From Desulfobacteraceae bacterium Eth-SRB1 (GTDB taxonomy: Bacteria > Desulfobacterota > Desulfobacteria > Desulfobacterales > ETH-SRB1), in contig RPGP01000001.1 in assembly GCA_004193555.1 (NCBI GenBank), positions 524,156 to 588,155 of the forward strand: a DNA stretch of 64,000 nt, written 5' to 3'. The notes under the pieces are model-generated. The model was given only the letters and a program-made list of their open reading frames with translations, was not told the origin of the DNA and made no database searches. The position numbers and the translations under genes are program-made. Below, piece after piece: positions 1-64,000 of this stretch; within the stretch, counting starts at the first letter, position 1, and each line of letters begins with the position of its first letter.

Positions 1-348
1 ATAAAACAAAACGATTTTGTACCAGCTTTTCTCAAGCTCCTTAATGACTTTCACTGTGGCATTGGCGTATGCAGATACCAGATCCTTCTCAAGCTCAAAG
101 TCCTTGATATGCGTCTCGCTTGTCATGTAGGTCGATGCAAACTCTATTGCGTTTCTCTTTGCGGCTTCCAGCGCAGCCTGTTCCGTCTGTCTCCTTGACC
201 TGTCTTCACCCATGCAGGCATAACCTTCGGCCTCTGTAATGGTAGATTGCGAAGCAAAGGCATACGAAGACGATATAATGAACACAAACGCCAGAGCGGC
301 TATTCCTGCCATATTCATCCTTCCTGCTTTTGATTTAACAACTAACAT
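1..348 (-). CDS. Secreted protein with FlgT-N/LPP20-like domain, C-terminus cut off by window edge
   Basis: An open frame of 116 codons runs from an ATG at 346-348 off the left edge without a stop. The start is supported by an AAAGGAG ribosome site just upstream. The first ~32 residues form a signal peptide: basic start (KSKAGR), hydrophobic core (IAALAFVFII), and an AFA-like cleavage site. The mature part begins with EAEGYACMGEDRSRRQTEQA and continues with an alternating charged helix, a pattern I associate with the LPP20/FlgT N-terminal domain of exported deltaproteobacterial proteins. The function is unknown. The family name is a recollection from pattern; that the protein is exported is much firmer. 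Confidence 0.6.
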   Translation of the reverse strand, partial: MLVVKSKAGRMNMAGIAALAFVFIISSSYAFASQSTITEAEGYACMGEDRSRRQTEQAALEAAKRNAIEFASTYMTSETHIKDFELEKDLVSAYANATVKVIKELEKSWYKIVLFY

Positions 349-483
349 GAAATGCGTTCTCCTTTCCAAGATTAGAGACCTTTGCAAAACGCCAGCCCCG
401 TCTTTGCAAACAAAGCGAAGCAGTTTTTGATAACACTTTAAAATTAAAGCCCTTTTCTGACTTTGTGACTGAACTCTTGTGGT

Positions 484-1629
484 TCACACCCCTAATTCTC
501 CTGACCATAGCATTTCAAGGAAGACTTGCCATGGCAAAACCTCGATGGAAGAATCAAGTTTTCTTGACTGTTTTTCCAGGGAAACGATAACCGCCCGCTT
601 AACTGTATGCTCTTCAAGCAGCGCCCGTAACCCTTTGGTATGTGTGCTGTGTACTCTACGTGCTCCCTTAACTTCAATTGCCACATTCATGTCGCCAAGG
701 ATGAAATCCACCTCAAACCCTGTGCTGGTCCTCCAGTATCGAATATCGAGCTCGGGATTTCTGTAGGCTTGATATGCCTTGAGTTCCATAAGAATATAAT
801 GTTCGAATGAATTACCAAATTCAGGCGTGCCGATTCTTGGTGATCTGTGAGCCAGATAATTGGCTACACCCACATCAAAGAGATAAAATTTTTCAGTTTC
901 TATGAGACGCCGGTTCTTTACCTTCCGCCACGGCTGGATTCTAAAACCAAGCAACGTATCCTCTAATATCTGAAAGTAGCTTCTTACGACTTTGGCGCTG
1001 ACACCGGTTTCTCTTCCTACATTGGTATAATTTAGCAATTCGCCTGAAGTCAGTGCGGCGACACGGAGAAATTCGGCAAATGCGGGGATGTTTTGTATGA
1101 CGGCCTCGGCTGCGATTTCTTCCTTTAGATAGTCGGCCACATAGGCTCTGAGATCCTGAACAGGATCAGATGAAAGAAAATGGGGTGGCAAAAGTCCGGA
1201 AACCATAATCAGTTCAAGGTCAAAACCTTCCGTTTCTGCATACGTGAGCGGAGCCATGGTATATCGCCAGGCACGGCCACCAAGCAGATTCGCATGGCCC
1301 CGCCGTAATTTGCGAGCGCTTGATCCGGTCATTAAAAAAGAGACATCGGTATTTTCGATTAACCAGTGAATTTCATTAAGCAGGTCGGGAACCATCTGGA
1401 TTTCATCGATAACAACAAGTCCACGATATTCCTGATAACGCTCGCGAAGTAATGACGGGCGGGAGACGTAATCCGCAAACACGTCGGTTTTCAGCAGATC
1501 AATGATGACTGAGTCGGCAAAATGTCTATTAAGCCAATAAGTCTTGCCGGTTTTGCGAGGGCCCCAAAGAAAAGCGGAACGATTAGCCGGCAAATTCAAG
1601 TCTAATATTCTGTCCTTAATTTTCTTCAT
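484..1629 (-). CDS. AAA-type ATPase with C-terminal DUF4143 nuclease-like domain
   Basis: This 381-residue protein has the layout of the AAA_14/DUF4143 family. Walker A is GPRKTGKT (residues 23-30) and Walker B is LVVIDEI (71-77), followed by a sensor-like FLMTGSSARKL segment. The C-terminal third (about 200-340) carries the DUF4143 signature, ending in FEVDFILGDMNVAIEVKG, which resembles the D-(D/E)xK core of restriction-like folds. The family is widespread and often mobile or near TA loci, but its role is not established. It stands alone, with at least 130 bp free on both sides, and is divergent from gspF. No frameshift is seen, so it should be expressed as a full-length cytoplasmic protein. 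Confidence 0.85.
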   Translation of the reverse strand: MKKIKDRILDLNLPANRSAFLWGPRKTGKTYWLNRHFADSVIIDLLKTDVFADYVSRPSLLRERYQEYRGLVVIDEIQMVPDLLNEIHWLIENTDVSFLMTGSSARKLRRGHANLLGGRAWRYTMAPLTYAETEGFDLELIMVSGLLPPHFLSSDPVQDLRAYVADYLKEEIAAEAVIQNIPAFAEFLRVAALTSGELLNYTNVGRETGVSAKVVRSYFQILEDTLLGFRIQPWRKVKNRRLIETEKFYLFDVGVANYLAHRSPRIGTPEFGNSFEHYILMELKAYQAYRNPELDIRYWRTSTGFEVDFILGDMNVAIEVKGARRVHSTHTKGLRALLEEHTVKRAVIVSLEKQSRKLDSSIEVLPWQVFLEMLWSGELGV

Positions 1630-1802
1630 AGGGAGGGAGTATTATCTAAATAATCTGTCCTGTCAAGTAAAATTATTGACACTACCCTAACACCAATTGT
1701 CGATAATTTAGTATTGTGTCCCCGGAATTTCGAAAATCCACCGGCAAAATGTTTGCGCCCAAAAATTCTTGATATTATTCATCATGTCATTTATGATAAA
1801 TT

Positions 1803-3029
1803 ATGCCTGTTTATGAATACAGAGCCCTCGATATCAAGGGAAAGAGTCTTAAAGGCATTATTAATGCCGATAGTGTCTTTGCTGCAAGACAAAGACTAAG
1901 GGAAACCAATATCTTCCCAGTTAATCTGAAGGAAACGTTTGTAGAAGAAAACAAAGTGCCGGCGGGAAGGTCGATCAGCGATTTTTTTAAGAGGGTCAGT
2001 TTGCATGAAGTTTCTGTCATGACAAGACAGCTTGCCACCCTGTTAGGCGCGGGCCTTCCGCTGGTTTCTTCGCTGACCCCCCTCATCTCACAGACAACTA
2101 ACCCACAACTGAAAAAAACACTGGCCCAGATAAAGGAGGAGGTAAATGAAGGCAACAGCCTTGCCCTGAGTATCTCACACTACCCGGGAATTTTCTCACC
2201 CTTTTACGTAAATATGGTCAGAACGGGTGAAGCTTCCGGTGCCCTCGATGTTGTGCTGGAACGGCTGGCCGATTTCAGCGAAAACCAGCAGGCGCTCCAG
2301 GGAAAAATAAAGGCTGCCCTTGCCTATCCCATATTCATGTTTCTTGTCGGCAGCGGCGTCCTGTTCTTTCTGACAACCTTTGTCGTCCCAAAAATTACCG
2401 GCATATTCAGCGAAATGCACCAGACCCTTCCAGGAATAACAATTTTTCTTATTTCCATAAGCGGCTTCTTAAAATCCTTCTGGTCGGCAATTGTCCTTAT
2501 TGTCATTGGAAGCTTCATCGGGTTTAGATACATGTTTACAAAGACCCTCAAGGGACAATACATCTGGGATAAAATCAAGTTGAAGACACCACTTTTCGGC
2601 TCATTGACCCACAAAATGGCTGTGGCACGCTTCAGCCGTACTCTCGGCACACTGCTGGAGAGCGGCGTCCCGATGCTGACCGCCCTTTCCATAGTCAAAA
2701 ATATCGTCAACAACAGGCTGATCGCAGACTCCATTGCCGAAGCGTCCAGGGATGTTGAGGAAGGCCAGAACCTGTCGGCTACGCTTTCGAGAAGCAAGCT
2801 CTTCCCTCCCATCATCACCCAGATGATATCGGCAGGCGAACAGAGCGGAACACTGGAAAAAATGCTCTACAAGGTTTCAGACAGCCTTGAAACCGAAGTG
2901 GAGTCAAATATAACAATGATGACATCCATGCTGGAACCTGTTATGATTTTGATTATGGGCCTGCTGGTCGGTTTTATTGTTATCTCAATACTCCTGCCGA
3001 TTTTTGAGATGAACCAGTTGATAAGATAG
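1803..3029 (+). CDS. gspF: Type II secretion system inner-membrane protein GspF
   Basis: This 408-residue polytopic protein starts with the typical MPVYEYRALD motif and has two T2SSF helical domains (about residues 68-195 and 270-395). Membrane segments lie near 172-196, 222-242 and 375-402. GspF is the inner-membrane platform that couples the assembly ATPase GspE to pseudopilus growth. It is the first gene of a short F-G-H group. The usual gspE is not upstream; a DUF4143 ATPase on the other strand is there instead. The region just before the start has only a weak ribosome site. Length and motifs are normal, so the gene itself looks intact. A PilC-like type IV pilus role is possible, but gspG next door favours type II secretion. 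Confidence 0.93.
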   Translation: MPVYEYRALDIKGKSLKGIINADSVFAARQRLRETNIFPVNLKETFVEENKVPAGRSISDFFKRVSLHEVSVMTRQLATLLGAGLPLVSSLTPLISQTTNPQLKKTLAQIKEEVNEGNSLALSISHYPGIFSPFYVNMVRTGEASGALDVVLERLADFSENQQALQGKIKAALAYPIFMFLVGSGVLFFLTTFVVPKITGIFSEMHQTLPGITIFLISISGFLKSFWSAIVLIVIGSFIGFRYMFTKTLKGQYIWDKIKLKTPLFGSLTHKMAVARFSRTLGTLLESGVPMLTALSIVKNIVNNRLIADSIAEASRDVEEGQNLSATLSRSKLFPPIITQMISAGEQSGTLEKMLYKVSDSLETEVESNITMMTSMLEPVMILIMGLLVGFIVISILLPIFEMNQLIR

Positions 3030-3093
3030 CAGATTAATTTTAAGTTTTGAATTTTGAATTTTGAATTTGATAAACTCGTAAAAGGGAGAATTA

Positions 3094-3540
3094 ATGAATA
3101 CAAAGATATTGCTTATAAAAAACAACCGTGGATTCACCCTTATAGAACTGATGGTGGTGATAGTTATCTTGGGTATTCTTGCGGGATTAATTGTTCCGAG
3201 AATAATGAGCCGGCCCGAAGAAGCAAGACAGGCAAAAGCCAGGATTCAGATCGAGAGCCTGGAAACCGCCCTGAAACTATACAAACTGGATAGTGGAAGT
3301 TACCCCTCCACCGAACAGGGTCTGCAGGCGCTGGTTGAGGCCCCTGAGGTTGGAAACCTGCCGGTAAAATGGAGAGAAGGCGGATATCTGGAAAAAGGGA
3401 AAGTGCCGAAAGACCCCTGGAACAATGAATACATTTATCTCTGCCCCGGAACGCACGACGACTTCGACCTTATCTCCTATGGCGCCGATGGAGAACCGAG
3501 CGGTGAGGAAAAGGACAGGGATATCACAAACTATGATTAG
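3094..3540 (+). CDS. gspG: Type II secretion major pseudopilin GspG
   Basis: This 148-residue pseudopilin is preceded by a GGGAG ribosome site. A 12-residue basic leader ends at the prepilin peptidase site G|FTLIELMVVIVILGILAG, followed by the methylatable phenylalanine and the +5 glutamate. The C-terminal half has the GspG signature: LYKLDSGSYPSTEQGLQAL, then PKDPWNNEYIYLCPG and the acidic calcium-binding end SYGADGEPSGEEKDRDI. GspG polymerises in the periplasm into the pseudopilus that pushes substrates through the secretin. Its stop codon overlaps the gspH start (ATGATTAG), indicating translational coupling. Confidence 0.96.
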   Translation: MNTKILLIKNNRGFTLIELMVVIVILGILAGLIVPRIMSRPEEARQAKARIQIESLETALKLYKLDSGSYPSTEQGLQALVEAPEVGNLPVKWREGGYLEKGKVPKDPWNNEYIYLCPGTHDDFDLISYGADGEPSGEEKDRDITNYD

Positions 3541-4159
3541 TAACAGTTCAGGTTGTTTAGGCTGTAGGCTGAAGGCTGTTAGTTTACAGCCTGACACACC
3601 TAAATGCTCACAGCCTTCAGCCTTCAGCCTACAGCCTAACCAACCTGAATCTAAAGGCTTTACCCTGATCGAACTCAGCGTGGTCGTATTTCTCATCGGA
3701 CTGATGCTCCTCATCGCCGTCCCGAAAGTGCGTAACACGATGCTCAACGACGGGCTGGAAACAACAGTAAACCACCTGTCCGGCACAGCAAGAGAGCTGA
3801 GAAGCGATGCAGTCCGCAACCAGGTTGATTATATCCTTCATCTGGATATTGACAACAGCCTTATCTGGACGCACAGCGCGGATATGACGCCGGAAGCAAA
3901 GGACGAAATGAAAAAACGCGCCTTCAAACTTTCGGGGGAAGTAAAAATCACAGACATCTGCCTCTCCGAAAAGGAAAAAATCACAGACGGGGAGGCCCTG
4001 ATCATGTTCTCCAGAAAGGATTATATGCATCCTGCTGTTGTCCACCTTGCGCAAAAGGACCAGCGCTTTACCCTGGTCTTTGAACCTTTCCTGAGTTCTG
4101 TCAGGACCTACGATAAGTATATCGATTTCCAGTCAATATTTTATTTCGCTGAAAAATAG
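3533..4159 (+). CDS. gspH: Minor pseudopilin GspH with an unusually long leader
   Basis: The 208-residue reading uses the ATG at 3533, which overlaps the gspG stop. No other in-frame ATG, GTG or TTG lies between this start and the pilin motif, so this is the only reasonable start. The peptidase site is SKG|FTLIELSVVVFLIGLMLL, normal for a class III pilin. It is preceded by about 42 leader residues instead of the usual 6-20. Those residues are encoded by an imperfect palindrome (arms 3548-3578 and 3618-3648) related to the miniature elements of the TA island. The body has weak GspH similarity: a conserved helix, then a beta-rich acidic domain. gspI, J and K do not follow; the next gene is an unrelated Fic gene. 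Confidence 0.8.
   Translation: MISNSSGCLGCRLKAVSLQPDTPKCSQPSAFSLQPNQPESKGFTLIELSVVVFLIGLMLLIAVPKVRNTMLNDGLETTVNHLSGTARELRSDAVRNQVDYILHLDIDNSLIWTHSADMTPEAKDEMKKRAFKLSGEVKITDICLSEKEKITDGEALIMFSRKDYMHPAVVHLAQKDQRFTLVFEPFLSSVRTYDKYIDFQSIFYFAEK
3548..3648. repeat. Palindromic element inside the gspH leader
   Basis: Two 31-nt arms (3548-3578 and 3618-3648) are reverse complements with one mismatch, separated by 39 nt. The core TAGGCTGAAGGCTG is shared with the miniature elements at 12.6, 16.9, 19.3, 24.1, 28.4 and 31.3 kb. The palindrome is open in the gspH frame throughout, with no stop. Confidence 0.85.
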
Positions 4160-4169
4160 TCTCGACTAT

Positions 4170-4198
4170 CCTACAGCCTACCCACCTGAGTAGTTACC
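4170..4198. repeat. Half copy of the AGGCTGAAGG miniature element
   Basis: Eleven bases after the gspH stop lies the reverse complement of one element end (GGTAACTACTCAGGTGG plus GGCTGTAGG). The opposite end is not visible, so this is a truncated copy or solo end. Confidence 0.6.
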
Positions 4199-4254
4199 TT
4201 GATTTCTTTGTATTTAAACCTCTACGTACAGGTCATAATTATCCATAAAAGATC

Positions 4255-4283
4255 TTGACAGCATCATTTTTTGGATATATATA
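4255..4283 (+). promoter_or_regulatory. Likely sigma70 promoter of the Fic gene
   Basis: TTGACA (4255-4260), 17 bp, TATATA (4278-4283). The ATG follows 9 nt after the -10 box and no Shine-Dalgarno sequence is visible, so the transcript would be leaderless or nearly so. Confidence 0.55.
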
Positions 4284-4292
4284 GATATTATT

Positions 4293-5336
4293 ATGGATAC
4301 TCCTAAATTTCAGATCCTTCCAGAATATATTAAGCTGATCTCAGAAATCGATGAGTTCAAAGGAAAATGGCAGGTGCTGAGCAGTCTTGCTCCTGACCGA
4401 TTGGCGCTGCTTAAACGTGTCGCTACTATCGAATCCGTGGGTTCCTCCACCAGGATCGAGGGCGCCAGGTTAACGGATAGTGAAGTGGAAAGATTGTTGT
4501 CGGGACTAAGTGCCACCTCTTTTAGGTCAAGGGACGAAGAGGAAGTAGCCGGTTATGCTGAAGCGATGGAGTTGATATTTGAGTCCTACAGTAAAATCCA
4601 AATAGACGAAAATCATATCAAACAATTACACCATGTTCTCTTAAAGCATTCATCAAAAGATGCCCGGCACAGAGGCGAGTACAAGACGCTTCCGAATCAT
4701 GTAGAGGCATTTGCCGAAGACGGCAGGAGCCTCGGAATCATTTTTGAAACCGCTTCTCCTTTTGATACACCATTCATGATGGCTGAGTTAATCGAATGGT
4801 TTAATAAGGAATGGAAAAAAAGAGAGTTCCATCCTCTCCTGCTTATCGCCATATTTCTTGTTAACTTTTTAGCCATCCACCCGTTTCAGGATGGAAATGG
4901 AAGGTTGTCTCGTATATTCACGACTTTAACGTTATTAAAATCGGGATATTCCTATGTGCCTTACTCTTCATTAGAAAGAATCATAGAGGACAATAAGGAT
5001 CAATACTACTTAGCTCTGAGGCGCGCCCAGTCAACCCTATACACAGATAATGGAAAACTTAATGACTGGATATTGTTTTTCCTCGAATCATTAAGAAAGC
5101 AGGTCTTCGTTCTGGAATCCAAGATCAAGACTGAAAATGTTATTGCCCAATTGCCGCCACTGTCTCAGGAGATTGTACAGATTGCCAAACAACACGGAAA
5201 AGTCATGGTACGTGATGCTCAGAGAATTACCGGAGCCAACAGGAATACCATTAAAGCTCATATTGCAAAATTAGTACGAAGGGGCCGGTTGAAGATGATT
5301 GGAAGGGGTAAGGGCACATGGTATAAGCTTCCTTAG
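4293..5336 (+). CDS. Fic/DOC family protein (putative AMP transferase) with C-terminal winged helix
   Basis: This 347-residue protein has the Fic catalytic motif HPFQDGNGR (residues 196-204), with the catalytic histidine at 196 and phosphate-binding GNGR. An N-terminal inhibitory motif of the form (S/T)xxxE(G/N) is present as STRIEG (52-57), with glutamate 56 placed to block ATP binding; this makes it a class II Fic protein. The last ~65 residues form a winged-helix-like segment (QRITGANRNTIKAHI). The family AMPylates hydroxyl side chains of target proteins; the target here is unknown. It stands alone, between the gspFGH fragment and an IS21 remnant. The upstream promoter lies close enough to suggest a leaderless mRNA. 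Confidence 0.92.
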   Translation: MDTPKFQILPEYIKLISEIDEFKGKWQVLSSLAPDRLALLKRVATIESVGSSTRIEGARLTDSEVERLLSGLSATSFRSRDEEEVAGYAEAMELIFESYSKIQIDENHIKQLHHVLLKHSSKDARHRGEYKTLPNHVEAFAEDGRSLGIIFETASPFDTPFMMAELIEWFNKEWKKREFHPLLLIAIFLVNFLAIHPFQDGNGRLSRIFTTLTLLKSGYSYVPYSSLERIIEDNKDQYYLALRRAQSTLYTDNGKLNDWILFFLESLRKQVFVLESKIKTENVIAQLPPLSQEIVQIAKQHGKVMVRDAQRITGANRNTIKAHIAKLVRRGRLKMIGRGKGTWYKLP

Positions 5337-5595
5337 GGTTCGCTCAAAAATAAATTGGCAATTTTAAGTGTTGAGGCGCCCGGCTGGCAAGGCGCGAAAG
5401 CGCAGGAATATCAGGAACTGGTGGGACTCCTTGACTAATTAGTGTCTGAACGAAAACTAACCAAAGCTGTTATTTCGGAGGCTCGGAGTCAAAGCTTGAA
5501 TTGTGAATTATAAATTTCTAAAATGTATTGAAATGATTATAAAATATGACAAAAAATATCCATTGCCAATAAAGCCTCTACTAAACACCTTTTCT

Positions 5596-5760
5596 TTAAT
5601 TGCTTTTTTTAAGGGTTTCCTTGAGTCGATAACTTTCCCAGCTGCAGTTGATCACATGCGCTTTGTGAGTTATTCGATCCAGCAGAGCAGCGGTTGCCCT
5701 GACGGCACAGCCACAGAACCGATGCCCTTTCTTGCCAGCGAGAATATAAACGACTGGGTG
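5596..5760 (-). pseudogene. Remnant of an IS21-family IstB ATPase, C-terminal end
   Basis: The minus strand reads ALLDRITHKAHVINCSWESY then RLKETLKKS and a stop. This matches the usual IstB ending (IxDRLxHxxHxIxxxGESYRxK). Upstream residues no longer follow the family, and no istA, Walker motif or inverted repeat is left nearby. Identification rests on about 30 residues. Confidence 0.5.
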
Positions 5761-5885
5761 CGCTGGAACCAGGAGCGGGACAAGAAAAATTGAACCACGC
5801 AACACACGAAGATTGATAGTTTTGTAAAAAGTCCAATATACCCCTTAACCGTCATTCCGGCGAAAGCCGGAATCCAGCTTCAATT

Positions 5886-5967
5886 CTGTCATTTCGAGGA
5901 GTGTCAGCGACGAGAAATCTTAACAATTCAAGCGTGTTAAGATTTCTCCTTACTGTCGAAATGACAG
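5886..5967. repeat. 82-bp palindromic repeat
   Basis: Outer arms CTGTCATTTCGA (5886-5897) and its reverse complement (5956-5967) enclose perfect 14-bp inner arms (5912-5925 and 5935-5948). Such STCATTTCGA palindromes are common dispersed repeats in deltaproteobacteria; a transcript would fold into a long hairpin. Confidence 0.85.
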
Positions 5968-6132
5968 GTAACGATGGTTTTGTTAAGGTCTCAAAAAATA
6001 AAAGGCGATTTATAGAGGCGTTTATTGCGATCCAAAAACCGCTATAAAACGATAAAAAGTGTTGCGTAGAGGAAAATAATGTGACATATTATACTCTATA
6101 AAACTTCAAAAATCATTTTGTAGAGGAAAATT

Positions 6133-7566
6133 ATGTTTTATGGACGAAAAGATGAACTAAAAAAACTCAATGGGCTTCTGGGGAAAAAAACAGCAAGTTT
6201 GGTGGTTGTAAGTGGGCAGCGGCGGATAGGGAAAAGCACGCTGATCCAGGAATTCAGCAAAAAATTTGATTTTTTTTGTGAAATTCAGGGCCTTGCGCCA
6301 AGAGATTCTATCACTGATGCAGATCAGCGTAAAAATTTCAGTGAACAGATGAAAAATATTTTTGATATTCCAGCGGTACTGCTGGAAAGTTGGAATGATG
6401 CGTTTTCACATCTTTCAAGCCATACACGAACAGGAAGAACCTTAATTCTTCTCGATGAAATTTCATGGATGGCGAGCAAGGATTCAGATTTTCCAGGAAA
6501 GCTTAAAATTGCATGGGATACAAGGTTTAAAAAAAATGACCGTCTAATTCTGGTATTGTGCGGATCCGCCTCATCATGGATTGATAAAAATATCTTAAAG
6601 GATACGGATTTTGTAGGACGGATTTCCCTTGAAATAAATCTTGAAGAACTGCCTCTATCTGATTGCAACAAATTCTGGCAGAAAAAGAAAGATCTGATTT
6701 CATCCATGGAAAAATTGAAGCTTCTTTCAGTAACGGGAGGAGTTCCTAAATATTTGGAAGAAATAAATATCAAGGAGAGCGCCGAAGAAAATATCAAAAA
6801 AATGTGTTTTGATAAAGGTGGTATTCTTGTTAAAGAGTTTGAAAAAATATTCAATGATATTTTTAACAAACGGGCTAAAACATATAAGGAGATCGTAAAG
6901 GCTCTTTCAAAACAAAAGTGTTCTGTCAGTGAAATTGCAAAGCTCACAGGAAGACCGCGAAACGGTGATATAAGTGAATATCTGCACGATCTGGAAGTAT
7001 CAGGCTTTATCAAAAGAGATTATGTATATAATTTCAAAGGAAAACAATCGAGGCTGAGTAAATACAGAATAAAGGATAATTATCTAAGGTTTTATTTGAA
7101 ATATATTGATCCCGTCAAAGCTAAAATAGAACAGGGATTGTTTCAGTATACCGGAATCGAAAATCTACCCGGCTGGAGTAGTATAATAGCTTTGCAGTTT
7201 GAAAATCTTGTTATGCATAATATACCTGCAGTTATTAAATATATCGGAATAGATTTTAATAGTATAATAAGTGCCTCGCCATATTTTCAAAATCCAACCA
7301 AAACAAACAAAGGCGCATGCCAGATTGATCTCCTCATTCAAACAAAATTTAATACGCTTTACCTGTGCGAAATTAAATTTCAGAAAAAAATAAATTGCAA
7401 TGTAATCAATGAAATTAATAAGAAAATCGCAACCCTTAAAAAGCCTAAAAATATTTCCATTCGCCCTGTATTGATTTATGAAGGTGAACTAAGCGAATCC
7501 GTTGTAAAAAGTGATTTTTTTGATAAAACTATTCATTTTGGGAAGTTGCTGACAGATAATTTATAA
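6133..7566 (+). CDS. Archaeal-type AAA ATPase with C-terminal DUF234-like nuclease domain
   Basis: This 477-residue protein starts with the family motif FYGRKDELKKL and has Walker A GQRRIGKS (28-35) and Walker B LILLDEISWM (about 109-118). A winged-helix region follows (SVSEIAKLTGR, about 263-275), and then the DUF234 end with QIDLLIQTK and YLCEIKFQ, a D-ExK nuclease-like core. It is a different family from the DUF4143 ATPase at 0.5 kb, although both combine an ATPase with a nuclease-like tail. Their biological role is not settled. A repeated TAGAGGAAAAT sequence (6068 and 6122) precedes the start and contains its ribosome site. It stands alone with no partner. Confidence 0.85.
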   Translation: MFYGRKDELKKLNGLLGKKTASLVVVSGQRRIGKSTLIQEFSKKFDFFCEIQGLAPRDSITDADQRKNFSEQMKNIFDIPAVLLESWNDAFSHLSSHTRTGRTLILLDEISWMASKDSDFPGKLKIAWDTRFKKNDRLILVLCGSASSWIDKNILKDTDFVGRISLEINLEELPLSDCNKFWQKKKDLISSMEKLKLLSVTGGVPKYLEEINIKESAEENIKKMCFDKGGILVKEFEKIFNDIFNKRAKTYKEIVKALSKQKCSVSEIAKLTGRPRNGDISEYLHDLEVSGFIKRDYVYNFKGKQSRLSKYRIKDNYLRFYLKYIDPVKAKIEQGLFQYTGIENLPGWSSIIALQFENLVMHNIPAVIKYIGIDFNSIISASPYFQNPTKTNKGACQIDLLIQTKFNTLYLCEIKFQKKINCNVINEINKKIATLKKPKNISIRPVLIYEGELSESVVKSDFFDKTIHFGKLLTDNL

Positions 7567-7809
7567 TTGGACTTTGTTTTAAGAATAATCCGTCTCAGGA
7601 AAGATATCTCTTTTTTCATTACACCGGTAAATGCCATGATATCATGCTTTTGGATATTCTATGCGGATCGATAAATCGCTAATTCGAGGGAAAAAGACAG
7701 CAAAGGCTAAAAAATATTAACTAACTGTTGAATAAGTTGATAAGTTGAGCGCGTCCCATACTTGTTGCACAGCGGGGCAGACATGCCCTTCAAAACAACG
7801 GTGGGCATG

Positions 7810-7975
7810 CATGCTTTTCAGCTACCTGGAAAACTGTAAATCCTTTCGATAAATCAGTATTTACCAGTTTTGCCAATCCTGGCATTTTTTGTAAATGGTT
7901 TGATAAGTCGGCATTTAGCGGAATTGCCAATCCTGGCATTTCGGCCAAATGGTCGGATAAAGTATAGTAGTGACG
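7810..7975 (-). pseudogene. Degenerate copy of the helix-turn-helix gene at 12130-12561
   Basis: The minus-strand reading LSDHLAEMPGLAIPLNADLS and SKGFTVFQVAEKHACPP matches the gene at 12.1 kb almost residue for residue, but lacks its N- and C-terminal parts. Bases 7567-7809 on the other side show nothing recognisable. Confidence 0.7.
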
Positions 7976-8588
7976 GGATATACATGCACCAATAACGGGC
8001 ATCATTCACAACCGTTCACGCTCACAAGAACTCGAAGGCTCAGGTTTTGACTCAGGTTTTCACTCTTGACAGATCGGTATGACATAGAACACGATCCATA
8101 TTATTCCAAACGCCTGCCATTAATTAAAAACATATTCGAAAAAATGACACACGTCCTGCTTGGATACCAAATTTTTGTCGGAAATCATATTGGACTTGAA
8201 AATAATCATGTATCATGTCCCCGGAATTCGTCCTTAATGTTTTAGTAACCGTTCAATGTAGCGTCCCGCACATCGCACTTAACGCTTTTAAACGGTATAT
8301 TCATTGTTTCTCTCTTGAGTATTGAGCCTTAATAAATCCAAAGAAAAGAATTTAATAAACCAGAAAAAATACATGCCTGCGATCTACACAAAAGACCAAA
8401 AGTAAAATGAGAAACGCATAAAATCATGGGTGTCCCGCTGTATATGGATCGAGGCAACCATGTTGCCGGAACAACGGAGGGCAACAAATACCCCAAGTTT
8501 TTGAGAAGTTACAAGGATAATTGCTAACCCAGTGATTTTGTGTGATAAATCTTTATACAGGATTTCTCTTCATTCGAGTCTATTTGTG
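7976..8588. other. Non-coding stretch with one long dispersed repeat
   Basis: No gene is seen. It holds the motif TGTCCCCGGAATTC (about 8217), which also occurs in variant form at 1716 and 16349, and the 144-bp repeat at 8287-8430. Confidence 0.6.
8287..8430. repeat. 144-bp direct repeat, copy 1
   Basis: This matches 13131-13274 in the same orientation with three mismatches by eye. The last ~20 bp also occur inverted at about 20124-20145. It has no open reading frame. Confidence 0.9.
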
Positions 8589-10070
8589 TCAATTCGTGGC
8601 TGAGTATTTACCGAATTTTTTCGCCAGCGCATTAAAGACTTCCTGGTTTGTTGCCTCAGGGTTCCGCGACAGGTAATTTGCAATGCTGTTTGCCACAAAA
8701 GCAGTGGAAATCGAGGTTCCGGCATAGGCCCCGGGATCTCCCTTATAACCCACAGGCAATGTGGCGAATCCGGGAGCATACAGCATCACAAAACTTCCAT
8801 AATTTGAATTTTCCCAGGCTTTACCGCCCGGTTCAAGCGCACTTACGCCAATAACAGATGAATAGGCGGCAGGATATACTGGTTTTCCTGTGGGCTTATT
8901 TCCGGCGGCTGCGACAATAATGACATTCTTTGAACTTGCGTAATCAAGAGCATTTTCCAGAAAAGCGCTTCTGGTTTCTGATCCCCAACTTAAACTCATT
9001 ACACGTGCGCCATTGTTTAAGGCAAAATCAATGCTTTCCATTATGTTAAAATTTGATGTAAAACCATTATCGTCAAAAACTCTGATGGGAATTATGGGAA
9101 TTTGAGTCTCGGAGTCTGTTTTGATTCCGCAAGGCTTGACAACCCCGGCAGCGATTAAGGCCATCTGTGTGCCATGACCAAAGGGATCTGAAATAAATTC
9201 ATCCGGGTTCAAAGCATCAAGTGAGGCCAGGACAAAATCTTTCAGATCGGAATCAGGAGCCAGGCCTGTATCGAGAATGGCAACCGGCGCCGCGCCCTGT
9301 GGTTTAGGGATATTGTAAGAGTCGAAGGTAAATATGTTTGGAGTGGAGATTTTGAAGGGCGTAGAGATTGGATAGGCGTAGTTAGGTTCGGCTTTTGCGA
9401 TGCCGGGATGCTTTCTGATCTGTTTTAGAAGAGAAGTAACATCGGAGTTTTCAGAAAGACGAATTTTATAAATCCCCATATCTGCATTTCTGACCACTAC
9501 TCTTCCGCGGATTTGCCTCAAAAGTCTTTTGAATTCCAGAAGGGTCATTCCCGGCATGAGTCTCAGAAGTATCTCATCCTTGACAAATAACGATCCATCT
9601 CCGGGATTTCTTGCAATAGCCAGGCCCGATCTTGCGACGAGAGGTTTCATAAGTTCTTTATTGCCCGGCCTGAAGACCTGGATTTCAGCCAGCTTGACAA
9701 TGGGACCTGGTGGTCCCTCGATAGATCCCCAGATCATAACATAGCTAAAGGATTTGAGGATCGAGTCGAGGCCTTCTTGTATGTCCCGATCTTTAAATGA
9801 TGCTGATATTTTTGGGTTAAGTCGCGGGTCAATGCGTATTTTTATGCCCAGATCGGCCATGCGCTGCAAGATGCTTTGCAGGGGAGCCTGATCAGCATAA
9901 AGCGAAAGTTTGTCTCCGGTAATCCGTACATCAAGGAGCCGATTGCAAAAGTCCTGCTCTTCTTGTTCGAGGGCAAGGCCCACAGTACCCACATTTGCAG
10001 CACACAGCAGGATGACGAGCATTGTACTGTAATATACGAATAATTTTTTCAAGGATGACGAAAGCATCAT
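8589..10070 (-). CDS. Secreted S8 subtilisin-like protease with N-terminal STN-like domain
   Basis: This 493-residue protein has a signal peptide (about 1-34). An STN-like domain follows (about 45-120: LLDVRITGDKLSLYADQAPL and SILQRMADLGIKI), a fold otherwise found at the N-terminus of secretins and TonB receptors. Then comes a prodomain (about 162-235), and the subtilase domain with Asp267 (AILDTG), His299 (GHGTQM), Asn391 (AAAGN) and Ser453 (GTSIS). All catalytic residues are present, so an active exported peptidase is expected. It overlaps the broken HEPN gene by 4 nt. There is no dockerin or anchoring domain at the C-terminus. The STN call is from pattern only; the protease call is firm. 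Confidence 0.9.
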   Translation of the reverse strand: MMLSSSLKKLFVYYSTMLVILLCAANVGTVGLALEQEEQDFCNRLLDVRITGDKLSLYADQAPLQSILQRMADLGIKIRIDPRLNPKISASFKDRDIQEGLDSILKSFSYVMIWGSIEGPPGPIVKLAEIQVFRPGNKELMKPLVARSGLAIARNPGDGSLFVKDEILLRLMPGMTLLEFKRLLRQIRGRVVVRNADMGIYKIRLSENSDVTSLLKQIRKHPGIAKAEPNYAYPISTPFKISTPNIFTFDSYNIPKPQGAAPVAILDTGLAPDSDLKDFVLASLDALNPDEFISDPFGHGTQMALIAAGVVKPCGIKTDSETQIPIIPIRVFDDNGFTSNFNIMESIDFALNNGARVMSLSWGSETRSAFLENALDYASSKNVIIVAAAGNKPTGKPVYPAAYSSVIGVSALEPGGKAWENSNYGSFVMLYAPGFATLPVGYKGDPGAYAGTSISTAFVANSIANYLSRNPEATNQEVFNALAKKFGKYSATN

Positions 10071-10488
10071 TTTTTATTATCGGACGGAAGATTTATATTT
10101 TTCAGCACATACTCCTCTATCTTCTCCGCTGCTTCAATTGCCTCTTTTGCATCATCTTTACCAGTGCTTTCAAAAGGCAGATCTCCTGGATAACGGCCTT
10201 CAGTAATATATTCGTTTAGCAGTTCACATTGCGGAAACAGGTGTTCAAAGGAATCATCATACCCGCAACAAAAATCCAATATCTCCGACAGGTCATGAGT
10301 CTTCTTTAATTCCCAACCCTTCCAGAGCAAAAATGCTACAAGTATTTTCCCGCACTTCCCTGAGACATGAAACAAATAGTGTGATAAGGCGAAAAATCTT
10401 CTTTCATCCCTGCTTTGGCAAATAAGAGATTTTCCCTGGCAAAAGAAAGCCAATCCTTTATGAGTTTCACATTTTCATGACTTTTCAT
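10067..10488 (-). pseudogene. HEPN-domain toxin, frameshifted
   Basis: From an ATG at 10486-10488 the frame reads MKSHENVKLIKDWLSFAREN up to FMSQGSAGKYL and then hits a stop. The rest of the HEPN domain (AFLLWKGWELKKTHDL, then SEILDFCC) continues in another frame to the stop at 10067. A single-base change near 10337-10345 would restore one HEPN protein of about 140 residues. The intended start overlaps the end of the MNT gene by 14 nt, as is usual for MNT/HEPN pairs, in which HEPN is the RNase-like toxin and MNT the nucleotidyltransferase antitoxin. The break could be real decay or a sequencing error in an otherwise well-preserved gene. Confidence 0.75.
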
Positions 10489-10828
10489 AAAGCACCTTCC
10501 CATCCCTAAAGATGTGATACAGATAAAATGGGTTTTTTGCTCTGAAATTCCATTCCACTTCTTTTGGTTTACGTACCAATAAATCTACTGCGAACTTTCG
10601 TCCCCTCAACAAGGCGTCTACTTTTCGCCTTATCATCCGGCTAGATTTTTCTTTATCATCTTTAACGATAAATAAATCAAGGTCGCTACTCCGGTTAAAG
10701 TCACCTCTGGCATATGATCCAAACAAGATAATCTTTTCCGGTTGAATTTCCCGAACGATCTTTTCAACTATGTAGTTTATCAATTCGGAAGTTATTTTTT
10801 CTGTACTTAATCTTCGATCTATAGACAT
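10475..10828 (-). CDS. MNT-type minimal nucleotidyltransferase (antitoxin)
   Basis: The start at 10828 is chosen because a good AAGGAG site lies 6-7 nt upstream; longer in-frame starts lack one. The 117-residue protein has the minimal nucleotidyltransferase signature GSYARGDFNRSSDLDLFIV, with GS at 37-38 and the metal-binding pair Asp49/Asp51. In MNT/HEPN systems this enzyme neutralises the HEPN partner, in known cases by AMPylating it. It appears intact while its HEPN partner is frameshifted. It is the first (leftmost) TA module of the island. Confidence 0.88.
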   Translation of the reverse strand: MSIDRRLSTEKITSELINYIVEKIVREIQPEKIILFGSYARGDFNRSSDLDLFIVKDDKEKSSRMIRRKVDALLRGRKFAVDLLVRKPKEVEWNFRAKNPFYLYHIFRDGKVLYEKS

Positions 10829-11213
10829 TTCTGTCTCCTTCCAGACAATGACCAGGTAAAAGGCTTTGAGGCTAATGTGGCAGCCCAATAACCGCACAAG
10901 AAACACCTTAAAAAAACAAAACGAGAAACCAGTAAACCAATGGATGTCTTTTATGTTGTGTGTTTTTCTATCTTATTAAAATTACATCATTATATTGACA
11001 TTCCGGCTTTTTGAAGATATGCGATATATATTCAGATAGTTATTCATTTTTCAGACATTTTTATAATTTCACTGGCAACATAATAAATTTCAGGTTATCA
11101 TAAATCAAACAGCCCGTTAAGAACGCTCGGAACGAATGTCCCCTGCTCACTTAATAAACCTCCTTTTTCTCTTGACCTGCCCTTTAATGAGTGATCTCAT
11201 TTACCGGTCTGAG
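10829..11213. other. Intergenic region upstream of the MNT/HEPN operon
   Basis: This is AT-rich and holds the MNT ribosome site and probably its promoter, but no box pair is convincing. No ORF or repeat is recognised. Confidence 0.5.
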
Positions 11214-11555
11214 TTAAAGCGCTTGTTGGTCTCTGGATCCAGTTAATGCAACTGTTTCAATCTCAGATAGCTCGTCCTTCATCCTATTCTCAGCATACCA
11301 CAAATTATATGCTTGCTGCATGCGCAGCCAGAGACCTGGCCCATTGCCAGCAAACTTGCCAATCCTAAGCGCCATATCCGTTGTAATTGGATGAGTACAG
11401 GCTAAAACGCGGTGTAACTGCTGCCGAGAAATACCAAGACGTCTTGCGGCTTCGCTTACTGACATACCAAGGGTTGGCAGCACGTCTTCACGCAAAATCT
11501 CACCGGGATGAACCGGTGGACGTTTTAAAGGACGATTAACAAAATATTCTCCCAT
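11214..11555 (-). CDS. higA: HigA-type antitoxin (Xre family)
   Basis: This 113-residue protein has the canonical HigA/VapI helix-turn-helix: HPGEILREDVLPTLGMSVSE, then AARRLGISRQQLHRVL (about 16-52) and the following WLRMQQAYNLW segment. It binds DNA, represses its operon and neutralises the upstream toxin. It lies 9 bp after higB, the reverse of most TA orders but standard for HigBA. Confidence 0.95.
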   Translation of the reverse strand: MGEYFVNRPLKRPPVHPGEILREDVLPTLGMSVSEAARRLGISRQQLHRVLACTHPITTDMALRIGKFAGNGPGLWLRMQQAYNLWYAENRMKDELSEIETVALTGSRDQQAL

Positions 11556-11564
11556 AACTTCACC

Positions 11565-11840
11565 TCAGTGATATTGTTCAAGATCGACCCCTAGTGCCTC
11601 ACCTTCTCTCCACTCAAAGGTGATACACCATGGGCCGTTAACATGGATACTATAACGTTCAGGTATTCCCTGCAGACCGTGGAAATTAAATCCAGGTACG
11701 TTTAAATCCGTTAATGACTCTGCTTGATCTAAAGCTTCCAAACGTCGCAGGGAACGTGATTGTAAATCATGTCTTACCCGACGGGAACGGCCCCGCTCGA
11801 ACAGTTCAGCGAGCCCCTTGTGCTTAAAGCTTTTAATCAT
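11565..11840 (-). CDS. higB: HigB-type RelE/ParE-superfamily toxin
   Basis: This 91-residue protein starts MIKSFKHKGLAELFE and contains RLEALDQAESLTDL, the PGFNFHGLQG segment, and WCITFEWREGEALGVDLEQY. These are the hallmark blocks of HigB ribosome-dependent mRNA interferases. It is the first gene of the operon, directly behind a clear promoter with paired operators. It looks full-length and intact. Confidence 0.94.
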   Translation of the reverse strand: MIKSFKHKGLAELFERGRSRRVRHDLQSRSLRRLEALDQAESLTDLNVPGFNFHGLQGIPERYSIHVNGPWCITFEWREGEALGVDLEQYH

Positions 11841-11846
11841 TTTTAT

Positions 11847-11889
11847 ATTGTATCATTTATTGTTACAGTGTCAACATTATTGTTACAGT
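11847..11889 (-). promoter_or_regulatory. higBA promoter with two direct operator repeats
   Basis: On the minus strand TTGACA (11869-11874), 16 bp, TACAAT (11847-11852). Two identical 13-bp direct repeats, TTATTGTTACAGT (11857-11869 and 11877-11889), are exactly 20 bp apart, placing them on the same DNA face around the -35 box. They are probable HigA operators. Confidence 0.8.
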
Positions 11890-11972
11890 TGCTTTGCTAA
11901 AAATTAAGTGAGATTTGCTTATAACTGGCTACGCCCAATGCCGAGTTGGGCTGCAATAAATCTAAGCGGGAT

Positions 11973-12049
11973 ATCCTTAAATACTCAAATAACTCAATCG
12001 TCCAGATGACAACCTGCTTCTTTCGCTATCTTCTCTCCTCTTTTTACTG
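11973..12049. repeat. 77-bp direct repeat, copy 1
   Basis: This nearly identical copy recurs at 23562-23638. The minus strand can be read as a broken C-terminal HTH segment (IPLRFIAAQLGIGRSQL just beside it), so the repeat may be the fossil of a coding gene. Confidence 0.8.
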
Positions 12050-12129
12050 TGTAGCTCACCGCGGCAAGTGTTAAGGGGTAAAATAAGGGTCAAACGTAGA
12101 CCCATTTCTTTCTGGGTGTTTGTTTTTTT

Positions 12130-12561
12130 TCATTCAATGTTGGACGTTCGTCTTTTAAAATAACCCCATATGGTATAAATGCGACCTGTGAACAAAGTGT
12201 CGATTTCACTAAAATTGGTATTTCCGACAATTTCTGATACACGATTCTGGCTCAATCCAATTGTTTCTGAGATTTTTTCGTGAGGCCATCCCATCCAAAA
12301 AAACGGCGGGCAGGCATGCTTTTCAGCTACCTGGAAAACTGTAAATCCTTTCGATAAATCAGTATTTACCAGTTTTACCAATTTTGGCATTTTTAATAGA
12401 TGGTTTGATAAGTCGGCATTTAGCTGATTTGCCAATCCTGGCATTTCCGCCAAATGGTCGGATAAAGTCCTCTGCGGAACCCTTAATCTATTTGCAATCC
12501 TTTCCTGTGGCAAATCAGAAACCACACCATTAGCATAAAGATTGACGAAGTTCAGTTGCAA
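12130..12561 (-). CDS. Helix-turn-helix protein fragment of a ParB/methylase-associated type
   Basis: This 143-residue ORF contains repeated HTH-like blocks: VPQRTLSDHLAEMPGLANQL, DLSNHLLKMPKLVKL and DLSKGFTVFQVAEKHACPP, ending with WPHEKISETIGLSQNRVSEI. Similar blocks sit in larger ParB-like or DNA-methylase-linked proteins, so this may be the DNA-binding piece of one. A degenerate copy lies at 7810-7975. The start is not secured and no ribosome site stands out. It could be a remnant rather than a working gene. Confidence 0.5.
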   Translation of the reverse strand: MQLNFVNLYANGVVSDLPQERIANRLRVPQRTLSDHLAEMPGLANQLNADLSNHLLKMPKLVKLVNTDLSKGFTVFQVAEKHACPPFFWMGWPHEKISETIGLSQNRVSEIVGNTNFSEIDTLFTGRIYTIWGYFKRRTSNIE

Positions 12562-12680
12562 CTACTCAGGTGGATAGGCTGAAGGCTGTTAGGAAAAAAC
12601 GTATTTTCTTTTGACCCCTTCAGCCATGCCAGAGGCGCAAGCTTCGGTCTAATCAGCTTCAGCCTGACTACGTGAGCAGT
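12559..12680. mobile_element. AGGCTGAAGG miniature element, copy without the usual flanks
   Basis: Ends AACTACTCAGG and CGTGAGCAGT are imperfect inverted repeats and the GGCTGAAGGCTG core is present. The 8-bp GCAGGAAC flanks of the other copies are missing, so this is an independent insertion or a rearranged copy. Confidence 0.7.
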
Positions 12681-12701
12681 CCGTTTTGCCTTGATATTTT
12701 A

Positions 12702-12857
12702 TTACCTCAGGCCAGAAACCTTCTGAAGAATATAGATGACTTCTTGCAGGCCAATTTTCCCATCTTTATTTATATCTGTTTGCTTATAGGAGGTAGCTGA
12801 GGAAAATTGCATACCAGCCATAATTTGCAGGGCCTCAATAGCGTCTTCCATGTTAAT
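12702..12857 (-). pseudogene. C-terminal dockerin type I fragment
   Basis: The minus strand encodes MEDAIEALQIMAGMQF, then DINKDGKIGLQEVIYILQKV and SGLR before a stop. The DxNxDGxIxxxE calcium loop and the ending match the LRR-dockerin protein at 13600. No N-terminal part exists; the frame runs into an inverted-repeat element at 12853. Confidence 0.8.
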
Positions 12858-13135
12858 CTGAAGTTCCCCCACCAATTATAGCTTAACCTGCTGTTATAAT
12901 AAGCTGAAAAGAGATTTTAGGCCTACATTTTGTAGCCATGTAAATCGCTCAAATTCGAGCCAATAATGATTGACTTATAAAAAAAAAGGTGTGTATCTTA
13001 AATCAAACATAATTCAATCAACCTGCTGACTACATTGAAAATTACAATGTAGTCAGTAGCGGCACACCGCAATTTTAAAAATCTATTTTAACATCAACAA
13101 GTTACGTCTGTTCTGTTTCGGGAACTTCAGTTTAA
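12853..13135. mobile_element. Putative 283-bp element with 16-bp terminal inverted repeats
   Basis: Ends at 12853-12868 and 13120-13135 (core CTGAAGTTCCC) are inverted repeats with one mismatch. Inside is a perfect 12-bp stem (13026-13037 with 13045-13056, 7-nt loop). It has no coding capacity. It truncates a dockerin gene on one side and abuts the 144-bp repeat on the other. Confidence 0.6.
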
Positions 13136-13274
13136 ACGGTATATTCATTGTTTCTCTCTTGAGTATTGAGCCTTAATAAATCCAAAGAAAAGAATTTAAT
13201 AAACCAGAAAAAATACATGTCTGCAATCTACACAAAAGACCAAAAGTAAAATGAGAAACGCATAAAATTATGGG
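13131..13274. repeat. 144-bp direct repeat, copy 2
   Basis: Same orientation as 8287-8430. It begins where the inverted-repeat element ends. Confidence 0.9.
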
Positions 13275-13599
13275 CGCTGTACCAATAAGTTAGCCGCCAA
13301 GATTAAACTTGCCAGAATTGCCAATGTCATCAATTTTCAGACTTCTTCATTTGCCCTCCCTGTCAGATGTAAGGACACATCTTAAATATTTGTTCCTTGA
13401 TCTTGTCCCCTTTACTTTTCAAACTTTTGTCTTCAGCCATCTCTTTGGCAACTTTGTTGTACTTCACATAAAGGTCTTGCCATCTATGCCGTCAGTCTGC
13501 TTAAGTTTATCGCATAATTTGTATCGTTTCTTACAAGAAAACTGATTTGAAAAACCAATTTTAATATTTAAGGCGTACTCCCTTCCCGCTCCTGATATT
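13275..13599. other. Intergenic stretch without a convincing gene
   Basis: The minus strand has short interrupted readings such as KVAKEMAEDKSLKSKGDKIK that could be a transposase fossil, but nothing continuous. Confidence 0.4.
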
Positions 13600-16309
13600 T
13601 TATTGCCTCAGTCCGGAAACCTTCTGAAGAATATAAATGACTTCTTCCATGCCTATCAAACCATCTCCGTTTACATCATAGCAGGAAAGCTGATCATGTT
13701 CCGGGTCTTGTCCGCTAAGGATTTGAAGAATAATTATTGCATCAGATAAGACGCATTCATTTGTAAATACAGCTGTAACATTTTTATCTGAAGTCATTGT
13801 TACGGTATTGGTTGTGGATGTTGAGCTGTCGTCATCCGTACCATGCCATGCATAAATCTGGTACCCCGGATTCGGAGATACCTCCACCATAACCGAATAG
13901 TCTTTTCCGTACTGGTAGGTTCCTTCGCCAGGTTTTATAATTGATCCACCATCATCACATGATATATTCAAAAAATAAACAGGGCCATAACTAAGATCTA
14001 TCCCATCATTATTCGCCTCTATAACCGGAATATAGGTGGTAATTGCCGCATTATCTAACTGGTTATCATCCAGATCTAACTCAGTCAGATTTGTAAGTTC
14101 TGAAAGGGCGCAAATATCGGTAATTTGATTACCCTGCAGATATAAGTTCGTCAGATTTGTAAGCCCGGAAAGGGCTGATATATCGCTAATATTATTGTTG
14201 GCGTTATCATAATCATAATAGTTGGCAAGACTTAACTGAACCAGATTTGGAAGCCCTGCAATGGCAGATATGTCATCGATTTGATTGTTAGGCAACCATA
14301 ACGAAGTCAGATTTGAAAGGCCGGAAAGAAAAGAAATTTCAGAAATCTCATTTCCAGCAAGACTCAGGTGATCCAGATTTGAGAAACTGGAAAGGAATGA
14401 AATGTCACTGATTTCATAAAAAACAAGATTTAAAGATCTCAGCTTTGTGAGCCCCGAAAGTATAGTGATATCGTGATCACTAAGGTGAACACTTATCTTA
14501 AAACTACCTAACGCTAATTCAGTTAGATTTGTAAGCCCGGAAAGGGAGGAGATATCGGAGATTTTATTGTTGAATAAATCCAACTCGGTCAGATTTGTAA
14601 GCTCGGAAAGAGCTGAAATGTCAACGATTTCATTATCACTTAAACTCAACTCGGTCAGCTTTACAAGCCCGGAAAGCGCTGTTATATTAACAATTTTATT
14701 GTTGCTTAACCGCAGTTGATTAAGATTTGTAAGCCCGGAAAGCGCTGAAATGTCAACGATTTTACTGTCCTTTAAATTCAGCCAAGTCAGATTTGTAAGC
14801 CCGGAAAGCGCTGAAATGTCAACGATTTCATTGTCCCATAAACTCAGTCAAATTTGTAAGTCCAGAAAGGGGTGATAGATCACTGATATGATTCTTGTAT
14901 AACGTCAATTTAGTTAAACTCGTAAGCCCGGAAAGCGCTGAAATGTCAACGATTTCATTATCCAATAAAACCAGCGAAGCCAGATTTGTGGCATATTCGA
15001 GCCCTGTGAGATCGATAATTCCTCTCGAATCGCCAAAAAGGTGTGCCAACCCAAGCATATCTGATTGTGTTGGATTGACAATTCCAAGGTTCTCTTCAAT
15101 GAGAGCTTTAAGATTTGCATCATTAAAAGTAACAGGTGGAAAAACAGTTGAAAAATGACTGAGTTCATTAATTAAACCAGTTAGATAACTGGGTTCACTG
15201 CTAATACTATTTTCATCATATGTGATATTGAGTAATGGGGCTAAGGAATAGAGCATTATTTGAGCAGTACTCTTTCCATCACCATTATCATGGGATATAT
15301 AAACGTACCAACTTTTCCGACCAACATCCCACATTGTCTGTCTCAGGTCTGTTGTTTTTGTTTTTGCAATGTCAATATCTGAATTTAATTGAGTTGTATC
15401 TGATGATGAGATATCTCCATCAAACGCATAGTTAAGTAAATTTTGAGCATATGTCTGAAAGCTGTCTCGTGCATCATTTAGTCTGCTCGAAACCGTGTTC
15501 TCGGAAGGTCCACTATAGGAAATCCAAAAGAATGTATAATCGAAAGTTGATTCAAGGATTCCAGCAAGATTTTGAAAATTCTCAATGCAATTAATTGTGC
15601 TTTTCAAAGAATCGTAAGGTGAACCTGACAATCCGGAAAGGTTATCAGCAAGAGCCAGACATTCCTGAACGGCAGGATAAAAACACTCTTTGGCGCTCCA
15701 CTCTCCTGTATTCCATAGACTATATACCATTCCGGATTCATATTCCTTGAGTGTTCGATAAGATGAATATGCCTGTGCAAATCTTTCAAGAATATCACTG
15801 GAGACCCCCGAATATTCATAAGTCACTTTTATTTCTTTTAGGTCGTATTTATCAGTCAAACCGCCCACATCAAGCTTAACATCAAGGGTATAACCAAGCC
15901 CGTCTCCGACAGCATCAAGAAGATTACGAGCATCGCTCCCTGTAAAAAAGTAAACGTATTCGCCATCTCCAATGCTTTCAGATACCTGAGCAGGTGTGCC
16001 GATGTACACATACGGTTGTGACAACCAAGCATTACTGCCTTCAATAGTAACTGTAATAGAAGTAATCTGATTGCCACCGGAAGTAGGTGGCGGCAGCAAA
16101 ATGCGATAAACCGGTGTTGCCTTGCCAGTCCCATCGCCAAGTAATATTCCGTGATCATAGATTGAGTCATTCAAAGAGTGCTTATCTCCATCAACAAATT
16201 CATCCACAGAAGCCCCTGAACGTGTAATCGTTATGCTCCCAGCTACTGCTTGGCCAACCAATAAAATAGTTAGCAATCCAATCATGGCAATTAAGATTGT
16301 TTTATTCAT
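13600..16309 (-). pseudogene. Secreted leucine-rich-repeat protein with C-terminal dockerin, one frameshift
   Basis: The start at 16309 is preceded by a GGAAGG site. The order is a signal peptide (MNKTILIAMIGLLTILLVG), a beta-rich domain (about 25-175), a helical region, then SDS22/internalin-like 22-residue repeats (LSGLTNLTELDLxxNxIxDIS). A bacterial beta-grasp repeat follows (YQIYAWHGTDD), and then a type I dockerin (DVNGDGLIGMEEVIYILQKV). Near 14850 four bases are missing relative to neighbouring repeats: the upstream frame ends at 14828 after NLTEFMGQ, and the repeats go on uninterrupted in the next frame down to 13600. Restored, the protein would have about 900 residues. Dockerins bind cohesin domains; none is encoded in this window. 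Confidence 0.85.
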
Positions 16310-16372
16310 CTGGTTTTCTTCCTTCCCTTTTGGTTTGAAGAGTGTGATGTCCCCTGAATTCCCAACCATCAA

Positions 16373-16529
16373 ACACCTCTGAACAACGTAACATTTTCAT
16401 TCCGATCTGCTTTCTTTAATCACGTCGGGTCTAATTCCCCGAAGTTTGCTTCGTTTAGATTGTGAAAATCAGATGCGCGATACCCCGTCAGCTCTGCTGC
16501 GGACCAGTTTATTTTTTGATCAATAGGTT
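16373..16529. other. Leader region of the LRR gene
   Basis: It holds a TGTCCCCTGAATTC motif (about 16349) but no ORF or clear promoter. With the adjacent remnants, the whole 16310-17353 stretch contains no intact gene. Confidence 0.4.
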
Positions 16530-16890
16530 TTGTTAACCCCATTCACATAAGATTCCGTAATGATATAGGTATCACTTCCTGACGTTTGTTTGACACAGCC
16601 AACTCCTTTATAAAACCAGTAGTATGTAGTATCTCCGGTAATAGTGATTCCGGTTTCACGGATATATTCTGTAAATTGAGTTGATACTTTTATGCAATAT
16701 TTCTCGGACAGCCTCCAAGGGCATTATTGTTTGTATTACCAACTTTTACAGATGAATTTGTGGACAGTTACAGGGCAGAATTAATGACAGCGTCAAAAGG
16801 AGAAGGAAAATTAGTATTATTGGATGTGTGTTTTTTGAGTTTTTTACCATCACAGCGACCTCCGATAAAATCAGATTTGTCATTTTGATA
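16530..16890 (-). pseudogene. Small signal-peptide/dockerin family gene, broken copy A
   Basis: The N-terminal part (MTNLILSEVAVMVKNSK then the hydrophobic HPIILIFLLLLTLSLIL) is a signal peptide. The downstream part survives in another frame as YCIKVSTQFTEYI followed by GDTTYYWFYKGVGCVKQ and SGSDTYIITESYVNGV. The dockerin loop between them is deleted. This copy shows the longest C-terminus of the family. Confidence 0.7.
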
Positions 16891-16898
16891 GCAGGAAC

Positions 16899-16991
16899 GT
16901 AACTACTCAGGCGGATAGGCTGAAGGCTGAAGACTGTTAGGGGAAAGCGCATTTTTTCTGACCCCTTCAGCCTGGCTACGTGAGTAGTTGC
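16899..16991. mobile_element. Miniature element, short 93-bp copy, with 8-bp direct flanks
   Basis: Ends GTAACTACTCAGG and CGTGAGTAGTTGC are inverted repeats. GCAGGAAC lies directly outside both ends (16891-16898 and 16992-16999), as a target duplication would. Confidence 0.85.
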
Positions 16992-16999
16992 GCAGGAAC

Positions 17000-17342
17000 T
17001 TATAAATTTTATTATAGGCCAATTTCTCCTGAAACGTCAAGAAATTTACCAATGCCCTTCTAATCCCCATAGACAATATTTTGATATTTGCAAAGCGCCC
17101 CCGTCGTTTTGATAGCCCCGGAGTTCTATGGAATCCTACCACATCCCGGATGCCGGCAATATGCCCAACAAAGCAGCTCCATCTTCGTCGCTGTATTCAA
17201 TACGGGTTCCATAACCCTTATACTTCATAGTCTTCATGGCTTCAGCCCTGCTTGTTTTAAAAATTACGGCTTGCACTCCGAGCGCCGGGAATAAGGCCTC
17301 AATACGCTGCCATTTCAAGCTGGCTGGAACAGGTTTGCCGAC
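17000..17342. repeat. Left part of the 0.9-kb island repeat, third copy
   Basis: It corresponds to 24239-24585 and 28589-28935, including the promoter region and a small 60-codon minus-strand frame. Homology stops at the vapC end, so the TA module 17354-17975 interrupts the repeat order. Confidence 0.85.
17011..17040 (-). promoter_or_regulatory. Repeated promoter cassette, copy A
   Basis: Minus strand: TTGACG (17035-17040), 18 bp, TATAAT (17011-17016). It points through the miniature element into dockerin remnant A. Confidence 0.75.
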
Positions 17343-17353
17343 TTATTTTAAAA

Positions 17354-17743
17354 TTATTCCAGAACTTCAACAAACCTGGAATCCAGGATCACGGGATCAT
17401 TGGTGATAATTGGCAAGTCAAGGTATCTGGCGGTTGCGGCAATAAGCCGGTCATGCAACTCGGGGATATCGTTGATCTCGGAAGCGGTTTTAAGGATCTC
17501 AAAGCTCAGCGGCTCAAACTGATAATTTTGGCTTTTGAAAAGTTCCTCGGTTTGAAGCAGGCTGATATCGATCCTGTTCTTTTCAAATAGATAGAGAACC
17601 TCCATCAAAACAATGGCAGGAATGATGATGGTTGCCTCTCCTTTGTCGGCGGATTGGAAAGCCTGATGGGATCTGTTATTGATTACCTTTTTGCCCATCA
17701 TAAATTTTACAAGGGCTTGAGTGTCGGTTACAAAACTATCCAT
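17354..17743 (-). CDS. PIN-domain (VapC-like) toxin
   Basis: The start at 17743 overlaps the antitoxin end and removes an unlikely six-residue extension. This 129-residue protein has PIN acidic residues in VTDTQALVKF (first Asp), the glutamate of VLMEVLYLFE, ELHDRLIAATARYL (third acidic site) and ITNDPVILDSR. PIN toxins are Mg-dependent RNases acting mostly on tRNA or rRNA. It is the second gene of a two-gene operon. Confidence 0.88.
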   Translation of the reverse strand: MDSFVTDTQALVKFMMGKKVINNRSHQAFQSADKGEATIIIPAIVLMEVLYLFEKNRIDISLLQTEELFKSQNYQFEPLSFEILKTASEINDIPELHDRLIAATARYLDLPIITNDPVILDSRFVEVLE

Positions 17744-17975
17744 TGCCAAACTCCTGGTCAACGTGCTTCCAGGTTTGCTGTTTAAACTCCTTCAGATCGG
17801 CAAAGTCTATATCATGCCCCTTAAGAATACCTTCAAGTTTGATTAGCTTTTTTGCTTCAAGCTTTTTCTTATGCCTCATAAAATCAATAAAATTGGCAAC
17901 AGCATCTAAATCATGTTCGGTAAATCCAAACAGCTTATTATAAATCTCATGTTTTGTTAAGGCTGCCTTATTCAT
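17736..17975 (-). CDS. Antitoxin partner of the PIN toxin at 17354
   Basis: The start at 17975 follows an AAGGAAGG site. It is a 79-residue highly charged protein (HEIYNKLFGFTEHDLDAVAN, FIDFMRHKKKLEAKKLIKL) with no helix-turn-helix I can name. Its position, size and overlap with the PIN gene define it as antitoxin. It is read directly from promoter cassette B, about 30 nt upstream. Confidence 0.75.
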   Translation of the reverse strand: MNKAALTKHEIYNKLFGFTEHDLDAVANFIDFMRHKKKLEAKKLIKLEGILKGHDIDFADLKEFKQQTWKHVDQEFGNG

Positions 17976-18005
17976 TCTTACACCTTCCTTTGGGAAAATA
18001 AATGT

Positions 18006-18035
18006 ATAATAAACCAATTTTTTCAGGAACGTCAA
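18006..18035 (-). promoter_or_regulatory. Repeated promoter cassette, copy B, driving the vapBC-like operon
   Basis: Minus strand: TTGACG (18030-18035), 18 bp, TATTAT (18006-18011), about 30 nt before the antitoxin ATG. Its upstream sequence is homologous to the other cassettes, but no miniature element is inserted here. Confidence 0.8.
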
Positions 18036-18823
18036 GAAATTTACCATTGCCCTTCTTAATCCCAATAGAGAAAATTTTGATATTTGCAAAGCACCACTGT
18101 CATTTTGCAATCCGGCGCAGAACTTACTCTAAATTATTGAGCGAACCACGCCTGGCGTGGTGTAATCAGACGGCATCCCCGCCTGCCATCGCCATGCATA
18201 CCATGTGGTGTATGCACTCCGTTGTCCGGCACTGGCAGGCAGGATGGATGCCTTGCTCCAAAATAAATGAGCAACCAGCGACACACTATGGAGCAAGCAA
18301 ACCGTGTTTGCGTTAATACGAAGGCAATCTGCCGCAGTCGGTGCAATGCAGGCAGGTTCATCTTGTTCGCGATTATCCCTCGATTACGACTCTGTGGTTT
18401 TCCTCAAGCCCTTCATACCCCCTCGCGGTGACCGCCTGCCAGGTGGTCGAACAACTCATGCTGCCGAGCAGAGACCACGATTCATGCCATATATAGATTT
18501 TAAGATAAAAAATTTCACATTTTCTTGATATTTCCCCTCACCCTGACCCTCTCCCACAAGGGGAGAGTGGAATAAGCTGTATGAAATTATTTATCTGAAA
18601 ATCTATAGCTCTGGAACTGAAAACCGAAGGCTGAAGAAAAAAAGTAGGCCGCCTTCAGCATAAAATAAAAACAAGCTTCTACTGTTTTTCCGAGACTTCG
18701 CTTGGAAAAATACTTTTGAATGAAGCAGAGACTCATCAAAAAACATTTTTTAGATTTCGTATATTCCCATTTATATATTGCCCGCATTTTGCGGTCAAGC
18801 ACTTTCTTCCGCATAATGGGCGC
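18036..18823. other. Diverged copy of the island repeat, no gene
   Basis: 18036-18110 matches the upstream part of the promoter cassette. 18256-18420 matches 24590-24820 (both contain GAGCAACCAGCGACACACTA), i.e. the right half of the island repeat. The sequence to 18823 holds a CCCTCTCCC/GGGGAGAG hairpin and nothing coding. Confidence 0.6.
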
Positions 18824-19075
18824 ATGCAAAAATCGACATTTTCTTCGCATTACGATATATTCAAGACTAAACTGGTGACCATGCGTAAAGCCGCAGGGCT
18901 GACACAAAGGCAATTGGCCAAAAGACTGAATCGGGAACATTCTTTTGTCAGCCGTATTGAGTTGGGAGAACGTCGTTTAGACGTAGTTGAGTTCTATTGG
19001 GTCTGCCGTGCTTGTGATCAAGATCCAAAATCAATCTACGATGAACTCTTAAAAGAATTCGCCAAACTCGATTGA
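18824..19075 (+). CDS. Xre-family transcriptional regulator
   Basis: The ATG at 18824 is chosen because translation upstream of it is not protein-like. This 83-residue protein is mostly one helix-turn-helix: TMRKAAGLTQRQLAKRL and HSFVSRIELGERRLDVVEF, with the recognition helix at SFVSRIE. It is the only plus-strand gene inside the TA island. It could be a solitary antitoxin-type repressor; no partner toxin is adjacent. Confidence 0.85.
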   Translation: MQKSTFSSHYDIFKTKLVTMRKAAGLTQRQLAKRLNREHSFVSRIELGERRLDVVEFYWVCRACDQDPKSIYDELLKEFAKLD

Positions 19076-19127
19076 CGCAAAAAAAATCACAACATTTTCC
19101 TTCCGGGCTACTTTCTTTAACGCCTTT

Positions 19128-19310
19128 ATAAAACCAGTAGTATATTATTGTTTATATCGCCGGTTATTACAGGTGTATCTGAATTTGCAGTGTGGGGCAG
19201 AATTAATGACAGCGTAAAAAGAAGAAAGGAGAAAAGTAATATTATTGGATGTGTGCTTTTTGAGTTTTTTATTAGCACAGCAACCTCCGATAAAACCCGA
19301 TTGTCATTTT
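19128..19310 (-). pseudogene. Small signal-peptide/dockerin family gene, copy B
   Basis: The signal peptide and the SDTPVITGDINNN loop are readable, then the sequence jumps to the tail seen in copy A (TAATAATATACTACTGG region). This is an internal deletion. Confidence 0.65.
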
Positions 19311-19322
19311 GATAGCAGGAAC

Positions 19323-19464
19323 GTAACTACTCCGGCGGATAGGCTGAATGCTGAAGGCTGAAGACTGTTAGGAAAAAGCGCATTCTCTTCTGACCCCTTC
19401 AGCCATGCCGGAGGCATGCAAGCTTCAGACTAAACAGCTTCAGCCTGACTGCGTGAGCAGCTAC
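19323..19464. mobile_element. Miniature element, 142-bp copy, with 8-bp direct flanks
   Basis: Ends GTAACTACTCCGG and GCGTGAGCAGCTAC. GCAGGAAC is on both sides (19315-19322 and 19465-19472). Confidence 0.85.
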
Positions 19465-19483
19465 GCAGGAACTTATAAATTTT

Positions 19484-19513
19484 ATTATAGACCTATTTTC
19501 CCTGGAACGTCAA
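19484..19513 (-). promoter_or_regulatory. Repeated promoter cassette, copy C
   Basis: Minus strand: TTGACG (19508-19513), 18 bp, TATAAT (19484-19489). It points through the miniature element into dockerin remnant B. Confidence 0.75.
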
Positions 19514-19585
19514 GAAATTTACCCTTGCCCTGAAATTCCGATATAAGGATTAAACAAAGAAATTTTGATTCCCTGAAAATATTTT

Positions 19586-20046
19586 TTAAATTTTTGCCTG
19601 GTAATTGTCAGCGGGCGGCATGCCGGTATATTTGGTATAAATTGTGTCCGATTGATATATAGATAGTTCTTTAGCAGTCTTACGGACTGGAACATTGGCC
19701 AATATAAAGACTTCATGGGATGGACAAATCCCAAAGTGTGAGCCCACGAAAACGATCAGTTTGTTCCGGTTAAGTATCTTCAGCTTTCGGCGATACATTT
19801 GCCAAGTAGTCTGTTTTCCCAAGGCTTCTAATTTTAATTGGTCCCCTGCCATTTCAAGAAAGCAGTGGTGAGCGCTTTCATGACCATTACCATATAGGCG
19901 TGTACACAAACACCATCTTTGGTTTTTTTCGGTGGGTGCATAAGGTGCCAGTTCTGTTTGACCTCACGAAAAAGTTTGTTTTCTATAAGGCTGCGATCAT
20001 CATAACGATTAAAAGCTATGAATGAACAGAAAAATGGGGTCTTCAT
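19586..20046 (-). pseudogene. Transposase (DDE type) C-terminal remnant, frameshifted
   Basis: The first frame reads RSLIENKLFREVKQNWHLMH, PPKKTKDGVCVHAYM and ALTTAFLKWQ. The sequence continues in another frame from about 19850 as GDQLKLEALGKQTTWQMYRR and LKILNRNKLIVFVG, then HEVFILANVPVRK. This order matches the C-terminal part of a DDE transposase family with the ENxLFREHKQxWHL motif. The N-terminus is missing and no terminal repeats were found. Confidence 0.65.
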
Positions 20047-20274
20047 TAAAAATCAACAGATTTTATCTTTTCAACAAAAGATGCGGATAGTTTTTTTAGC
20101 ATAAAAGCGGGTTTGAGGGAAGACCCATGATTTTATGCGTTTCTATCTTTTTATTTAATAGGACAGGATTAACGGGATAGGCAGGACATTTTATTTTTTA
20201 TTTTCATAACTTCCCTCCTGCCTGCAATGCTTCGCAACGCGAGGCGGGCGGGGATGAAAGTGATGAAGAATAAT

Positions 20275-20708
20275 CTATATTTCTTCTGGTGGATGCGTTC
20301 CCATTATATAGAGTACTCGTCGCAAGTTGATAAGCCCGTCTCTATTCAGACATAGCGCTCCCACGGTAGCACGTCCGATAGGTGTCAATCCGATGATTAA
20401 AGTGTGCAATCTTCATTCCATGCAAAATGGTCACACCATTGCTGTAACCTTGGATGATACAAGGGAACAATATCTCCAATTACAGGATCGCGCCCTTTTG
20501 TTTTTGTGTACTTATGGTTGTTACAACCCTGACAAGCTAAAGCCAGATTTTCAAGCTCTGTTTTACCACCGCGAGAGCGAGGCACAATGTGTTCAACTGA
20601 AAAGGGCTGCATAGCAAAATGCACTTGGCTCCGGCAATATTCACAACAGCCTTTAGCTCGTTCCACTACATCATGTTTTTCTTGGGAGGTGATGTGTTTT
20701 TCAGGCAT
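20275..20708 (-). pseudogene. HNH endonuclease, frameshifted near the C-terminus
   Basis: The main frame (20397-20708) has the zinc-type HNH core: CCEYCRSQ, VEHIVPRSRGGKTELENLAL and CQGCNNHKYTKT. It stops at NEDCTL. One base further, the family's usual ending continues as IIGLTPIGRATVGALCLNRD and LINLRRVLYIMG to a stop at 20275. A one-base insertion near 20400 therefore truncates the last ~40 residues. The catalytic core is whole, so a shortened active enzyme is conceivable. It overlaps its upstream neighbour by 8 nt. Confidence 0.75.
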
Positions 20709-21102
20709 AAGCGGGAGGCTGTATCCCCATATTTTCCATCAGTTCGGTAAGAGAAACTTTTCGATAACGTGCCAATTCTGATAGATATTGCATACGCTGA
20801 GCTTCCAGGTTTTCGATTTGGTCTGTTAAGCGCAACAATTCGCTATATTCTTCTGAACTTAGTGACTCATCCCGCCTTTTATCAATTAGTTCATCATATC
20901 GTTTCTGAACTTCTACCGGCAATCCTTGATTAATTTTCACTATAAATTGGGCTTCGGTTTGTGACAATCTGTGAACAAGGCGTTGTGCCCGGAGATTGAT
21001 GACCTGAGAAACAAATTGTTCTATCTCATGCTTGTTCAATTGACCGACGGCTTTCAACAAATTATCTGTAGATAACTCTGTTTCTACTTTAACGATTGCC
21101 AT
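20701..21102 (-). CDS. Conserved hypothetical protein paired with the HNH gene
   Basis: The start at 21102 follows a GAGGA site. This 133-residue protein is helical and charged (VETELSTDNLLKAVGQLNKH, LSSEEYSELLRLTDQIENLE) and probably coiled-coil in its second half. The overlap with the HNH gene shows co-translation. I do not recognise a named family; the pair resembles other HNH loci where a small helical protein precedes the nuclease. Confidence 0.7.
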   Translation of the reverse strand: MAIVKVETELSTDNLLKAVGQLNKHEIEQFVSQVINLRAQRLVHRLSQTEAQFIVKINQGLPVEVQKRYDELIDKRRDESLSSEEYSELLRLTDQIENLEAQRMQYLSELARYRKVSLTELMENMGIQPPAYA

Positions 21103-21248
21103 TTTTATATCCTCAAACAAACGAATTAGATTAATACATCTGTCTTCTTTTCAGGGTATCCGCTTTTATTTTTTAACGTTTTATCCCAACAGTCCATAAT
21201 TTGCAAATAATTTATCGCAAGATAAAACTTTCCTCAGACAACATAAGG

Positions 21249-21570
21249 GACATCCTATAATCCTTCTGTCAAGCATAAAACATGCATTTTTTAATAAACG
21301 AATTCAATAAGATAGGAGAGCGGCTAATTTCTGGGCGTACTTCTCCTTATAGAACCTACGGGACGTTCGTGCAGAACGTGCACAAAATCAAGCATAGCTT
21401 TTCCCCTACCTTTCTAATGGATATATTCTGTAATTTGAGTCCATACTTTTATGCAATCTCTAAAAGTTGAATTTTCAGTTACAACATCTTCCAGGTTCAC
21501 AATGCCATTATTGTTTATATCGCCGGTTATTACAGGTGGATTTGAATTTGCAGTGTGGGGCAGAATTAAA
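21249..21570. repeat. About 0.32-kb direct repeat, copy 1
   Basis: It matches 23666-23970 in the same orientation with small indels. The two copies enclose the UPF0175/DUF3368 and Phd/PIN modules. Its right half is a dockerin-gene remnant. Confidence 0.85.
21416..21570 (-). pseudogene. Small signal-peptide/dockerin family gene, copy C (dockerin part)
   Basis: It reads NPPVITGDINNNGIVNLEDV then VTENSTFRDCIKV and WTQITEYIH stop. This shows the probable natural C-terminus of the short family members. The signal peptide is missing. Confidence 0.65.
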
Positions 21571-21583
21571 AAGTGCGTACGGG

Positions 21584-21632
21584 ACGTTGTTACCTTCTGA
21601 CCTTATTGCAAATATTCCCCTAATTTTTTGTT
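21584..21632. repeat. Short direct repeat bracketing a TA module, copy 1
   Basis: The motif ACGTTGTTACCTTCT ... CCCCTAATTTTTTGTT recurs at 22628-22672. The pair brackets the UPF0175/DUF3368 module 21794-22569. Confidence 0.8.
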
Positions 21633-21793
21633 ATTGTCATACAAGTTAAATAAATGCAAAACCGGATTTCACCCCCAGTACGATAGTGCCTGCCTACAAG
21701 GCGGGATAAATCTTAAATATTACTTATTCGAGCCTTGATCTTGCCCGCTTTTCTTTTCAGCTTTTTAAGTTTCTCCCGAGGATTGTCCCCATT

Positions 21794-22279
21794 TTACGCT
21801 TCACCCGCCTTTTTTAATGTTTTCTCAATTATTTTATCACTGATTCTGAACTTCTTTATTATGAGTTCATCAACGAGAGGCCGAACTTCATGAATTAGGC
21901 CGAGGTTCTTGGCCAAAATGAACAGGCCGAGCAATCCCATTATTTCAAAACCAGCGATGACGGCACTCTTTCTGGCCTTTTCCTCATCCAGTAATATCAG
22001 ATCGGCCTCCAGTTCTCTGGCCAGAACAAGAACTTCAGCCTCCCCCTTTTCAAGACTACCCAGCAGAAAAGCTACCTGTATTTTGTCCTTAACCGGCTTT
22101 GGCTCAATCCAGACAGCTTCTTTTATGACTTTAGATCCGGGTTTTCCTTTGCCCCTTTCCACTACTTCCTTAAAGACCTCTTCAGGGATAAAAACCCTGG
22201 AAAATGTTTCTTTGAGCAGGTCTAATCTCCCTATTTTTACCAACCCAATCAGGATTGTGGAATCACTGACAACAATCAT
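21794..22279 (-). CDS. DUF3368 PIN-like toxin
   Basis: This 161-residue protein begins VSDSTILIGLVKIGRLDLLK with the first PIN aspartate. It then shows IPEEVFKEVVERGKGKPGSK, GEAEVLVLARELEADLILLD with EExA, and the terminal FRISDKIIEKTLKKAG, all typical of DUF3368. The ATGA overlap with the upstream UPF0175 gene indicates coupled translation. A second pair of the same type is at 26483-27273. Confidence 0.88.
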   Translation of the reverse strand: MIVVSDSTILIGLVKIGRLDLLKETFSRVFIPEEVFKEVVERGKGKPGSKVIKEAVWIEPKPVKDKIQVAFLLGSLEKGEAEVLVLARELEADLILLDEEKARKSAVIAGFEIMGLLGLFILAKNLGLIHEVRPLVDELIIKKFRISDKIIEKTLKKAGEA

Positions 22280-22569
22280 TTTTTGAGCCTTTCGGAAAGG
22301 TTATCAGCGGTTTCAAACTCACGTTTCATTTCATCCTGATCATAATCAACAACCGGAACACCATTATCGCTAAGATATTCTATGAAATCCCATTTAGAAA
22401 GACCTGAGAGTTCAGACGCCCTCCCCAATGAAAGAACTTTTTCCTTGAAACATTTCAGTGCGAAAAGCTTCCTTGATTCTCTAGCTATTTTTTCCTTAGT
22501 CAACCCAGAGGCAGAAAGGGAAAGGTATAGCTTTTCCGGTAAATCTATAACGGCCTGGACATTCCCCAT
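22276..22569 (-). CDS. UPF0175 family antitoxin
   Basis: This 97-residue protein contains the UPF0175 helix-turn-helix: FKEKVLSLGRASELSGLSKW, then DFIEYLSDNGVPVVDYDQDE. It is the usual partner of DUF3368 toxins and probably the DNA-binding autoregulator. It ends in the ATGA overlap with the toxin. Confidence 0.88.
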   Translation of the reverse strand: MGNVQAVIDLPEKLYLSLSASGLTKEKIARESRKLFALKCFKEKVLSLGRASELSGLSKWDFIEYLSDNGVPVVDYDQDEMKREFETADNLSERLKK

Positions 22570-22627
22570 TTTTTTATCCCCACTTTACACAATTTTATGT
22601 TCAATATATTATTTTTCTCCGGGGGTA

Positions 22628-22672
22628 ACGTTGTTACCTTCTTATTGCAAATATCCCCCTAATTTTTTGTTT
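22628..22672. repeat. Short direct repeat bracketing a TA module, copy 2
   Basis: Partner of 21584-21632. Confidence 0.8.
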
Positions 22673-22720
22673 TCGCTTTCTCCAGCAAGTCACCACCTGT
22701 TTTTATATTCTGTCCAAATT

Positions 22721-23110
22721 TCACCAGAAAAGTTTAACAGCATAATCCGTGAATGCTCGATCTTTGCTGACTAAAGCCAGGTTTTCTTCAATTGCCTGAG
22801 AAATTAATAATCTATCGAAAGGGTCGCTGTGATGCATTGGCAAATTGTCTAACATAAAAATATGATTTGGCGAAACAGGCAGAATTTGCAAATTGTTAAT
22901 ATTTTGCTGATTTTCAACCAAATCTTTCAATGAGCGCTTTAGTTTCAATTTTCCGAGCTGCATCTTGATTTGCATTTCCCATATACTTACAATGCTCAGG
23001 ATTAAACGGTTGGCACGGTTTTCACAGGCATCGAGCGCTTTTTCTGATAGTTTGTCGGGTTCGCCTGACCACCTGCGGATAAAAACGTGAGTATCAAGCA
23101 ACAGTTTCAT
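22721..23110 (-). CDS. PIN-domain toxin, PilT/VapC type
   Basis: This 129-residue protein starts LLLDTHVFIRRW (first Asp) and has LSIVSIWEMQIKMQLGKL (conserved Glu) and MHHSDPFDRLLISQAI (third acidic cluster), then LVSKDRAF. It is the PIN subgroup paired with Phd/YefM antitoxins. The ATGA overlap with the upstream gene couples translation. Confidence 0.93.
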   Translation of the reverse strand: MKLLLDTHVFIRRWSGEPDKLSEKALDACENRANRLILSIVSIWEMQIKMQLGKLKLKRSLKDLVENQQNINNLQILPVSPNHIFMLDNLPMHHSDPFDRLLISQAIEENLALVSKDRAFTDYAVKLFW

Positions 23111-23343
23111 TTTTCTCCTAACCAGAATGCATCAGATAAAGGCTTGTCAAAATCTTCACTTGTCCAGATTTCACCCTTATTCAGACCTGCTATTCTCTTT
23201 TTCCCGAACTTGGAAATTGCCGTTAATTTTGCAAAAGGTTTGTTGTCTTTTTTAATAATGATATCGTCACCTTTTGAAATTAAGAGCAACAATTCAGGCA
23301 ACTGTTTTTGCATTTCATGTGATGTTACAACCCTTGTAGACAT
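23107..23343 (-). CDS. Phd/YefM-type antitoxin
   Basis: The start at 23343 is set by the GGAGG site 5 nt upstream; the longer frame runs through non-coding sequence. The 78-residue protein has the Phd fold: VVTSHEMQKQLPELLLLISK then GDDIIIKKDNKPFAKL. Its basic and acidic C-terminus would wrap the PIN toxin. Confidence 0.9.
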   Translation of the reverse strand: MSTRVVTSHEMQKQLPELLLLISKGDDIIIKKDNKPFAKLTAISKFGKKRIAGLNKGEIWTSEDFDKPLSDAFWLGEK

Positions 23344-23561
23344 ATAGCCTCCTCTCAGGGTTATCGGCTTATGCGTTCCCACGCTGGAGCGTGGGAACGA
23401 GGTAAAATATAAATAACCCCTTAATATTACACTAAGAACTGTTGGCATTTTCTCGTTTTTCAAAGGATTTGTCAACACATACTTTCAAAAGTGCCTGACC
23501 GCCGTTTTCGTTTTTCCTACCGGCAGCAACTTGGCTACTTTTATATTAGGCTGAAAAGAAC

Positions 23562-23638
23562 ATCCTTAAATACTTAAATAACTCAATCGTCCAGATGACA
23601 GCCTGCTTCTTTCGCTATCTTCTCTCCTCTTTTTACTG
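23562..23638. repeat. 77-bp direct repeat, copy 2
   Basis: Partner of 11973-12049, same orientation. Confidence 0.8.
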
Positions 23639-23665
23639 GGGAAAACCTACTGGGAAAACCTACGA

Positions 23666-23970
23666 GACATCCTATAATCCTTCTGTCAAGCATAAAACAT
23701 GCATTTTTTAATAAACGAATTCAATAAGATAGGAGAGCAGCTAATTTCTGGACGTACTTATCCTTATAGAACCTACGTTCGTGCAGAACGTGCACAAAAT
23801 CAAGCATAGCTTTTCCCCTACCTTTCTAATGGATATATTCTGTAATTTGAGTCGATACTTTTATGCAATATTTCAAAGTTGATTTTTCAGTTACAACATC
23901 TTCCAGGTTCACAAGGTCATTATTGTTTATCGCCAATTTTTACAGGTGGATTTGCGTTAGAGTTACAGGG
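23666..23970. repeat. About 0.32-kb direct repeat, copy 2
   Basis: Partner of 21249-21570. Confidence 0.85.
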
Positions 23971-24085
23971 CAGAATTAATGACAGCGTCAAAAGAAGAAG
24001 GGAGAAAAGTAATATTATTGGATGTGTGCTTTTTGAGTTTTTTACCATCACAGCGACCTCCGATAAAACCCGATTGTCATTTTGA
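23828..24085 (-). pseudogene. Small signal-peptide/dockerin family gene, copy D
   Basis: The signal peptide, then SNANPPVKIGD, a frameshift, then NNNDLVNLEDVVTEKSTLKY and CIKVSTQITEYIH stop. It is nearly complete but broken once. Confidence 0.7.
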
Positions 24086-24095
24086 TAGCAGGAAC

Positions 24096-24230
24096 GTAAC
24101 TACTCAGGCGGATAGGCTGAAGGCTGAAGACTGTCAGGAAAAAGCGCATTCTCTTCTGACCCCTTCAGCCATGCCGGAGGCATGCAAGCTTCAGTCTAAA
24201 CAGCTTCAGCCTGACTACGTGAGTAGTTAC
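24096..24230. mobile_element. Miniature element, 135-bp copy with perfect ends and 8-bp duplication
   Basis: Ends GTAACTACTCA and TGAGTAGTTAC are perfect inverted repeats of 11 bp. GCAGGAAC flanks both sides (24088-24095, 24231-24238). This is the best-preserved copy. The interior carries nested GGCTGAAGGCTGAAG and CTTCAGCC stretches and no ORF. Confidence 0.9.
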
Positions 24231-24249
24231 GCAGGAACTTATAAATTTT

Positions 24250-24279
24250 ATTATAGGCCAATTTCTCCTGAAACGTCAA
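24250..24279 (-). promoter_or_regulatory. Repeated promoter cassette, copy D
   Basis: Minus strand: TTGACG (24274-24279), 18 bp, TATAAT (24250-24255). Confidence 0.75.
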
Positions 24280-25246
24280 GAAATTTACCCTTGCCCTTCT
24301 AATCCCCATAGACAATATTTTGATATTTACAAAGCGCCCCCGTCGTTTTGATAGCCCCGGAGTTCTATGGAATCCTAATACATCACGGATGCCGGCACTA
24401 TGCCCAACAAAGCAGCCCCATCTTCGTCGCTGTATTCAATACGGGTTCCATAATTCTTATACTTCATAGTCTTCATGGCTTCAGCCCTGCTTGTTTTAAA
24501 AATTACGGCTTGCACTCCGAGTGCCGGGAATAAGGCCTCAATACGCTGCCATTTCAAGCTGGCAGGAACAGGTTTGCCGACTTAGGGCTCGCTCAAAAAT
24601 AAACGAGCAACCAGCGACACACTATGGAGCAAGCAAACCGTGTTTGCATAAACGTGACGGCATCATGGATGCCTTGATCCATACTATGGGACACGGAACA
24701 TAGGAGACGTTGGCACTCTGTCACTGCTGCCCATTTTCGGTGCAGTGCAGGCAGATTCATCTTGTTCGGTATCATCCCTTGATTACGACTTTGTGGTTCT
24801 CCTCAAGCCCTTCATACCCCAGATATTTTATCTGAACAAGAGCTTGCTAAAGTAATTACCCTGCTCAAAAGAACAAATTAAAAGATGAACGTCCAACATC
24901 GAACATCGAATAATGATGTCGCTTCGCTCTTCAAATTATTTTAAAATCGAAGAACTGAAATAAAACATAATTTTATAATTTCCTATACAACAAGAAGCAA
25001 AGAAGATATCAAAATGGGCTATCAGTTTTTAAAAAACCTCTTTGAGCAGATAGAGAAAAATTACCGTCCAAAAGATACACCCAAAAAACCAAAATCGCCG
25101 AGGAGAGGCATAAAATAGGGGATGTTCATTGGATTATTGGTTATTTTTACTCCAGCAATGAAAAACACGTTCATAAATAAGTAAGTAACACGGGCTGTTT
25201 CGGGGGCACACTCAAGGGCTGACCCCAGATCCCCACTTGTAGCGCT

Positions 25247-25516
25247 TCAAGCGGGAATTCCTGAGTTGGGGTTCGCTTTGACTTTCTCAAATAGCCATTC
25301 ATTAATTAGAACACTTTCAGCCTTATTCAGCGTTTTTGCTCTGTTCTTAATCATGGCATATAAATCCATGTCGATCCCTACATACTTTCTCTTTTTTAAT
25401 ACGAATTGCATCTTTTTTTCTTCCTGAATATCATCAAACTCCTCAAAGTCATGTTCATCCCAAAAATCAGATGCTTCATATACTGACATATCTCTTATAT
25501 TTTCACTTTTTTCCAT
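25247..25516 (-). CDS. brnA: BrnA/CopG-like antitoxin
   Basis: The start at 25516 has an AAGGAG site inside the end of the toxin gene. The 89-residue protein has the acidic SVYEASDFWDEHDFEEFDD block and a ribbon-helix-helix-like end (KRKYVGIDMDLYAMIKNRAK). It follows the toxin, as brnA does in brnTA. Its similarity to named BrnA proteins is moderate; position and partner make the case. Confidence 0.75.
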   Translation of the reverse strand: MEKSENIRDMSVYEASDFWDEHDFEEFDDIQEEKKMQFVLKKRKYVGIDMDLYAMIKNRAKTLNKAESVLINEWLFEKVKANPNSGIPA

Positions 25517-25790
25517 ACCGTCTCCTTTCACCTGGACTCATATCCCTGGCGCTAACTATAAGAGCCTTATTCCCGAGTTTCTTGATAAAAAAGATCGATA
25601 AATATCTTCCATTAGCGGTTTTACCAAGCGCATTATACAAATGTTCTCCTTCGACCCTGCCCTTTTCTTTCTTGAATATCCTGCAGTTTCCACGTAAAAC
25701 TTCTTCTACTTCGGAAGGTAAAACATTATGCTTCCATGCAAGTTTTTCAAGTATCTTGTCGAGCCATACAATATCATCTATAATAATCAT
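25503..25790 (-). CDS. brnT: BrnT-like RelE-fold toxin
   Basis: This 95-residue protein contains VWLDKILEKLAWKHNVLPSE, LYNALGKTANGRYLSIFFI and the terminal ALIVSARDMSPGERRRYGKK, the conserved end of BrnT ribonuclease toxins. It is the first gene of the pair and overlaps the antitoxin by 14 nt. Confidence 0.85.
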   Translation of the reverse strand: MIIIDDIVWLDKILEKLAWKHNVLPSEVEEVLRGNCRIFKKEKGRVEGEHLYNALGKTANGRYLSIFFIKKLGNKALIVSARDMSPGERRRYGKK

Positions 25791-25824
25791 GCATTCTCCC
25801 TCTATCTATTATGAAAAACCTACG

Positions 25825-25935
25825 TTCATTCCGAGCGTGCATGGCTTGTTTTGCAGATCTTTAACATTAACAATCGGTTTTTACATCTGATGAACATAAC
25901 TCAAGTTTCGCACCCTTAATTTCTAAGCAATGTCA
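25825..25935. repeat. 111-bp direct repeat, copy 1
   Basis: It recurs at 30353-30463 in the same orientation with about five mismatches. Confidence 0.85.
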
Positions 25936-25980
25936 AGGCTGTAACTGGCCGAATTAATTTGTCAAGTCCCCCTATCCTTT

Positions 25981-26165
25981 CTTTCCTTATTAATCAAGCT
26001 TTCAAGAAAAAGCCAAGACCTCTCTCTTTTTTAGACAGGATTGACTGGAATCTTATATCCTGCTTATCCTTGCTTACCCGCCTCTGGAAGGTTAATCCTG
26101 TCAAAAACAATCTGTTCAATTAACCGCATATGACAACTGTTTAAGATGTTAAGCCTGGCCTCTAA
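25981..26165. repeat. 185-bp direct repeat left of a UPF0175/DUF3368 module
   Basis: It is nearly identical to 27286-27471. The two copies sit on either side of the module 26483-27273. Confidence 0.92.
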
Positions 26166-26231
26166 AAGGTCAAAATGTTTTATGATAATTGGATTCATCA
26201 GCCAGATGCGGTTCCCAGCAATGTTATCTGC

Positions 26232-26319
26232 GTCATTGCGAGGAGCATAGCGACGAAGCAATCTAATGAACACAAGTAGTTATACCGCACGAGATTGCTT
26301 TGCACCGCTTGCAATGACA
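26232..26319. repeat. 88-bp palindromic repeat (CATTGCGAGGAG type)
   Basis: GTCATTGCGAGGAG and AAGCAATCT on the left mirror AGATTGCTT and TTGCAATGAC on the right. It is a widespread deltaproteobacterial interspersed palindrome. Confidence 0.8.
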
Positions 26320-26482
26320 GCTTTTTCGACTTTTTACGAGTGCATCTTCTTTAACTCTGTAACAATCCCACTTTGAATTGTTTTGTCTATTAAACCAAGC
26401 TGTTGGGCAATATAAGTTTGAGCTTTAAGTCCAGCGGCTCAGCCTTTAGCTACAATGTGAAAATCAGCACTGCGATCTTCTT

Positions 26483-26977
26483 TCAATTGTCAGGGAACAT
26501 CCTCCTATAAAGTTTATCACTGATTCTGAAACCTGCTTCTCTCAACTGTTTGACAAGCTTTTTTTTATCTATGCCAAATCCCATTTCAATTGATAGATCC
26601 ATAACCCCCAAGACCCCCATCGTATTTACACCCATTAACGCTGCTTTCTCCCTTGCTGTCCGTTCATCTATCAGCGCATAATCAAATCCTGATTCCTTAC
26701 AAAGGATGATAACCTCGGATTCTCCTTTGCCTAAATTTGTTGTTAAGGCATTAACAGCTATCTCATCATTTACTGTCTTCATGGATATCCAACCATCTTT
26801 TACCGCAGATTCGGTCTCGGTAGAACCGGCTTCACCTCTTCCTTTCACCACGACCTCCTCATACACAGCGCGAGGAATATATATCTCAACAAACACCTCT
26901 TTTAATAGTCCAAATATCTCTATTTGTGCCAATCCAATAAGACAACTGCTGTCTACTGCAACCCGAAAAACTTTCAT
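26483..26977 (-). CDS. DUF3368 PIN-like toxin, second copy
   Basis: This 164-residue protein has VAVDSSCLIGLAQIEIFGLL, IPRAVYEEVVVKGRGEAGST, GKGESEVIILCKESGFDYAL with IDER, and FRISDKLYRRMF at the end. It aligns block by block with the toxin at 21794 but is clearly diverged, so it is not a recent duplicate. The ATGA overlap with its antitoxin is kept. Confidence 0.88.
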   Translation of the reverse strand: MKVFRVAVDSSCLIGLAQIEIFGLLKEVFVEIYIPRAVYEEVVVKGRGEAGSTETESAVKDGWISMKTVNDEIAVNALTTNLGKGESEVIILCKESGFDYALIDERTAREKAALMGVNTMGVLGVMDLSIEMGFGIDKKKLVKQLREAGFRISDKLYRRMFPDN

Positions 26978-27273
26978 TTTTCGACCATCTCGTTATATCT
27001 GTCTATCGGTTGTTGGTCTTTTTCAAAACTCTTCTCGCCATACTCATAGGCAGGGATGTCGTGTTCCTTTAAAACCTCCATAAATCCGACTCTGCTCATT
27101 TCTGTCAGTTCTGTCGCCTTCCCAAGCGATATGGTTCCTTCTTGAAATAAGAGGATCGCCAATGCTATTTTTAATTTCTTTTTAACCCATTCTGGTTTCT
27201 CCAGTCCCCTCATGGCAAATATTATGTCTTGAGGAAGCTTTATTTCTATCGGTTCCATTTTCGTTGTATTCAT
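26974..27273 (-). CDS. UPF0175 family antitoxin, second copy
   Basis: The start at 27273 follows an AAGGGA site. This 99-residue protein has LPQDIIFAMRGLEKPEWVKK, then LFQEGTISLGKATELTEMSR and the HTH end GFMEVLKEHDIPAYEYGEKS. It is the partner of the DUF3368 toxin downstream. Confidence 0.88.
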   Translation of the reverse strand: MNTTKMEPIEIKLPQDIIFAMRGLEKPEWVKKKLKIALAILLFQEGTISLGKATELTEMSRVGFMEVLKEHDIPAYEYGEKSFEKDQQPIDRYNEMVEK

Positions 27274-27285
27274 GTTTTATCCCTT

Positions 27286-27471
27286 CTTTCCTTATTAATC
27301 AAGCTTTCAACAGAAAGCCAAGACCTCTCTCTTTTTTAGACAGGATTGACTGGAATCTTATATCCTGCTTATCCTTGCTTACCCGCCTCTGGAAGGTTAA
27401 TCCTGTCAAAAACAATCTGTTCAATTAACCGCATATGACAACTGTTTAAGATGTTAAGCCTGGCCTCTAAC
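27286..27471. repeat. 186-bp direct repeat right of a UPF0175/DUF3368 module
   Basis: Partner of 25981-26165. Its left end overlaps the last codons of the PIN gene 27467-27904. Confidence 0.92.
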
Positions 27472-27904
27472 CTGTCGATGTCACTGGTTGCCAAACAGAA
27501 AGGCCAAGTTTTTTCAGAGCTGCGCTGAATTTACGGTCAAATGTTGCGACAATGGCTTTCTTTTTAGCTGTGCAAACGGACGCAACAATAGCATCGCCAT
27601 AATCCTGAATCTTGTCAGGCCAATACGAAAAAAGGATTTTCAGGTTTACTTCGTGGACAATTTCTATCCCGGGCATAGCAACGAAATTATCGATCATATC
27701 CTTTATTACCGGTTGCGGAACATTATAAACCCTGTCCAGCACATAAACAAATTCGGTTATGACATTCTGTGGACATAAAACCGACAATCGCAATCCGGCT
27801 GCATTTTCAAAAAGCGCGGCTATTTTGTCCTGCTGGTCCTTGTTTCTATCCGTTACAAAGGATATCAGCGCATTGGTATCTATAACAACAGTGTATCTTT
27901 TCAC
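27467..27904 (-). CDS. PIN-domain toxin partnered with AbrB-type antitoxin
   Basis: This 145-residue protein begins with GTG overlapping the antitoxin stop (GTGA). PIN residues are in VVIDTNALISFVTDR (Asp), VITEFVYVLDRV (Glu) and KIQDYGDAIVASVC with IVATFDRKFSAALK (last acidic sites). Its last two codons lie inside the 186-bp repeat, so the repeat insertion or duplication defined the gene's end. Confidence 0.9.
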   Translation of the reverse strand: MKRYTVVIDTNALISFVTDRNKDQQDKIAALFENAAGLRLSVLCPQNVITEFVYVLDRVYNVPQPVIKDMIDNFVAMPGIEIVHEVNLKILFSYWPDKIQDYGDAIVASVCTAKKKAIVATFDRKFSAALKKLGLSVWQPVTSTG

Positions 27905-28134
27905 TGGTATTTTTCCATCCGTCGTTTTATGGATAATTTTATGTCGTTTTTGATATCCCCATTACCTGTTTTGACAGTGTTTCTAAATTTTAAAAAGTTT
28001 TTCTGCATGGGCAAAACCACGATCTTCCCATTTTCAACCTTCCATTCAAGCGTATCATGGATGGATAGGCCGAGATACTCTCGAAGGGCTTTAGGTATGG
28101 TTGTCTGATACTTGGAAGTTATAGTTGTTCGCAT
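27901..28134 (-). CDS. AbrB/SpoVT (VapB-like) antitoxin
   Basis: This 77-residue swapped-hairpin protein starts MRTTITSKYQTTIPKALREY, then LGLSIHDTLEWKVENGKIVV, the textbook AbrB N-terminal domain. An AGAGGGA ribosome site is upstream. The basic C-terminus would contact the PIN toxin. Confidence 0.92.
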   Translation of the reverse strand: MRTTITSKYQTTIPKALREYLGLSIHDTLEWKVENGKIVVLPMQKNFLKFRNTVKTGNGDIKNDIKLSIKRRMEKYQ

Positions 28135-28195
28135 GACATGATCCCTCTTTTTTTATTTTTGCATGACGCCCTGCATTAATTCTTACAAAACATTA

Positions 28196-28423
28196 TTAGC
28201 GTAAGAAATGATAATTGTCAAGGGCAAGATAAGGGCGATCAACCTTCTCCACCTTTCCATTGTTGTTTATATCGCCGGTTATTACAGGTGTATCTGAATT
28301 TGCAGTGTGGGGCAGAATTAATAACAGCGTTAAAAGAAGAAGGGAGAAAATTAATATTATTGGATGTGTGCTTTTTGAGTTTTTTATTAGCACAGCAACC
28401 TCTGATAAAATCAGATTTATCAT
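28196..28423 (-). CDS. Small secreted protein with one dockerin-like calcium loop, copy E
   Basis: This 75-residue frame is the only uninterrupted family member: a signal peptide (about 1-43, core PIILIFSLLLLTLLLIL), then SDTPVITGDINNNGKVEKVD and RPYLALDNYHFLR. It has the GDINxNGxV calcium loop of dockerins but only one of the two usual repeats. Promoter cassette E lies upstream with the miniature element in the 5' leader. It could be expressed, or it may be a truncated remnant that happens to stay open. Confidence 0.45.
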   Translation of the reverse strand: MINLILSEVAVLIKNSKSTHPIILIFSLLLLTLLLILPHTANSDTPVITGDINNNGKVEKVDRPYLALDNYHFLR

Positions 28424-28438
28424 TTTGATAGCAGGAAC

Positions 28439-28580
28439 GTAACTACTCAGGTGGATAGGCTGAAGGCTGAAGGCTGAAGACTGTCAGGAAAAAACGCATT
28501 CTCTTCAGACCCCTTCAGCCATGCCGGAGGCATGCAAGCTTCAGTCTAAACAGCTTCAGCCTGACTGCGTGAGCAGCTAC
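28439..28580. mobile_element. Miniature element, 142-bp copy with 8-bp direct flanks
   Basis: Ends GTAACTACTCAGG and GCGTGAGCAGCTAC. GCAGGAAC at 28431-28438 and 28581-28588. It is 7 bp longer than the 24.1-kb copy, apparently one extra AGGCTGA unit. Confidence 0.88.
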
Positions 28581-28599
28581 GCAGGAACTTATAAATTTT

Positions 28600-28629
28600 A
28601 TTATAGGTCAATTTTTCCTGAAACGTCAA
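28600..28629 (-). promoter_or_regulatory. Repeated promoter cassette, copy E
   Basis: Minus strand: TTGACG (28624-28629), 18 bp, TATAAT (28600-28605). Confidence 0.75.
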
Positions 28630-29613
28630 GAAATTTACCCTTGCCCTTCTAATCCCCATAGACAATATTTTGATATTTGCAAAGCGCCCCCGTCGTTTTG
28701 ATAGCCCCGGAGTTCTATGGAATCCTAATACATCACGGATGCCGGCACTATGCCCAACAAAGCAGCCCCATCTTCGTCGCTGTATTCAATACGGGTTCCA
28801 TAATTCTTATACTTCATAGTCTTCATGGCTTCAGCCCTGCTTGTTTTAAAAATTACGGCTTGCACTCCGAGTGCCGGGAATAAGGCCTCAATACGCTGCC
28901 ATTTCAAGCTGGCTGGAACAGGTTTGCCGACTTAGGGCTCGCTCAAAAATAAACGAGCAACCAGCGACACACTATGGAGCAAGCAAACCGTGTTTGCATA
29001 AACGTGACGGCATCATGGATGCCTTGATCCATACTATGGGACACGGAACATAGGAGACGTTGGCACTCTGTCACTGCTGCCCATTTTCGGTGCAGTGCAG
29101 GCAGATTCATCTTGTTCGGTATCATCCCTTGATTACGACTTTGTGGTTCTCCTCAAGCCCTTCATACCCCAGATATTTTATCTGAACAAGAGCTTGCTAA
29201 AGTAATTACCCTGCTCAAAAGAACAAATTAAAAGATGAACGTCCAACATCGAACATCGAATAATGATGTCGCTTCGCTCTTCAAATTATTTTAAAATCGA
29301 AGAACTGAAATAAAACATAATTTTATAATTTCCTATACAACAAGAAGCAAAGAAGATATCAAAATGGGCTATCAGTTTTTAAAAAACCTCTTTGAGCAGA
29401 TAGAGAAAAATTACCGTCCAAAAGATACACCCAAAAAACCAAAATCGCCGAGGAGAGGCATAAAATAGGGGTTTCCGTTACGACTTTTAGTTGTAAAGTT
29501 CTTGTAAAAATGGCAAGAAAAACTTTCGCCATGTACATAAAACCTTTTGTATAAAGACTTTGCGACGTTTTTTAGTTTTCGAAATTCCAGTTCATCCGGG
29601 TTAGATTTAATGG

Positions 29614-30012
29614 TTACCAAAAACTTCGAACATTTTTATAAGCAAGAATTCGTTCATCTTTTGTCAATATCGTGGCATTTTCTTCTCTTGCCGTTGCGAC
29701 AATAATTTGATCAGCCGGGTCATTATGAAAAGGTTGGGGTAGCACAGTTGAACGGTATGATAAAACAGGAGAAAGAGGAACTAATCTGAGTTTTGGCATA
29801 TCGAGGGCAGTATTTATCCAATCTTCTGGATCACACGAAATGCCAACTCTCTTTTTTTCAAGGAGTTTGCTGAATTCCCATGGAGAAATTGCGGACAATA
29901 GTATCTCATCATACATCTCTGCATTGCCGATTAACCTTTTGACCCTTTTTGATAACTTATGTGGGTTCATGTTCCACCAGATCCAGGTATGTGTATCAAG
30001 TAGATACATCAT
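29614..30012 (-). CDS. PIN-domain toxin, PilT/VapC type
   Basis: The start at 30012 gives an ATGA overlap with the antitoxin. This 132-residue protein has MYLLDTHTWIWW, LSAISPWEFSKLLEKKRV and PFHNDPADQIIVATAREE, then ILTKDERI, the four PIN acidic motifs. It belongs to the same subgroup as the toxin at 22721. Confidence 0.93.
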   Translation of the reverse strand: MMYLLDTHTWIWWNMNPHKLSKRVKRLIGNAEMYDEILLSAISPWEFSKLLEKKRVGISCDPEDWINTALDMPKLRLVPLSPVLSYRSTVLPQPFHNDPADQIIVATAREENATILTKDERILAYKNVRSFW

Positions 30013-30242
30013 TTGCAGGCATCCCACATTTCCTCGCCCAATGGTGAAATTACATCTTTTTCAAAAACAAGAGCATTAGAAAGTCTGCCCGGCTTGGGGA
30101 TTATACCAGAAGTGCGATAAGGTGATATTTGGGCTAATGGCTTACCTCGTTTTGTTATGACAATCACTTCATGTGTTTTGGCAACCTGGTCCAAGATTTT
30201 TAAGGCATGCGATTTAAATTGGCTTATCCCCATGGTTTGCAT
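30009..30242 (-). CDS. Phd/YefM-type antitoxin
   Basis: This 77-residue protein starts MQTMGISQFKSHALKILDQV and has VIVITKRGKPLAQI, the Phd/YefM DNA-binding domain. A GAGGAGG site precedes the ATG. It has its own promoter just upstream. Confidence 0.92.
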   Translation of the reverse strand: MQTMGISQFKSHALKILDQVAKTHEVIVITKRGKPLAQISPYRTSGIIPKPGRLSNALVFEKDVISPLGEEMWDACK

Positions 30243-30265
30243 ATAGACACCTCCTCTACAAAAGG

Positions 30266-30294
30266 ATAATAGTCAATCTAAATGGTCAAGTCAA
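30266..30294 (-). promoter_or_regulatory. Promoter of the Phd/PIN operon at 30 kb
   Basis: Minus strand: TTGACT (30289-30294), 17 bp, TATTAT (30266-30271). It is not a copy of the repeated cassette. Confidence 0.65.
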
Positions 30295-30352
30295 GGTCAA
30301 AAAAAGCATCAATTCTAATTATAGCGTGTTATTCACCACGAGATAGGGGACA

Positions 30353-30463
30353 TTCGTTCCGAGCGTGTCTGGCTTGTTTTGCAGCTCTTTAACATTAACA
30401 ATCGGTTTTTACGTCTGATTAACATAACTCAAGTTTCGCACCCTTAATTTCTAAGCAATGTCA
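30353..30463. repeat. 111-bp direct repeat, copy 2
   Basis: Partner of 25825-25935. It passes directly into dockerin remnant F. The rest of 30243-30744 is unassigned. Confidence 0.85.
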
Positions 30464-30464
30464 G

Positions 30465-30600
30465 TGGATTTGCGTTAGAATTACAGGACAGAATTAATGA
30501 CAGCGTCAAAAGAAGAAAGGAGAAAATTAATACTATTGGATGTGTGTTTTTTGGATTTTTTATTAGCACAGCAACCTCCGATAAAACCTGATTTATCGGA
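30465..30600 (-). pseudogene. Small signal-peptide/dockerin family gene, copy F (signal peptide only)
   Basis: It retains the SKNTHPI-like basic start and hydrophobic core, then is cut at the junction with the 111-bp repeat. No promoter cassette is attached. Confidence 0.55.
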
Positions 30601-30744
30601 CCTGCTATAACCTACGTGAGTTACAAACCATTTACCAAAAATGCTTGCCCCGTTAAATCAATATTAACGGATAAATTTTCTGGTTTTTCTTTTTTGTATT
30701 CTTTTTGTAATATTGCATTGTAATTTTACAAAATAGTTGTATTG

Positions 30745-30969
30745 TCAAGCTGATGCTGCCTGATAAATTACCGGTCGATATTCCGGTAGAGGAATAGGCT
30801 TACTTTCTGATCGTGCAGCCTCCAGCCATATCTTTTTAGCCAGTTGGACCTCATGTAACGCCTCATCGGGTGTTTCACCAAATGCAGAGCATGACTCAAG
30901 ATCGGGGATATCGGCGATATAACCTTCGTCATCCTCTGAATAAAAAATGTTGATATGATAATCGCGCAT
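30745..30969 (-). CDS. hicB: HicB-type antitoxin
   Basis: This 74-residue protein has the HicB degenerate RNase H fold: YHINIFYSEDDEGYIADIPD, LESCSAFGETPDEALHEVQL and AKKIWLEAA. No separate DNA-binding tail is seen; it is the short HicB form. It follows hicA by 2 bp. Confidence 0.93.
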   Translation of the reverse strand: MRDYHINIFYSEDDEGYIADIPDLESCSAFGETPDEALHEVQLAKKIWLEAARSESKPIPLPEYRPVIYQAASA

Positions 30970-30971
30970 TA

Positions 30972-31220
30972 TTAATCCTCCAATTTAAGATTATGTTTTT
31001 CAACCAGTTTTAGAAACTGCCGCATTTGATATGGCTTTGCTTGACCTTTGACATTCTGAAGGTTTACGAGTTCAGGAATGTCTGGCCGGGAGAAAATGTG
31101 ATGACTACCTTCAGTTCTCAACAGCTCAAAACCAAAACCTATAACAAGGTTTACCATATCAGCGAATCTTATGTTTTTAGAACCATCAATTAATTTTTTA
31201 AGCAATTTGCGTCTTTTCAT
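30972..31220 (-). CDS. hicA: HicA-type mRNA interferase toxin
   Basis: The start at 31220 (MKRRKLLKKLIDGSK) fits the family; an ATG four codons upstream is possible. The 82-residue protein has the double-stranded-RNA-binding-like fold with the catalytic histidine in RTEGSHHIFSRPDIPEL, and ends QAKPYQMRQFLKLVEKHNL. It is transcribed from promoter cassette F through a miniature-element copy. Confidence 0.92.
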   Translation of the reverse strand: MKRRKLLKKLIDGSKNIRFADMVNLVIGFGFELLRTEGSHHIFSRPDIPELVNLQNVKGQAKPYQMRQFLKLVEKHNLKLED

Positions 31221-31261
31221 ATTTCGTAACATTTACATCATAAATGTTTAAAAATCAAGAA

Positions 31262-31375
31262 CTGCTCAGGATAGGTTTAAGGCTGAAGACTGTCAGGAAA
31301 AAGCGCATTTTGAAACCATGTGACCCCTTCAGCCTTCAGTCTAAACAGCTTCAGCCTGACTGCGTGAGTAGTTGC
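31262..31375. mobile_element. Miniature element, copy with eroded left end
   Basis: The left end AACTGCTCAGG has lost its GCAGGAAC flank; the right end GTGAGTAGTTGC is followed by GCAGGAAC at 31376-31383. Confidence 0.75.
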
Positions 31376-31394
31376 GCAGGAACTTATAAGTTTT

Positions 31395-31424
31395 ATTATA
31401 GACCGATTTTCCCTGGAACGTCAA
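31395..31424 (-). promoter_or_regulatory. Repeated promoter cassette, copy F, upstream of hicAB
   Basis: Minus strand: TTGACG (31419-31424), 18 bp, TATAAT (31395-31400). The first gene downstream is hicA, about 175 bp away beyond the miniature element. Confidence 0.75.
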
Positions 31425-31464
31425 AAAATTTACCCTTGCCCTTCTAATCCAAATGTATTTTAAT

Positions 31465-31755
31465 TTATTCCACAAAAGTATTTGGCCAGTTTCTGCCGGC
31501 ATGTATGACACGGAGTATCTGCACTGTATTTTCAGCCACACGATACGGAACTATATACGGTGTTCCGGTGACAACTAATTCTCGTGTTCCCTGCACACGA
31601 CCAGGACGGCCCATGCCGGGCTGTTCAGCCAATATCCGGGTTGCCTTCCAAATACGCTTAATAACTCTTGTTGCTGCGCCAGCATTGTATTGAGCTATAT
31701 ATTCACCTGCTTGCGCCAAATCTTCCAGGGCAATCAGCAGCCATTTAATCTGCAT
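31465..31755 (-). CDS. parE: ParE/RelE-family toxin
   Basis: The start at 31755 overlaps the antitoxin end by 11 nt. This 96-residue protein has the ParE pattern: LIALEDLAQAGEYIAQYNAG, ILAEQPGMGRPGRVQGTREL, TPYIVPYRV and VQILRVIHAGRNWP. ParE proteins poison gyrase; RelE-type members cut mRNA, and the sequence cannot decide between them. Confidence 0.9.
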   Translation of the reverse strand: MQIKWLLIALEDLAQAGEYIAQYNAGAATRVIKRIWKATRILAEQPGMGRPGRVQGTRELVVTGTPYIVPYRVAENTVQILRVIHAGRNWPNTFVE

Positions 31756-31990
31756 TAACACCCCATTTTGCAAAGACTTTTTTAACTTCTTTATCATCTG
31801 CAAAAATACCGGCATCCGCTTGCCTTATACCCTCCTCAATTGCCTCAATCTGCCAGGCTTGTTCTTTGAGGTAAGCGCGAACAGCCTCTGCAATCAAAAA
31901 AGACTTAGGTCTCGCAGTCGCTTTGGCTAATTGCTCCAGTTTGTGAGAACTCTGCGGGTCCAATCTGGCTGCTATAATTGGGTTTTTCAT
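31745..31990 (-). CDS. CopG/ParD-type antitoxin
   Basis: The start at 31990 follows a strong AAGGAGG. The 81-residue ribbon-helix-helix protein begins MKNPIIAARLDPQSSHKLEQ, with RPKSFLIAEAVRAYLKEQAW as the two helices. It binds the palindrome in its own leader and neutralises the ParE toxin. Confidence 0.9.
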   Translation of the reverse strand: MKNPIIAARLDPQSSHKLEQLAKATARPKSFLIAEAVRAYLKEQAWQIEAIEEGIRQADAGIFADDKEVKKVFAKWGVNAD

Positions 31991-32002
31991 TAATACCCTC
32001 CT

Positions 32003-32019
32003 TGTATAATTTTTATACA
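32003..32019. promoter_or_regulatory. Palindromic operator of the parDE operon
   Basis: TGTATAATTTTTATACA is a perfect 7-bp inverted repeat with a 3-bp centre, 13 bp before the antitoxin ATG. It also contains -10-like TATAAT/TATAAA, so repressor binding would cover the promoter. Confidence 0.7.
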
Positions 32020-32513
32020 TTGTAAAAGATGTTAACGCTACCGTCAACCATTTTGAAAAAAAACCTTACTCCAAACCTGCAATCTTCCGCATCACATAGA
32101 TCGCTTCTTCCATGCCAATCTTGCCATCTCTGTTTATATCAATTTGGGTTGCAATACAAACAGGACAGATAGTTGAATGCAAACCGGAAATGATCTGAAT
32201 CGCAATAATGGCATCATCAAGCCCAACCATCCCGTTAAAGGATAGATCACCGGGTAATGTGTTGACACTGCAAAGCCCATTCAGCGCAGACAGCGATGAT
32301 TCCGGCAGCCTTAAGTGCTATAATGGCTTGTCCCTCATCATCCTCGTATCTTTTCACCGCCGAAATGTTAGCGGTCATTTATAATGACCCAGTAGCGGAC
32401 AATAAAACTGACCCACCTCAAACAATTAACTTTTACAGGCAGCATAATAAGTATTTGTATTATAATTAATATGTTGCTTAAAGTTCCTCATTATTTTCAA
32501 TAAGGAGGAACAG

Positions 32514-34000
32514 ATGAAGAGGTGGAATGTGATTCATAAGATTAAATTGCTCTATGATGATGGCAACGGAAGATCGAGGCCACAATCGAAGATACCTGCA
32601 AATGAAATAGAATCTTACAGATATCTTAAAACAGGGAGCGGACGAAGAACTCGATAAATATAAAAGAATATATTATTATCTGCAAGCGAAAATATGAAAA
32701 ATTATCTGCTGTTAAAATCAAGGAAAACTTAAGAAAGCCAAAGGGATAGTTTTAACTGTATCCTCTAACAGGTCTGTAGGCCGCTACGTAAACAGAATCA
32801 GGCAAACTATAGCCGTGAAGCAGAAACGCTATTATGAACCTGATACTTCAGATATGGTTCAGGAGTTCAGTGCCAGGTGAATCCACGGAGAAATCAGGAA
32901 TGTTCCTGTTGGCGATAAATTTATCACTGTCTATTTGTAGTATTTGTTCTCTCTTTCACGACAAATTAATGTTGCGGCCTCCTAATCCACGGCCAGTGCT
33001 TCACAAAATGTTTATCAGGATGCATGATGGCGAGGCGCTTTAGATAACGACGGTGTTTGTGAAGAATGTGTCTATGACCAGACTAAACTACATTTACGAA
33101 ATCACGAAGAGTTCCAGGAGGTCACAGTTCAATGAGAAGGTTTACATCCAGTATGCTTCACCGGCCCGCGCGGATATACGCGGGTAATGTGAAGGATATG
33201 ACGGAAAACAAGGGGCAAGGTCGAAGTCCGGTGTAAAAATATGTAAAGAACGATTTTTCTATGGCGTACATTTTACGATTCTTTTTTGATCCATTTCAAG
33301 CGCAGATGCTTGCGGTTGGTGCGGTTTGCAAAACCGAAGCGTATTCACGAGCACAACAAAAGAAAGCCGGAAGGAACTTTTCATTCTCTTGTTGAACAGT
33401 CAAAATGAAGCGCCTGCACGGAGATGATGTTTTTGATGTTAATGGCGAGCGGGATGTTGGACCAAAGCACATCTCCTGATATCATACAAGTCAAACAAAT
33501 GCTCGGTTCCCTTGATATATCAGTCATCATCAACTGTTATGATAAGACAGGACGGCAAATCCGTGATAATTTTACAAGCCTGAATCGAGGCGATAGTGCC
33601 TTAGAGAACACGATATTTGTGAGGGTAAAGGGCATATCTTAAAGAAACACAAACCATTATCGTGATCATCAAAACGCAAAGTTTTGAAGAAGGATATAGC
33701 CGGTATTGATTTGGAAATAGAGGCTTGGGGCTTTGTACTATTTTAAAGAGGCATCATCTCCCAAAATCTACAGAGATCAGGTCGCAGGATTAATCAAAAT
33801 CATAAAACAGCGTTCTGACAAACGGGATGTATCAATAATCCTCTTGGACTGTTGGTGAGACCGTCTTAGAGTTACGTTCATAAAGACTATCTTGAGAACA
33901 TACAAACAAAGGAATATATGCCCTTTCCTGGCCAGTTAATCCAAGAACCTCGATGCTTTAAAGCGAATATGAGTATGAAGTATCGATATCGGGACATCAC
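32514..34000 (+). pseudogene. istA: IS21-family transposase IstA, many frameshifts
   Basis: It starts at ATG 32514 after AAGGAGGA. Pieces of the DDE integrase domain can be read across frames: NVPVGDKFITVY, LSFSRQINVA, VLHKMFIRMHD, CVYDQTK and CEGYD. The C-terminal ISVIINCYDKTGRQI block is seen at about 33515. No frame stays open for more than about 70 codons. Confidence 0.75.
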
Positions 34001-34018
34001 AACAAAGGAGGTTACAGC

Positions 34019-34440
34019 ATGAATACATTTGAAACAGTCATAAACAAATACTTAACTCTTTTGCGTTTTAACTCCATCGCAAGAGTCTCTGGAAATGCTG
34101 AGATTCGCCAGGCTGAAGATAACGAAACCTCGTATCTGGTTTGCTGATATGCTTGTAAGCCATGAGCTGAGTAAAGGGATAAAAACAGATTTAATCTCAA
34201 TATGGGGAAACGGGCGAGGGTTTCCTGTTAAAACATAGATTCGTCTATCAGATAATCAATATCTGATATCAATGAAACTCATCTGGCCATCGGTATCAAC
34301 TATAAATCGGTTCATGCCGGATACAAGTTCTGTTTACTACAGCCCTTGAACTTATTGAGATGCTTGATCTTGCTGAGACAAAGGAGGTGAAAAGAAATCA
34401 ATACAATATCAAAGTTCGATATACTTTCTTGTAATTATTG
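34019..34440 (+). pseudogene. istB: IS21-family helper ATPase IstB, decayed
   Basis: It has ATG 34019 after AAAGGAGG. Readable parts are NTFETVINKYLTLLRFNSIA, SLEMLRFARL, NETHLAIGINYKSVHAGYKF and TTALELIEML, the istB order. The Walker A region is eroded. Confidence 0.7.
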
Positions 34441-35084
34441 AGGCTGGGATATCTTAGCACGAACAAACAAAGTATGTTTAATTTCTTCCAGCTGATAAGA
34501 GTAAACGTATGAGGAATATCGCTCTATTATTATCACCTACAAACAAAGGACTTTACAATTTCTAGGTGACAACGATGACAATGAATTCCGATTGTAGACC
34601 GCATTATCCATCATTCACATATTTTTATGATGGGTGGAGAAAGCTATCGGCTCAAACAAAAAATCAATTTAAACTAAGTGCAGGGGGTGGGTCAGTTTTA
34701 TTGTCCGGTAGTGGGTCAAAATTATTGTCCATTGACACGAAACTGCAATTTACGATACGAGCCCCGTTGTCGATAGCGTAATACAATGGCTTCGATGATA
34801 TCACTTTCCAACATGGAATCGCTTCCGTCTGCCTGAACCTTCAATATCATTATCTTCACATTTCAGCACAAACCGGCGATATCAATACCGTTGTTGCCCT
34901 CGGCCGCTATTATTCCAGCTACGTATGTGCCATGACCATCTATATCCATTGTCTCAGAATCATTGTCCGCAAAGTCCCAGCCATAGACATCGTCCACATA
35001 ATCGTTATTATCGTCATCTACGCCAGCTATTCCATCCAGCTCTGCCCTGTTTACCCATATATTCCTGACCAGATCGGGGTAAAA

Positions 35085-35132
35085 ATGAAATATTGGCTTG
35101 TCCGAAGTGCAAAGGAGATATACATTTAAATG
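35085..35132 (+). pseudogene. Fragment of a Trm112-like zinc-ribbon gene
   Basis: EILACPKCKGDIHLNE followed by a stop is a diverged partial copy of the start of the gene at 35456 (DILACPKCKGDIYLNE). It abuts the subtilase pseudogene. 35133-35455 shows nothing else. Confidence 0.6.
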
Positions 35133-35455
35133 AATAATCCGAACCGACCCAATTTGTATGTAAATGCTTATGGCAAGAGTTTTGGGGGAAAGCACGATGT
35201 GGGAAAACCGAACTATTACTCTGATCTTTTCTTTACTTCATTATCAAATCAACCATATGTTTGAAAAACCTGTCATGAGGATTGGTAATCTCCGTCATAA
35301 AACAAAATTATCATATCCTCAGGGCAAGTTCGAGTTTTCTTTGTCTTGCCGCTCGATTTGCTTGACATCTTAAATCTTCTTTCTTTACTGAACATGGAAT
35401 TTTATGATATCATATTTTTGTTTTTTCATTTCAAACATTACAAAGGGAGGTGATT

Positions 35456-35629
35456 ATGCCAATAAGTCAGGAGCTTCTCGATATTCTTGCCTGTCCAAAG
35501 TGCAAGGGCGATATATATTTAAATGAAGCAAAAGACGGGCTTATATGTGATAAGTGCAGGCTGTTGTATGAAATAAAAGATGATATTCCGATTATGCTTA
35601 TCGATGAGGCAAAGCCGATAGAAGGTTAA
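35456..35629 (+). CDS. Trm112-family (UPF0434/YcaR) zinc-ribbon protein
   Basis: This 57-residue protein follows a strong GGGAGG site. It reads MPISQELLDILACPKCKGDI and ICDKCRLLYEIKDDIPIM, then LIDEA: a CPxCxG/CxxC zinc ribbon ending in the IPxMLxDEA motif. In eukaryotes and archaea Trm112 activates methyltransferases; in bacteria the family often lies with lipid A and nucleotide-sugar genes. It opens the core plus-strand cluster. Confidence 0.92.
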   Translation: MPISQELLDILACPKCKGDIYLNEAKDGLICDKCRLLYEIKDDIPIMLIDEAKPIEG

Positions 35630-35842
35630 AGAATTATCACGAAAGCACGAAAGTTCGAAAACACGAAAAAAATTTGATGAACTCATAAAAAATCGAAAAT
35701 TGAGTCACTCCCGCTAAAGTGGGAGGCCATAACAACTTGGAGTAACTGGATTCCTGGTTGCGCAGGAATGACAATCAAGGGGTATATTGGACTTTTTACG
35801 ACGCTATCAACCCTGAACCTATGAACCCTGAACCTTAATAAG

Positions 35843-36397
35843 ATGAGCACACCTCAACCTCCTGGTCCAGCGAAACTGCTTATAAGCCTTTTTTTGCGGG
35901 AAAAGAGCATGATTGTTCCTGTGGCAAAAGAGCTTGCTGATAAATTCGGCCCTGTTGACATGGTAAGTTCATGGATCCCTTTTGACTTTACCAGCTATTA
36001 TGAATCTGAGATGGGTTCACCTCTTTTCAGGCGTATTATTGTATTTAAAAACCTTATTAAACAAAGCTCGCTGGCTGATATTAAACTCAAAACAAACGAT
36101 CTTGAGCTCAGGCATTCAAAAAACAGCAAACGGATGATAAATTTTGATCCAGGCTATATGATCAGGGCACGGTTTGTTCTTGCCACCGGAAAGAATTATT
36201 CTCACAGAATTTATATCGGTAAAGGAATTTATGCGGATCTGACGCTGATTTATTCAAAGGGTGAATTTAAAACATTACCTTGGACATATCCGGATTATGC
36301 TGATAAAAAAATGCTCTCCTATCTTGAACTTGTGCGAAATAAATATTTAATCGATTTAAAAACAGGTAACTATTCAGCCACAGATTCACACAGATGA
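35843..36397 (+). CDS. DUF4416 family protein
   Basis: This 184-residue protein contains the family blocks AKLLISLFLREKSMI, PVDMVSSWIPFDFTSYYESE and LFRRIIVFKNLI, then IYIGKGIYADLTLIYSKGEF and LPWTYPDYADK. DUF4416 is found mainly in deltaproteobacteria and other anaerobes next to yicC and gmk; its function is unknown. The window supports that neighbourhood. Cytoplasmic, no membrane segments. Confidence 0.9.
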   Translation: MSTPQPPGPAKLLISLFLREKSMIVPVAKELADKFGPVDMVSSWIPFDFTSYYESEMGSPLFRRIIVFKNLIKQSSLADIKLKTNDLELRHSKNSKRMINFDPGYMIRARFVLATGKNYSHRIYIGKGIYADLTLIYSKGEFKTLPWTYPDYADKKMLSYLELVRNKYLIDLKTGNYSATDSHR

Positions 36398-36744
36398 ACG
36401 CAGATAGGTTTAACTACAAAGAAATCATGTAGCTGTTCACGGCTTGAAGCTTGAAATTAGAAAATAGAAATTTGGGAGAGATGAAACGAATTTACAAGTT
36501 GATAAATGTTCACGGTTTACAGTTATCGGTTCACTGTTGAAAAAGACAAAAAGCATAGAGAATTATGCAGCCCTCTTTTGAAACTTTAAAACTATTAATT
36601 CAAGGAGTTAGACCAATATCCAATATGCTTTAGCGCTTGCATAGTTTATTAGGATAACCGTGAACTGTGAACCGATACAAAGTATGAAGCCCAAATTTCC
36701 AATTTCAACCTTTCGTGAACGCTTACAAAGCAGAGGATAATAAA

Positions 36745-37626
36745 ATGATCAACAGTATGACAGGTTATGCAAGATCCGAAAGGATAAAAGAAAGTCTGAC
36801 AGTTACGGTCGATATTCGTTCCTATAATAGTCGATACCTTGATATTGTATTGAATATTCCGCATAGATATTTGTCTCTCGAAGATAAGATAAAAAGCATT
36901 GTATCAGACAGAGTGGAAAGAGGACGAGTAGAGATAAAAATATATATTATAGACGATTCCGAGGAGGCGGTTGCTTTTGAAGTCAACAACAGCAGGGCAG
37001 CAGCATATTATAAAGTGCTTATGCAGTTGAAAGACGGGTTGAATATTGATTCGCAAGTCTCTCTGGATTTATTGGCCGGTGTTGGCGGGGTTATAAAACC
37101 TGTTGAAAATATAAGAAATATGGAGGATTGCTGGCCTGTTGTAAAGGATTGCATTGACGAGGCTATGGGTAATGTCGTTGCCATGCGAAAAAAAGAGGGT
37201 AATTTCATAGCCGGCGATATTATTAAGCGTCTCAATTATATTGAAGGGGTTGTTGATAAGATCGAGATGGAATCGAGCGGCCTTTTATCTCTTTATCAGG
37301 AACGTCTGAAGGATCGTATCTCAGTATTAACAAAAGGTATGGCAGATATTGATCCTGAACGGATTGCACAGGAAGCAGCGCTTTTAGCCGCCAAAAGTGA
37401 TATCTCCGAAGAAATCGTAAGGATTGCCAGTCACATCAAACAGTTTCGAGCTATTATGGATTCAGAGGAGCCGGCCGGCCGGAAGCTTAATTTTCTATTG
37501 CAGGAATTAAATCGGGAAATCAATACCATAGGGTCCAAGGCCGGAAAAGCACAACTGTCCTATATGGTTGTTGATATCAAGTCCGAACTTGAGAAGATAC
37601 GGGAACAGATGCAGAATGTGGAATGA
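36745..37626 (+). CDS. yicC: YicC family endoribonuclease-like protein
   Basis: The start at 36745 has an AGAGGA site and gives the classic MINSMTGYARSE start. The 293-residue protein ends with ELNREINTIGSKAGKAQLSY and MVVDIKSELEKIREQMQNVE, the YicC C-terminal signature with a conserved glutamate-rich helix. YicC-type proteins have been described as RNases that trim or degrade RNA. It sits 5' of remA and gmk, its usual neighbours. Confidence 0.95.
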   Translation: MINSMTGYARSERIKESLTVTVDIRSYNSRYLDIVLNIPHRYLSLEDKIKSIVSDRVERGRVEIKIYIIDDSEEAVAFEVNNSRAAAYYKVLMQLKDGLNIDSQVSLDLLAGVGGVIKPVENIRNMEDCWPVVKDCIDEAMGNVVAMRKKEGNFIAGDIIKRLNYIEGVVDKIEMESSGLLSLYQERLKDRISVLTKGMADIDPERIAQEAALLAAKSDISEEIVRIASHIKQFRAIMDSEEPAGRKLNFLLQELNREINTIGSKAGKAQLSYMVVDIKSELEKIREQMQNVE

Positions 37627-37956
37627 GAATAAAAACCTGTTTATCACGAAAGCACGAAACTATTAAAACACGAAACTATATGAATTTGTAAAAAGTTGGA
37701 AATTGCTATTTGCGAAATGTGTCAGGTGTTAAGGAATTCTGTCAATTATATAAAATTAGCGGAGCGACCCGCCCGCCTCGCCTGAGCGAGACAACAAAAG
37801 GACGAAAATCATTGAGTATGGCTTGCGATGACGGGCAGGAGCGGCTCCATAACTTTAGGCACTTTTAACTTGTACGGTTTTAAGTGAAACTGCTCCTTTC
37901 AGGGGTAACCCAAAGCCTGGTTCTTTGGGCCAGGATTTTTACTTGCAGGAGGTAGT
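37627..37956. other. yicC-remA intergenic region
   Basis: 330 bp without a gene. It contains a GCCCGCCTCGCCTGAGCGAG palindrome-like stretch (about 37772) and the hairpins described at 37909. Confidence 0.55.
37909..37934 (+). promoter_or_regulatory. Possible mutually exclusive hairpins in the remA leader
   Basis: CCCAAAG (37909-37915) pairs with CTTTGGG (37923-37929), whereas CCTGG in its loop (37916-37920) can pair with CCAGG (37930-37934), which is followed by A and five Ts. The two folds exclude each other, as in attenuators. No ligand class is recognised. Confidence 0.35.
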
Positions 37957-38217
37957 ATGGAAAAGAGCTTGTTAAACATTGGATTCGGGGATACTGTGGT
38001 AGCCGAACGGGTTGTAGCGATAGTAGATCCCAATTCTGCTCCCATGAAACGCCTTAAAGATGAAGCAAAGAAGGATAACCGTCTGGTAAACGCGACCCAT
38101 GGCCGCAAAACCCGCTCGATAATTATTATGGACAGCAACCATATAATCCTTTCAGCTATACAGGCAGAAACAATATCCCAGCGATTTATTATGCTGCGGG
38201 AATCAAAACAAACCTGA
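37957..38217 (+). CDS. remA: RemA/DUF370 family regulator
   Basis: This 86-residue protein has the family core [33 protein letters not shown] and [20 protein letters not shown]. In Bacillus RemA is a DNA-binding activator of matrix genes; in proteobacteria its targets are unknown, but the yicC-remA-gmk order is common. A GCAGGAGG site precedes the start. Confidence 0.95.
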
Positions 38218-38222
38218 TGGTC

Positions 38223-38247
38223 TCGTAAAAAAACCACTTTTTTACGA
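38223..38247 (+). terminator. Hairpin after remA
   Basis: TCGTAAAAA and TTTTTACGA arms enclose a short loop 6 nt after the remA stop. The stem is AT-rich with T residues in its 3' arm, so it could act as a terminator on both strands. Confidence 0.5.
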
Positions 38248-38317
38248 ACCGTGTTAAGTGTTAAGAACTTGATAAAACAGATAATTGCTTTAACTTAACA
38301 CCTAATACTTGATGGAT

Positions 38318-38365
38318 TCGACTTTTTACGAATTCATCAAACCTGACAAACTCGTAAAAAGTCGA
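38318..38365. repeat. Inverted repeat TCGACTTTTTACGA
   Basis: 14-bp perfect arms at 38318-38331 and 38352-38365. Single arms of the same sequence occur at about 39960 and 53155, so it is a dispersed motif. A CCGGCGAAAGCCGG hairpin follows at about 38386. Confidence 0.75.
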
Positions 38366-38508
38366 AAAACACCCTTTTCCGTCATTCCGGCGAAAGCCGG
38401 AATCCAGTCTTTTCGAGCAGTTGCAGACCATCTGGACTCCGGTTTTCACCGGAGAGACGACTTTTTACGAGTTCATTAAACCTGATATAAATTGATTGGG
38501 ATTCTAAT

Positions 38509-39075
38509 ATGTCGAACAGTAACACCGCTAATCTTTATATTGTTTCCGCTCCGTCAGGCGCCGGCAAGACAACCCTTTGCAGGGCTGTGCTTGACAGGTT
38601 AAAGTGCATAACCTATTCGGTATCATACACAACGAGGAAACCGCGCAAAGGTGAGCATAATGGCGTTGATTATAATTTTATCACAACAAAAGATTTTAAA
38701 AAAGGGATTGAAACCGGCAGATGGGCGGAGTGGGCGGAGGTTTATGGCAATTATTACGGCACTTCCGCAGAATTTCTGGATAATTGTCTATCATCAGGCA
38801 ATGATATACTTCTTGATATAGATGTTCAGGGAGCTATGCAGATCATTGAGCGATATCTTGATAGTATTACTGTTTTTATATTGCCTCCTTCATTGGATGT
38901 TCTCAGATCCCGTCTGGAATCCAGAGGTGCTGACAGCAAGCAGAGCATTGTAAAGCGTCTTGCTGCAGCAGAAAAGGAGATGGAAAAGAAGGATTTATAT
39001 CAGCATGTTATTGTTAATGATAATTTGTCAGATGCTGTTTCTGAATTAATCAAAATTATAGAAAAATACCGCTGA
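38509..39075 (+). CDS. gmk: Guanylate kinase
   Basis: This 188-residue enzyme phosphorylates GMP to GDP with ATP. The P-loop is SAPSGAGKTT (13-22), the GMP-binding part is SVSYTTRKPRKGEHNGVDYN, and the lid region is SRLESRGAD. It is close to the usual length (about 200), and the C-terminus ends normally after DAVSELIKII. It continues the yicC-remA cluster. Confidence 0.97.
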   Translation: MSNSNTANLYIVSAPSGAGKTTLCRAVLDRLKCITYSVSYTTRKPRKGEHNGVDYNFITTKDFKKGIETGRWAEWAEVYGNYYGTSAEFLDNCLSSGNDILLDIDVQGAMQIIERYLDSITVFILPPSLDVLRSRLESRGADSKQSIVKRLAAAEKEMEKKDLYQHVIVNDNLSDAVSELIKIIEKYR

Positions 39076-39134
39076 ATTGTCCGCAATTGTTTTCCAACTC
39101 GACTACTCGACTACTCGACGAGGTTTGTCATATT

Positions 39135-39869
39135 ATGAGAACTGAAATACTTTATGGGATTCATCCTGTATTTGAAGCTCTCAAGGCCGGCAGAAGAAGT
39201 TTCTATAAGATATATCTTTCGCAGGATAAGGCCTCAAAGCGTTTAAAAAAGATTCTGGATGTTGCCGCTTCTTTAAAAATATCTATTGAAAGAATAAAGA
39301 CATCTAAGCTGGAGTCTATTGCAGGCACAGAACTGCACCAGGGAATTGGAGCAAGTGTAAGTCCATATCCTTTAGCAGGATTTTCTGATATTGTCGACAA
39401 ACAAAGAGCTGGCGGCCATTTTTTGCTGCTGCTTGACAATGTTGTAGATCCGCATAACCTTGGCGCCCTGATCAGGACTGCGCTTTGTGCCGGGGTTGAT
39501 GGTGTTATTATTACAAAGGACAGATCGGCTATGCCCACGCCGGCTGTTTCCAGATCTTCTGCCGGGGCGCTTGAGCATATTGCCATGGCTATTGCAACAA
39601 ACATGGTAAGTACAATGAACCTGCTGAAGAAAAAAGGGATCTGGATTGTTGGAATGGACAAAGCCGCCCAAAGCTCAATTTTTTCCTTTGATTTTTCAGG
39701 TTCAATTGCCGTTATTATTGGTGGTGAAGAAAAAGGAATTCGCAGTCTTGTAAAGAAGCATTGTGATTTTATAACATCCATTCCACAGGAAGGGCCGGTA
39801 AATTCGTTAAATGCTTCAGTTGCTGGCGCTGTGGTAATGTATGAAGCATTCAGGCAGAGGAGGGTTTAG
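39135..39869 (+). CDS. rlmB: 23S rRNA (guanosine-2'-O-)-methyltransferase RlmB-type (SpoU family)
   Basis: The start at 39135 gives MRTEILYGIHPVFEALKAGR, the normal N-terminal substrate-binding domain. The SPOUT catalytic knot carries LLLLDNVVDPHNLGALIRTA (motif 1), VIIGGEEKGI (motif 2) and IPQEGPVNSLNASVAGAVVM (motif 3). 244 residues is the expected length. Closely related TrmH-family enzymes cannot be excluded. Confidence 0.93.
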   Translation: MRTEILYGIHPVFEALKAGRRSFYKIYLSQDKASKRLKKILDVAASLKISIERIKTSKLESIAGTELHQGIGASVSPYPLAGFSDIVDKQRAGGHFLLLLDNVVDPHNLGALIRTALCAGVDGVIITKDRSAMPTPAVSRSSAGALEHIAMAIATNMVSTMNLLKKKGIWIVGMDKAAQSSIFSFDFSGSIAVIIGGEEKGIRSLVKKHCDFITSIPQEGPVNSLNASVAGAVVMYEAFRQRRV

Positions 39870-40009
39870 GCGGATAGGCTGAAGGCTGTCAGGCGTTAAG
39901 TGCTAAAAACCTGATATAACAGTTAAATTATTTTATCTTAACACCTAACACCTGATGAATTCGACTTTTTACGAATTCGTTAAAATTAACAGGAGTGATT
40001 ATTAACGAT

Positions 40010-41233
40010 ATGGATAATTCAGCAAAGATAATATGTAATAATGACGGGACACTTCAAGTGCCGGACAATCCGGTTATTCCTTTTATTGAAGGAGACGGAA
40101 TAGGCCCGGATATATGGCGCGCGGCAAGAATGGTGATGGATCGAGCAGTGCTTGCGGCATACAAAGGAGATAAAAGGATATCCTGGCTTGAGGTTTATGC
40201 CGGTGAAAAGGGCTATCGGAAGACAGGAAGCTGGCTTCCTCCTGAAACACTTGATACAATAAAAGAAAATGTGGTCGCAATAAAAGGGCCTTTGACCACA
40301 CCTGTTGGAAAAGGGATAAGAAGTCTGAATGTTACAATACGTCAGGAACTGGATCTTTATGCATGTGTCCGGCCTGTGAAATACATAGATAATGTCCCCA
40401 GCCCAATGAAACATCCTGAAAAGGTTGATATGGTTATTTTTCGGGAAAACACGGAAGATGTTTATGCCGGTATTGAATGGGAAGCAGGAAGTAATGAGGC
40501 AAAAGATTTTATATCTTTTCTTAAAACCAGGATGGGGATTATTCTGCCGGATGATGCGGGCATAGGCATAAAACCGATAAGCGAAAGAAAGACCAAGAGG
40601 CTGGTGTCAAAAGCCATTTTATACGCGATTGAAAACAGATTGCCAAGTGTTACCCTTATGCATAAGGGCAATATAATGAAGTTTACAGAGGGGGCATTCA
40701 GCAAATGGGGTTATGAGGTGGCAAGGGAAAAGTTTAAAGACCAGACTATAACCGAAAACGAACTTTATGACGCATACAACGGCAGCCGGCCGGAAGGAAA
40801 GGTTGTTATAAAAGACAGAATTGCCGATATGCTGTTTCAGCAGGTTCTTCTCCGGCCTGAAGAATATGATGTGATTGCCACGCCAAATCTTAATGGAGAC
40901 TATCTTTCCGATGCGCTTGCAGCTCAAATAGGGGGGCTTGGAATAGCGCCCGGCGCAAATATCGGTGACAAGTGCGCCGTTTTTGAGGCAACCCACGGCA
41001 CAGCCCCAAAGTATACGGATCAGGACAAGGTAAATCCCGGCTCTTTGATTCTTTCAGGGGCAATGCTGCTTGATTACATCGGCTGGCAGGAATCATCTGC
41101 ATTAATCAGAACCGCTCTTAAGGCTACTGTTAAAGAAGGTATTGTCACATACGACCTTGCCCGTCAGATAAAAGAGGCAAAAAAGGTAAAATGTTCGGAG
41201 TTTGCACGGAGAATATGTGAAAATATCGATTAA
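40010..41233 (+). CDS. icd: NADP-dependent isocitrate dehydrogenase
   Basis: The ATG at 40010 is chosen; a GTG at 39995 would overlap the AGGAG site. The 407-residue enzyme converts isocitrate to 2-oxoglutarate. It has [20 protein letters not shown], the substrate loop [20 protein letters not shown], the metal/substrate stretch [20 protein letters not shown] and the nucleotide site [20 protein letters not shown]. It matches the homodimeric bacterial type. It is followed directly by comF, whose start overlaps its end. Confidence 0.95.
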
Positions 41234-42146
41234 CTTAGGTTTAAGAAAGCTGTTAATTTATGCTGCCAGGATTCTGGAACAGGCTGTTTTCCCTGGAAAA
41301 TGTATGGCCTGCGGAACCTTTTTTAATCCTGCATCACGTCAGGGCTGGTGTTTGAATGGAAAAGATATTCAACATGATGATTCTTTTAATTACATGGAAA
41401 AATTTACCACGTTAGAAAGGGCTGGGGATAAAGCCTCGTCCTTTCTAACGGGGTTTACTTTTAAAAAATTAATGGCGCCCTGTTTGTGCCCGGACTGTTC
41501 TAATAGCTTTATACCTGTTGAATCACCAATTTGTTTGTCATGCGGGATAATGTTTAAAAGCCGTGAGGGAGAGGATCATATTTGCGGCGAATGCATAAGA
41601 TCTCCAAAAAAAATTAGAAGATGCCGCGCCCCTGGTGTTTATGACAAGGCTCTTATGGCAATGATCCATTCTTTGAAATATAAAGGGAAGATTCAATTAG
41701 CGAGGCCGCTTGGGATGCTTCTTTTTTCCGCTTTTATGAGTTGTTGGGATAAAGAAAGTATAGATGTTATTGTGCCTGTACCACTTCATATAAAACGGTT
41801 CAGGAAAAGGGGTTTTAATCAGTCTTTTCTTCTTATCAGGGACTGGGTTCAGCTTGCAAAATCTTTGAGTATAAATTTTGCGCATATTGAGATTGACAAA
41901 CATCTTTTGTTGAGAAACAGATGGACACAGCCGCAGACCGGTCTTGACCGCAGGCAAAGGGCGGCAAACATAAAAAATGCTTTCAGCATAAATGAATCAT
42001 CAAATATTTCCGGCATTATTGAAAAAAGGATACTCCTTGTGGATGATGTTTATACTACAGGGGCGACAGCCAATGAATGCGCAAAAGTTCTTTTGCGCGG
42101 TGGAGCCGAAAGTGTCGATGTTCTTACTTTGGCCAGAGCGGTGTAG
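41217..42146 (+). CDS. comF: ComF-like amidophosphoribosyltransferase
   Basis: It starts at GTG 41217 with a CGGAGA site, overlapping the icd end by 17 nt; a TTG at 41202 is an alternative. A zinc-finger N-terminus ([30 protein letters not shown]) is followed by the PRT domain with the PRPP loop [19 protein letters not shown] and the [20 protein letters not shown] substrate segment. ComF proteins are linked to DNA uptake in competent bacteria but are also common elsewhere. The region between the zinc residues is about 60 residues longer than usual. Confidence 0.92.
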
Positions 42147-42395
42147 GTCAGAGGTCAGGGGTCAGAAGTCAGGGGTCAGGGGTCAGAAGTCAGGGGTTAG
42201 GGGTCGGAAGGTCAGAAGAAAAAGAAGAACATCGAACATCGAACGTCCAACATCGAATGTTGAATAATGATGTCGCGTTGCTCTTCAAATTTAGTATAAA
42301 AGCGAATGAAAAATACCGAACGAGCAACGAGCAAAAGAAACAGAGGCCGCAGGTTGGAGGTCAGGAGTCGGAGGTCAGAGATCGGAGCAAGGATT
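42140..42395. repeat. GTCAGAGGTCAGGGGTCAG tandem-like repeats and dispersed motif
   Basis: From the comF stop to the next gene there are eight or so imperfect copies of GGGGTCAGAAGTCA. Then follows GAACATCGAACATCGAA with ATGATGTCGC, a motif also in the island repeats near 24900 and 29250. Confidence 0.75.
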
Positions 42396-42402
42396 GATGA
42401 TT

Positions 42403-43197
42403 ATGGAGACTAAAAAAACTGTTAAGGCAGGGCTGATACAATTTGATGTTAAGCTTGGAGATGTTGAATCAAATCTTGAAGTGGCATTTCAGGGAATAGA
42501 TTCTCTTGGCGCCGGGAAAACAGATATTGCTGTTCTCCCGGAGATGTGGTCCTGCGGCTTTGATAATCAAAAGCTAACTGTCCATGCTGAAAAGACAGGC
42601 GCTATTATTGACAGGCTCTCTCAAGCAGCATTTAGATACAATATGATTATTGCCGGTTCCCTGCCAGAATCTTCCGGCAACAATATTTACAATACCATGT
42701 ATGTTATAGACAGGAATGGAGATATTGCAGGAACGTACAGGAAGATTCATCTTTTTTCTTTAACCGGGGAGGATAAATATTTTTCTGCTGGAAATAAAGC
42801 GGTAGTGTGTGAAACATCCATCGGGCCTGTGGGGCTGATGATATGTTATGATCTTAGATTTCCGGAACTTTGCAGGTCCCTTGCTCTTTCACAGGCCATA
42901 CTTGTTATTGTGTCAGCGCAATGGCCCATTGGACGGACCAGACACTGGGATATTCTATTGCGGGCAAGGGCTATTGAAAATCAGATTTTTGTGATCGCGG
43001 CAAATCGGAATGGAAAGGAAGAGGGCATTGAATATGGTGGCCATTCACAGTTTGTTACGCCATTGGGAGATGTTCTTGACATGGCAAAGAATGAATCGTG
43101 CATTTTAAATGCCAGGCTTGATCTTTCTGAAATATCGGAATTTCGAAATAAAATACCATGTTTAGACGAAAGGGTTCCAGGCTCATATGCTGTCTAA
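42403..43197 (+). CDS. Nitrilase/carbon-nitrogen hydrolase family protein
   Basis: The ATG at 42403 has the best spacing to the AAGGA site; 42397 is possible. This 264-residue cytoplasmic enzyme has the catalytic triad Glu47 (VLPEMW), Lys114 (YRKIHLF) and Cys148 (ICYDLRFPEL). The sequence fits the omega-amidase/Nit2-type branch (for example deaminated glutathione amidase), which repairs dead-end metabolites, but the substrate is not proven. It overlaps rfaE2 by 11 nt, so both are co-translated. Confidence 0.9.
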   Translation: METKKTVKAGLIQFDVKLGDVESNLEVAFQGIDSLGAGKTDIAVLPEMWSCGFDNQKLTVHAEKTGAIIDRLSQAAFRYNMIIAGSLPESSGNNIYNTMYVIDRNGDIAGTYRKIHLFSLTGEDKYFSAGNKAVVCETSIGPVGLMICYDLRFPELCRSLALSQAILVIVSAQWPIGRTRHWDILLRARAIENQIFVIAANRNGKEEGIEYGGHSQFVTPLGDVLDMAKNESCILNARLDLSEISEFRNKIPCLDERVPGSYAV

Positions 43198-43663
43198 AAT
43201 TGTTAAATTAAATGATCTTGTGCAAAAGGCGCGTGACCTGCATAGTTCAGGCAAACAGATTGTTTTTACAAATGGGTGCTTTGATATAATGCATGTGGGG
43301 CATGTGCGCTATCTTGCCGCTGCCAGAGCTGAGGGAGATGTCCTGATAGTAGGCTTAAATTCCGACAAATCCGTAAAATCAATAAAGGGAGATAAAAGGC
43401 CGATTGTGCCGCAGGATCAAAGGGCTGAGGTTCTTTCCGGCATGTGGTTTGTGGATTATATTACCATTTTTCATGAACCTGACCCTTTAAAATTAATTCA
43501 GGCAATAAAGCCTGATGTGCTTGTCAAGGGAGAGGACTGGCTGGAAGATAAAATAATCGGGGCCGATTTTGTAAAAGCAAATGGCGGCAGAGTTATAAGA
43601 GTTCCGATGGTTCACGGCATTTCAACATCCTCGATTGTCGAAAATATTAAGCAGTATTGTTGA
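43187..43663 (+). CDS. rfaE2: D-glycero-beta-D-manno-heptose 1-phosphate adenylyltransferase
   Basis: This 158-residue nucleotidyltransferase has VFTNGCFDIMHVGHVRYLAA (HxGH at 36-39), GLNSDKSVKSIKGDKRPI and the terminal HGISTSSIVENIK. It is the stand-alone domain of HldE that makes ADP-heptose for lipopolysaccharide. The HldE kinase domain is not fused here and is not next door. Confidence 0.94.
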   Translation: MLSKIVKLNDLVQKARDLHSSGKQIVFTNGCFDIMHVGHVRYLAAARAEGDVLIVGLNSDKSVKSIKGDKRPIVPQDQRAEVLSGMWFVDYITIFHEPDPLKLIQAIKPDVLVKGEDWLEDKIIGADFVKANGGRVIRVPMVHGISTSSIVENIKQYC

Positions 43664-43825
43664 TGGCGCTGTAAAAAAACCCCGACATTTCAGACCATTT
43701 GGGAAAGAATTTCTTCTTGACAACAGGATCGACGCCTGTTGTTTGAATTCCAGTCGTCGGCTGCCGGATCCGGATGATGATTGCCGTTTTTTCCGGTTCC
43801 ATATCGAAGTATAATGATTATAGTT

Positions 43826-44695
43826 TTATTTCTTCAACATAGGAAAACCCATGGTTTTCCGTTGGTTCAGATATTCTTCCGCACAGGCCCTGGCAAGATT
43901 TCTTACCCGTGCAATATAGCCTGTTCTCTCTGTTACACTGATGGCGCCGCGCGCATCAAGAAGATTAAAAGCATGCGAACATTTCAGACAATATTCATAT
44001 GACGGAAGAACGAGTGATTTCTTAATGGTACGTATGGCTTCTGCTTCGTATCTTTCAAAAAGATCCTGCAGCATATCAATATCCGCTTTCTCAAAGTTAT
44101 ATGTTGATTGTTCTACTTCCTGCCGATGATATACATCTCCATAAGTTATATTGTCGTTCCACTTCAGATCAAACACATTGTCTACACCCTGAAGATACAT
44201 GCAGATACGTTCAAGGCCGTAAGTAATTTCAACCGATATGGGCGACAATTCAATACTGCCTGCTAATTGAAAATATGTAAATTGCGTGATTTCCATGCCA
44301 TCCAGCCAGACTTCCCATCCAAGACCTGATGCTCCAAGGGTTGGCGATTCCCAGTCGTCTTCAACAAACCTTATATCATGCTCAAGAGAGTCAATGCCGA
44401 GAACCTTTAAGCTCTGGAGGTATTTTTTTTGCACATCCACCGGAGACGGCTTGAGTATTACCTGAAACTGATAATAATGCTGCAATCGATTTGGATTTTC
44501 ACCATAACGGCCATCTGTAGGACGTCTGGAAGGCTGCACATAAGCCGCATTCCATGGTTCGGGCCCTAAAACCTTAAGAAGTGTGGCAGGGTGAAATGTT
44601 CCGGCGCCGACCTCAATATCATAAGATTGAACCAGCACACATCCTTTTTTAGACCAGAATTTTTGTAACGCTAATATTACTTCCTGAAAATTCAT
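43826..44695 (-). CDS. glyQ: Glycyl-tRNA synthetase alpha subunit
   Basis: The start at 44695 follows GAGGGA. This 289-residue protein has the class II core: [40 protein letters not shown], the [20 protein letters not shown] motif, and [20 protein letters not shown]. The enzyme is an alpha2-beta2 heterotetramer that needs GlyS for tRNA binding. glyS usually follows, but here rfaE2 lies tail-to-tail with glyQ. glyS must be elsewhere in the genome. Confidence 0.96.
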
Positions 44696-45116
44696 CTCTT
44701 TTCCCTCTGTATTCGGCAACTTCTCAAAAAGTTCGATTTATAAGGTTAGTAGGCTATCTTTTTGATGTTGTCAATGTCAAAGCTATATCATCCCTGATTC
44801 CAAGTCGTGTGAACACAAAATTATTGTCAAAAATGAATCAAGACTTCAAACAAATGGAAAAAAGTAATAACTCAGACGTTACAAAAGAGCGGTCAGAGCC
44901 CGCAGACTGGTATATCCATCATTACATGACAACCTGTTTTTATTGACAAATCAATAAGATAATATTAAAAGATAATCTTTTATTATACCTTTTCACCAGG
45001 ATATTTTGAAGGATGATTCAATTTGCCGAAGTTTTTTTCAGATAAAGAAATTGTCGTATCGGGGTTGTGTCTTCATTCAAAACCTTTTTTCCTGGGGGAA
45101 TTTGGGAGGTGTAACT
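44696..45116. other. Divergent intergenic region between glyQ and the RNA ligase gene
   Basis: 421 bp, AT-rich. TTGACA at 44943-44948 may be the -35 of the ligase promoter, but no -10 at 16-18 bp is good. No T-box or other riboswitch is recognised. Confidence 0.45.
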
Positions 45117-46124
45117 ATGAAGTTTAGAAAATATTTCGATATTGAAAATAGTTATCGCAAAAAGTTTCTTGATATTCTTGCTGTGGAAAAATTAGACAAA
45201 GGCGAATTTGTTGTTCAGGAAAAGGCGCATGGCGCCAATCTTTCTTTCTGGTATGACGGGAAGGAACTGAAATCTGCCAAGAGGACCGGTTTTATAAAAG
45301 ATAACTTTTATGACTATATGCCGGTTGAAGTGAAAAACAGAGAAAGAGTTAAGAAGCTCTATGCAATTTTAAAGAAAGAAGGATGTGATTTTATAGAGTT
45401 GGCTGTATATGGTGAATTGATCGGCGGAACATATCCTCACAAGGATGTAGAAAAGGATGCTTCTGCCACAAGAATTCAGAAAGGTATTTTCTACACACCA
45501 TACAACGAGTTCTATGCTATTGATGCGGCGATAGACGGCAAATTGCTCGATGTTGATAAGTTCAACCAGGTCATGGAAAAGGCCGGTTTTTTGTATGCAA
45601 AAACCATTTTCAGAGGTACGTTTGAAGAATGCTTGAAATATTCAAACGGCTTTCCTTCTCAGATTTCCGTATGGCTGGGTCTTCCCGAACTACAAGACAA
45701 TATATGTGAAGGGGTTGTGATAAAACCGGTAATTCCCAAATTCCTTAGTGATAGAACAAGAGTAGTTCTTAAAAACAAAAATGAGAAATGGGCGGAAAAA
45801 GCAAAGGCAAGAGACATGCCCAGAAAGCCTCAAATAAAAATATCTGAAAAAGGTGGGGAACTATTTAACGAGATAGAGAGCCTTATCACAGAAAACCGGC
45901 TTCGCAACGTATTATCAAAAATCGGGCCGATTGGGCAAAAGGAATTCGGCAAACTCATACACCTTTTTTCAAAAGATATACTCGAAGACTTTTTCAAAGA
46001 CTACCTTAAGGAATATAATGGACTTGAAAAAAAAGAGCGGAAGCAATTGACACGTAAACTGAGCCAGCAATGTGCGGAGCTGATACGCCTTAATTTCATA
46101 AACATCATTGATGGAGAATTTTAG
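45117..46124 (+). CDS. T4 Rnl2-type RNA ligase
   Basis: The start at 45117 follows GGGAGGTG; the longer frame begins in non-coding sequence. This 335-residue protein shows all nucleotidyltransferase motifs of Rnl2: motif I VQEKAHGANLSFW with the adenylated lysine Lys36, III ELAVYGELIGG, IIIa EFYAIDAAIDG, IV CEGVVIKPV and V RVVLKNKNEKW. A helical C-terminal domain of about 90 residues follows, as in Rnl2, where it binds the nick. Rnl2 seals nicks in double-stranded RNA with ATP. It stands alone; no PNKP, Hen1, RtcB or archease is near, so its substrate is unknown. Confidence 0.9.
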   Translation: MKFRKYFDIENSYRKKFLDILAVEKLDKGEFVVQEKAHGANLSFWYDGKELKSAKRTGFIKDNFYDYMPVEVKNRERVKKLYAILKKEGCDFIELAVYGELIGGTYPHKDVEKDASATRIQKGIFYTPYNEFYAIDAAIDGKLLDVDKFNQVMEKAGFLYAKTIFRGTFEECLKYSNGFPSQISVWLGLPELQDNICEGVVIKPVIPKFLSDRTRVVLKNKNEKWAEKAKARDMPRKPQIKISEKGGELFNEIESLITENRLRNVLSKIGPIGQKEFGKLIHLFSKDILEDFFKDYLKEYNGLEKKERKQLTRKLSQQCAELIRLNFINIIDGEF

Positions 46125-46230
46125 GCCTTTAAGTGCCTGGAGTTTTGCTCCGTCCTGATGAGTTTAAAAAGAAATGACACCAATTCCCGCGTGGACAACA
46201 GCCTTGTTGAATGCATTGTAAGCAGTCTAT

Positions 46231-46884
46231 CTAAAGTATAGCTTCTTTAATGGCTTCAATTCCGATTCTATTGACAAATCTGGCCGTCCGTTCCCGTTTT
46301 TTAGCGTTGTTTTTATAATACTCTAATACCTTTTTAGTTAGATCAATTATTTCATTTTTTGACAGGTTTTCAGCCAGAATGTCTCCAATACGTGCGCGAT
46401 ATCCGGAATTTCCTCCTACTATTAATGTCCAGCCTTTTCTTTTGCCAAGGAGGCCGATATCACGGACAAAACTCTCTCCGCATGAGAAGTGACAGCCTGA
46501 TACTCCAATTTTGACTTTGGCAGGAAGATCGATTCCTGAAAAAAGCTTCTCAATTTCCATGCCTAATCCCAAAGAGTCCTGGACTCCAAATTTGCACACA
46601 GCCGTGCCTGGACACGCTTGAACATAATGCAGGCAAAGTTCACTGGCTTTGCCCATATCCATATTCAGGTCTTTCCAGATATTATCAAGATCATCTTTTT
46701 TTATTCCTACCAGGGCAAAACGCTGGCCGGAAGTGATTTTAATTATTGGTATCTCGTATTTTCTTGCGACTTTGGCGATATTTTCCAAATTTTCCGGGGT
46801 GACAAGACCCACCGGAGTCCTTGGAACTATGGCGTATGTTTCTTTATCACGTTGTAGTATGGCGCCTATTGGTTTGTCAGACAT
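46231..46884 (-). CDS. Small siroheme/4Fe-4S sulfite-reductase-like protein
   Basis: This 217-residue protein has a ferredoxin-like half-domain (about 1-75) and the siroheme-Fe4S cysteines C91-X5-C97 (ACPGTAVCKFG) and C131-X3-C135 (GCHFSCGE). It is one half of a normal sulfite reductase and matches the low-molecular-weight, assimilatory-type proteins of sulfate reducers and related anaerobes. Redox partners are not adjacent. It may act on sulfite or nitrite. Confidence 0.88.
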   Translation of the reverse strand: MSDKPIGAILQRDKETYAIVPRTPVGLVTPENLENIAKVARKYEIPIIKITSGQRFALVGIKKDDLDNIWKDLNMDMGKASELCLHYVQACPGTAVCKFGVQDSLGLGMEIEKLFSGIDLPAKVKIGVSGCHFSCGESFVRDIGLLGKRKGWTLIVGGNSGYRARIGDILAENLSKNEIIDLTKKVLEYYKNNAKKRERTARFVNRIGIEAIKEAIL

Positions 46885-47005
46885 AATAACCTCCTATAGT
46901 GCCTTTTACCGGATTTAAATGTGGCTTTCCTTTGCCTTTTTCAATGGTCATGTTGAGCTCTTCGAATGGAACCGGCGAAACATAAATCGTATTGGTTCCG
47001 CGGTT

Positions 47006-47118
47006 TTACTTTTCGCCACAGATATATCCGTTAATTTCTTTAGCAAGCTCATGGGCCTGTTTGAAAACTGATGAATTGGCTGCAAAAGCGTGAAAATGGT
47101 TCAAATCTTCCCAAATTT
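47006..47118 (-). pseudogene. Possible C-terminal gene remnant
   Basis: The minus strand reads WEDLNHFHAFAANSSVFKQA then HELAKEINGYICGEK before a stop, with protein-like composition, but the frame is closed upstream by the GHMP kinase end. It is not recognised. Confidence 0.25.
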
Positions 47119-48198
47119 TCAGCCAATAGGCCGGCTATTAACCATCAACCCTTGAGAATCTATTTTTACATCAAGCAGGCAAGCCCCTCTTCTTCTTGAA
47201 AGTATTTTTTCCCATATACCACTTAACCTGCGCATATTTTCAATTTCGCCGATTGCCCATATGCAGCCGCCCCCTCCGGCGCCCGTGAATCTAGCGCCGC
47301 AATTATTCTCAACTGCCGAATCGACAAGTTTTACACCCATATCATCGAGCACGTCAGGTGTCATCTTTCTCCTGATATCCATTTCAGCGTTCATGGCCGC
47401 AGAAGCATCTCTAAAGTTTTTTTCAGCCAGAGCATCAATAAACTTTTGAGTGCAGACAACTATTTCAGCCCAGAGTTCATAGGATTTTCCTGAAAGAAAC
47501 TGTTTAACCCACTTGCTGTTTATATTTTTCGATTCATGGGGAATGCCGCAATATGCTAAAGCGATATGCCGCTCCAGATCTTTATGGAAGGTTTTCTTTA
47601 CAACCACCTTTTTCCTGAATAAAGGCCCCTCAATATCCGACCGCCAGTACCATGCATTAACTCCTCCATAAGCGGCCGCAAGCTGATCCTGTAATCCACA
47701 TGGAACCCTTGCCACACTGCCTTCAAGAACATACGCTAAAATTGCGGCCTTTCTCCTGGAAAAATTTAAGGCTTCCGCATGTTTAACAAGCCCTGGCGCA
47801 ATATTAAGAAGAGCTCCGACAAGAGCTACCGCTGCCGCAGACGAGCCGCCTAAAGCGCTGCGGGGTGGAGACGACGAATCAATATCGATATAGACCCCTT
47901 CTGCCCCGAAATAGGCGGCAATCGCAAACATCAATCCAAGAGGATGATCAAATGGGGCTTTATTGAATGGATATTCAGCGCTTTCAAACCCTTTTGAAGA
48001 AACCTTTACCATGCCTTTATGGTATGAGGAAAGCCGTACCCGCGTCTTTAAGTCAATCGCTATATTAAATGTGCATGGAGAAAGATGTCTGAGCGGATAA
48101 TAAAAAGTGCTGATATCCAGCGTGCCTCCCATATCGATCCTGCATGGAGCCGATGCCTCGATATGCCGTCTTTTAAGAATACTTCTTATGCTCTGCAT
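47119..48198 (-). CDS. GHMP-family sugar kinase
   Basis: The start at 48198, 11 nt after recO, gives MQSIRSILKRRHIEASAPCR, then IDMGGTLDISTF. The GHMP phosphate-binding motif is SPPRSALGGSSAAAVALVGA, and the C-terminal motif 3 is GARFTGAGGGGCIWAIG. 359 residues fits galactokinase-like and heptose/fucose kinase members. The beginning resembles D-glycero-D-manno-heptose 7-phosphate kinase-like proteins, but the substrate cannot be fixed from sequence. Confidence 0.85.
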   Translation of the reverse strand: MQSIRSILKRRHIEASAPCRIDMGGTLDISTFYYPLRHLSPCTFNIAIDLKTRVRLSSYHKGMVKVSSKGFESAEYPFNKAPFDHPLGLMFAIAAYFGAEGVYIDIDSSSPPRSALGGSSAAAVALVGALLNIAPGLVKHAEALNFSRRKAAILAYVLEGSVARVPCGLQDQLAAAYGGVNAWYWRSDIEGPLFRKKVVVKKTFHKDLERHIALAYCGIPHESKNINSKWVKQFLSGKSYELWAEIVVCTQKFIDALAEKNFRDASAAMNAEMDIRRKMTPDVLDDMGVKLVDSAVENNCGARFTGAGGGGCIWAIGEIENMRRLSGIWEKILSRRRGACLLDVKIDSQGLMVNSRPIG

Positions 48199-48209
48199 AC
48201 CCTTAATCC

Positions 48210-48992
48210 TTATCCCTTCCTTATCTGCCGCAAAAATTTCAGGCTCTTTGGCTCCTTCCCTAAATGATAAGGCACAAAGGTCTCTAAGAATTCCAGACAC
48301 TCCTTTAATGCTTCAGGTGAAAATCTAACCCTTCCAGCCATGCTTAAATCTCCGCCTTCAATCCACAGAATCTGTTTAATCGTGCCTTTTGAAAGGCATA
48401 TCTGTCTTAAGGAACCGGATTTGCATTTTTCGCATACAAGCCCGCCCTTTATAATATCAAAGACGATTCTGTTTCCTTTCATCTTTTCTATTTCGACTTT
48501 ACATATACTGCATTTACGCAAATCAGGATAAAAGCCCGCCATTGAAATTAATTTTATCTGGAACAGTATGCTTAACACTTCTTCCGGCATACGTCCAAGA
48601 TCGAGTTCACATAAAACATATTGAAACAGGTGATAAAGTCTGATATTTTTTACGTGGTTTTCCATCCACTCGTTAATCAATTCAGCCCAGTAGCTCGCAT
48701 AAGCTGTCTTTGTAATATTCTCTCTTATCCTGTAAAAAGGCTGCCTTAATGAAGCTTCCTGCAAAACAGGAAGCCCTTTGCCACGACCAGCGCCAAGCAC
48801 TATATCCAGCGCATAAAAAAGTTCGAGAATACCTGAAAATCGTTTTATGCTTTTCCTGGCCGATTTGGCTATTACTGAAATCTTACCGCTATTTAAGGTA
48901 AAAAAAGTAATGATAAAATCATAGTCGCCAAAATCGATGCGGCGAAGCATGATAGCGGGCGTGGAAAAACTTGACATGTTTTCATATACCAA
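48210..48992 (-). CDS. recO: DNA repair protein RecO
   Basis: This 260-residue protein has an N-terminal OB fold (PAIMLRRIDFGDYDFIITFF) and the C-terminal helical domain with a four-cysteine zinc site (CSIC and CEKC). It loads RecA with RecR onto SSB-coated DNA in the RecFOR pathway. Its start overlaps the mgtE end by 11 nt. Confidence 0.93.
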   Translation of the reverse strand: MVYENMSSFSTPAIMLRRIDFGDYDFIITFFTLNSGKISVIAKSARKSIKRFSGILELFYALDIVLGAGRGKGLPVLQEASLRQPFYRIRENITKTAYASYWAELINEWMENHVKNIRLYHLFQYVLCELDLGRMPEEVLSILFQIKLISMAGFYPDLRKCSICKVEIEKMKGNRIVFDIIKGGLVCEKCKSGSLRQICLSKGTIKQILWIEGGDLSMAGRVRFSPEALKECLEFLETFVPYHLGKEPKSLKFLRQIRKG

Positions 48993-50334
48993 GGAAGGTT
49001 ACAGCTATATTAAAATACAAAAATACACTGACGATATCGATAGCTGTTGTAACAAAAGGACCTGTTGCAACAGCAGGATCCATATTTAATCTGGCAAACA
49101 ACATAGGCATCAGAGAGCCTGAAAGCGCTGCCAGAGACATTGAACAAACCACAGCAAGCGCTACTGATAAGGCAAGCGCCTCTCTGCTATATTGAAGTTG
49201 AGCGACAAGCGCAATAAAAAGCCCGTAAACTATACCTAACATGAAACCGATGGCAAGTTCCTTAAAAACAACAGACCATAAATCTCTTATGTTGAGACGA
49301 CCTGTTGCAAGACCACGCACCACAATAGTAGAAGACTGAATGCCGACATTGCCGCTCATCCCCATAATAACAGGTATAAATGCCGCAATATAGGCTACCT
49401 TGCTTAAACTCTCTTGAAAAGAGCTAATAATAAAAGACGCAATTATTCCACCAACACAACAGGCAAATAGCCAGGGCAGACGAATTCTTATACTTTTTAA
49501 AACAGACTTTGTTTCAACAAACTCCTCACCTACTCCTGCCATTTTCAATATATCTTCTGTTGCCTCTTCTCTGATGATATCAATAACATCATCAACTGTA
49601 ACGATACCTACAAGCTTGTTTGCTTCGTCCACAACAGGCACAGCCAGGATATCATAATGGGCGACAATCTTTGCCACCTCTTCCTGATCCATATCAGTTT
49701 TTACCATAAACATATCTGTTGTCATAAAATCTTTGAGCGGAGTATCCGACGGAACCACCACAAGCTGCCTTAAAGAACATACACCAACCAGCTTGCCGTA
49801 TTCATCCACAACATAAAGATAAAACGGCATCTCCACATCCATATGTTCTTTTTGCAGCGACCTGATTGCGTCAGCAGCGGTTGCATCCTCTCTCAAAGCA
49901 ATAAAATCAGGAACCATGATACCGCCAGCTGTATCATCATCGTAACGAAGTAGATCTTCGACCTCTTCAGACCCTTCCTTTTTCATTCTTTCAAGAATAG
50001 TGTCGGATTTTTCCTCCGGCAAACGTCCAATAAGATCTGCCACATCATCAGAGGGCATATGCTCTAAGATTTCAACAACCTCATCCACTTCCAGACCCTC
50101 AACAAAATCTGAAAAAGTATCTTCATCAAGCTCACTGAAAAGGGCTGCTTTTTGTTCTGCATTCTCCAGCAAGTCCAATAATTTATGCTGGTTTGCATGC
50201 GAAAGAGAACGAAACACCACAGCGAGATCCGCTGCATGTGTTTTATTTACAATCTTGACAAGATGGCTTGCAGCATCCCGCCTCAGCAATCTCTTTATGC
50301 TGTCAACAAGTATTTTATTCCGATCGTTTTGCAT
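48982..50334 (-). CDS. mgtE: Magnesium transporter MgtE
   Basis: This 450-residue protein has the layout N domain (about 1-130, FSELDEDTFSDFVEGLEVDE repeats), a CBS pair (about 135-255, VDEANKLVGIVTVDDVIDII), and five membrane helices (about 285-450) with PVIMGMSGNVGIQSSTIVVR as the pore motif. In homologues Mg2+ binding to the cytosolic domains closes the channel. It sits between rodZ and recO. Confidence 0.97.
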   Translation of the reverse strand: MQNDRNKILVDSIKRLLRRDAASHLVKIVNKTHAADLAVVFRSLSHANQHKLLDLLENAEQKAALFSELDEDTFSDFVEGLEVDEVVEILEHMPSDDVADLIGRLPEEKSDTILERMKKEGSEEVEDLLRYDDDTAGGIMVPDFIALREDATAADAIRSLQKEHMDVEMPFYLYVVDEYGKLVGVCSLRQLVVVPSDTPLKDFMTTDMFMVKTDMDQEEVAKIVAHYDILAVPVVDEANKLVGIVTVDDVIDIIREEATEDILKMAGVGEEFVETKSVLKSIRIRLPWLFACCVGGIIASFIISSFQESLSKVAYIAAFIPVIMGMSGNVGIQSSTIVVRGLATGRLNIRDLWSVVFKELAIGFMLGIVYGLFIALVAQLQYSREALALSVALAVVCSMSLAALSGSLMPMLFARLNMDPAVATGPFVTTAIDIVSVFLYFNIAVTFLGI

Positions 50335-50427
50335 ATTATTTTATCTTTACAATTTGCAACTATTCAGCCACAGATCTACGCTGGTTATCACCGATATTTT
50401 TTTGTAACAGTTCACGGTTTACAGTTA

Positions 50428-51186
50428 CTATGGGAGCTCGATATTAATAACCTGGCCTCTTTTACCGGGTACTTTTACAGGATTATCATTTAATGTCAAT
50501 TTTACACCCGCGGCATTGCCTATAAGAAGATTAAAACCGGAAGATGCTTCAAGTTCCAGGCTATCCCTCTGCTGCAAGCTGTATTCCGTTGGATTCCGAC
50601 TATCAATAATTACTTTCATCCATGTCTCTTCAACTGCAACAATCCTCAGAAATAATTTCTCCGGAATAACCACAGAATCCACACATGTTGAATCAGGCAC
50701 AGCATCGGTATCAGGAGGAGATTTTGTGTCAACCTCATGATTTGTTTTATCAACTGCATCCTCAACCCGCTGCTGATTCGCTTGAAAGTCAGCCTGTGGC
50801 CGGCCATGAATAGATGACAGTATAAACACAGACGCTGCAATAATACATAATAGCATCCCAAGAGACACAAACAGATGTGCCCAGGATTTAGTGCTTAATC
50901 TGATAAAATTAGCTTCAGACCTGGCGATTTTCCTGAAAGCATGGAGGCTGGGAACATAACGCCGAACAGCCTCTTCGTCATCAGCGCCGACAGCTCTTGC
51001 ATAAGCGCGTAAAAATCCCTTCATGAAAACTTCAGCAGGCAATTTATCGTGATCTTCCTTCTCGATAAGAAGAAGCTTGTCTATCCTGATCCGGGTTTCT
51101 CTTGAAACTTCTTCAAGGGTAATACCTTTTTCAATCCTTTTTGCCTTAAGGTAACGTCCAAAAGAAAGAAAACTTGTATCAATCAT
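50428..51186 (-). CDS. RodZ-like protein (HTH, membrane helix, DUF4115)
   Basis: This 252-residue protein has a cytoplasmic Cro/C1-type HTH (about 8-75: FGRYLKAKRIEKGITLEEVS), one membrane segment (about 112-131: LFVSLGMLLCIIAASVFIL), an acidic periplasmic linker, and a C-terminal DUF4115 beta domain (RIVAVEETWMKVIID). RodZ links the MreB cytoskeleton to cell-wall synthesis. The order is the same as RodZ, so the call is likely, though no mreB is near. Confidence 0.85.
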   Translation of the reverse strand: MIDTSFLSFGRYLKAKRIEKGITLEEVSRETRIRIDKLLLIEKEDHDKLPAEVFMKGFLRAYARAVGADDEEAVRRYVPSLHAFRKIARSEANFIRLSTKSWAHLFVSLGMLLCIIAASVFILSSIHGRPQADFQANQQRVEDAVDKTNHEVDTKSPPDTDAVPDSTCVDSVVIPEKLFLRIVAVEETWMKVIIDSRNPTEYSLQQRDSLELEASSGFNLLIGNAAGVKLTLNDNPVKVPGKRGQVINIELP

Positions 51187-51306
51187 TGCATTCCGTCAGC
51201 ATTAAAGGTTGCAAATAACAACTCATTATTTAAAAAGCCGAGTACTTTCACTCGAACCCATGACCCCTGGCCCCTTGACTCCTTGACTCCTTGACTCCTT
51301 GAATCC

Positions 51307-52308
51307 TTATTTGATAATCTTAATATACGATCGTTTATAAAGCTCATCAAGCCATGACCGATATTTCTCATCAACTATCTCATTGTAGAGTTTTTCTTCA
51401 ATTTCGGGTAACACCTCTTCGAGAGGTTTTTCCACAGCATCTACAATCTCAGAGATATAAAATATCTGAGATCCATAATCGGTATCTAAAACAGATGTGC
51501 ATTCACCCGCTTTTAATCCTTTTATCGCCTCTTGCAACTGCGGTGAAAGTTCATTAATGCCGAATATACCCAATTCGCCGCTTTTAGATGTTGCCGGGCA
51601 GTTTCTGACAACCGTTTCAAAAGGCTCTCCTGCCTTTAATCTTGCCAGAACAGCATTCATCTTCTTATAAATTGTTTTTTTTGCCACTTCATCAGCCAAA
51701 TTCGAAACATTCATAATTATATTCTTCAGGCGAAATTTTTTCTCTCCACAATATTCATTCCTGTGCTTTTCATAATAAGACTTAACATCCTCTTTGGTAA
51801 TAACGATCTTGGACTTAATTTCCCAATTAACCAGCTTAGCTCTGAGAATCTGCTCCTTAATCCCCTTGCGATACTCTTCCATGCCAAGCCCCTGTTTAGC
51901 CAATTCTTCACGAAGCTCCTCATCAGTATAACTGCTTGCTTCTTTAACACGCTCAATTGTATTGTCTGTCTCTTTCTCACTCACAGTAATATTAAACCGC
52001 TTGATTTCCTGATCCGCGAGTTTTCGATCAATAAGCTGGTCCAGAATATCGCTGCGAACCTTAAAGAGCATTTCGCGCTCCTTCTCAGGAGGGTATCCGA
52101 GCGCTTTAATCCTGTCAGCAAAGGGTTTTAACGTCTGATTCAGCTCGGAGAGTATAATTATATCATCGTTGACAACAGCTACAATCCGATCAACAATTTC
52201 TGCGCATTTTGCCTGATCAATAAATATAACACAAAATGTACAAACAAAAACCGCACACTTTACTAAGGCTAAATATTTTAATGTTCCTGCATTATGCTTA
52301 CAAATCAT
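51307..52308 (-). CDS. surA: Periplasmic chaperone/peptidyl-prolyl isomerase SurA-type
   Basis: The start at 52308 overlaps the upstream stop as ATGA. This 333-residue protein has a signal peptide (about 1-35), an N-terminal SurA domain (IVAVVNDDIIILSELNQTLK), and one parvulin domain (about 185-275: FRLKNIIMNVSN, then CPATSKSGELGIFGINELSP). It has one PPIase domain; E. coli SurA has two. It would fold outer-membrane proteins. Confidence 0.92.
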   Translation of the reverse strand: MICKHNAGTLKYLALVKCAVFVCTFCVIFIDQAKCAEIVDRIVAVVNDDIIILSELNQTLKPFADRIKALGYPPEKEREMLFKVRSDILDQLIDRKLADQEIKRFNITVSEKETDNTIERVKEASSYTDEELREELAKQGLGMEEYRKGIKEQILRAKLVNWEIKSKIVITKEDVKSYYEKHRNEYCGEKKFRLKNIIMNVSNLADEVAKKTIYKKMNAVLARLKAGEPFETVVRNCPATSKSGELGIFGINELSPQLQEAIKGLKAGECTSVLDTDYGSQIFYISEIVDAVEKPLEEVLPEIEEKLYNEIVDEKYRSWLDELYKRSYIKIIK

Positions 52309-53024
52309 TTTAATTTTAGTATCCTTCCCCATTGCTCCATGTTTATTTCAACCAGATATTTTTTCCGAAGTTTTTTTATCCATGGTTTATAGGCCTGTTC
52401 CGCCTTTTCCCTGCGCAACCGTTTTACAATTATTTTATATATGTCACTATTAATTTCATCAGATTCTTCATCTAAATCTGTTGTATTACCGGTAGGTAGA
52501 TAATGCTCCTTATGATACTTAATGATTTCTTCAGGAGTAATATCGATCTGTTCTTCAAGTTCTCTTGTTACTACTTTCTCCATAAGCAATCGGGATTTTA
52601 ATCCTTTTTCCCACGAACTGTAAGGAATGGCATACTCGAGCAAGGTCTGTTCAAAAACTGCTCCGTCATAGTCTGCTTTAATATCTGCAACGGCTTTTTC
52701 AACTTCCGTGTCAGAAATCCTGATATTAAGCTCTTCTGCCCTTTCCAAAAGAACCATCTCCTCAATCATCTGATTCAAAAGCCTCAACTGAATAGCTTTC
52801 AATGAATCATGATTCCGCAAACTATTATGAGGATATGCGGTTTTTACAATCTCAAGGGATCTGTTGAAATCGGTTACCGTTGCAATCCTGTCTCCAATCC
52901 GGATTAAGTATTTATCCCCAGTCCCTTTACATGAATCAACCTCCGAATCAGCGCACCCTGACAGGATATAAAGAATCAATAAGACTCCGAACATTGGAGA
53001 CAATTTATTTAAGTATCTTATCAT
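52305..53024 (-). CDS. SurA-N domain lipoprotein
   Basis: This 239-residue protein starts with a lipoprotein signal ending ILYILSGC (lipobox cysteine about 24). The body is the SurA_N fold (LRLLNQMIEEMVLLERAEEL, NIRISDTEVEKAVADIKADY) without a parvulin domain. It is coupled to surA by a 4-nt overlap; the pair is common next to mfd in deltaproteobacteria. It may be a membrane-anchored holdase. Confidence 0.88.
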   Translation of the reverse strand: MIRYLNKLSPMFGVLLILYILSGCADSEVDSCKGTGDKYLIRIGDRIATVTDFNRSLEIVKTAYPHNSLRNHDSLKAIQLRLLNQMIEEMVLLERAEELNIRISDTEVEKAVADIKADYDGAVFEQTLLEYAIPYSSWEKGLKSRLLMEKVVTRELEEQIDITPEEIIKYHKEHYLPTGNTTDLDEESDEINSDIYKIIVKRLRREKAEQAYKPWIKKLRKKYLVEINMEQWGRILKLK

Positions 53025-53184
53025 TGACCAATGTAAGGATTAAGGGTTAGAGATTTATTTCGCATAAAAATTATTAGTCCGTTCAGCATCAGGCTGACTT
53101 GTTCATATACGCTTTCAAGCAATTAGTAAATCCTTACTCATTAATACTGATGGCCTCGTAAAAAGTCGTCAATAACTTAATCCT

Positions 53185-56100
53185 TTAATTATTAACATGT
53201 TGAGCAATTTCTTTCAAGATGTTTTTAGTCTGAACAAAGAGGCTGCCTACGCTGCCCTTTGATAGTTTTGCTTTAAAAGCATGCTGCGGTGTAAATTCAA
53301 AGCATCTTTTGCGGGAAACAATCAAATCAACAATCCCTGAAGGATCTTTCTGGTGAGCTTCAGAAAAATATAATATAAGCTGCCGGCCAATCAGATCAAG
53401 ACGTTTTACGCCCGCCTTTATTGCCAATGCTCTAAGGGTTATTTTTAATAGAAGATTGACAACCTCACCCGGTATAGCGCCAAAACGATCGACCATCTCT
53501 CTTTTAAAATCCGCAATTGCTTTAATCTCTGTCATTTTTGCAAGACGGCGGTATGCTGAAAATCTCTGGTCAATATCAGGTATAAAAGATTCTGGTATAA
53601 ATGCCGATATATTTATATTGATTTCCGGTTCCAGGCTTTCGTATACAGGCTCTCCTTTAAATCTCGATATCGCATCTTCCATAAGCTTAAGAAACATGTC
53701 ATAACCTACAGCAGCTATATGACCGGATTGGGAAACCCCTAAAACAGAGCCCCCTCCCCTGAGCTTCAAATCGCTCATAGCTATTTGAAAACCCGAACCA
53801 AGATCGCTGTGCTCCATCAAAACCTTAAGCCGCTTTTGTGCATCCCTGCTTAATCCACTCTCATTCGGAATAAAGAGGTATGCATATGCCTGTTCATCTG
53901 CCCGACCCACGCGTCCACGCAACTGATACATCTGAGCCAGCCCAAATCTGTCCGCCCGATTGATAAGTATGGTATTTGCCGAAGGTATATCAAGGCCGGA
54001 CTCAATTATGGTTGTGCATACAAGCATATCAATTTCTTTGTTCATGAAACGAAACATAACTTTTTCCAGATCATCTTCATCAAGACGGCCATGAGCAACG
54101 TCAAGCCTTACCTCGGGCACAAGTTCCTGCAGTTTTTTTGCAATTGCCCATATACTATGGATGTTGTTATGCACAAAAAAGATCTGGCCTTTCCTTTCCA
54201 ATTCCTTCCTTATTGCTTCGGAAATAACGACATCATCCAGTTCGGAAATATATGTTATAATTGACCGGCGATGATCCGGCGGCGTGGAAATTACACTTAT
54301 ATCACGCATTCCCATGAGTGACATATGAAGGGTTCTGGGTATGGGGGTTGCTGTTAAGGCCAGAACATCAACGGTGCTTCTGATTTTTTTCAACCTCTCT
54401 TTATGTTTGACGCCAAATCGCTGCTCTTCATCAAGTATAACAAGCCCAAGATCTTTAAAAATAATATCTTTCTGAAGAAGCCTGTGCGTTCCAATAACAA
54501 CATCTATCTTACCGGATTTAAGATCATCTATAATCGCCCGCTGCTCACGTAAAGAGCGAAATCTGCTTAAACATGCAATTTTAACAGGGTAAGGCTCAAA
54601 GCGCTCGGAAAATGTCGCAAAGTGCTGCTGGGCAAGCACTGTGGTTGGAACCAGTACCGCAACCTGCTTATAATTGTTTACCGCCAAAAAAGATGCCCGA
54701 AGAGCCACCTCTGTTTTACCGTACCCTACATCACCACACACAAGCCTGTCCATAGGGACCGGCTTGTCCATATCATTCAACACTTCGTCTATGGCCCTGA
54801 GCTGGTCTTCTGTCTCTTCATAGGCAAAACCAGATTCAAAGTCACTGAAATAACTGTCTATCCCCTTATACGCAAAACCTTTCTTTACCTTACGCTCTGC
54901 GTAAAGTTTAAGCAGCTCTCCGGCAATTTTTTCTACTGATTTTTTTACCCTGTTTTTTACACTTTCCCAGGATTTGCCGCCCATCTTATCAAGAACAGGG
55001 GCAACCCCATCTACCCCCATATATTTCTGCACCATATTCAAGCGATCTACAGGGAGATACAGCTTATCATCATCTTTGTAGATTATAAGAAGATAATCAT
55101 TGGTTGTCCCGTTAAGCTTCAACTTTACAAGACCGTTATAACGCCCGATGCCATGATCAATATGAACAACAAAATCCGATAGTTTCAGGCTCTCAAATGT
55201 AAAAAGCTCAGTTTTAACCTTTTGCTTTGATATCTTCCTGCTGCGGTATTTTGCGCCAAATATTTCATCCTCTGTAATTATTGCCAGAGATTCAACAGGC
55301 CATACAAAACCTGATGAAACCCTGCCAGGGCATATATAAACTTTTTCCTTGCCGCTCTTTTTATCAGGGAAACCATCAATAACTCCTGGTTGAATGTCGT
55401 ATGGCGCAAGTAATGATTTAAGCCGGTTAATCTGTGATCTGGTACTGCATACAAGAAGTGTATTATACTTGGATTCCTTTTTATCATTAATCCAGTTTAC
55501 AAGAGGTAAAAGGATATTCTCTTTTCCACGACAGCCCTTTAGTTCCTTTCTCAAAGAAATATTGTTTCTAACGGAAAAATCATATTGGGAATCAACAGGG
55601 TCTTTTTTTGACACAGGAAGCATTTTTAAGGTTAAAGGCTTTTTTTTCGAGAGGACCTCTTTTACCGTTGTCCATTTTAGATACAGGGAATCAGGTTCAA
55701 CGCACAGCCTGGCCTCTTTACAGGCAGCAAGGTAGTTCCTGGCCGCCTGTTCCTCTGATTCAGCGGCAGCCTTATCCAGATCCGCCGGTTCTATAAGAAC
55801 AAAAAGAGCATTTTCGGGAATATAGTCAAAAAATGTATCAAGCTCCGGATAAATCATCGAAAGCTGGCTTTCAATCCCAGGAAACATGCCTTCCTTTTTA
55901 ATGCTGTCAACAAGGGGTCTTACCTTTGTCACAGGTATATTAAGGGATGATGCCTGATTCCTCACCCGGTTTATTATCTGAGCCATATTATTTTTTTTCA
56001 GTATGGCTTCCCTCGCGGGCAGTATAACAGCCTCCTTAATACTTTTTATTTTTCTCTGGCTGATCGCTGAAAAAAACCTTAACGAATCTACTGTGTCTCC

Positions 56101-56688
56101 AAAAAGCTCGATTCTCAATGGATCGGAATAAAACGGAGAAAAAACATCCAGTATGCCCCCTCTTACAGCGAAATCCCCTGGTTCCTCGACAATCCCGGTA
56201 CGGATATAACCCCCGGCAATCAGCTTCTCTATCAATAAATCCCTGTCTATCTCCTCTCCTGCCATTATAAGTTCAGCATAATCGCATAGTTCATGCTTTG
56301 GTATAAGCTTTTGCAGCATAGCGCTTACGGTGGTTACTACGATTGGAGGTGTTTTGCCTGCTGTAAGCGTGTAAAGCGTTCTGATACGCTTTGCTGCGGT
56401 TTCGCTGTGGTAGGCAAGTTGTTTAAACGGTAAAATATTATAAGGTGGGAAATATGTTACAGGCTGCTTGATCTTGTTTATAAAAAAATTCAGATCGTTA
56501 CAAAACATATCTGCATCTTTTTGTGAAGATACAAGCACAAAAATCGGCATACTGTGGCGCAAAATTAGCCTGGACACAAGATATGCCCTGTCAGAGCCTG
56601 CCATCCCCACACAGTCTATGCCGGAATGCCTGCCAGGGATTATATCAATCAATTGTTGAAGTGCGATTTTATCTTGATTTAGTTTCAT
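53185..56688 (-). CDS. mfd: Transcription-repair coupling factor Mfd
   Basis: The start at 56688 (MKLNQDKIALQQL). This 1167-residue protein carries the UvrB-homology module, the RNA-polymerase-interacting CarD-like domain (FVVHIDHGIGRYNGLVKLKL), and the RecG-like translocase with Walker A GDVGYGKTEVAL, DEEQRFGVKHKERL, LTATPIPRTLHMSLMGMRDI and the motif VI area RADRFGLAQMYQLRGRVGRA. It removes stalled RNA polymerase and recruits UvrA. It is the first gene of the minus-strand block. Confidence 0.98.
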   Translation of the reverse strand: MKLNQDKIALQQLIDIIPGRHSGIDCVGMAGSDRAYLVSRLILRHSMPIFVLVSSQKDADMFCNDLNFFINKIKQPVTYFPPYNILPFKQLAYHSETAAKRIRTLYTLTAGKTPPIVVTTVSAMLQKLIPKHELCDYAELIMAGEEIDRDLLIEKLIAGGYIRTGIVEEPGDFAVRGGILDVFSPFYSDPLRIELFGDTVDSLRFFSAISQRKIKSIKEAVILPAREAILKKNNMAQIINRVRNQASSLNIPVTKVRPLVDSIKKEGMFPGIESQLSMIYPELDTFFDYIPENALFVLIEPADLDKAAAESEEQAARNYLAACKEARLCVEPDSLYLKWTTVKEVLSKKKPLTLKMLPVSKKDPVDSQYDFSVRNNISLRKELKGCRGKENILLPLVNWINDKKESKYNTLLVCSTRSQINRLKSLLAPYDIQPGVIDGFPDKKSGKEKVYICPGRVSSGFVWPVESLAIITEDEIFGAKYRSRKISKQKVKTELFTFESLKLSDFVVHIDHGIGRYNGLVKLKLNGTTNDYLLIIYKDDDKLYLPVDRLNMVQKYMGVDGVAPVLDKMGGKSWESVKNRVKKSVEKIAGELLKLYAERKVKKGFAYKGIDSYFSDFESGFAYEETEDQLRAIDEVLNDMDKPVPMDRLVCGDVGYGKTEVALRASFLAVNNYKQVAVLVPTTVLAQQHFATFSERFEPYPVKIACLSRFRSLREQRAIIDDLKSGKIDVVIGTHRLLQKDIIFKDLGLVILDEEQRFGVKHKERLKKIRSTVDVLALTATPIPRTLHMSLMGMRDISVISTPPDHRRSIITYISELDDVVISEAIRKELERKGQIFFVHNNIHSIWAIAKKLQELVPEVRLDVAHGRLDEDDLEKVMFRFMNKEIDMLVCTTIIESGLDIPSANTILINRADRFGLAQMYQLRGRVGRADEQAYAYLFIPNESGLSRDAQKRLKVLMEHSDLGSGFQIAMSDLKLRGGGSVLGVSQSGHIAAVGYDMFLKLMEDAISRFKGEPVYESLEPEININISAFIPESFIPDIDQRFSAYRRLAKMTEIKAIADFKREMVDRFGAIPGEVVNLLLKITLRALAIKAGVKRLDLIGRQLILYFSEAHQKDPSGIVDLIVSRKRCFEFTPQHAFKAKLSKGSVGSLFVQTKNILKEIAQHVNN

Positions 56689-56716
56689 AAACAAAGTAGT
56701 TCATTCTATCGTTATG

Positions 56717-56791
56717 CCGACGTAGCTCAGTTGGTAGAGCAGCTGATTCGTAATCAGCAGGCAGGCGGTTCGACTCCGCCCGTCGGCTCCA
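56717..56791 (+). tRNA. tRNA-Thr (anticodon CGT)
   Basis: Acceptor GCCGACG pairs with CGTCGGC. The D arm is GCTC-AGTTGGTA-GAGC, the anticodon stem is GCTGA/TCAGC with loop TTCGTAA (CGT, reads ACG), and the T arm is GGCGG-TTCGACT-CCGCC. CCA is encoded (56789-56791). Divergent from mfd. Confidence 0.97.
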
Positions 56792-56795
56792 TGAT

Positions 56796-56997
56796 TTGAG
56801 ACCTTTGCAAAAGTCCCCTTTTGCCCGATTAACTGCTCCGTAGCTCCAGCAGATGGTACTGGGGTCAGGCTCACCCGTTCTTAATAAAATGGGTCAATCC
56901 TCGAAATATTCAATATATTTCTCCGGTTGAACCTGATTTAAAATTTGGTCGCCTTTCTTGTACTCGAACAAAATTGAACATTTTTCAAAGGTCTCAA
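56796..56997. mobile_element. About 200-bp element with GAGACCTTTG inverted ends
   Basis: TTGAGACCTTTGCAAAA at the left and TTTTTCAAAGGTCTCAA at the right are inverted repeats, with ATT on both outer sides. The core motif GAGACCTTTGCAAAAC also occurs at 374-389. No ORF. It begins 5 nt after the tRNA end. Confidence 0.6.
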
Positions 56998-57586
56998 TTT
57001 GCGAAAGGATTACAGACGGTTATGTCTGTAATTCCCTTTTTGTTTTAAATACCGTATTTCGACAAATCATGGTATTTGGTGGTAAAATTGCAGAAATTCT
57101 ACAAAAATTTTACACCTCATTTCTTTACTTATAACAAGGGAATGAAAGCTATAATGGAACGATGGCACAAAATCAATATATTATCCTTATTGCGATTAAT
57201 ATTTAAAAGTAATATGTTTTGTAAATTTTGAATTTCAATGTCTTGACAAATAGTTAATAATTATATATTTTAATTTTATTGTGATAAAGATGATATTTTG
57301 AGCAAAATGAGTTTTTTGACTTTTTACAAAGCCATTAATCATGAAATAATTAAAAAATAATTGCCACTAAGCAAAATAAAGATTGAATAAACTACTTTTT
57401 AATGCTTAATACAAAATTATTTAATTATAATATCTATTTAATAGTAAGACCTTTGAAAAAATGCTTCCAGTATCGGAATTTAAGTTCAAGCTGTAAGTTC
57501 CGTTGCAGGGAGAAATCGAAAGGTAGCGTTTTGAAAAGTCTCATACTATCTCATAATAATGGAACAAGCTTCTTCTAGGAGGTACA
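56998..57586. other. AT-rich region upstream of the HU/IHF gene
   Basis: There is no gene. A second, weaker inverted pair (AGACCTTTGAAAAAATG at 57450 and GTTTTGAAAAGTCT at 57530) encloses about 95 bp. Promoter elements for the HU gene are likely here but not distinct. Confidence 0.5.
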
Positions 57587-57871
57587 ATGGCATTAACCAA
57601 AAATGATATTGTCGAAAAGATTCACGAACTTGGTTTTACCAAAAAAAAATCTGTCGATATTATCGAATCCCTTCTGGAAAGTATTAAGGGTACGCTGGAA
57701 AAGGGGGATGACGTCCTGATCTCAGGATTTGGTAAATTCTGTGTAAAGAATAAGCAGCAACGAAGGGGGCGCAATCCTGCTACGGGTAATGCGTTGATGT
57801 TGAGGGCAAGAAAGGTTGTGACATTCAAATGTTCCGGCAAGTTAAGAAATAAAATCAACGGTAAAATATAA
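57587..57871 (+). CDS. HU/IHF family nucleoid protein, IHF-alpha-like
   Basis: This 94-residue protein with an AGGAGG site has LTKNDIVEKIHELGFTKKKS and the DNA-binding arm FGKFCVKNKQQRRGRNPATG with the bend-inducing proline. The start (ALTKNDI) and length resemble the IHF alpha chain more than HU. It bends DNA and organises recombination and transcription complexes. Confidence 0.9.
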   Translation: MALTKNDIVEKIHELGFTKKKSVDIIESLLESIKGTLEKGDDVLISGFGKFCVKNKQQRRGRNPATGNALMLRARKVVTFKCSGKLRNKINGKI

Positions 57872-57893
57872 CTCGTCCATCCATGTAAGCGTT

Positions 57894-59600
57894 TTATATA
57901 TTTGTATTGCTTAGCCATATGAACTGGTAGGGATTTAAAACAAACGATTTCGTGTTGAATCGTTTTCCGGTGAGCAGATCTTTCATCTCGTGTAATACCT
58001 TATCCCCTGACAATGACACTGAAACATGCTCTGACGATATATTTGTCAGGGCATATATTGTCTGAGATTCACAATACCTCTTTATTGCAAACACCTTAGG
58101 ATCAATTTTCAGTATTTTAAAAGAGGCATTTGGATGAAAAGCCGGATGCTTTTTCCTGGTTTTGATCAACTCGATATACGGAAAAAAGATTTTATGCCGG
58201 AAAGTTTCAGGATCTTTCAACTGTTGTAATACATTATCAAGTTTTAATTTTTTCCTGTTTATCGTTCTTGCTCTTCCTGTTTGTTTGACACCTTCTTCCC
58301 AGTTGTGCGATCCAAGTATACTGTGGATATAAACAGCCGGAATGCCAGGAAGAACGAACTGTATCGCCTGCGTGGCTAAAAATTTATCAGCATGATAAGT
58401 GTCAAGTACTTTTTTATTTTTCAAAAGAGCGTCAACATAAGTAATATTAAGCTCATACGGACTTTCCGAACCATCTGGATTCTTCTTATAAGAAACTCTC
58501 CCGCCATTTTTAACTACAACCTCAACAAGCTTGTCGATTTCCTTTTTTGGCAGTATTCCTTCAAGGGGGCGCACACCAATACCGTCATGAGATGCTGTAA
58601 AGTTGAAAAAGGTGTTGGTTTTTGATTTTAAATGCAATCCCTTTGCCCATTCGGATAGAACGGCTGAATCCTCTCTTGTAAAAGTATAAAAAAGGAGGGG
58701 CGGCAAGGTAAAATTATATACCATTTGCGCCTCATCCCTGCCATCTCCGAAATAGCTGAGATTCTCAATATGAGGCACATTTGTCTCAGTAATTATCATA
58801 ACATCAGGAGAAACTCTGTCTAATATACTGCGAAACAATTTAACCATAGAATGGGTCTGCCTCAGGTGGACACAGTTTGTTCCAATCTCCTTCCACAGAT
58901 ATGCAATTGCATCAAGACGCAAGATAGTTGCCCCCTCGGTTACATAAAAAAGAAGAACTTTAACCATCTTTTCAAGAACATCAATACTTTTATAATTTAG
59001 ATCAATCTGATCTGCGCTAAATGTTGTCCAGACATTAACCGCTTTGCCTGATCTCTTTTTAAACCCGGTTAAAAGCGGCAAAGATCTTGGTCTTGTTACC
59101 GCAGATAAATCGGTTGAAGGCTCTACTTCAATGGCAAAATCTTCAAATCCCCTTTTCTCCTTTAAATATTGCTCAAAACACCTGCTCTTTGCTGAAATAT
59201 GATTTAGCACAAGGTCAAACATAAGCTGAAAATCGTTGCCCAGGACTTCAATATCTTTCCATGCTCCAAGCTCGGAATTTACGGAAAGAAAATCAACAAC
59301 AGAAAAACCATCATCTGATGAATATTGAAAAAAGGGGAGGATATGTATGGCCGAAAATACATCTTTTAAATATTTGTTTGCAAAGGCATGAAGAGTTTTC
59401 AGGGGAGCCTCTCCATTTTTATTTAAGGAGTCGCCATAAGTTATAAGAACCACATCCTCCTGGGAAAAATAGTCTTTGGCCCTGCCTTTTTTTACCGGAA
59501 ACTTTTCAATCAGAGGAATAATTTTTTTAAAGGCCAGACTGCTCTTTTCCTCCCCATATATATCTGTCAACAAGCTCTGAATATTTTTATATTCTTCCAT
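57894..59600 (-). CDS. GH13 sugar phosphorylase (sucrose/glucosylglycerate phosphorylase type)
   Basis: This 568-residue cytoplasmic enzyme of the GH13_18 type has the nucleophile Asp230 (ILRLDAIAYLWKEIGT), the acid/base Glu272 (IITETNVPH) and the transition-state stabiliser Asp339 (FTASHDGIG). These enzymes split a glucoside with phosphate to give glucose 1-phosphate. The RLDAIAYLWK motif fits sucrose and glucosylglycerate phosphorylases; which acceptor applies is unknown. It is convergent with the HU gene, 22 bp apart. Confidence 0.88.
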   Translation of the reverse strand: MEEYKNIQSLLTDIYGEEKSSLAFKKIIPLIEKFPVKKGRAKDYFSQEDVVLITYGDSLNKNGEAPLKTLHAFANKYLKDVFSAIHILPFFQYSSDDGFSVVDFLSVNSELGAWKDIEVLGNDFQLMFDLVLNHISAKSRCFEQYLKEKRGFEDFAIEVEPSTDLSAVTRPRSLPLLTGFKKRSGKAVNVWTTFSADQIDLNYKSIDVLEKMVKVLLFYVTEGATILRLDAIAYLWKEIGTNCVHLRQTHSMVKLFRSILDRVSPDVMIITETNVPHIENLSYFGDGRDEAQMVYNFTLPPLLFYTFTREDSAVLSEWAKGLHLKSKTNTFFNFTASHDGIGVRPLEGILPKKEIDKLVEVVVKNGGRVSYKKNPDGSESPYELNITYVDALLKNKKVLDTYHADKFLATQAIQFVLPGIPAVYIHSILGSHNWEEGVKQTGRARTINRKKLKLDNVLQQLKDPETFRHKIFFPYIELIKTRKKHPAFHPNASFKILKIDPKVFAIKRYCESQTIYALTNISSEHVSVSLSGDKVLHEMKDLLTGKRFNTKSFVLNPYQFIWLSNTNI

Positions 59601-59948
59601 TATCTTGCTCCGTTGGGATTGTTATAAGCCCTGCCATAATTTTACAAAAAATATCATAAAAAAAAATAAGCTTCAACACATAGCTTGACAATCCCTGTAA
59701 ACAGATACAGTTTAAAATGAGCGATTAGCTTTTAGCTATGAGTCACACTATATCAAGACGTTATTAAACAATAACGTTCCGCCCGATGGGTGATTATAGA
59801 TAATTATACGAATGCATTTCATAAGAGCCAATCCGCCAAAGGGCTCTGGCGGACTGACAGCTAAGCGCTTAACGTAGGTACAAATTATATTGCATCAACA
59901 AATCATATATGTTAGCAGAGTGCCTTAAATAATGCAGGAGGGTTTTTA
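59601..59948. other. Divergent intergenic region, GH13 and fabH
   Basis: 348 bp with no ORF. A CGCCAAAGGGCTCTGGCGG hairpin lies at about 59833. Confidence 0.45.
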
Positions 59949-60941
59949 ATGAGAGCAATCATAACCGGAGTCGGACATTATGTTCCAGACAATATACTTA
60001 CCAATCAAGACCTTGAAAAGATGGTGGATACAAACGATGAATGGATTATATCACGTACAGGAATAAAGGAAAGGAGAATCCTGGACAAGGACAAAGGCAC
60101 TTCTTATATAGCTGCCAAAGCAGCGAAATCGGTTCTTGAGCAGACAAATACTGCGGCAGATGAACTTGATTTAATCATTGTTGCAACATCAACTCCCAAT
60201 ATGCTTGTTCCATCAACAGCGGCATTTGTTCAAAATGAACTTAACGCAACAAACTGCTGGGGATTTGATATTAATGCCGCCTGTGCCGGATTTATTTATG
60301 CTTTAGCCACAGCTGCTCAATTTATTGAAACAGGAAAGCATAATAAGATTATGGTTATCGGCGCTGACAAAATGAGCGCTATTATTAACTACGAGGACCG
60401 AAACACATGTCTGATTTTCGGGGATGGGGGCGGCGCTGTCCTGCTGGAACCATCCAATGAAGAAGATAAACTTGGAGTCGAGGATTATATTTTCCATTTA
60501 GAGGGTTCAGGCGCTAAATATCTAAATATGCCTGCAGGAGGCAGTTTGTTCCCTGCCTCTCATGAAACTGTGGACAAAAAAATGCACTATGTTTTCCAGG
60601 ATGGCAAAAAAATATTCAAATACGCTGTAACAGAGATGTCGGATGTTTCAATAAAAATAATGGAAAAAAACAGACTGACCGGCAAAGACATAAAACTTCT
60701 GATCCCGCACCAGGCCAATTTAAGAATAATCAATGCTGTAGCCAAAAAAATGGGTTTAACTCATGATCAGGTGATGATCAACATAGAAAAATATGGCAAC
60801 ACCACAGCAGGGACAATACCAATCGCCATGTCCGAGGCTTATGAAAAAAAGATGATGAGCAAGGGGGACTGGATAATTATTTCTACTTTTGGCGCAGGTT
60901 TTACATCAGGAAGCTTGTTGCTTAAATGGGCTTTAGATTAA
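59949..60941 (+). CDS. fabH: Beta-ketoacyl-ACP synthase III
   Basis: This 330-residue enzyme starts fatty acid synthesis by joining acetyl-CoA to malonyl-ACP. The catalytic triad is Cys112 (NAACAGFIYAL), His254 (LIPHQANLRI) and Asn284 (KYGNTTAGTIP). An AGGAGGG site precedes the ATG. It is separate from the rest of a fab operon. Length and motifs are normal. Confidence 0.97.
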   Translation: MRAIITGVGHYVPDNILTNQDLEKMVDTNDEWIISRTGIKERRILDKDKGTSYIAAKAAKSVLEQTNTAADELDLIIVATSTPNMLVPSTAAFVQNELNATNCWGFDINAACAGFIYALATAAQFIETGKHNKIMVIGADKMSAIINYEDRNTCLIFGDGGGAVLLEPSNEEDKLGVEDYIFHLEGSGAKYLNMPAGGSLFPASHETVDKKMHYVFQDGKKIFKYAVTEMSDVSIKIMEKNRLTGKDIKLLIPHQANLRIINAVAKKMGLTHDQVMINIEKYGNTTAGTIPIAMSEAYEKKMMSKGDWIIISTFGAGFTSGSLLLKWALD

Positions 60942-61027
60942 ATTTATATCAAATAAACACAACCTTTAAATTTTACACTACCCTTCTTTTTTGACCCTGA
61001 ATAATTGCAAAGCTCAAAGTAAACGCC

Positions 61028-63706
61028 ATGAATAATGAAAAGACATTATACATGATAGATGGGAGCGCATATATTTATCGCGCTTATCATGCAATCCAAA
61101 GCCTTACAAACTCGAAAGGTTTGCCCACAAACGCTGCTTTTGGATTTACCAGGATGCTTTTAAAACTGATTGATGATCGGGCGCCGGAATATATTGTAAT
61201 GTTCTTTGACGCAAAGGGGCCGACTTTCAGGCATGAAATGTATGCGGACTACAAGGCTAACCGTCCTCCAATGCCGGATGACCTGTCAATTCAGATTCCA
61301 TATATAAAGGAGATAACAAAGGGATTCAACATGCCGGTTATCGAGATGCCAGGGTATGAAGCAGACGATCTCATCGGCACATTCTCACGAATTGCTGAAA
61401 AGGCCGGCTTTAATGTGGTCATGGTTACAGGAGACAAGGATTTCATGCAGCTTGTAACCGATAAAGCCATTATCTGGGATCCCATGAAGGAAAAGACTAT
61501 AGATGCGGATGTTATAAGGACAACTTATGGGATTGAGCCGCAGCAGATGATCGATGTCATGGGTTTAAGCGGCGATACAGCGGATAATATCCCGGGCGTT
61601 CCCGGTATCGGGCAAAAAACCGCTCTTTCTCTGATTAAAACCTATAAGAGCATGACGCAGCTATATGAACAGATCGACACAATCAAAAAGAAGAAACAGC
61701 ATGAAAATCTTGTCAAATACAAGGACCAGGCTTTTTTAAGCAGAAATCTTGTTACGATTAATACTGACGTGCCGTCACCATTTAATATAGAGGAGTTCAA
61801 ATCCAAAACGCCTGACAACAATATTCTTTCCGGGCTGTTTAAAGACCTGGAATTCAGGCAATTGCAGCAGGCTTTTCCACGGCAGAGCGATCTTTCCGGA
61901 AAGAGCTACAACCTTGTCAACAGCATTGATGCACTTTCCGATCTGATTTCACGTCTTGAAGCCGCAGAGATGTTTGCCGTTGACACTGAAACAACATCTG
62001 AAAATCCCATGAACGCAAAACTTGTGGGATTCTCCTTTGCGCTAAAACCTGACGAAGCATTCTACATTCCATGCTGCCATGATTATCCGGACGTGCCGGA
62101 TCAACTTGATCTTGCGGATGTTTTAACTTTGATAAAACCTGTGCTTGAAAACCGGGCCATTAAAAAAATCGGTCAGAACATAAAATATGACTGGATAGTT
62201 CTTTCGCGTCACGGAATAAACCTTGCGGGAGTGATGTTTGATACAATGCTGGCCTCCTATCTTCTTAACCCATCAAAGCGCGCGCATAATCTTGACCAGA
62301 TAGCTCTTGATTTCCTTGATCACAGGACAATTACATATAAGGAGGTTGTGGGCACAGGCGATAAATCCTCCGGTTTTGCCGGAGTTTCCCTGAAAAAAGC
62401 AGCGCCATATGCTTGCGAGGACGCTGATATTACGCTTATGGCTTACAATGTATTGAAACCCATGCTTAAAGAAACGGGCCTTACAGAGCTTTTTGAAAAG
62501 GTGGAAATGCCGCTGGTTCCTGTTTTGATGAAAATGGAAATGACAGGAATATGTGTGGACAGGGAAAAGCTCAGCTCTCTTTCAAAATCCTTTGAGCATC
62601 AGCTTGAAGCGCTTAAGGACAGTATATATTCAACTGCAGGAGAAGAATTTAACATCAATTCATCACAGCAGCTTGGCCGGATACTTTTTGAAAAGCTCAA
62701 TCTGCCGACACAGAAAAAAACTAAAAAAAAGACAGGCTATTCCACGGATGTTGATGTTTTAACCGTGCTTGCAGACCAGCATGAACTGCCGGCCATAATC
62801 TTAAGATACAGAACTCTGTCAAAACTGAAATCAACATATACCGATGCCCTGCTTGAGCTTGTTCATCCTGAAACAAGACGGATACACACCTCCTTTAATC
62901 AGACCGTTACTGCCACAGGCCGTCTCAGCAGCTCTAACCCGAACCTTCAAAATATTCCTGTCCGCATCGATGAAGGCAGGGAAATCCGCAAAGCATTCAT
63001 CCCTAAAAAAGGGTGGTCTATGGTTTCAGCCGATTACTCGCAGATTGAACTTCGCATACTGGCACATTATTCCGATGACCAGATTCTGATAAAAGCTTTC
63101 AAAAATGATGAGGATATCCATACACGCACTGCAGCCGAAGTATTTCAGGTTTTTCCCTCTTTTATTACTTCTGAGCTAAGGCAACAGGCCAAGGTTATAA
63201 ACTTCGGTATTGTGTACGGCATGAGCGCTTATGGTTTATCAAAAGAGCTTGGCATAAGCCGGAAGATGGCGACAACATATATAGAAAACTATTTTGCAAG
63301 GTACAAAGGGGTTAAAAAATTTATTGATCACGCGATAGAAGATGCAAGACAAACAAAGAAAACATCCACTCTGCTTGGCCGCATCCGTCTTCTGCCTGAT
63401 ATTAACAGCCCAAATAAGAACGTGAGAGAATTTGCCGAACGCACAGCCATTAATACCCCCATCCAAGGATCTGCCGCGGACCTTATAAAGGTGGCAATGA
63501 TAAATGTGAATTCCGCATTAAGGGCTAAAAATCTTAAGACCGCAATGCTTCTTTCCGTGCACGATGAAATCGTTTTTGAAGCGCCCCATGATGAAATCGA
63601 TTTGGTCCAAGAACTTGTCAAAAATATCATGGAAGGGGTCTGGGACCTCAAAGTGCCCCTGAAGGTAAATATTGCATCCGGTATTAACTGGGCGGAAGCT
63701 CATTAG
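61028..63706 (+). CDS. polA: DNA polymerase I
   Basis: This 892-residue protein has the order 5'-3' exonuclease (about 1-290: MIDGSAYIYRAYHAI, VMVTGDKDFMQLV), 3'-5' exonuclease with FAVDTETTSENPMNAKLVG (DxE site kept, so proofreading is likely active), and polymerase with motif A MVSADYSQIELRILAHYS, B RQQAKVINFGIVYGMSAYGL and C LLSVHDEIVFE. It works in Okazaki-fragment maturation and repair. Confidence 0.98.
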   Translation: MNNEKTLYMIDGSAYIYRAYHAIQSLTNSKGLPTNAAFGFTRMLLKLIDDRAPEYIVMFFDAKGPTFRHEMYADYKANRPPMPDDLSIQIPYIKEITKGFNMPVIEMPGYEADDLIGTFSRIAEKAGFNVVMVTGDKDFMQLVTDKAIIWDPMKEKTIDADVIRTTYGIEPQQMIDVMGLSGDTADNIPGVPGIGQKTALSLIKTYKSMTQLYEQIDTIKKKKQHENLVKYKDQAFLSRNLVTINTDVPSPFNIEEFKSKTPDNNILSGLFKDLEFRQLQQAFPRQSDLSGKSYNLVNSIDALSDLISRLEAAEMFAVDTETTSENPMNAKLVGFSFALKPDEAFYIPCCHDYPDVPDQLDLADVLTLIKPVLENRAIKKIGQNIKYDWIVLSRHGINLAGVMFDTMLASYLLNPSKRAHNLDQIALDFLDHRTITYKEVVGTGDKSSGFAGVSLKKAAPYACEDADITLMAYNVLKPMLKETGLTELFEKVEMPLVPVLMKMEMTGICVDREKLSSLSKSFEHQLEALKDSIYSTAGEEFNINSSQQLGRILFEKLNLPTQKKTKKKTGYSTDVDVLTVLADQHELPAIILRYRTLSKLKSTYTDALLELVHPETRRIHTSFNQTVTATGRLSSSNPNLQNIPVRIDEGREIRKAFIPKKGWSMVSADYSQIELRILAHYSDDQILIKAFKNDEDIHTRTAAEVFQVFPSFITSELRQQAKVINFGIVYGMSAYGLSKELGISRKMATTYIENYFARYKGVKKFIDHAIEDARQTKKTSTLLGRIRLLPDINSPNKNVREFAERTAINTPIQGSAADLIKVAMINVNSALRAKNLKTAMLLSVHDEIVFEAPHDEIDLVQELVKNIMEGVWDLKVPLKVNIASGINWAEAH

Positions 63707-63900
63707 GGACTCGGCTGAAAAAGCGACTTTCGGGATGTCCGTTGGTAAGTCAGCAGATCATTCGAGCGACTGACAGTTTCTCTCTTTTGTTATCCTTTCC
63801 TTTTTTCACCTTTTCCGTCCTTGACACGGCTTTTGTCATTTGTCATAGTCCCCTTCTGTGAAAATGAATATCTATCAATATAGAAAGGAGAAGTATTACC

Positions 63901-64000
63901 ATGAGTGAACACGTTGTCGTTATCGGGGCGATTGCCCTTGGCCCTAAGGCGGCTTGCAGGTTTAAGCGACTTCATCCCAAGGCGAGGGTAACGATGATCG
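63901..64000 (+). CDS. FAD-dependent pyridine nucleotide-disulfide oxidoreductase-like, start only
   Basis: ATG 63901 after AAAGGAG; open to the window edge. The 33 visible residues (HVVVIGAIALGPKAACRFKR then LHPKARVTMI) form the FAD-binding dinucleotide fold of the CoA-disulfide/NADH oxidase group in sulfate reducers. The first glycine-rich motif reads GAIALG where most members have GxxAxG. Confidence 0.7.
   Translation, partial: MSEHVVVIGAIALGPKAACRFKRLHPKARVTMI

What the first reader, a model, noticed from the sequence alone, without database searches (positions are those of the whole stretch)
24088..24238. Miniature element family with 11-bp inverted ends and an 8-bp target duplication
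Seen: the best copy (24096-24230) has perfect ends GTAACTACTCA/TGAGTAGTTAC and GCAGGAAC on both sides. Copies at 16899, 19323 and 28439 have the same flanks, meaning one insertion followed by duplication of the larger unit. Copies at 12559, 4170 and the gspH palindrome have other flanks, so the family also moved independently. Inference: a MITE mobilised by a transposase that makes 8-bp duplications.
Basis: partly seen in the sequence, partly recalled or inferred. Interest (0 to 1): 0.6.

Follow-up and report, generated by a model that had tools for sequence, protein, structure and literature searches.

The report
Miniature IS66-type transposon with lost gene
The short repeat is a real gene-less jumping element that carries the end sequences of an IS66-family insertion sequence, and its full-length cousins in other bacteria carry the gene found inside the puzzling 'intervening sequences' of bacterial ribosomal RNA, which links those two kinds of mobile DNA.

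Summary
At 24096-24230 lies a 135-bp element with perfect 11-bp inverted ends and an exact 8-bp target duplication, GCAGGAAC. Its own genome holds about 45 copies, and the family occurs in at least four phyla. Over 97 independently flanked copies, duplication of exactly 8 bp is overwhelming: 28 perfect against 0.27 expected, with other lengths at or near background. A target without the copy was found in relatives.

The MITE inference is supported, and the transposase type can be named. An IS66-family insertion sequence in a relative (L290, 1588 bp, one 491-aa transposase) has both ends exactly GTAACTACTCAGG and an exact 8-bp duplication. A published, actively transposing ISBst12-group IS66 element (ISDge4) has nearly the same ends and an 8-bp duplication.

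Unexpectedly, the longest elements with the MITE's ends (439-483 bp, several with 8-bp duplications) encode a 23S rRNA intervening-sequence protein (S23p, PF05635). Four miniature copies keep fragments of that gene. So the family most likely descends from S23p-carrying cargo elements moved in trans by ISBst12-type IS66 transposases.

No transposase with these ends was found in the window's own genome. The window's subtype carries no recognisable S23p remnant. The link to IVSs actually inside rRNA genes is untested.

The parts
24088..24095 (.). left target-site duplication GCAGGAAC
   Evidence: sequence; 8-bp statistics
24096..24230 (+). best miniature element copy, 135 bp; left end type A (GTAACTACTCAGG), right end type B (GTAACTACTCACG); perfect 11-bp terminal inverted repeats, 28-bp imperfect arms, internal hairpins
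24231..24238 (.). right target-site duplication GCAGGAAC
16899..16991 (+). paralogous copy of the same insertion, internally deleted (93 bp), same GCAGGAAC flanks
19323..19464 (+). paralogous copy of the same insertion (142 bp), same flanks, decayed ends
28439..28580 (+). paralogous copy of the same insertion (142 bp), same flanks
31260..31375 (+). fifth paralogue; right flank GCAGGAACTTATAA kept, left end and left flank lost
12558..12683 (+). independent copy with other flanks (126 bp), no 8-bp duplication left
4171..4197 (-). lone type-A end

Best explanation
The feature is one copy of a family of non-autonomous DNA transposons (MITEs) with IS66-family ends. An ISBst12-type IS66 transposase (one large DDE protein) acting in trans recognises GTRACTRYTCA-type ends and inserts the element into AT-rich DNA with an 8-bp staggered cut, leaving 8-bp duplications (supported by comparison; the biochemistry is inferred). 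The family probably arose from larger cargo elements of 440-480 bp with the same ends that enclose a gene for the 23S rRNA intervening-sequence protein (S23p); loss of that gene gave the miniature forms. In this window one insertion into GCAGGAAC was then copied several times with the surrounding larger repeat. What S23p does for the element is not known.
For: 8-bp duplication: 28 of 97 copies perfect and 45 of 97 at 7/8 or better, against 0.27 perfect expected. About 45 copies in this genome; 33 of 94 relatives positive, up to 97-98% identical across families of the order; exact end in Nitrospirota, Nitrospinota, Planctomycetota and Desulfobacterota. Site without the element in relatives. IS66 element L290: 1588 bp, ends exactly GTAACTACTCAGG, duplication CATTTTCT, ORF PF03050 E 3.8e-48 and NF033517; further IS66 elements with GTAACTATTCAGC ends and perfect 8-bp duplications (L256, L265, L281, L284); exact-end element at six places in G107, linked to an IS66 ORF. 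ISDge4 of the ISBst12 group, TIRs GTGACTACTCAGCA/GTAACTGCTCAGCA, DR of 8 bp, seen to transpose (PMC12898284). S23p ORFs inside the same ends with perfect duplications: L139 GTTACTTG, L212 AAATTGAA, L247 TTAAATTC; PF05635 E 7.7e-33. S23p fragments inside miniature copies L122, L129, L166, L168.
Against: No IS66 element with these ends was found in the window's own genome; its single IS66 has GTAAGCGCTCA ends, and many MITE-rich assemblies have no PF03050 hit, although repeats are often lost from metagenome assemblies. The window-type 135-172 bp subtype has no recognisable S23p remnant, so its descent from the S23p element rests on shared ends and arms. Only 13 bp are shared with the exact-end IS66 element.
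Confidence: 0.85

Rival explanations
1. S23p itself, not an IS66 transposase, drives movement: the S23p element is autonomous and the miniature copies use S23p in trans.
For: S23p is the only ORF ever found between paired ends of this arm type; S23p genes occur in 17 of 18 relatives searched, whereas IS66 is patchy. Ralph and McClelland's proposal that the IVS ORF codes for a mobility component is reported in PMC4990558.
Against: S23p is a 118-aa four-helix bundle with no known nuclease or DDE fold; its solved relatives are 2gsc and 2rld. The ends and the 8-bp duplication match IS66 elements exactly. G077 has the miniature elements but no PF05635.
Confidence: 0.08
2. Chance association: S23p genes merely became trapped between copies of a pre-existing IS66 MITE, and the MITE has nothing to do with S23p in origin. 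(This concerns only the origin part of the best explanation; IS66-type movement would still hold.)
For: Only 6 of 56 S23p loci have both IS66-type ends; most window-type copies carry no S23p remnant.
Against: Five S23p elements have the ends and the GGCTGAAG-type arms at the same distance around the ORF in different phyla; three have 8-bp duplications around the whole unit, so they moved as one; control 1 of 598. A second S23p subfamily (L199) has IS66-like ends and a 7/8 duplication.
Confidence: 0.25
3. Not a transposon but a structural RNA or regulatory hairpin (transcription terminator or REP-like) spread by recombination.
For: Both strands fold far better than shuffles (z -5.6 and -6.3).
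Against: Exact 8-bp duplications at dozens of unrelated sites and sites lacking the element in relatives show insertion by staggered cut.
Confidence: 0.03

Closest known systems
IS66 family, ISBst12 group (e.g. ISDge4 of Deinococcus geothermalis)
   Same: Ends GTRACTRCTCAG, 8-bp target duplication; related IS66 elements with these ends in the same order encode one DDE transposase.
   Different: The window element is 135 bp with no transposase ORF; sequence identity to L290 is limited to the 13-bp ends.
23S rRNA intervening sequences (IVS) with S23p ORF (Coxiella burnetii, Leptospira)
   Same: Longest family members (439-483 bp) enclose an S23p gene between complementary arms, as in the 428-nt Coxiella IVS (PMC4990558).
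   Different: The window copy lies outside rRNA and has lost the gene; its S23p-bearing cousins have IS66-type ends and 8-bp duplications. No rRNA-borne copy was found here (20 other S23p loci gave no Rfam match).
Bacterial MITEs in general
   Same: Short, ORF-less, terminal inverted repeats, target duplications, many copies.
   Different: I found no earlier description of this family in the papers held: the 11-mer end occurs only in unrelated contexts.

Membership tests
MITE | short, no transposase gene, terminal inverted repeats | tested here: met
   135 bp, perfect 11-bp ends, no transposase ORF
MITE | target-site duplication of fixed length at independent sites | tested here: met
   8 bp in 28/97 perfect, expected 0.27
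MITE | multi-copy, dispersed, with empty sites | tested here: met
   about 45 copies; site without the element in relatives
MITE | mobilised by an autonomous element with the same ends | tested here: inconclusive
   autonomous IS66 elements with identical 13-bp ends exist in the same order, but none was found in this genome; trans-mobilisation was not tested experimentally
IS66 family, ISBst12 group | ends beginning GTRA with 8-bp duplication | tested here: met
   8-bp IS66 duplications also in PMC3281130 and PMC12898284
IS66 family, ISBst12 group | single IS66 transposase ORF within the element | tested here: not met
   window element has no transposase ORF; therefore filed as an IS66-type non-autonomous element, not as an IS
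S23p / IVS element | PF05635 ORF between complementary arms | tested here: not met
   met in L139, L183, L212, L239, L247 but not in the window copy
S23p / IVS element | located in a 23S rRNA gene | tested here: not met
   the window copy lies among protein genes and duplicated repeats; 20 other S23p loci gave no Rfam match
S23p / IVS element | excised from the transcript by RNase III | not testable with these tools
   needs RNA data

The most novel reading that the evidence does not exclude
The intervening sequences of bacterial 23S rRNA descend from, or belong to, S23p-carrying cargo elements moved by ISBst12-type IS66 transposases. That would explain their scattered, horizontally mobile distribution and make the MITE studied here an IVS-type element that lost its gene.
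Probability: 0.3. Interest if true: 0.8.

Novelty: new variant of a known kind. Interest (0 to 1): 0.58.

Why it matters
How rRNA intervening sequences and their S23p gene spread has been an open question since about 1990 (PMC4990558). S23p genes that sit between IS66-type ends with exact 8-bp duplications offer a concrete and testable route. The same ends mark a miniature element family shared by at least four phyla, and genes annotated only as 'four helix bundle protein' can now be examined as cargo of mobile elements.

Tried and rejected
A two-ended search for long elements with the full A/B ends in this genome and in 93 stretches from other genomes gave nothing above about 480 bp. Pairs of neighbouring miniature copies flanking host genes (L022, L012, L010) were considered as composite elements and dropped, because ordinary host genes lie between them. 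The genome's own IS66 (L032) was considered as mobiliser and set aside because its ends are GTAAGCGCTCA. A viral-contig scan for the end found nothing. Papers with the end sequence or with S23p plus mobile-element terms: none relevant. An Rfam scan of S23p loci to find rRNA-borne copies gave no match.

Full report
Observation. Window 24096-24230 is bounded by GTAACTACTCA and its exact reverse complement, with GCAGGAAC directly repeated outside. Twelve end-like 11-mers lie in the window against 0.37 expected. Four full copies (16899, 19323, 24096, 28439) share flanks and sit in a larger repeat, and a fifth at 31260-31375 keeps the right flank only. The copy at 12558-12683 has other flanks, and 4171-4197 is a lone end. 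I could not find the 'gspH palindrome' as a member.

The family. The window is G000:C1:524156-588155 of a 3.34-Mb, 52-contig assembly. A DNA search and an end pattern find about 45 dispersed copies there, with a left end (A, GTAACTACTCAGGTGGATAGGCTGAAG), a right end (B, GTGACTACTCACGTAGTCAGGCTGAAG) and a variant (C, GTAACTGCTCAGGTTATTAGCCTGAAG). A 172-bp form is 97-98% identical in several families of the order, and 33 of 94 relatives are positive. The A end, exact at 25 specified bases, occurs in Nitrospira and other Nitrospirota, Nitrospinota, Brocadiaceae (Planctomycetota) and many Desulfobacterota. Loci shared exactly between the two collections identify family relatives as Desulfobacteraceae-type MAGs, so the window's organism is probably a sulfate-reducer relative (inference).

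Target duplication. Among 97 copies with both ends, treating the paralogues in the window as one, the flanks match over exactly 8 bp: 28 perfect and 17 with one mismatch, against 0.27 perfect in shuffled pairings. Matches over 4-7 or 9-12 bp stay near background. The perfect duplications are 77% A+T.

Empty site. Copy L022:1501-1578 (duplication AAAAAGTT) lies between a LOG-type gene and a glycosyltransferase gene (names judged by eye from the translations). In relatives the two genes are separated by a shorter stretch without the element: 53 bp in G008 and 45 bp in G007 against 160 bp here. In G014 the flanks align directly across the site. The first copy in the same locus is also missing in G014, though that site has other inserted sequence.

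The transposase. The genome's single PF03050 hit (L032) has ends GTAAGCGCTCA. In the order, a group of single-ORF IS66 elements has ends at or near GTAACTATTCAGC, with perfect 8-bp duplications (L256, L265, L280, L281, L283, L284). L290 is exact: 1588 bp, GTAACTACTCAGG at both ends, duplication CATTTTCT, one 491-aa ORF matching PF03050 (E 3.8e-48) and NF033517. G107 has six different flanks next to the same 124-127 bp GTAACTACTCAGG end, mostly at contig breaks, and one is joined to an IS66 ORF. A published ISBst12-group element, ISDge4, has TIRs GTGACTACTCAGCA and GTAACTGCTCAGCA and an 8-bp repeat and was seen to transpose (PMC12898284). Two other IS66 elements are listed with 8-bp repeats (PMC3281130). 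IS66 with 5'-GTAA ends and 8-bp duplications is also established knowledge.

The cargo. Two Nitrospirota copies of 439 and 472 bp hold an intact ORF that matches PF05635 (23S rRNA-intervening sequence protein, E 7.7e-33) and TIGR02436, and weakly Avd of diversity-generating retroelements. Others with the same ends are L212 (451 bp), L239 and L247; L247's frame is broken. L139, L212 and L247 have perfect 8-bp duplications around the whole unit. Miniature copies L122, L129, L166 and L168 keep N- or C-terminal pieces of the ORF. S23p in Nitrospira and in Desulfobacterota is about 85% identical, which suggests horizontal transfer.

S23p genes in general. For 45 complete S23p genes, the up- and downstream arms are complementary to each other far beyond control: median local score 36 against 15 for swapped arms and 14 for 1500 other ORFs. 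The arm sequences differ widely between genes. Only 6 of 56 S23p loci have both IS66-type ends with at most one mismatch, but the control is 1 of 598. L199 represents another arm type (GTTCACGG) with IS66-like ends and a 7/8 duplication. None of 20 S23p loci gave an Rfam match, so none was shown to lie in rRNA.

Mechanism. Shown: insertion with an 8-bp duplication; shared ends with IS66 elements; S23p elements moving as units; S23p remnants in some miniature copies. Inferred: movement in trans by an ISBst12-type transposase, and descent of the window's subtype from an S23p-carrying ancestor. Unknown: the role of S23p and why the arms stay complementary. The Coxiella paper describes a 428-nt IVS with complementary ends and an S23p ORF and says the origin is unclear, listing a transposition remnant and an ORF needed for mobility as hypotheses (PMC4990558). 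The present data make the first idea testable; they do not prove it.

Verdict. The element is an IS66 (ISBst12-type) MITE; what is new is its breadth across phyla and its link to S23p cargo. The confidence of 0.85 is for IS66-type, trans-mobilised movement; for descent from an S23p-bearing element I would give about 0.7.

Noticed in passing
window 36507-36680: A second, degenerate miniature element of another arm type (GTTCACGGTTTAC...GTGAACTGTGAACC) with a decayed start that resembles the S23p gene start in L199 (GTTCACGG arms, IS66-like ends).
   Followed up: partly
window 36366-36400: GTAACTATTCAGCCACAGATTCACACAGATG: an end identical over 13 bp to IS66 elements of relatives (L256), next to a CACAGAT-type repeat.
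   Followed up: partly
window 16660-31450: A cluster of PIN-domain (VapC-like), antitoxin-like and other small genes (judged by eye from the translations) with repeated segments of 0.4-1.2 kb, several holding the same MITE insertion.
   Followed up: no
L186-L215 and G000 loci L216-L223: S23p (four helix bundle) genes are generally flanked by mutually complementary arms made of short, gene-specific repeated units; why the arms stay matched is unexplained.
   Followed up: partly
L321 (G014), about 270-410 of the reverse strand: Another hairpin-like insertion (CCCTACAACGACACTT...AAGTGACGTTGTAGGG) at the site where G000 holds a MITE.
   Followed up: no
L247: The S23p gene of this element is itself interrupted by sequence that resembles a fragment of the miniature element.
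   Followed up: no
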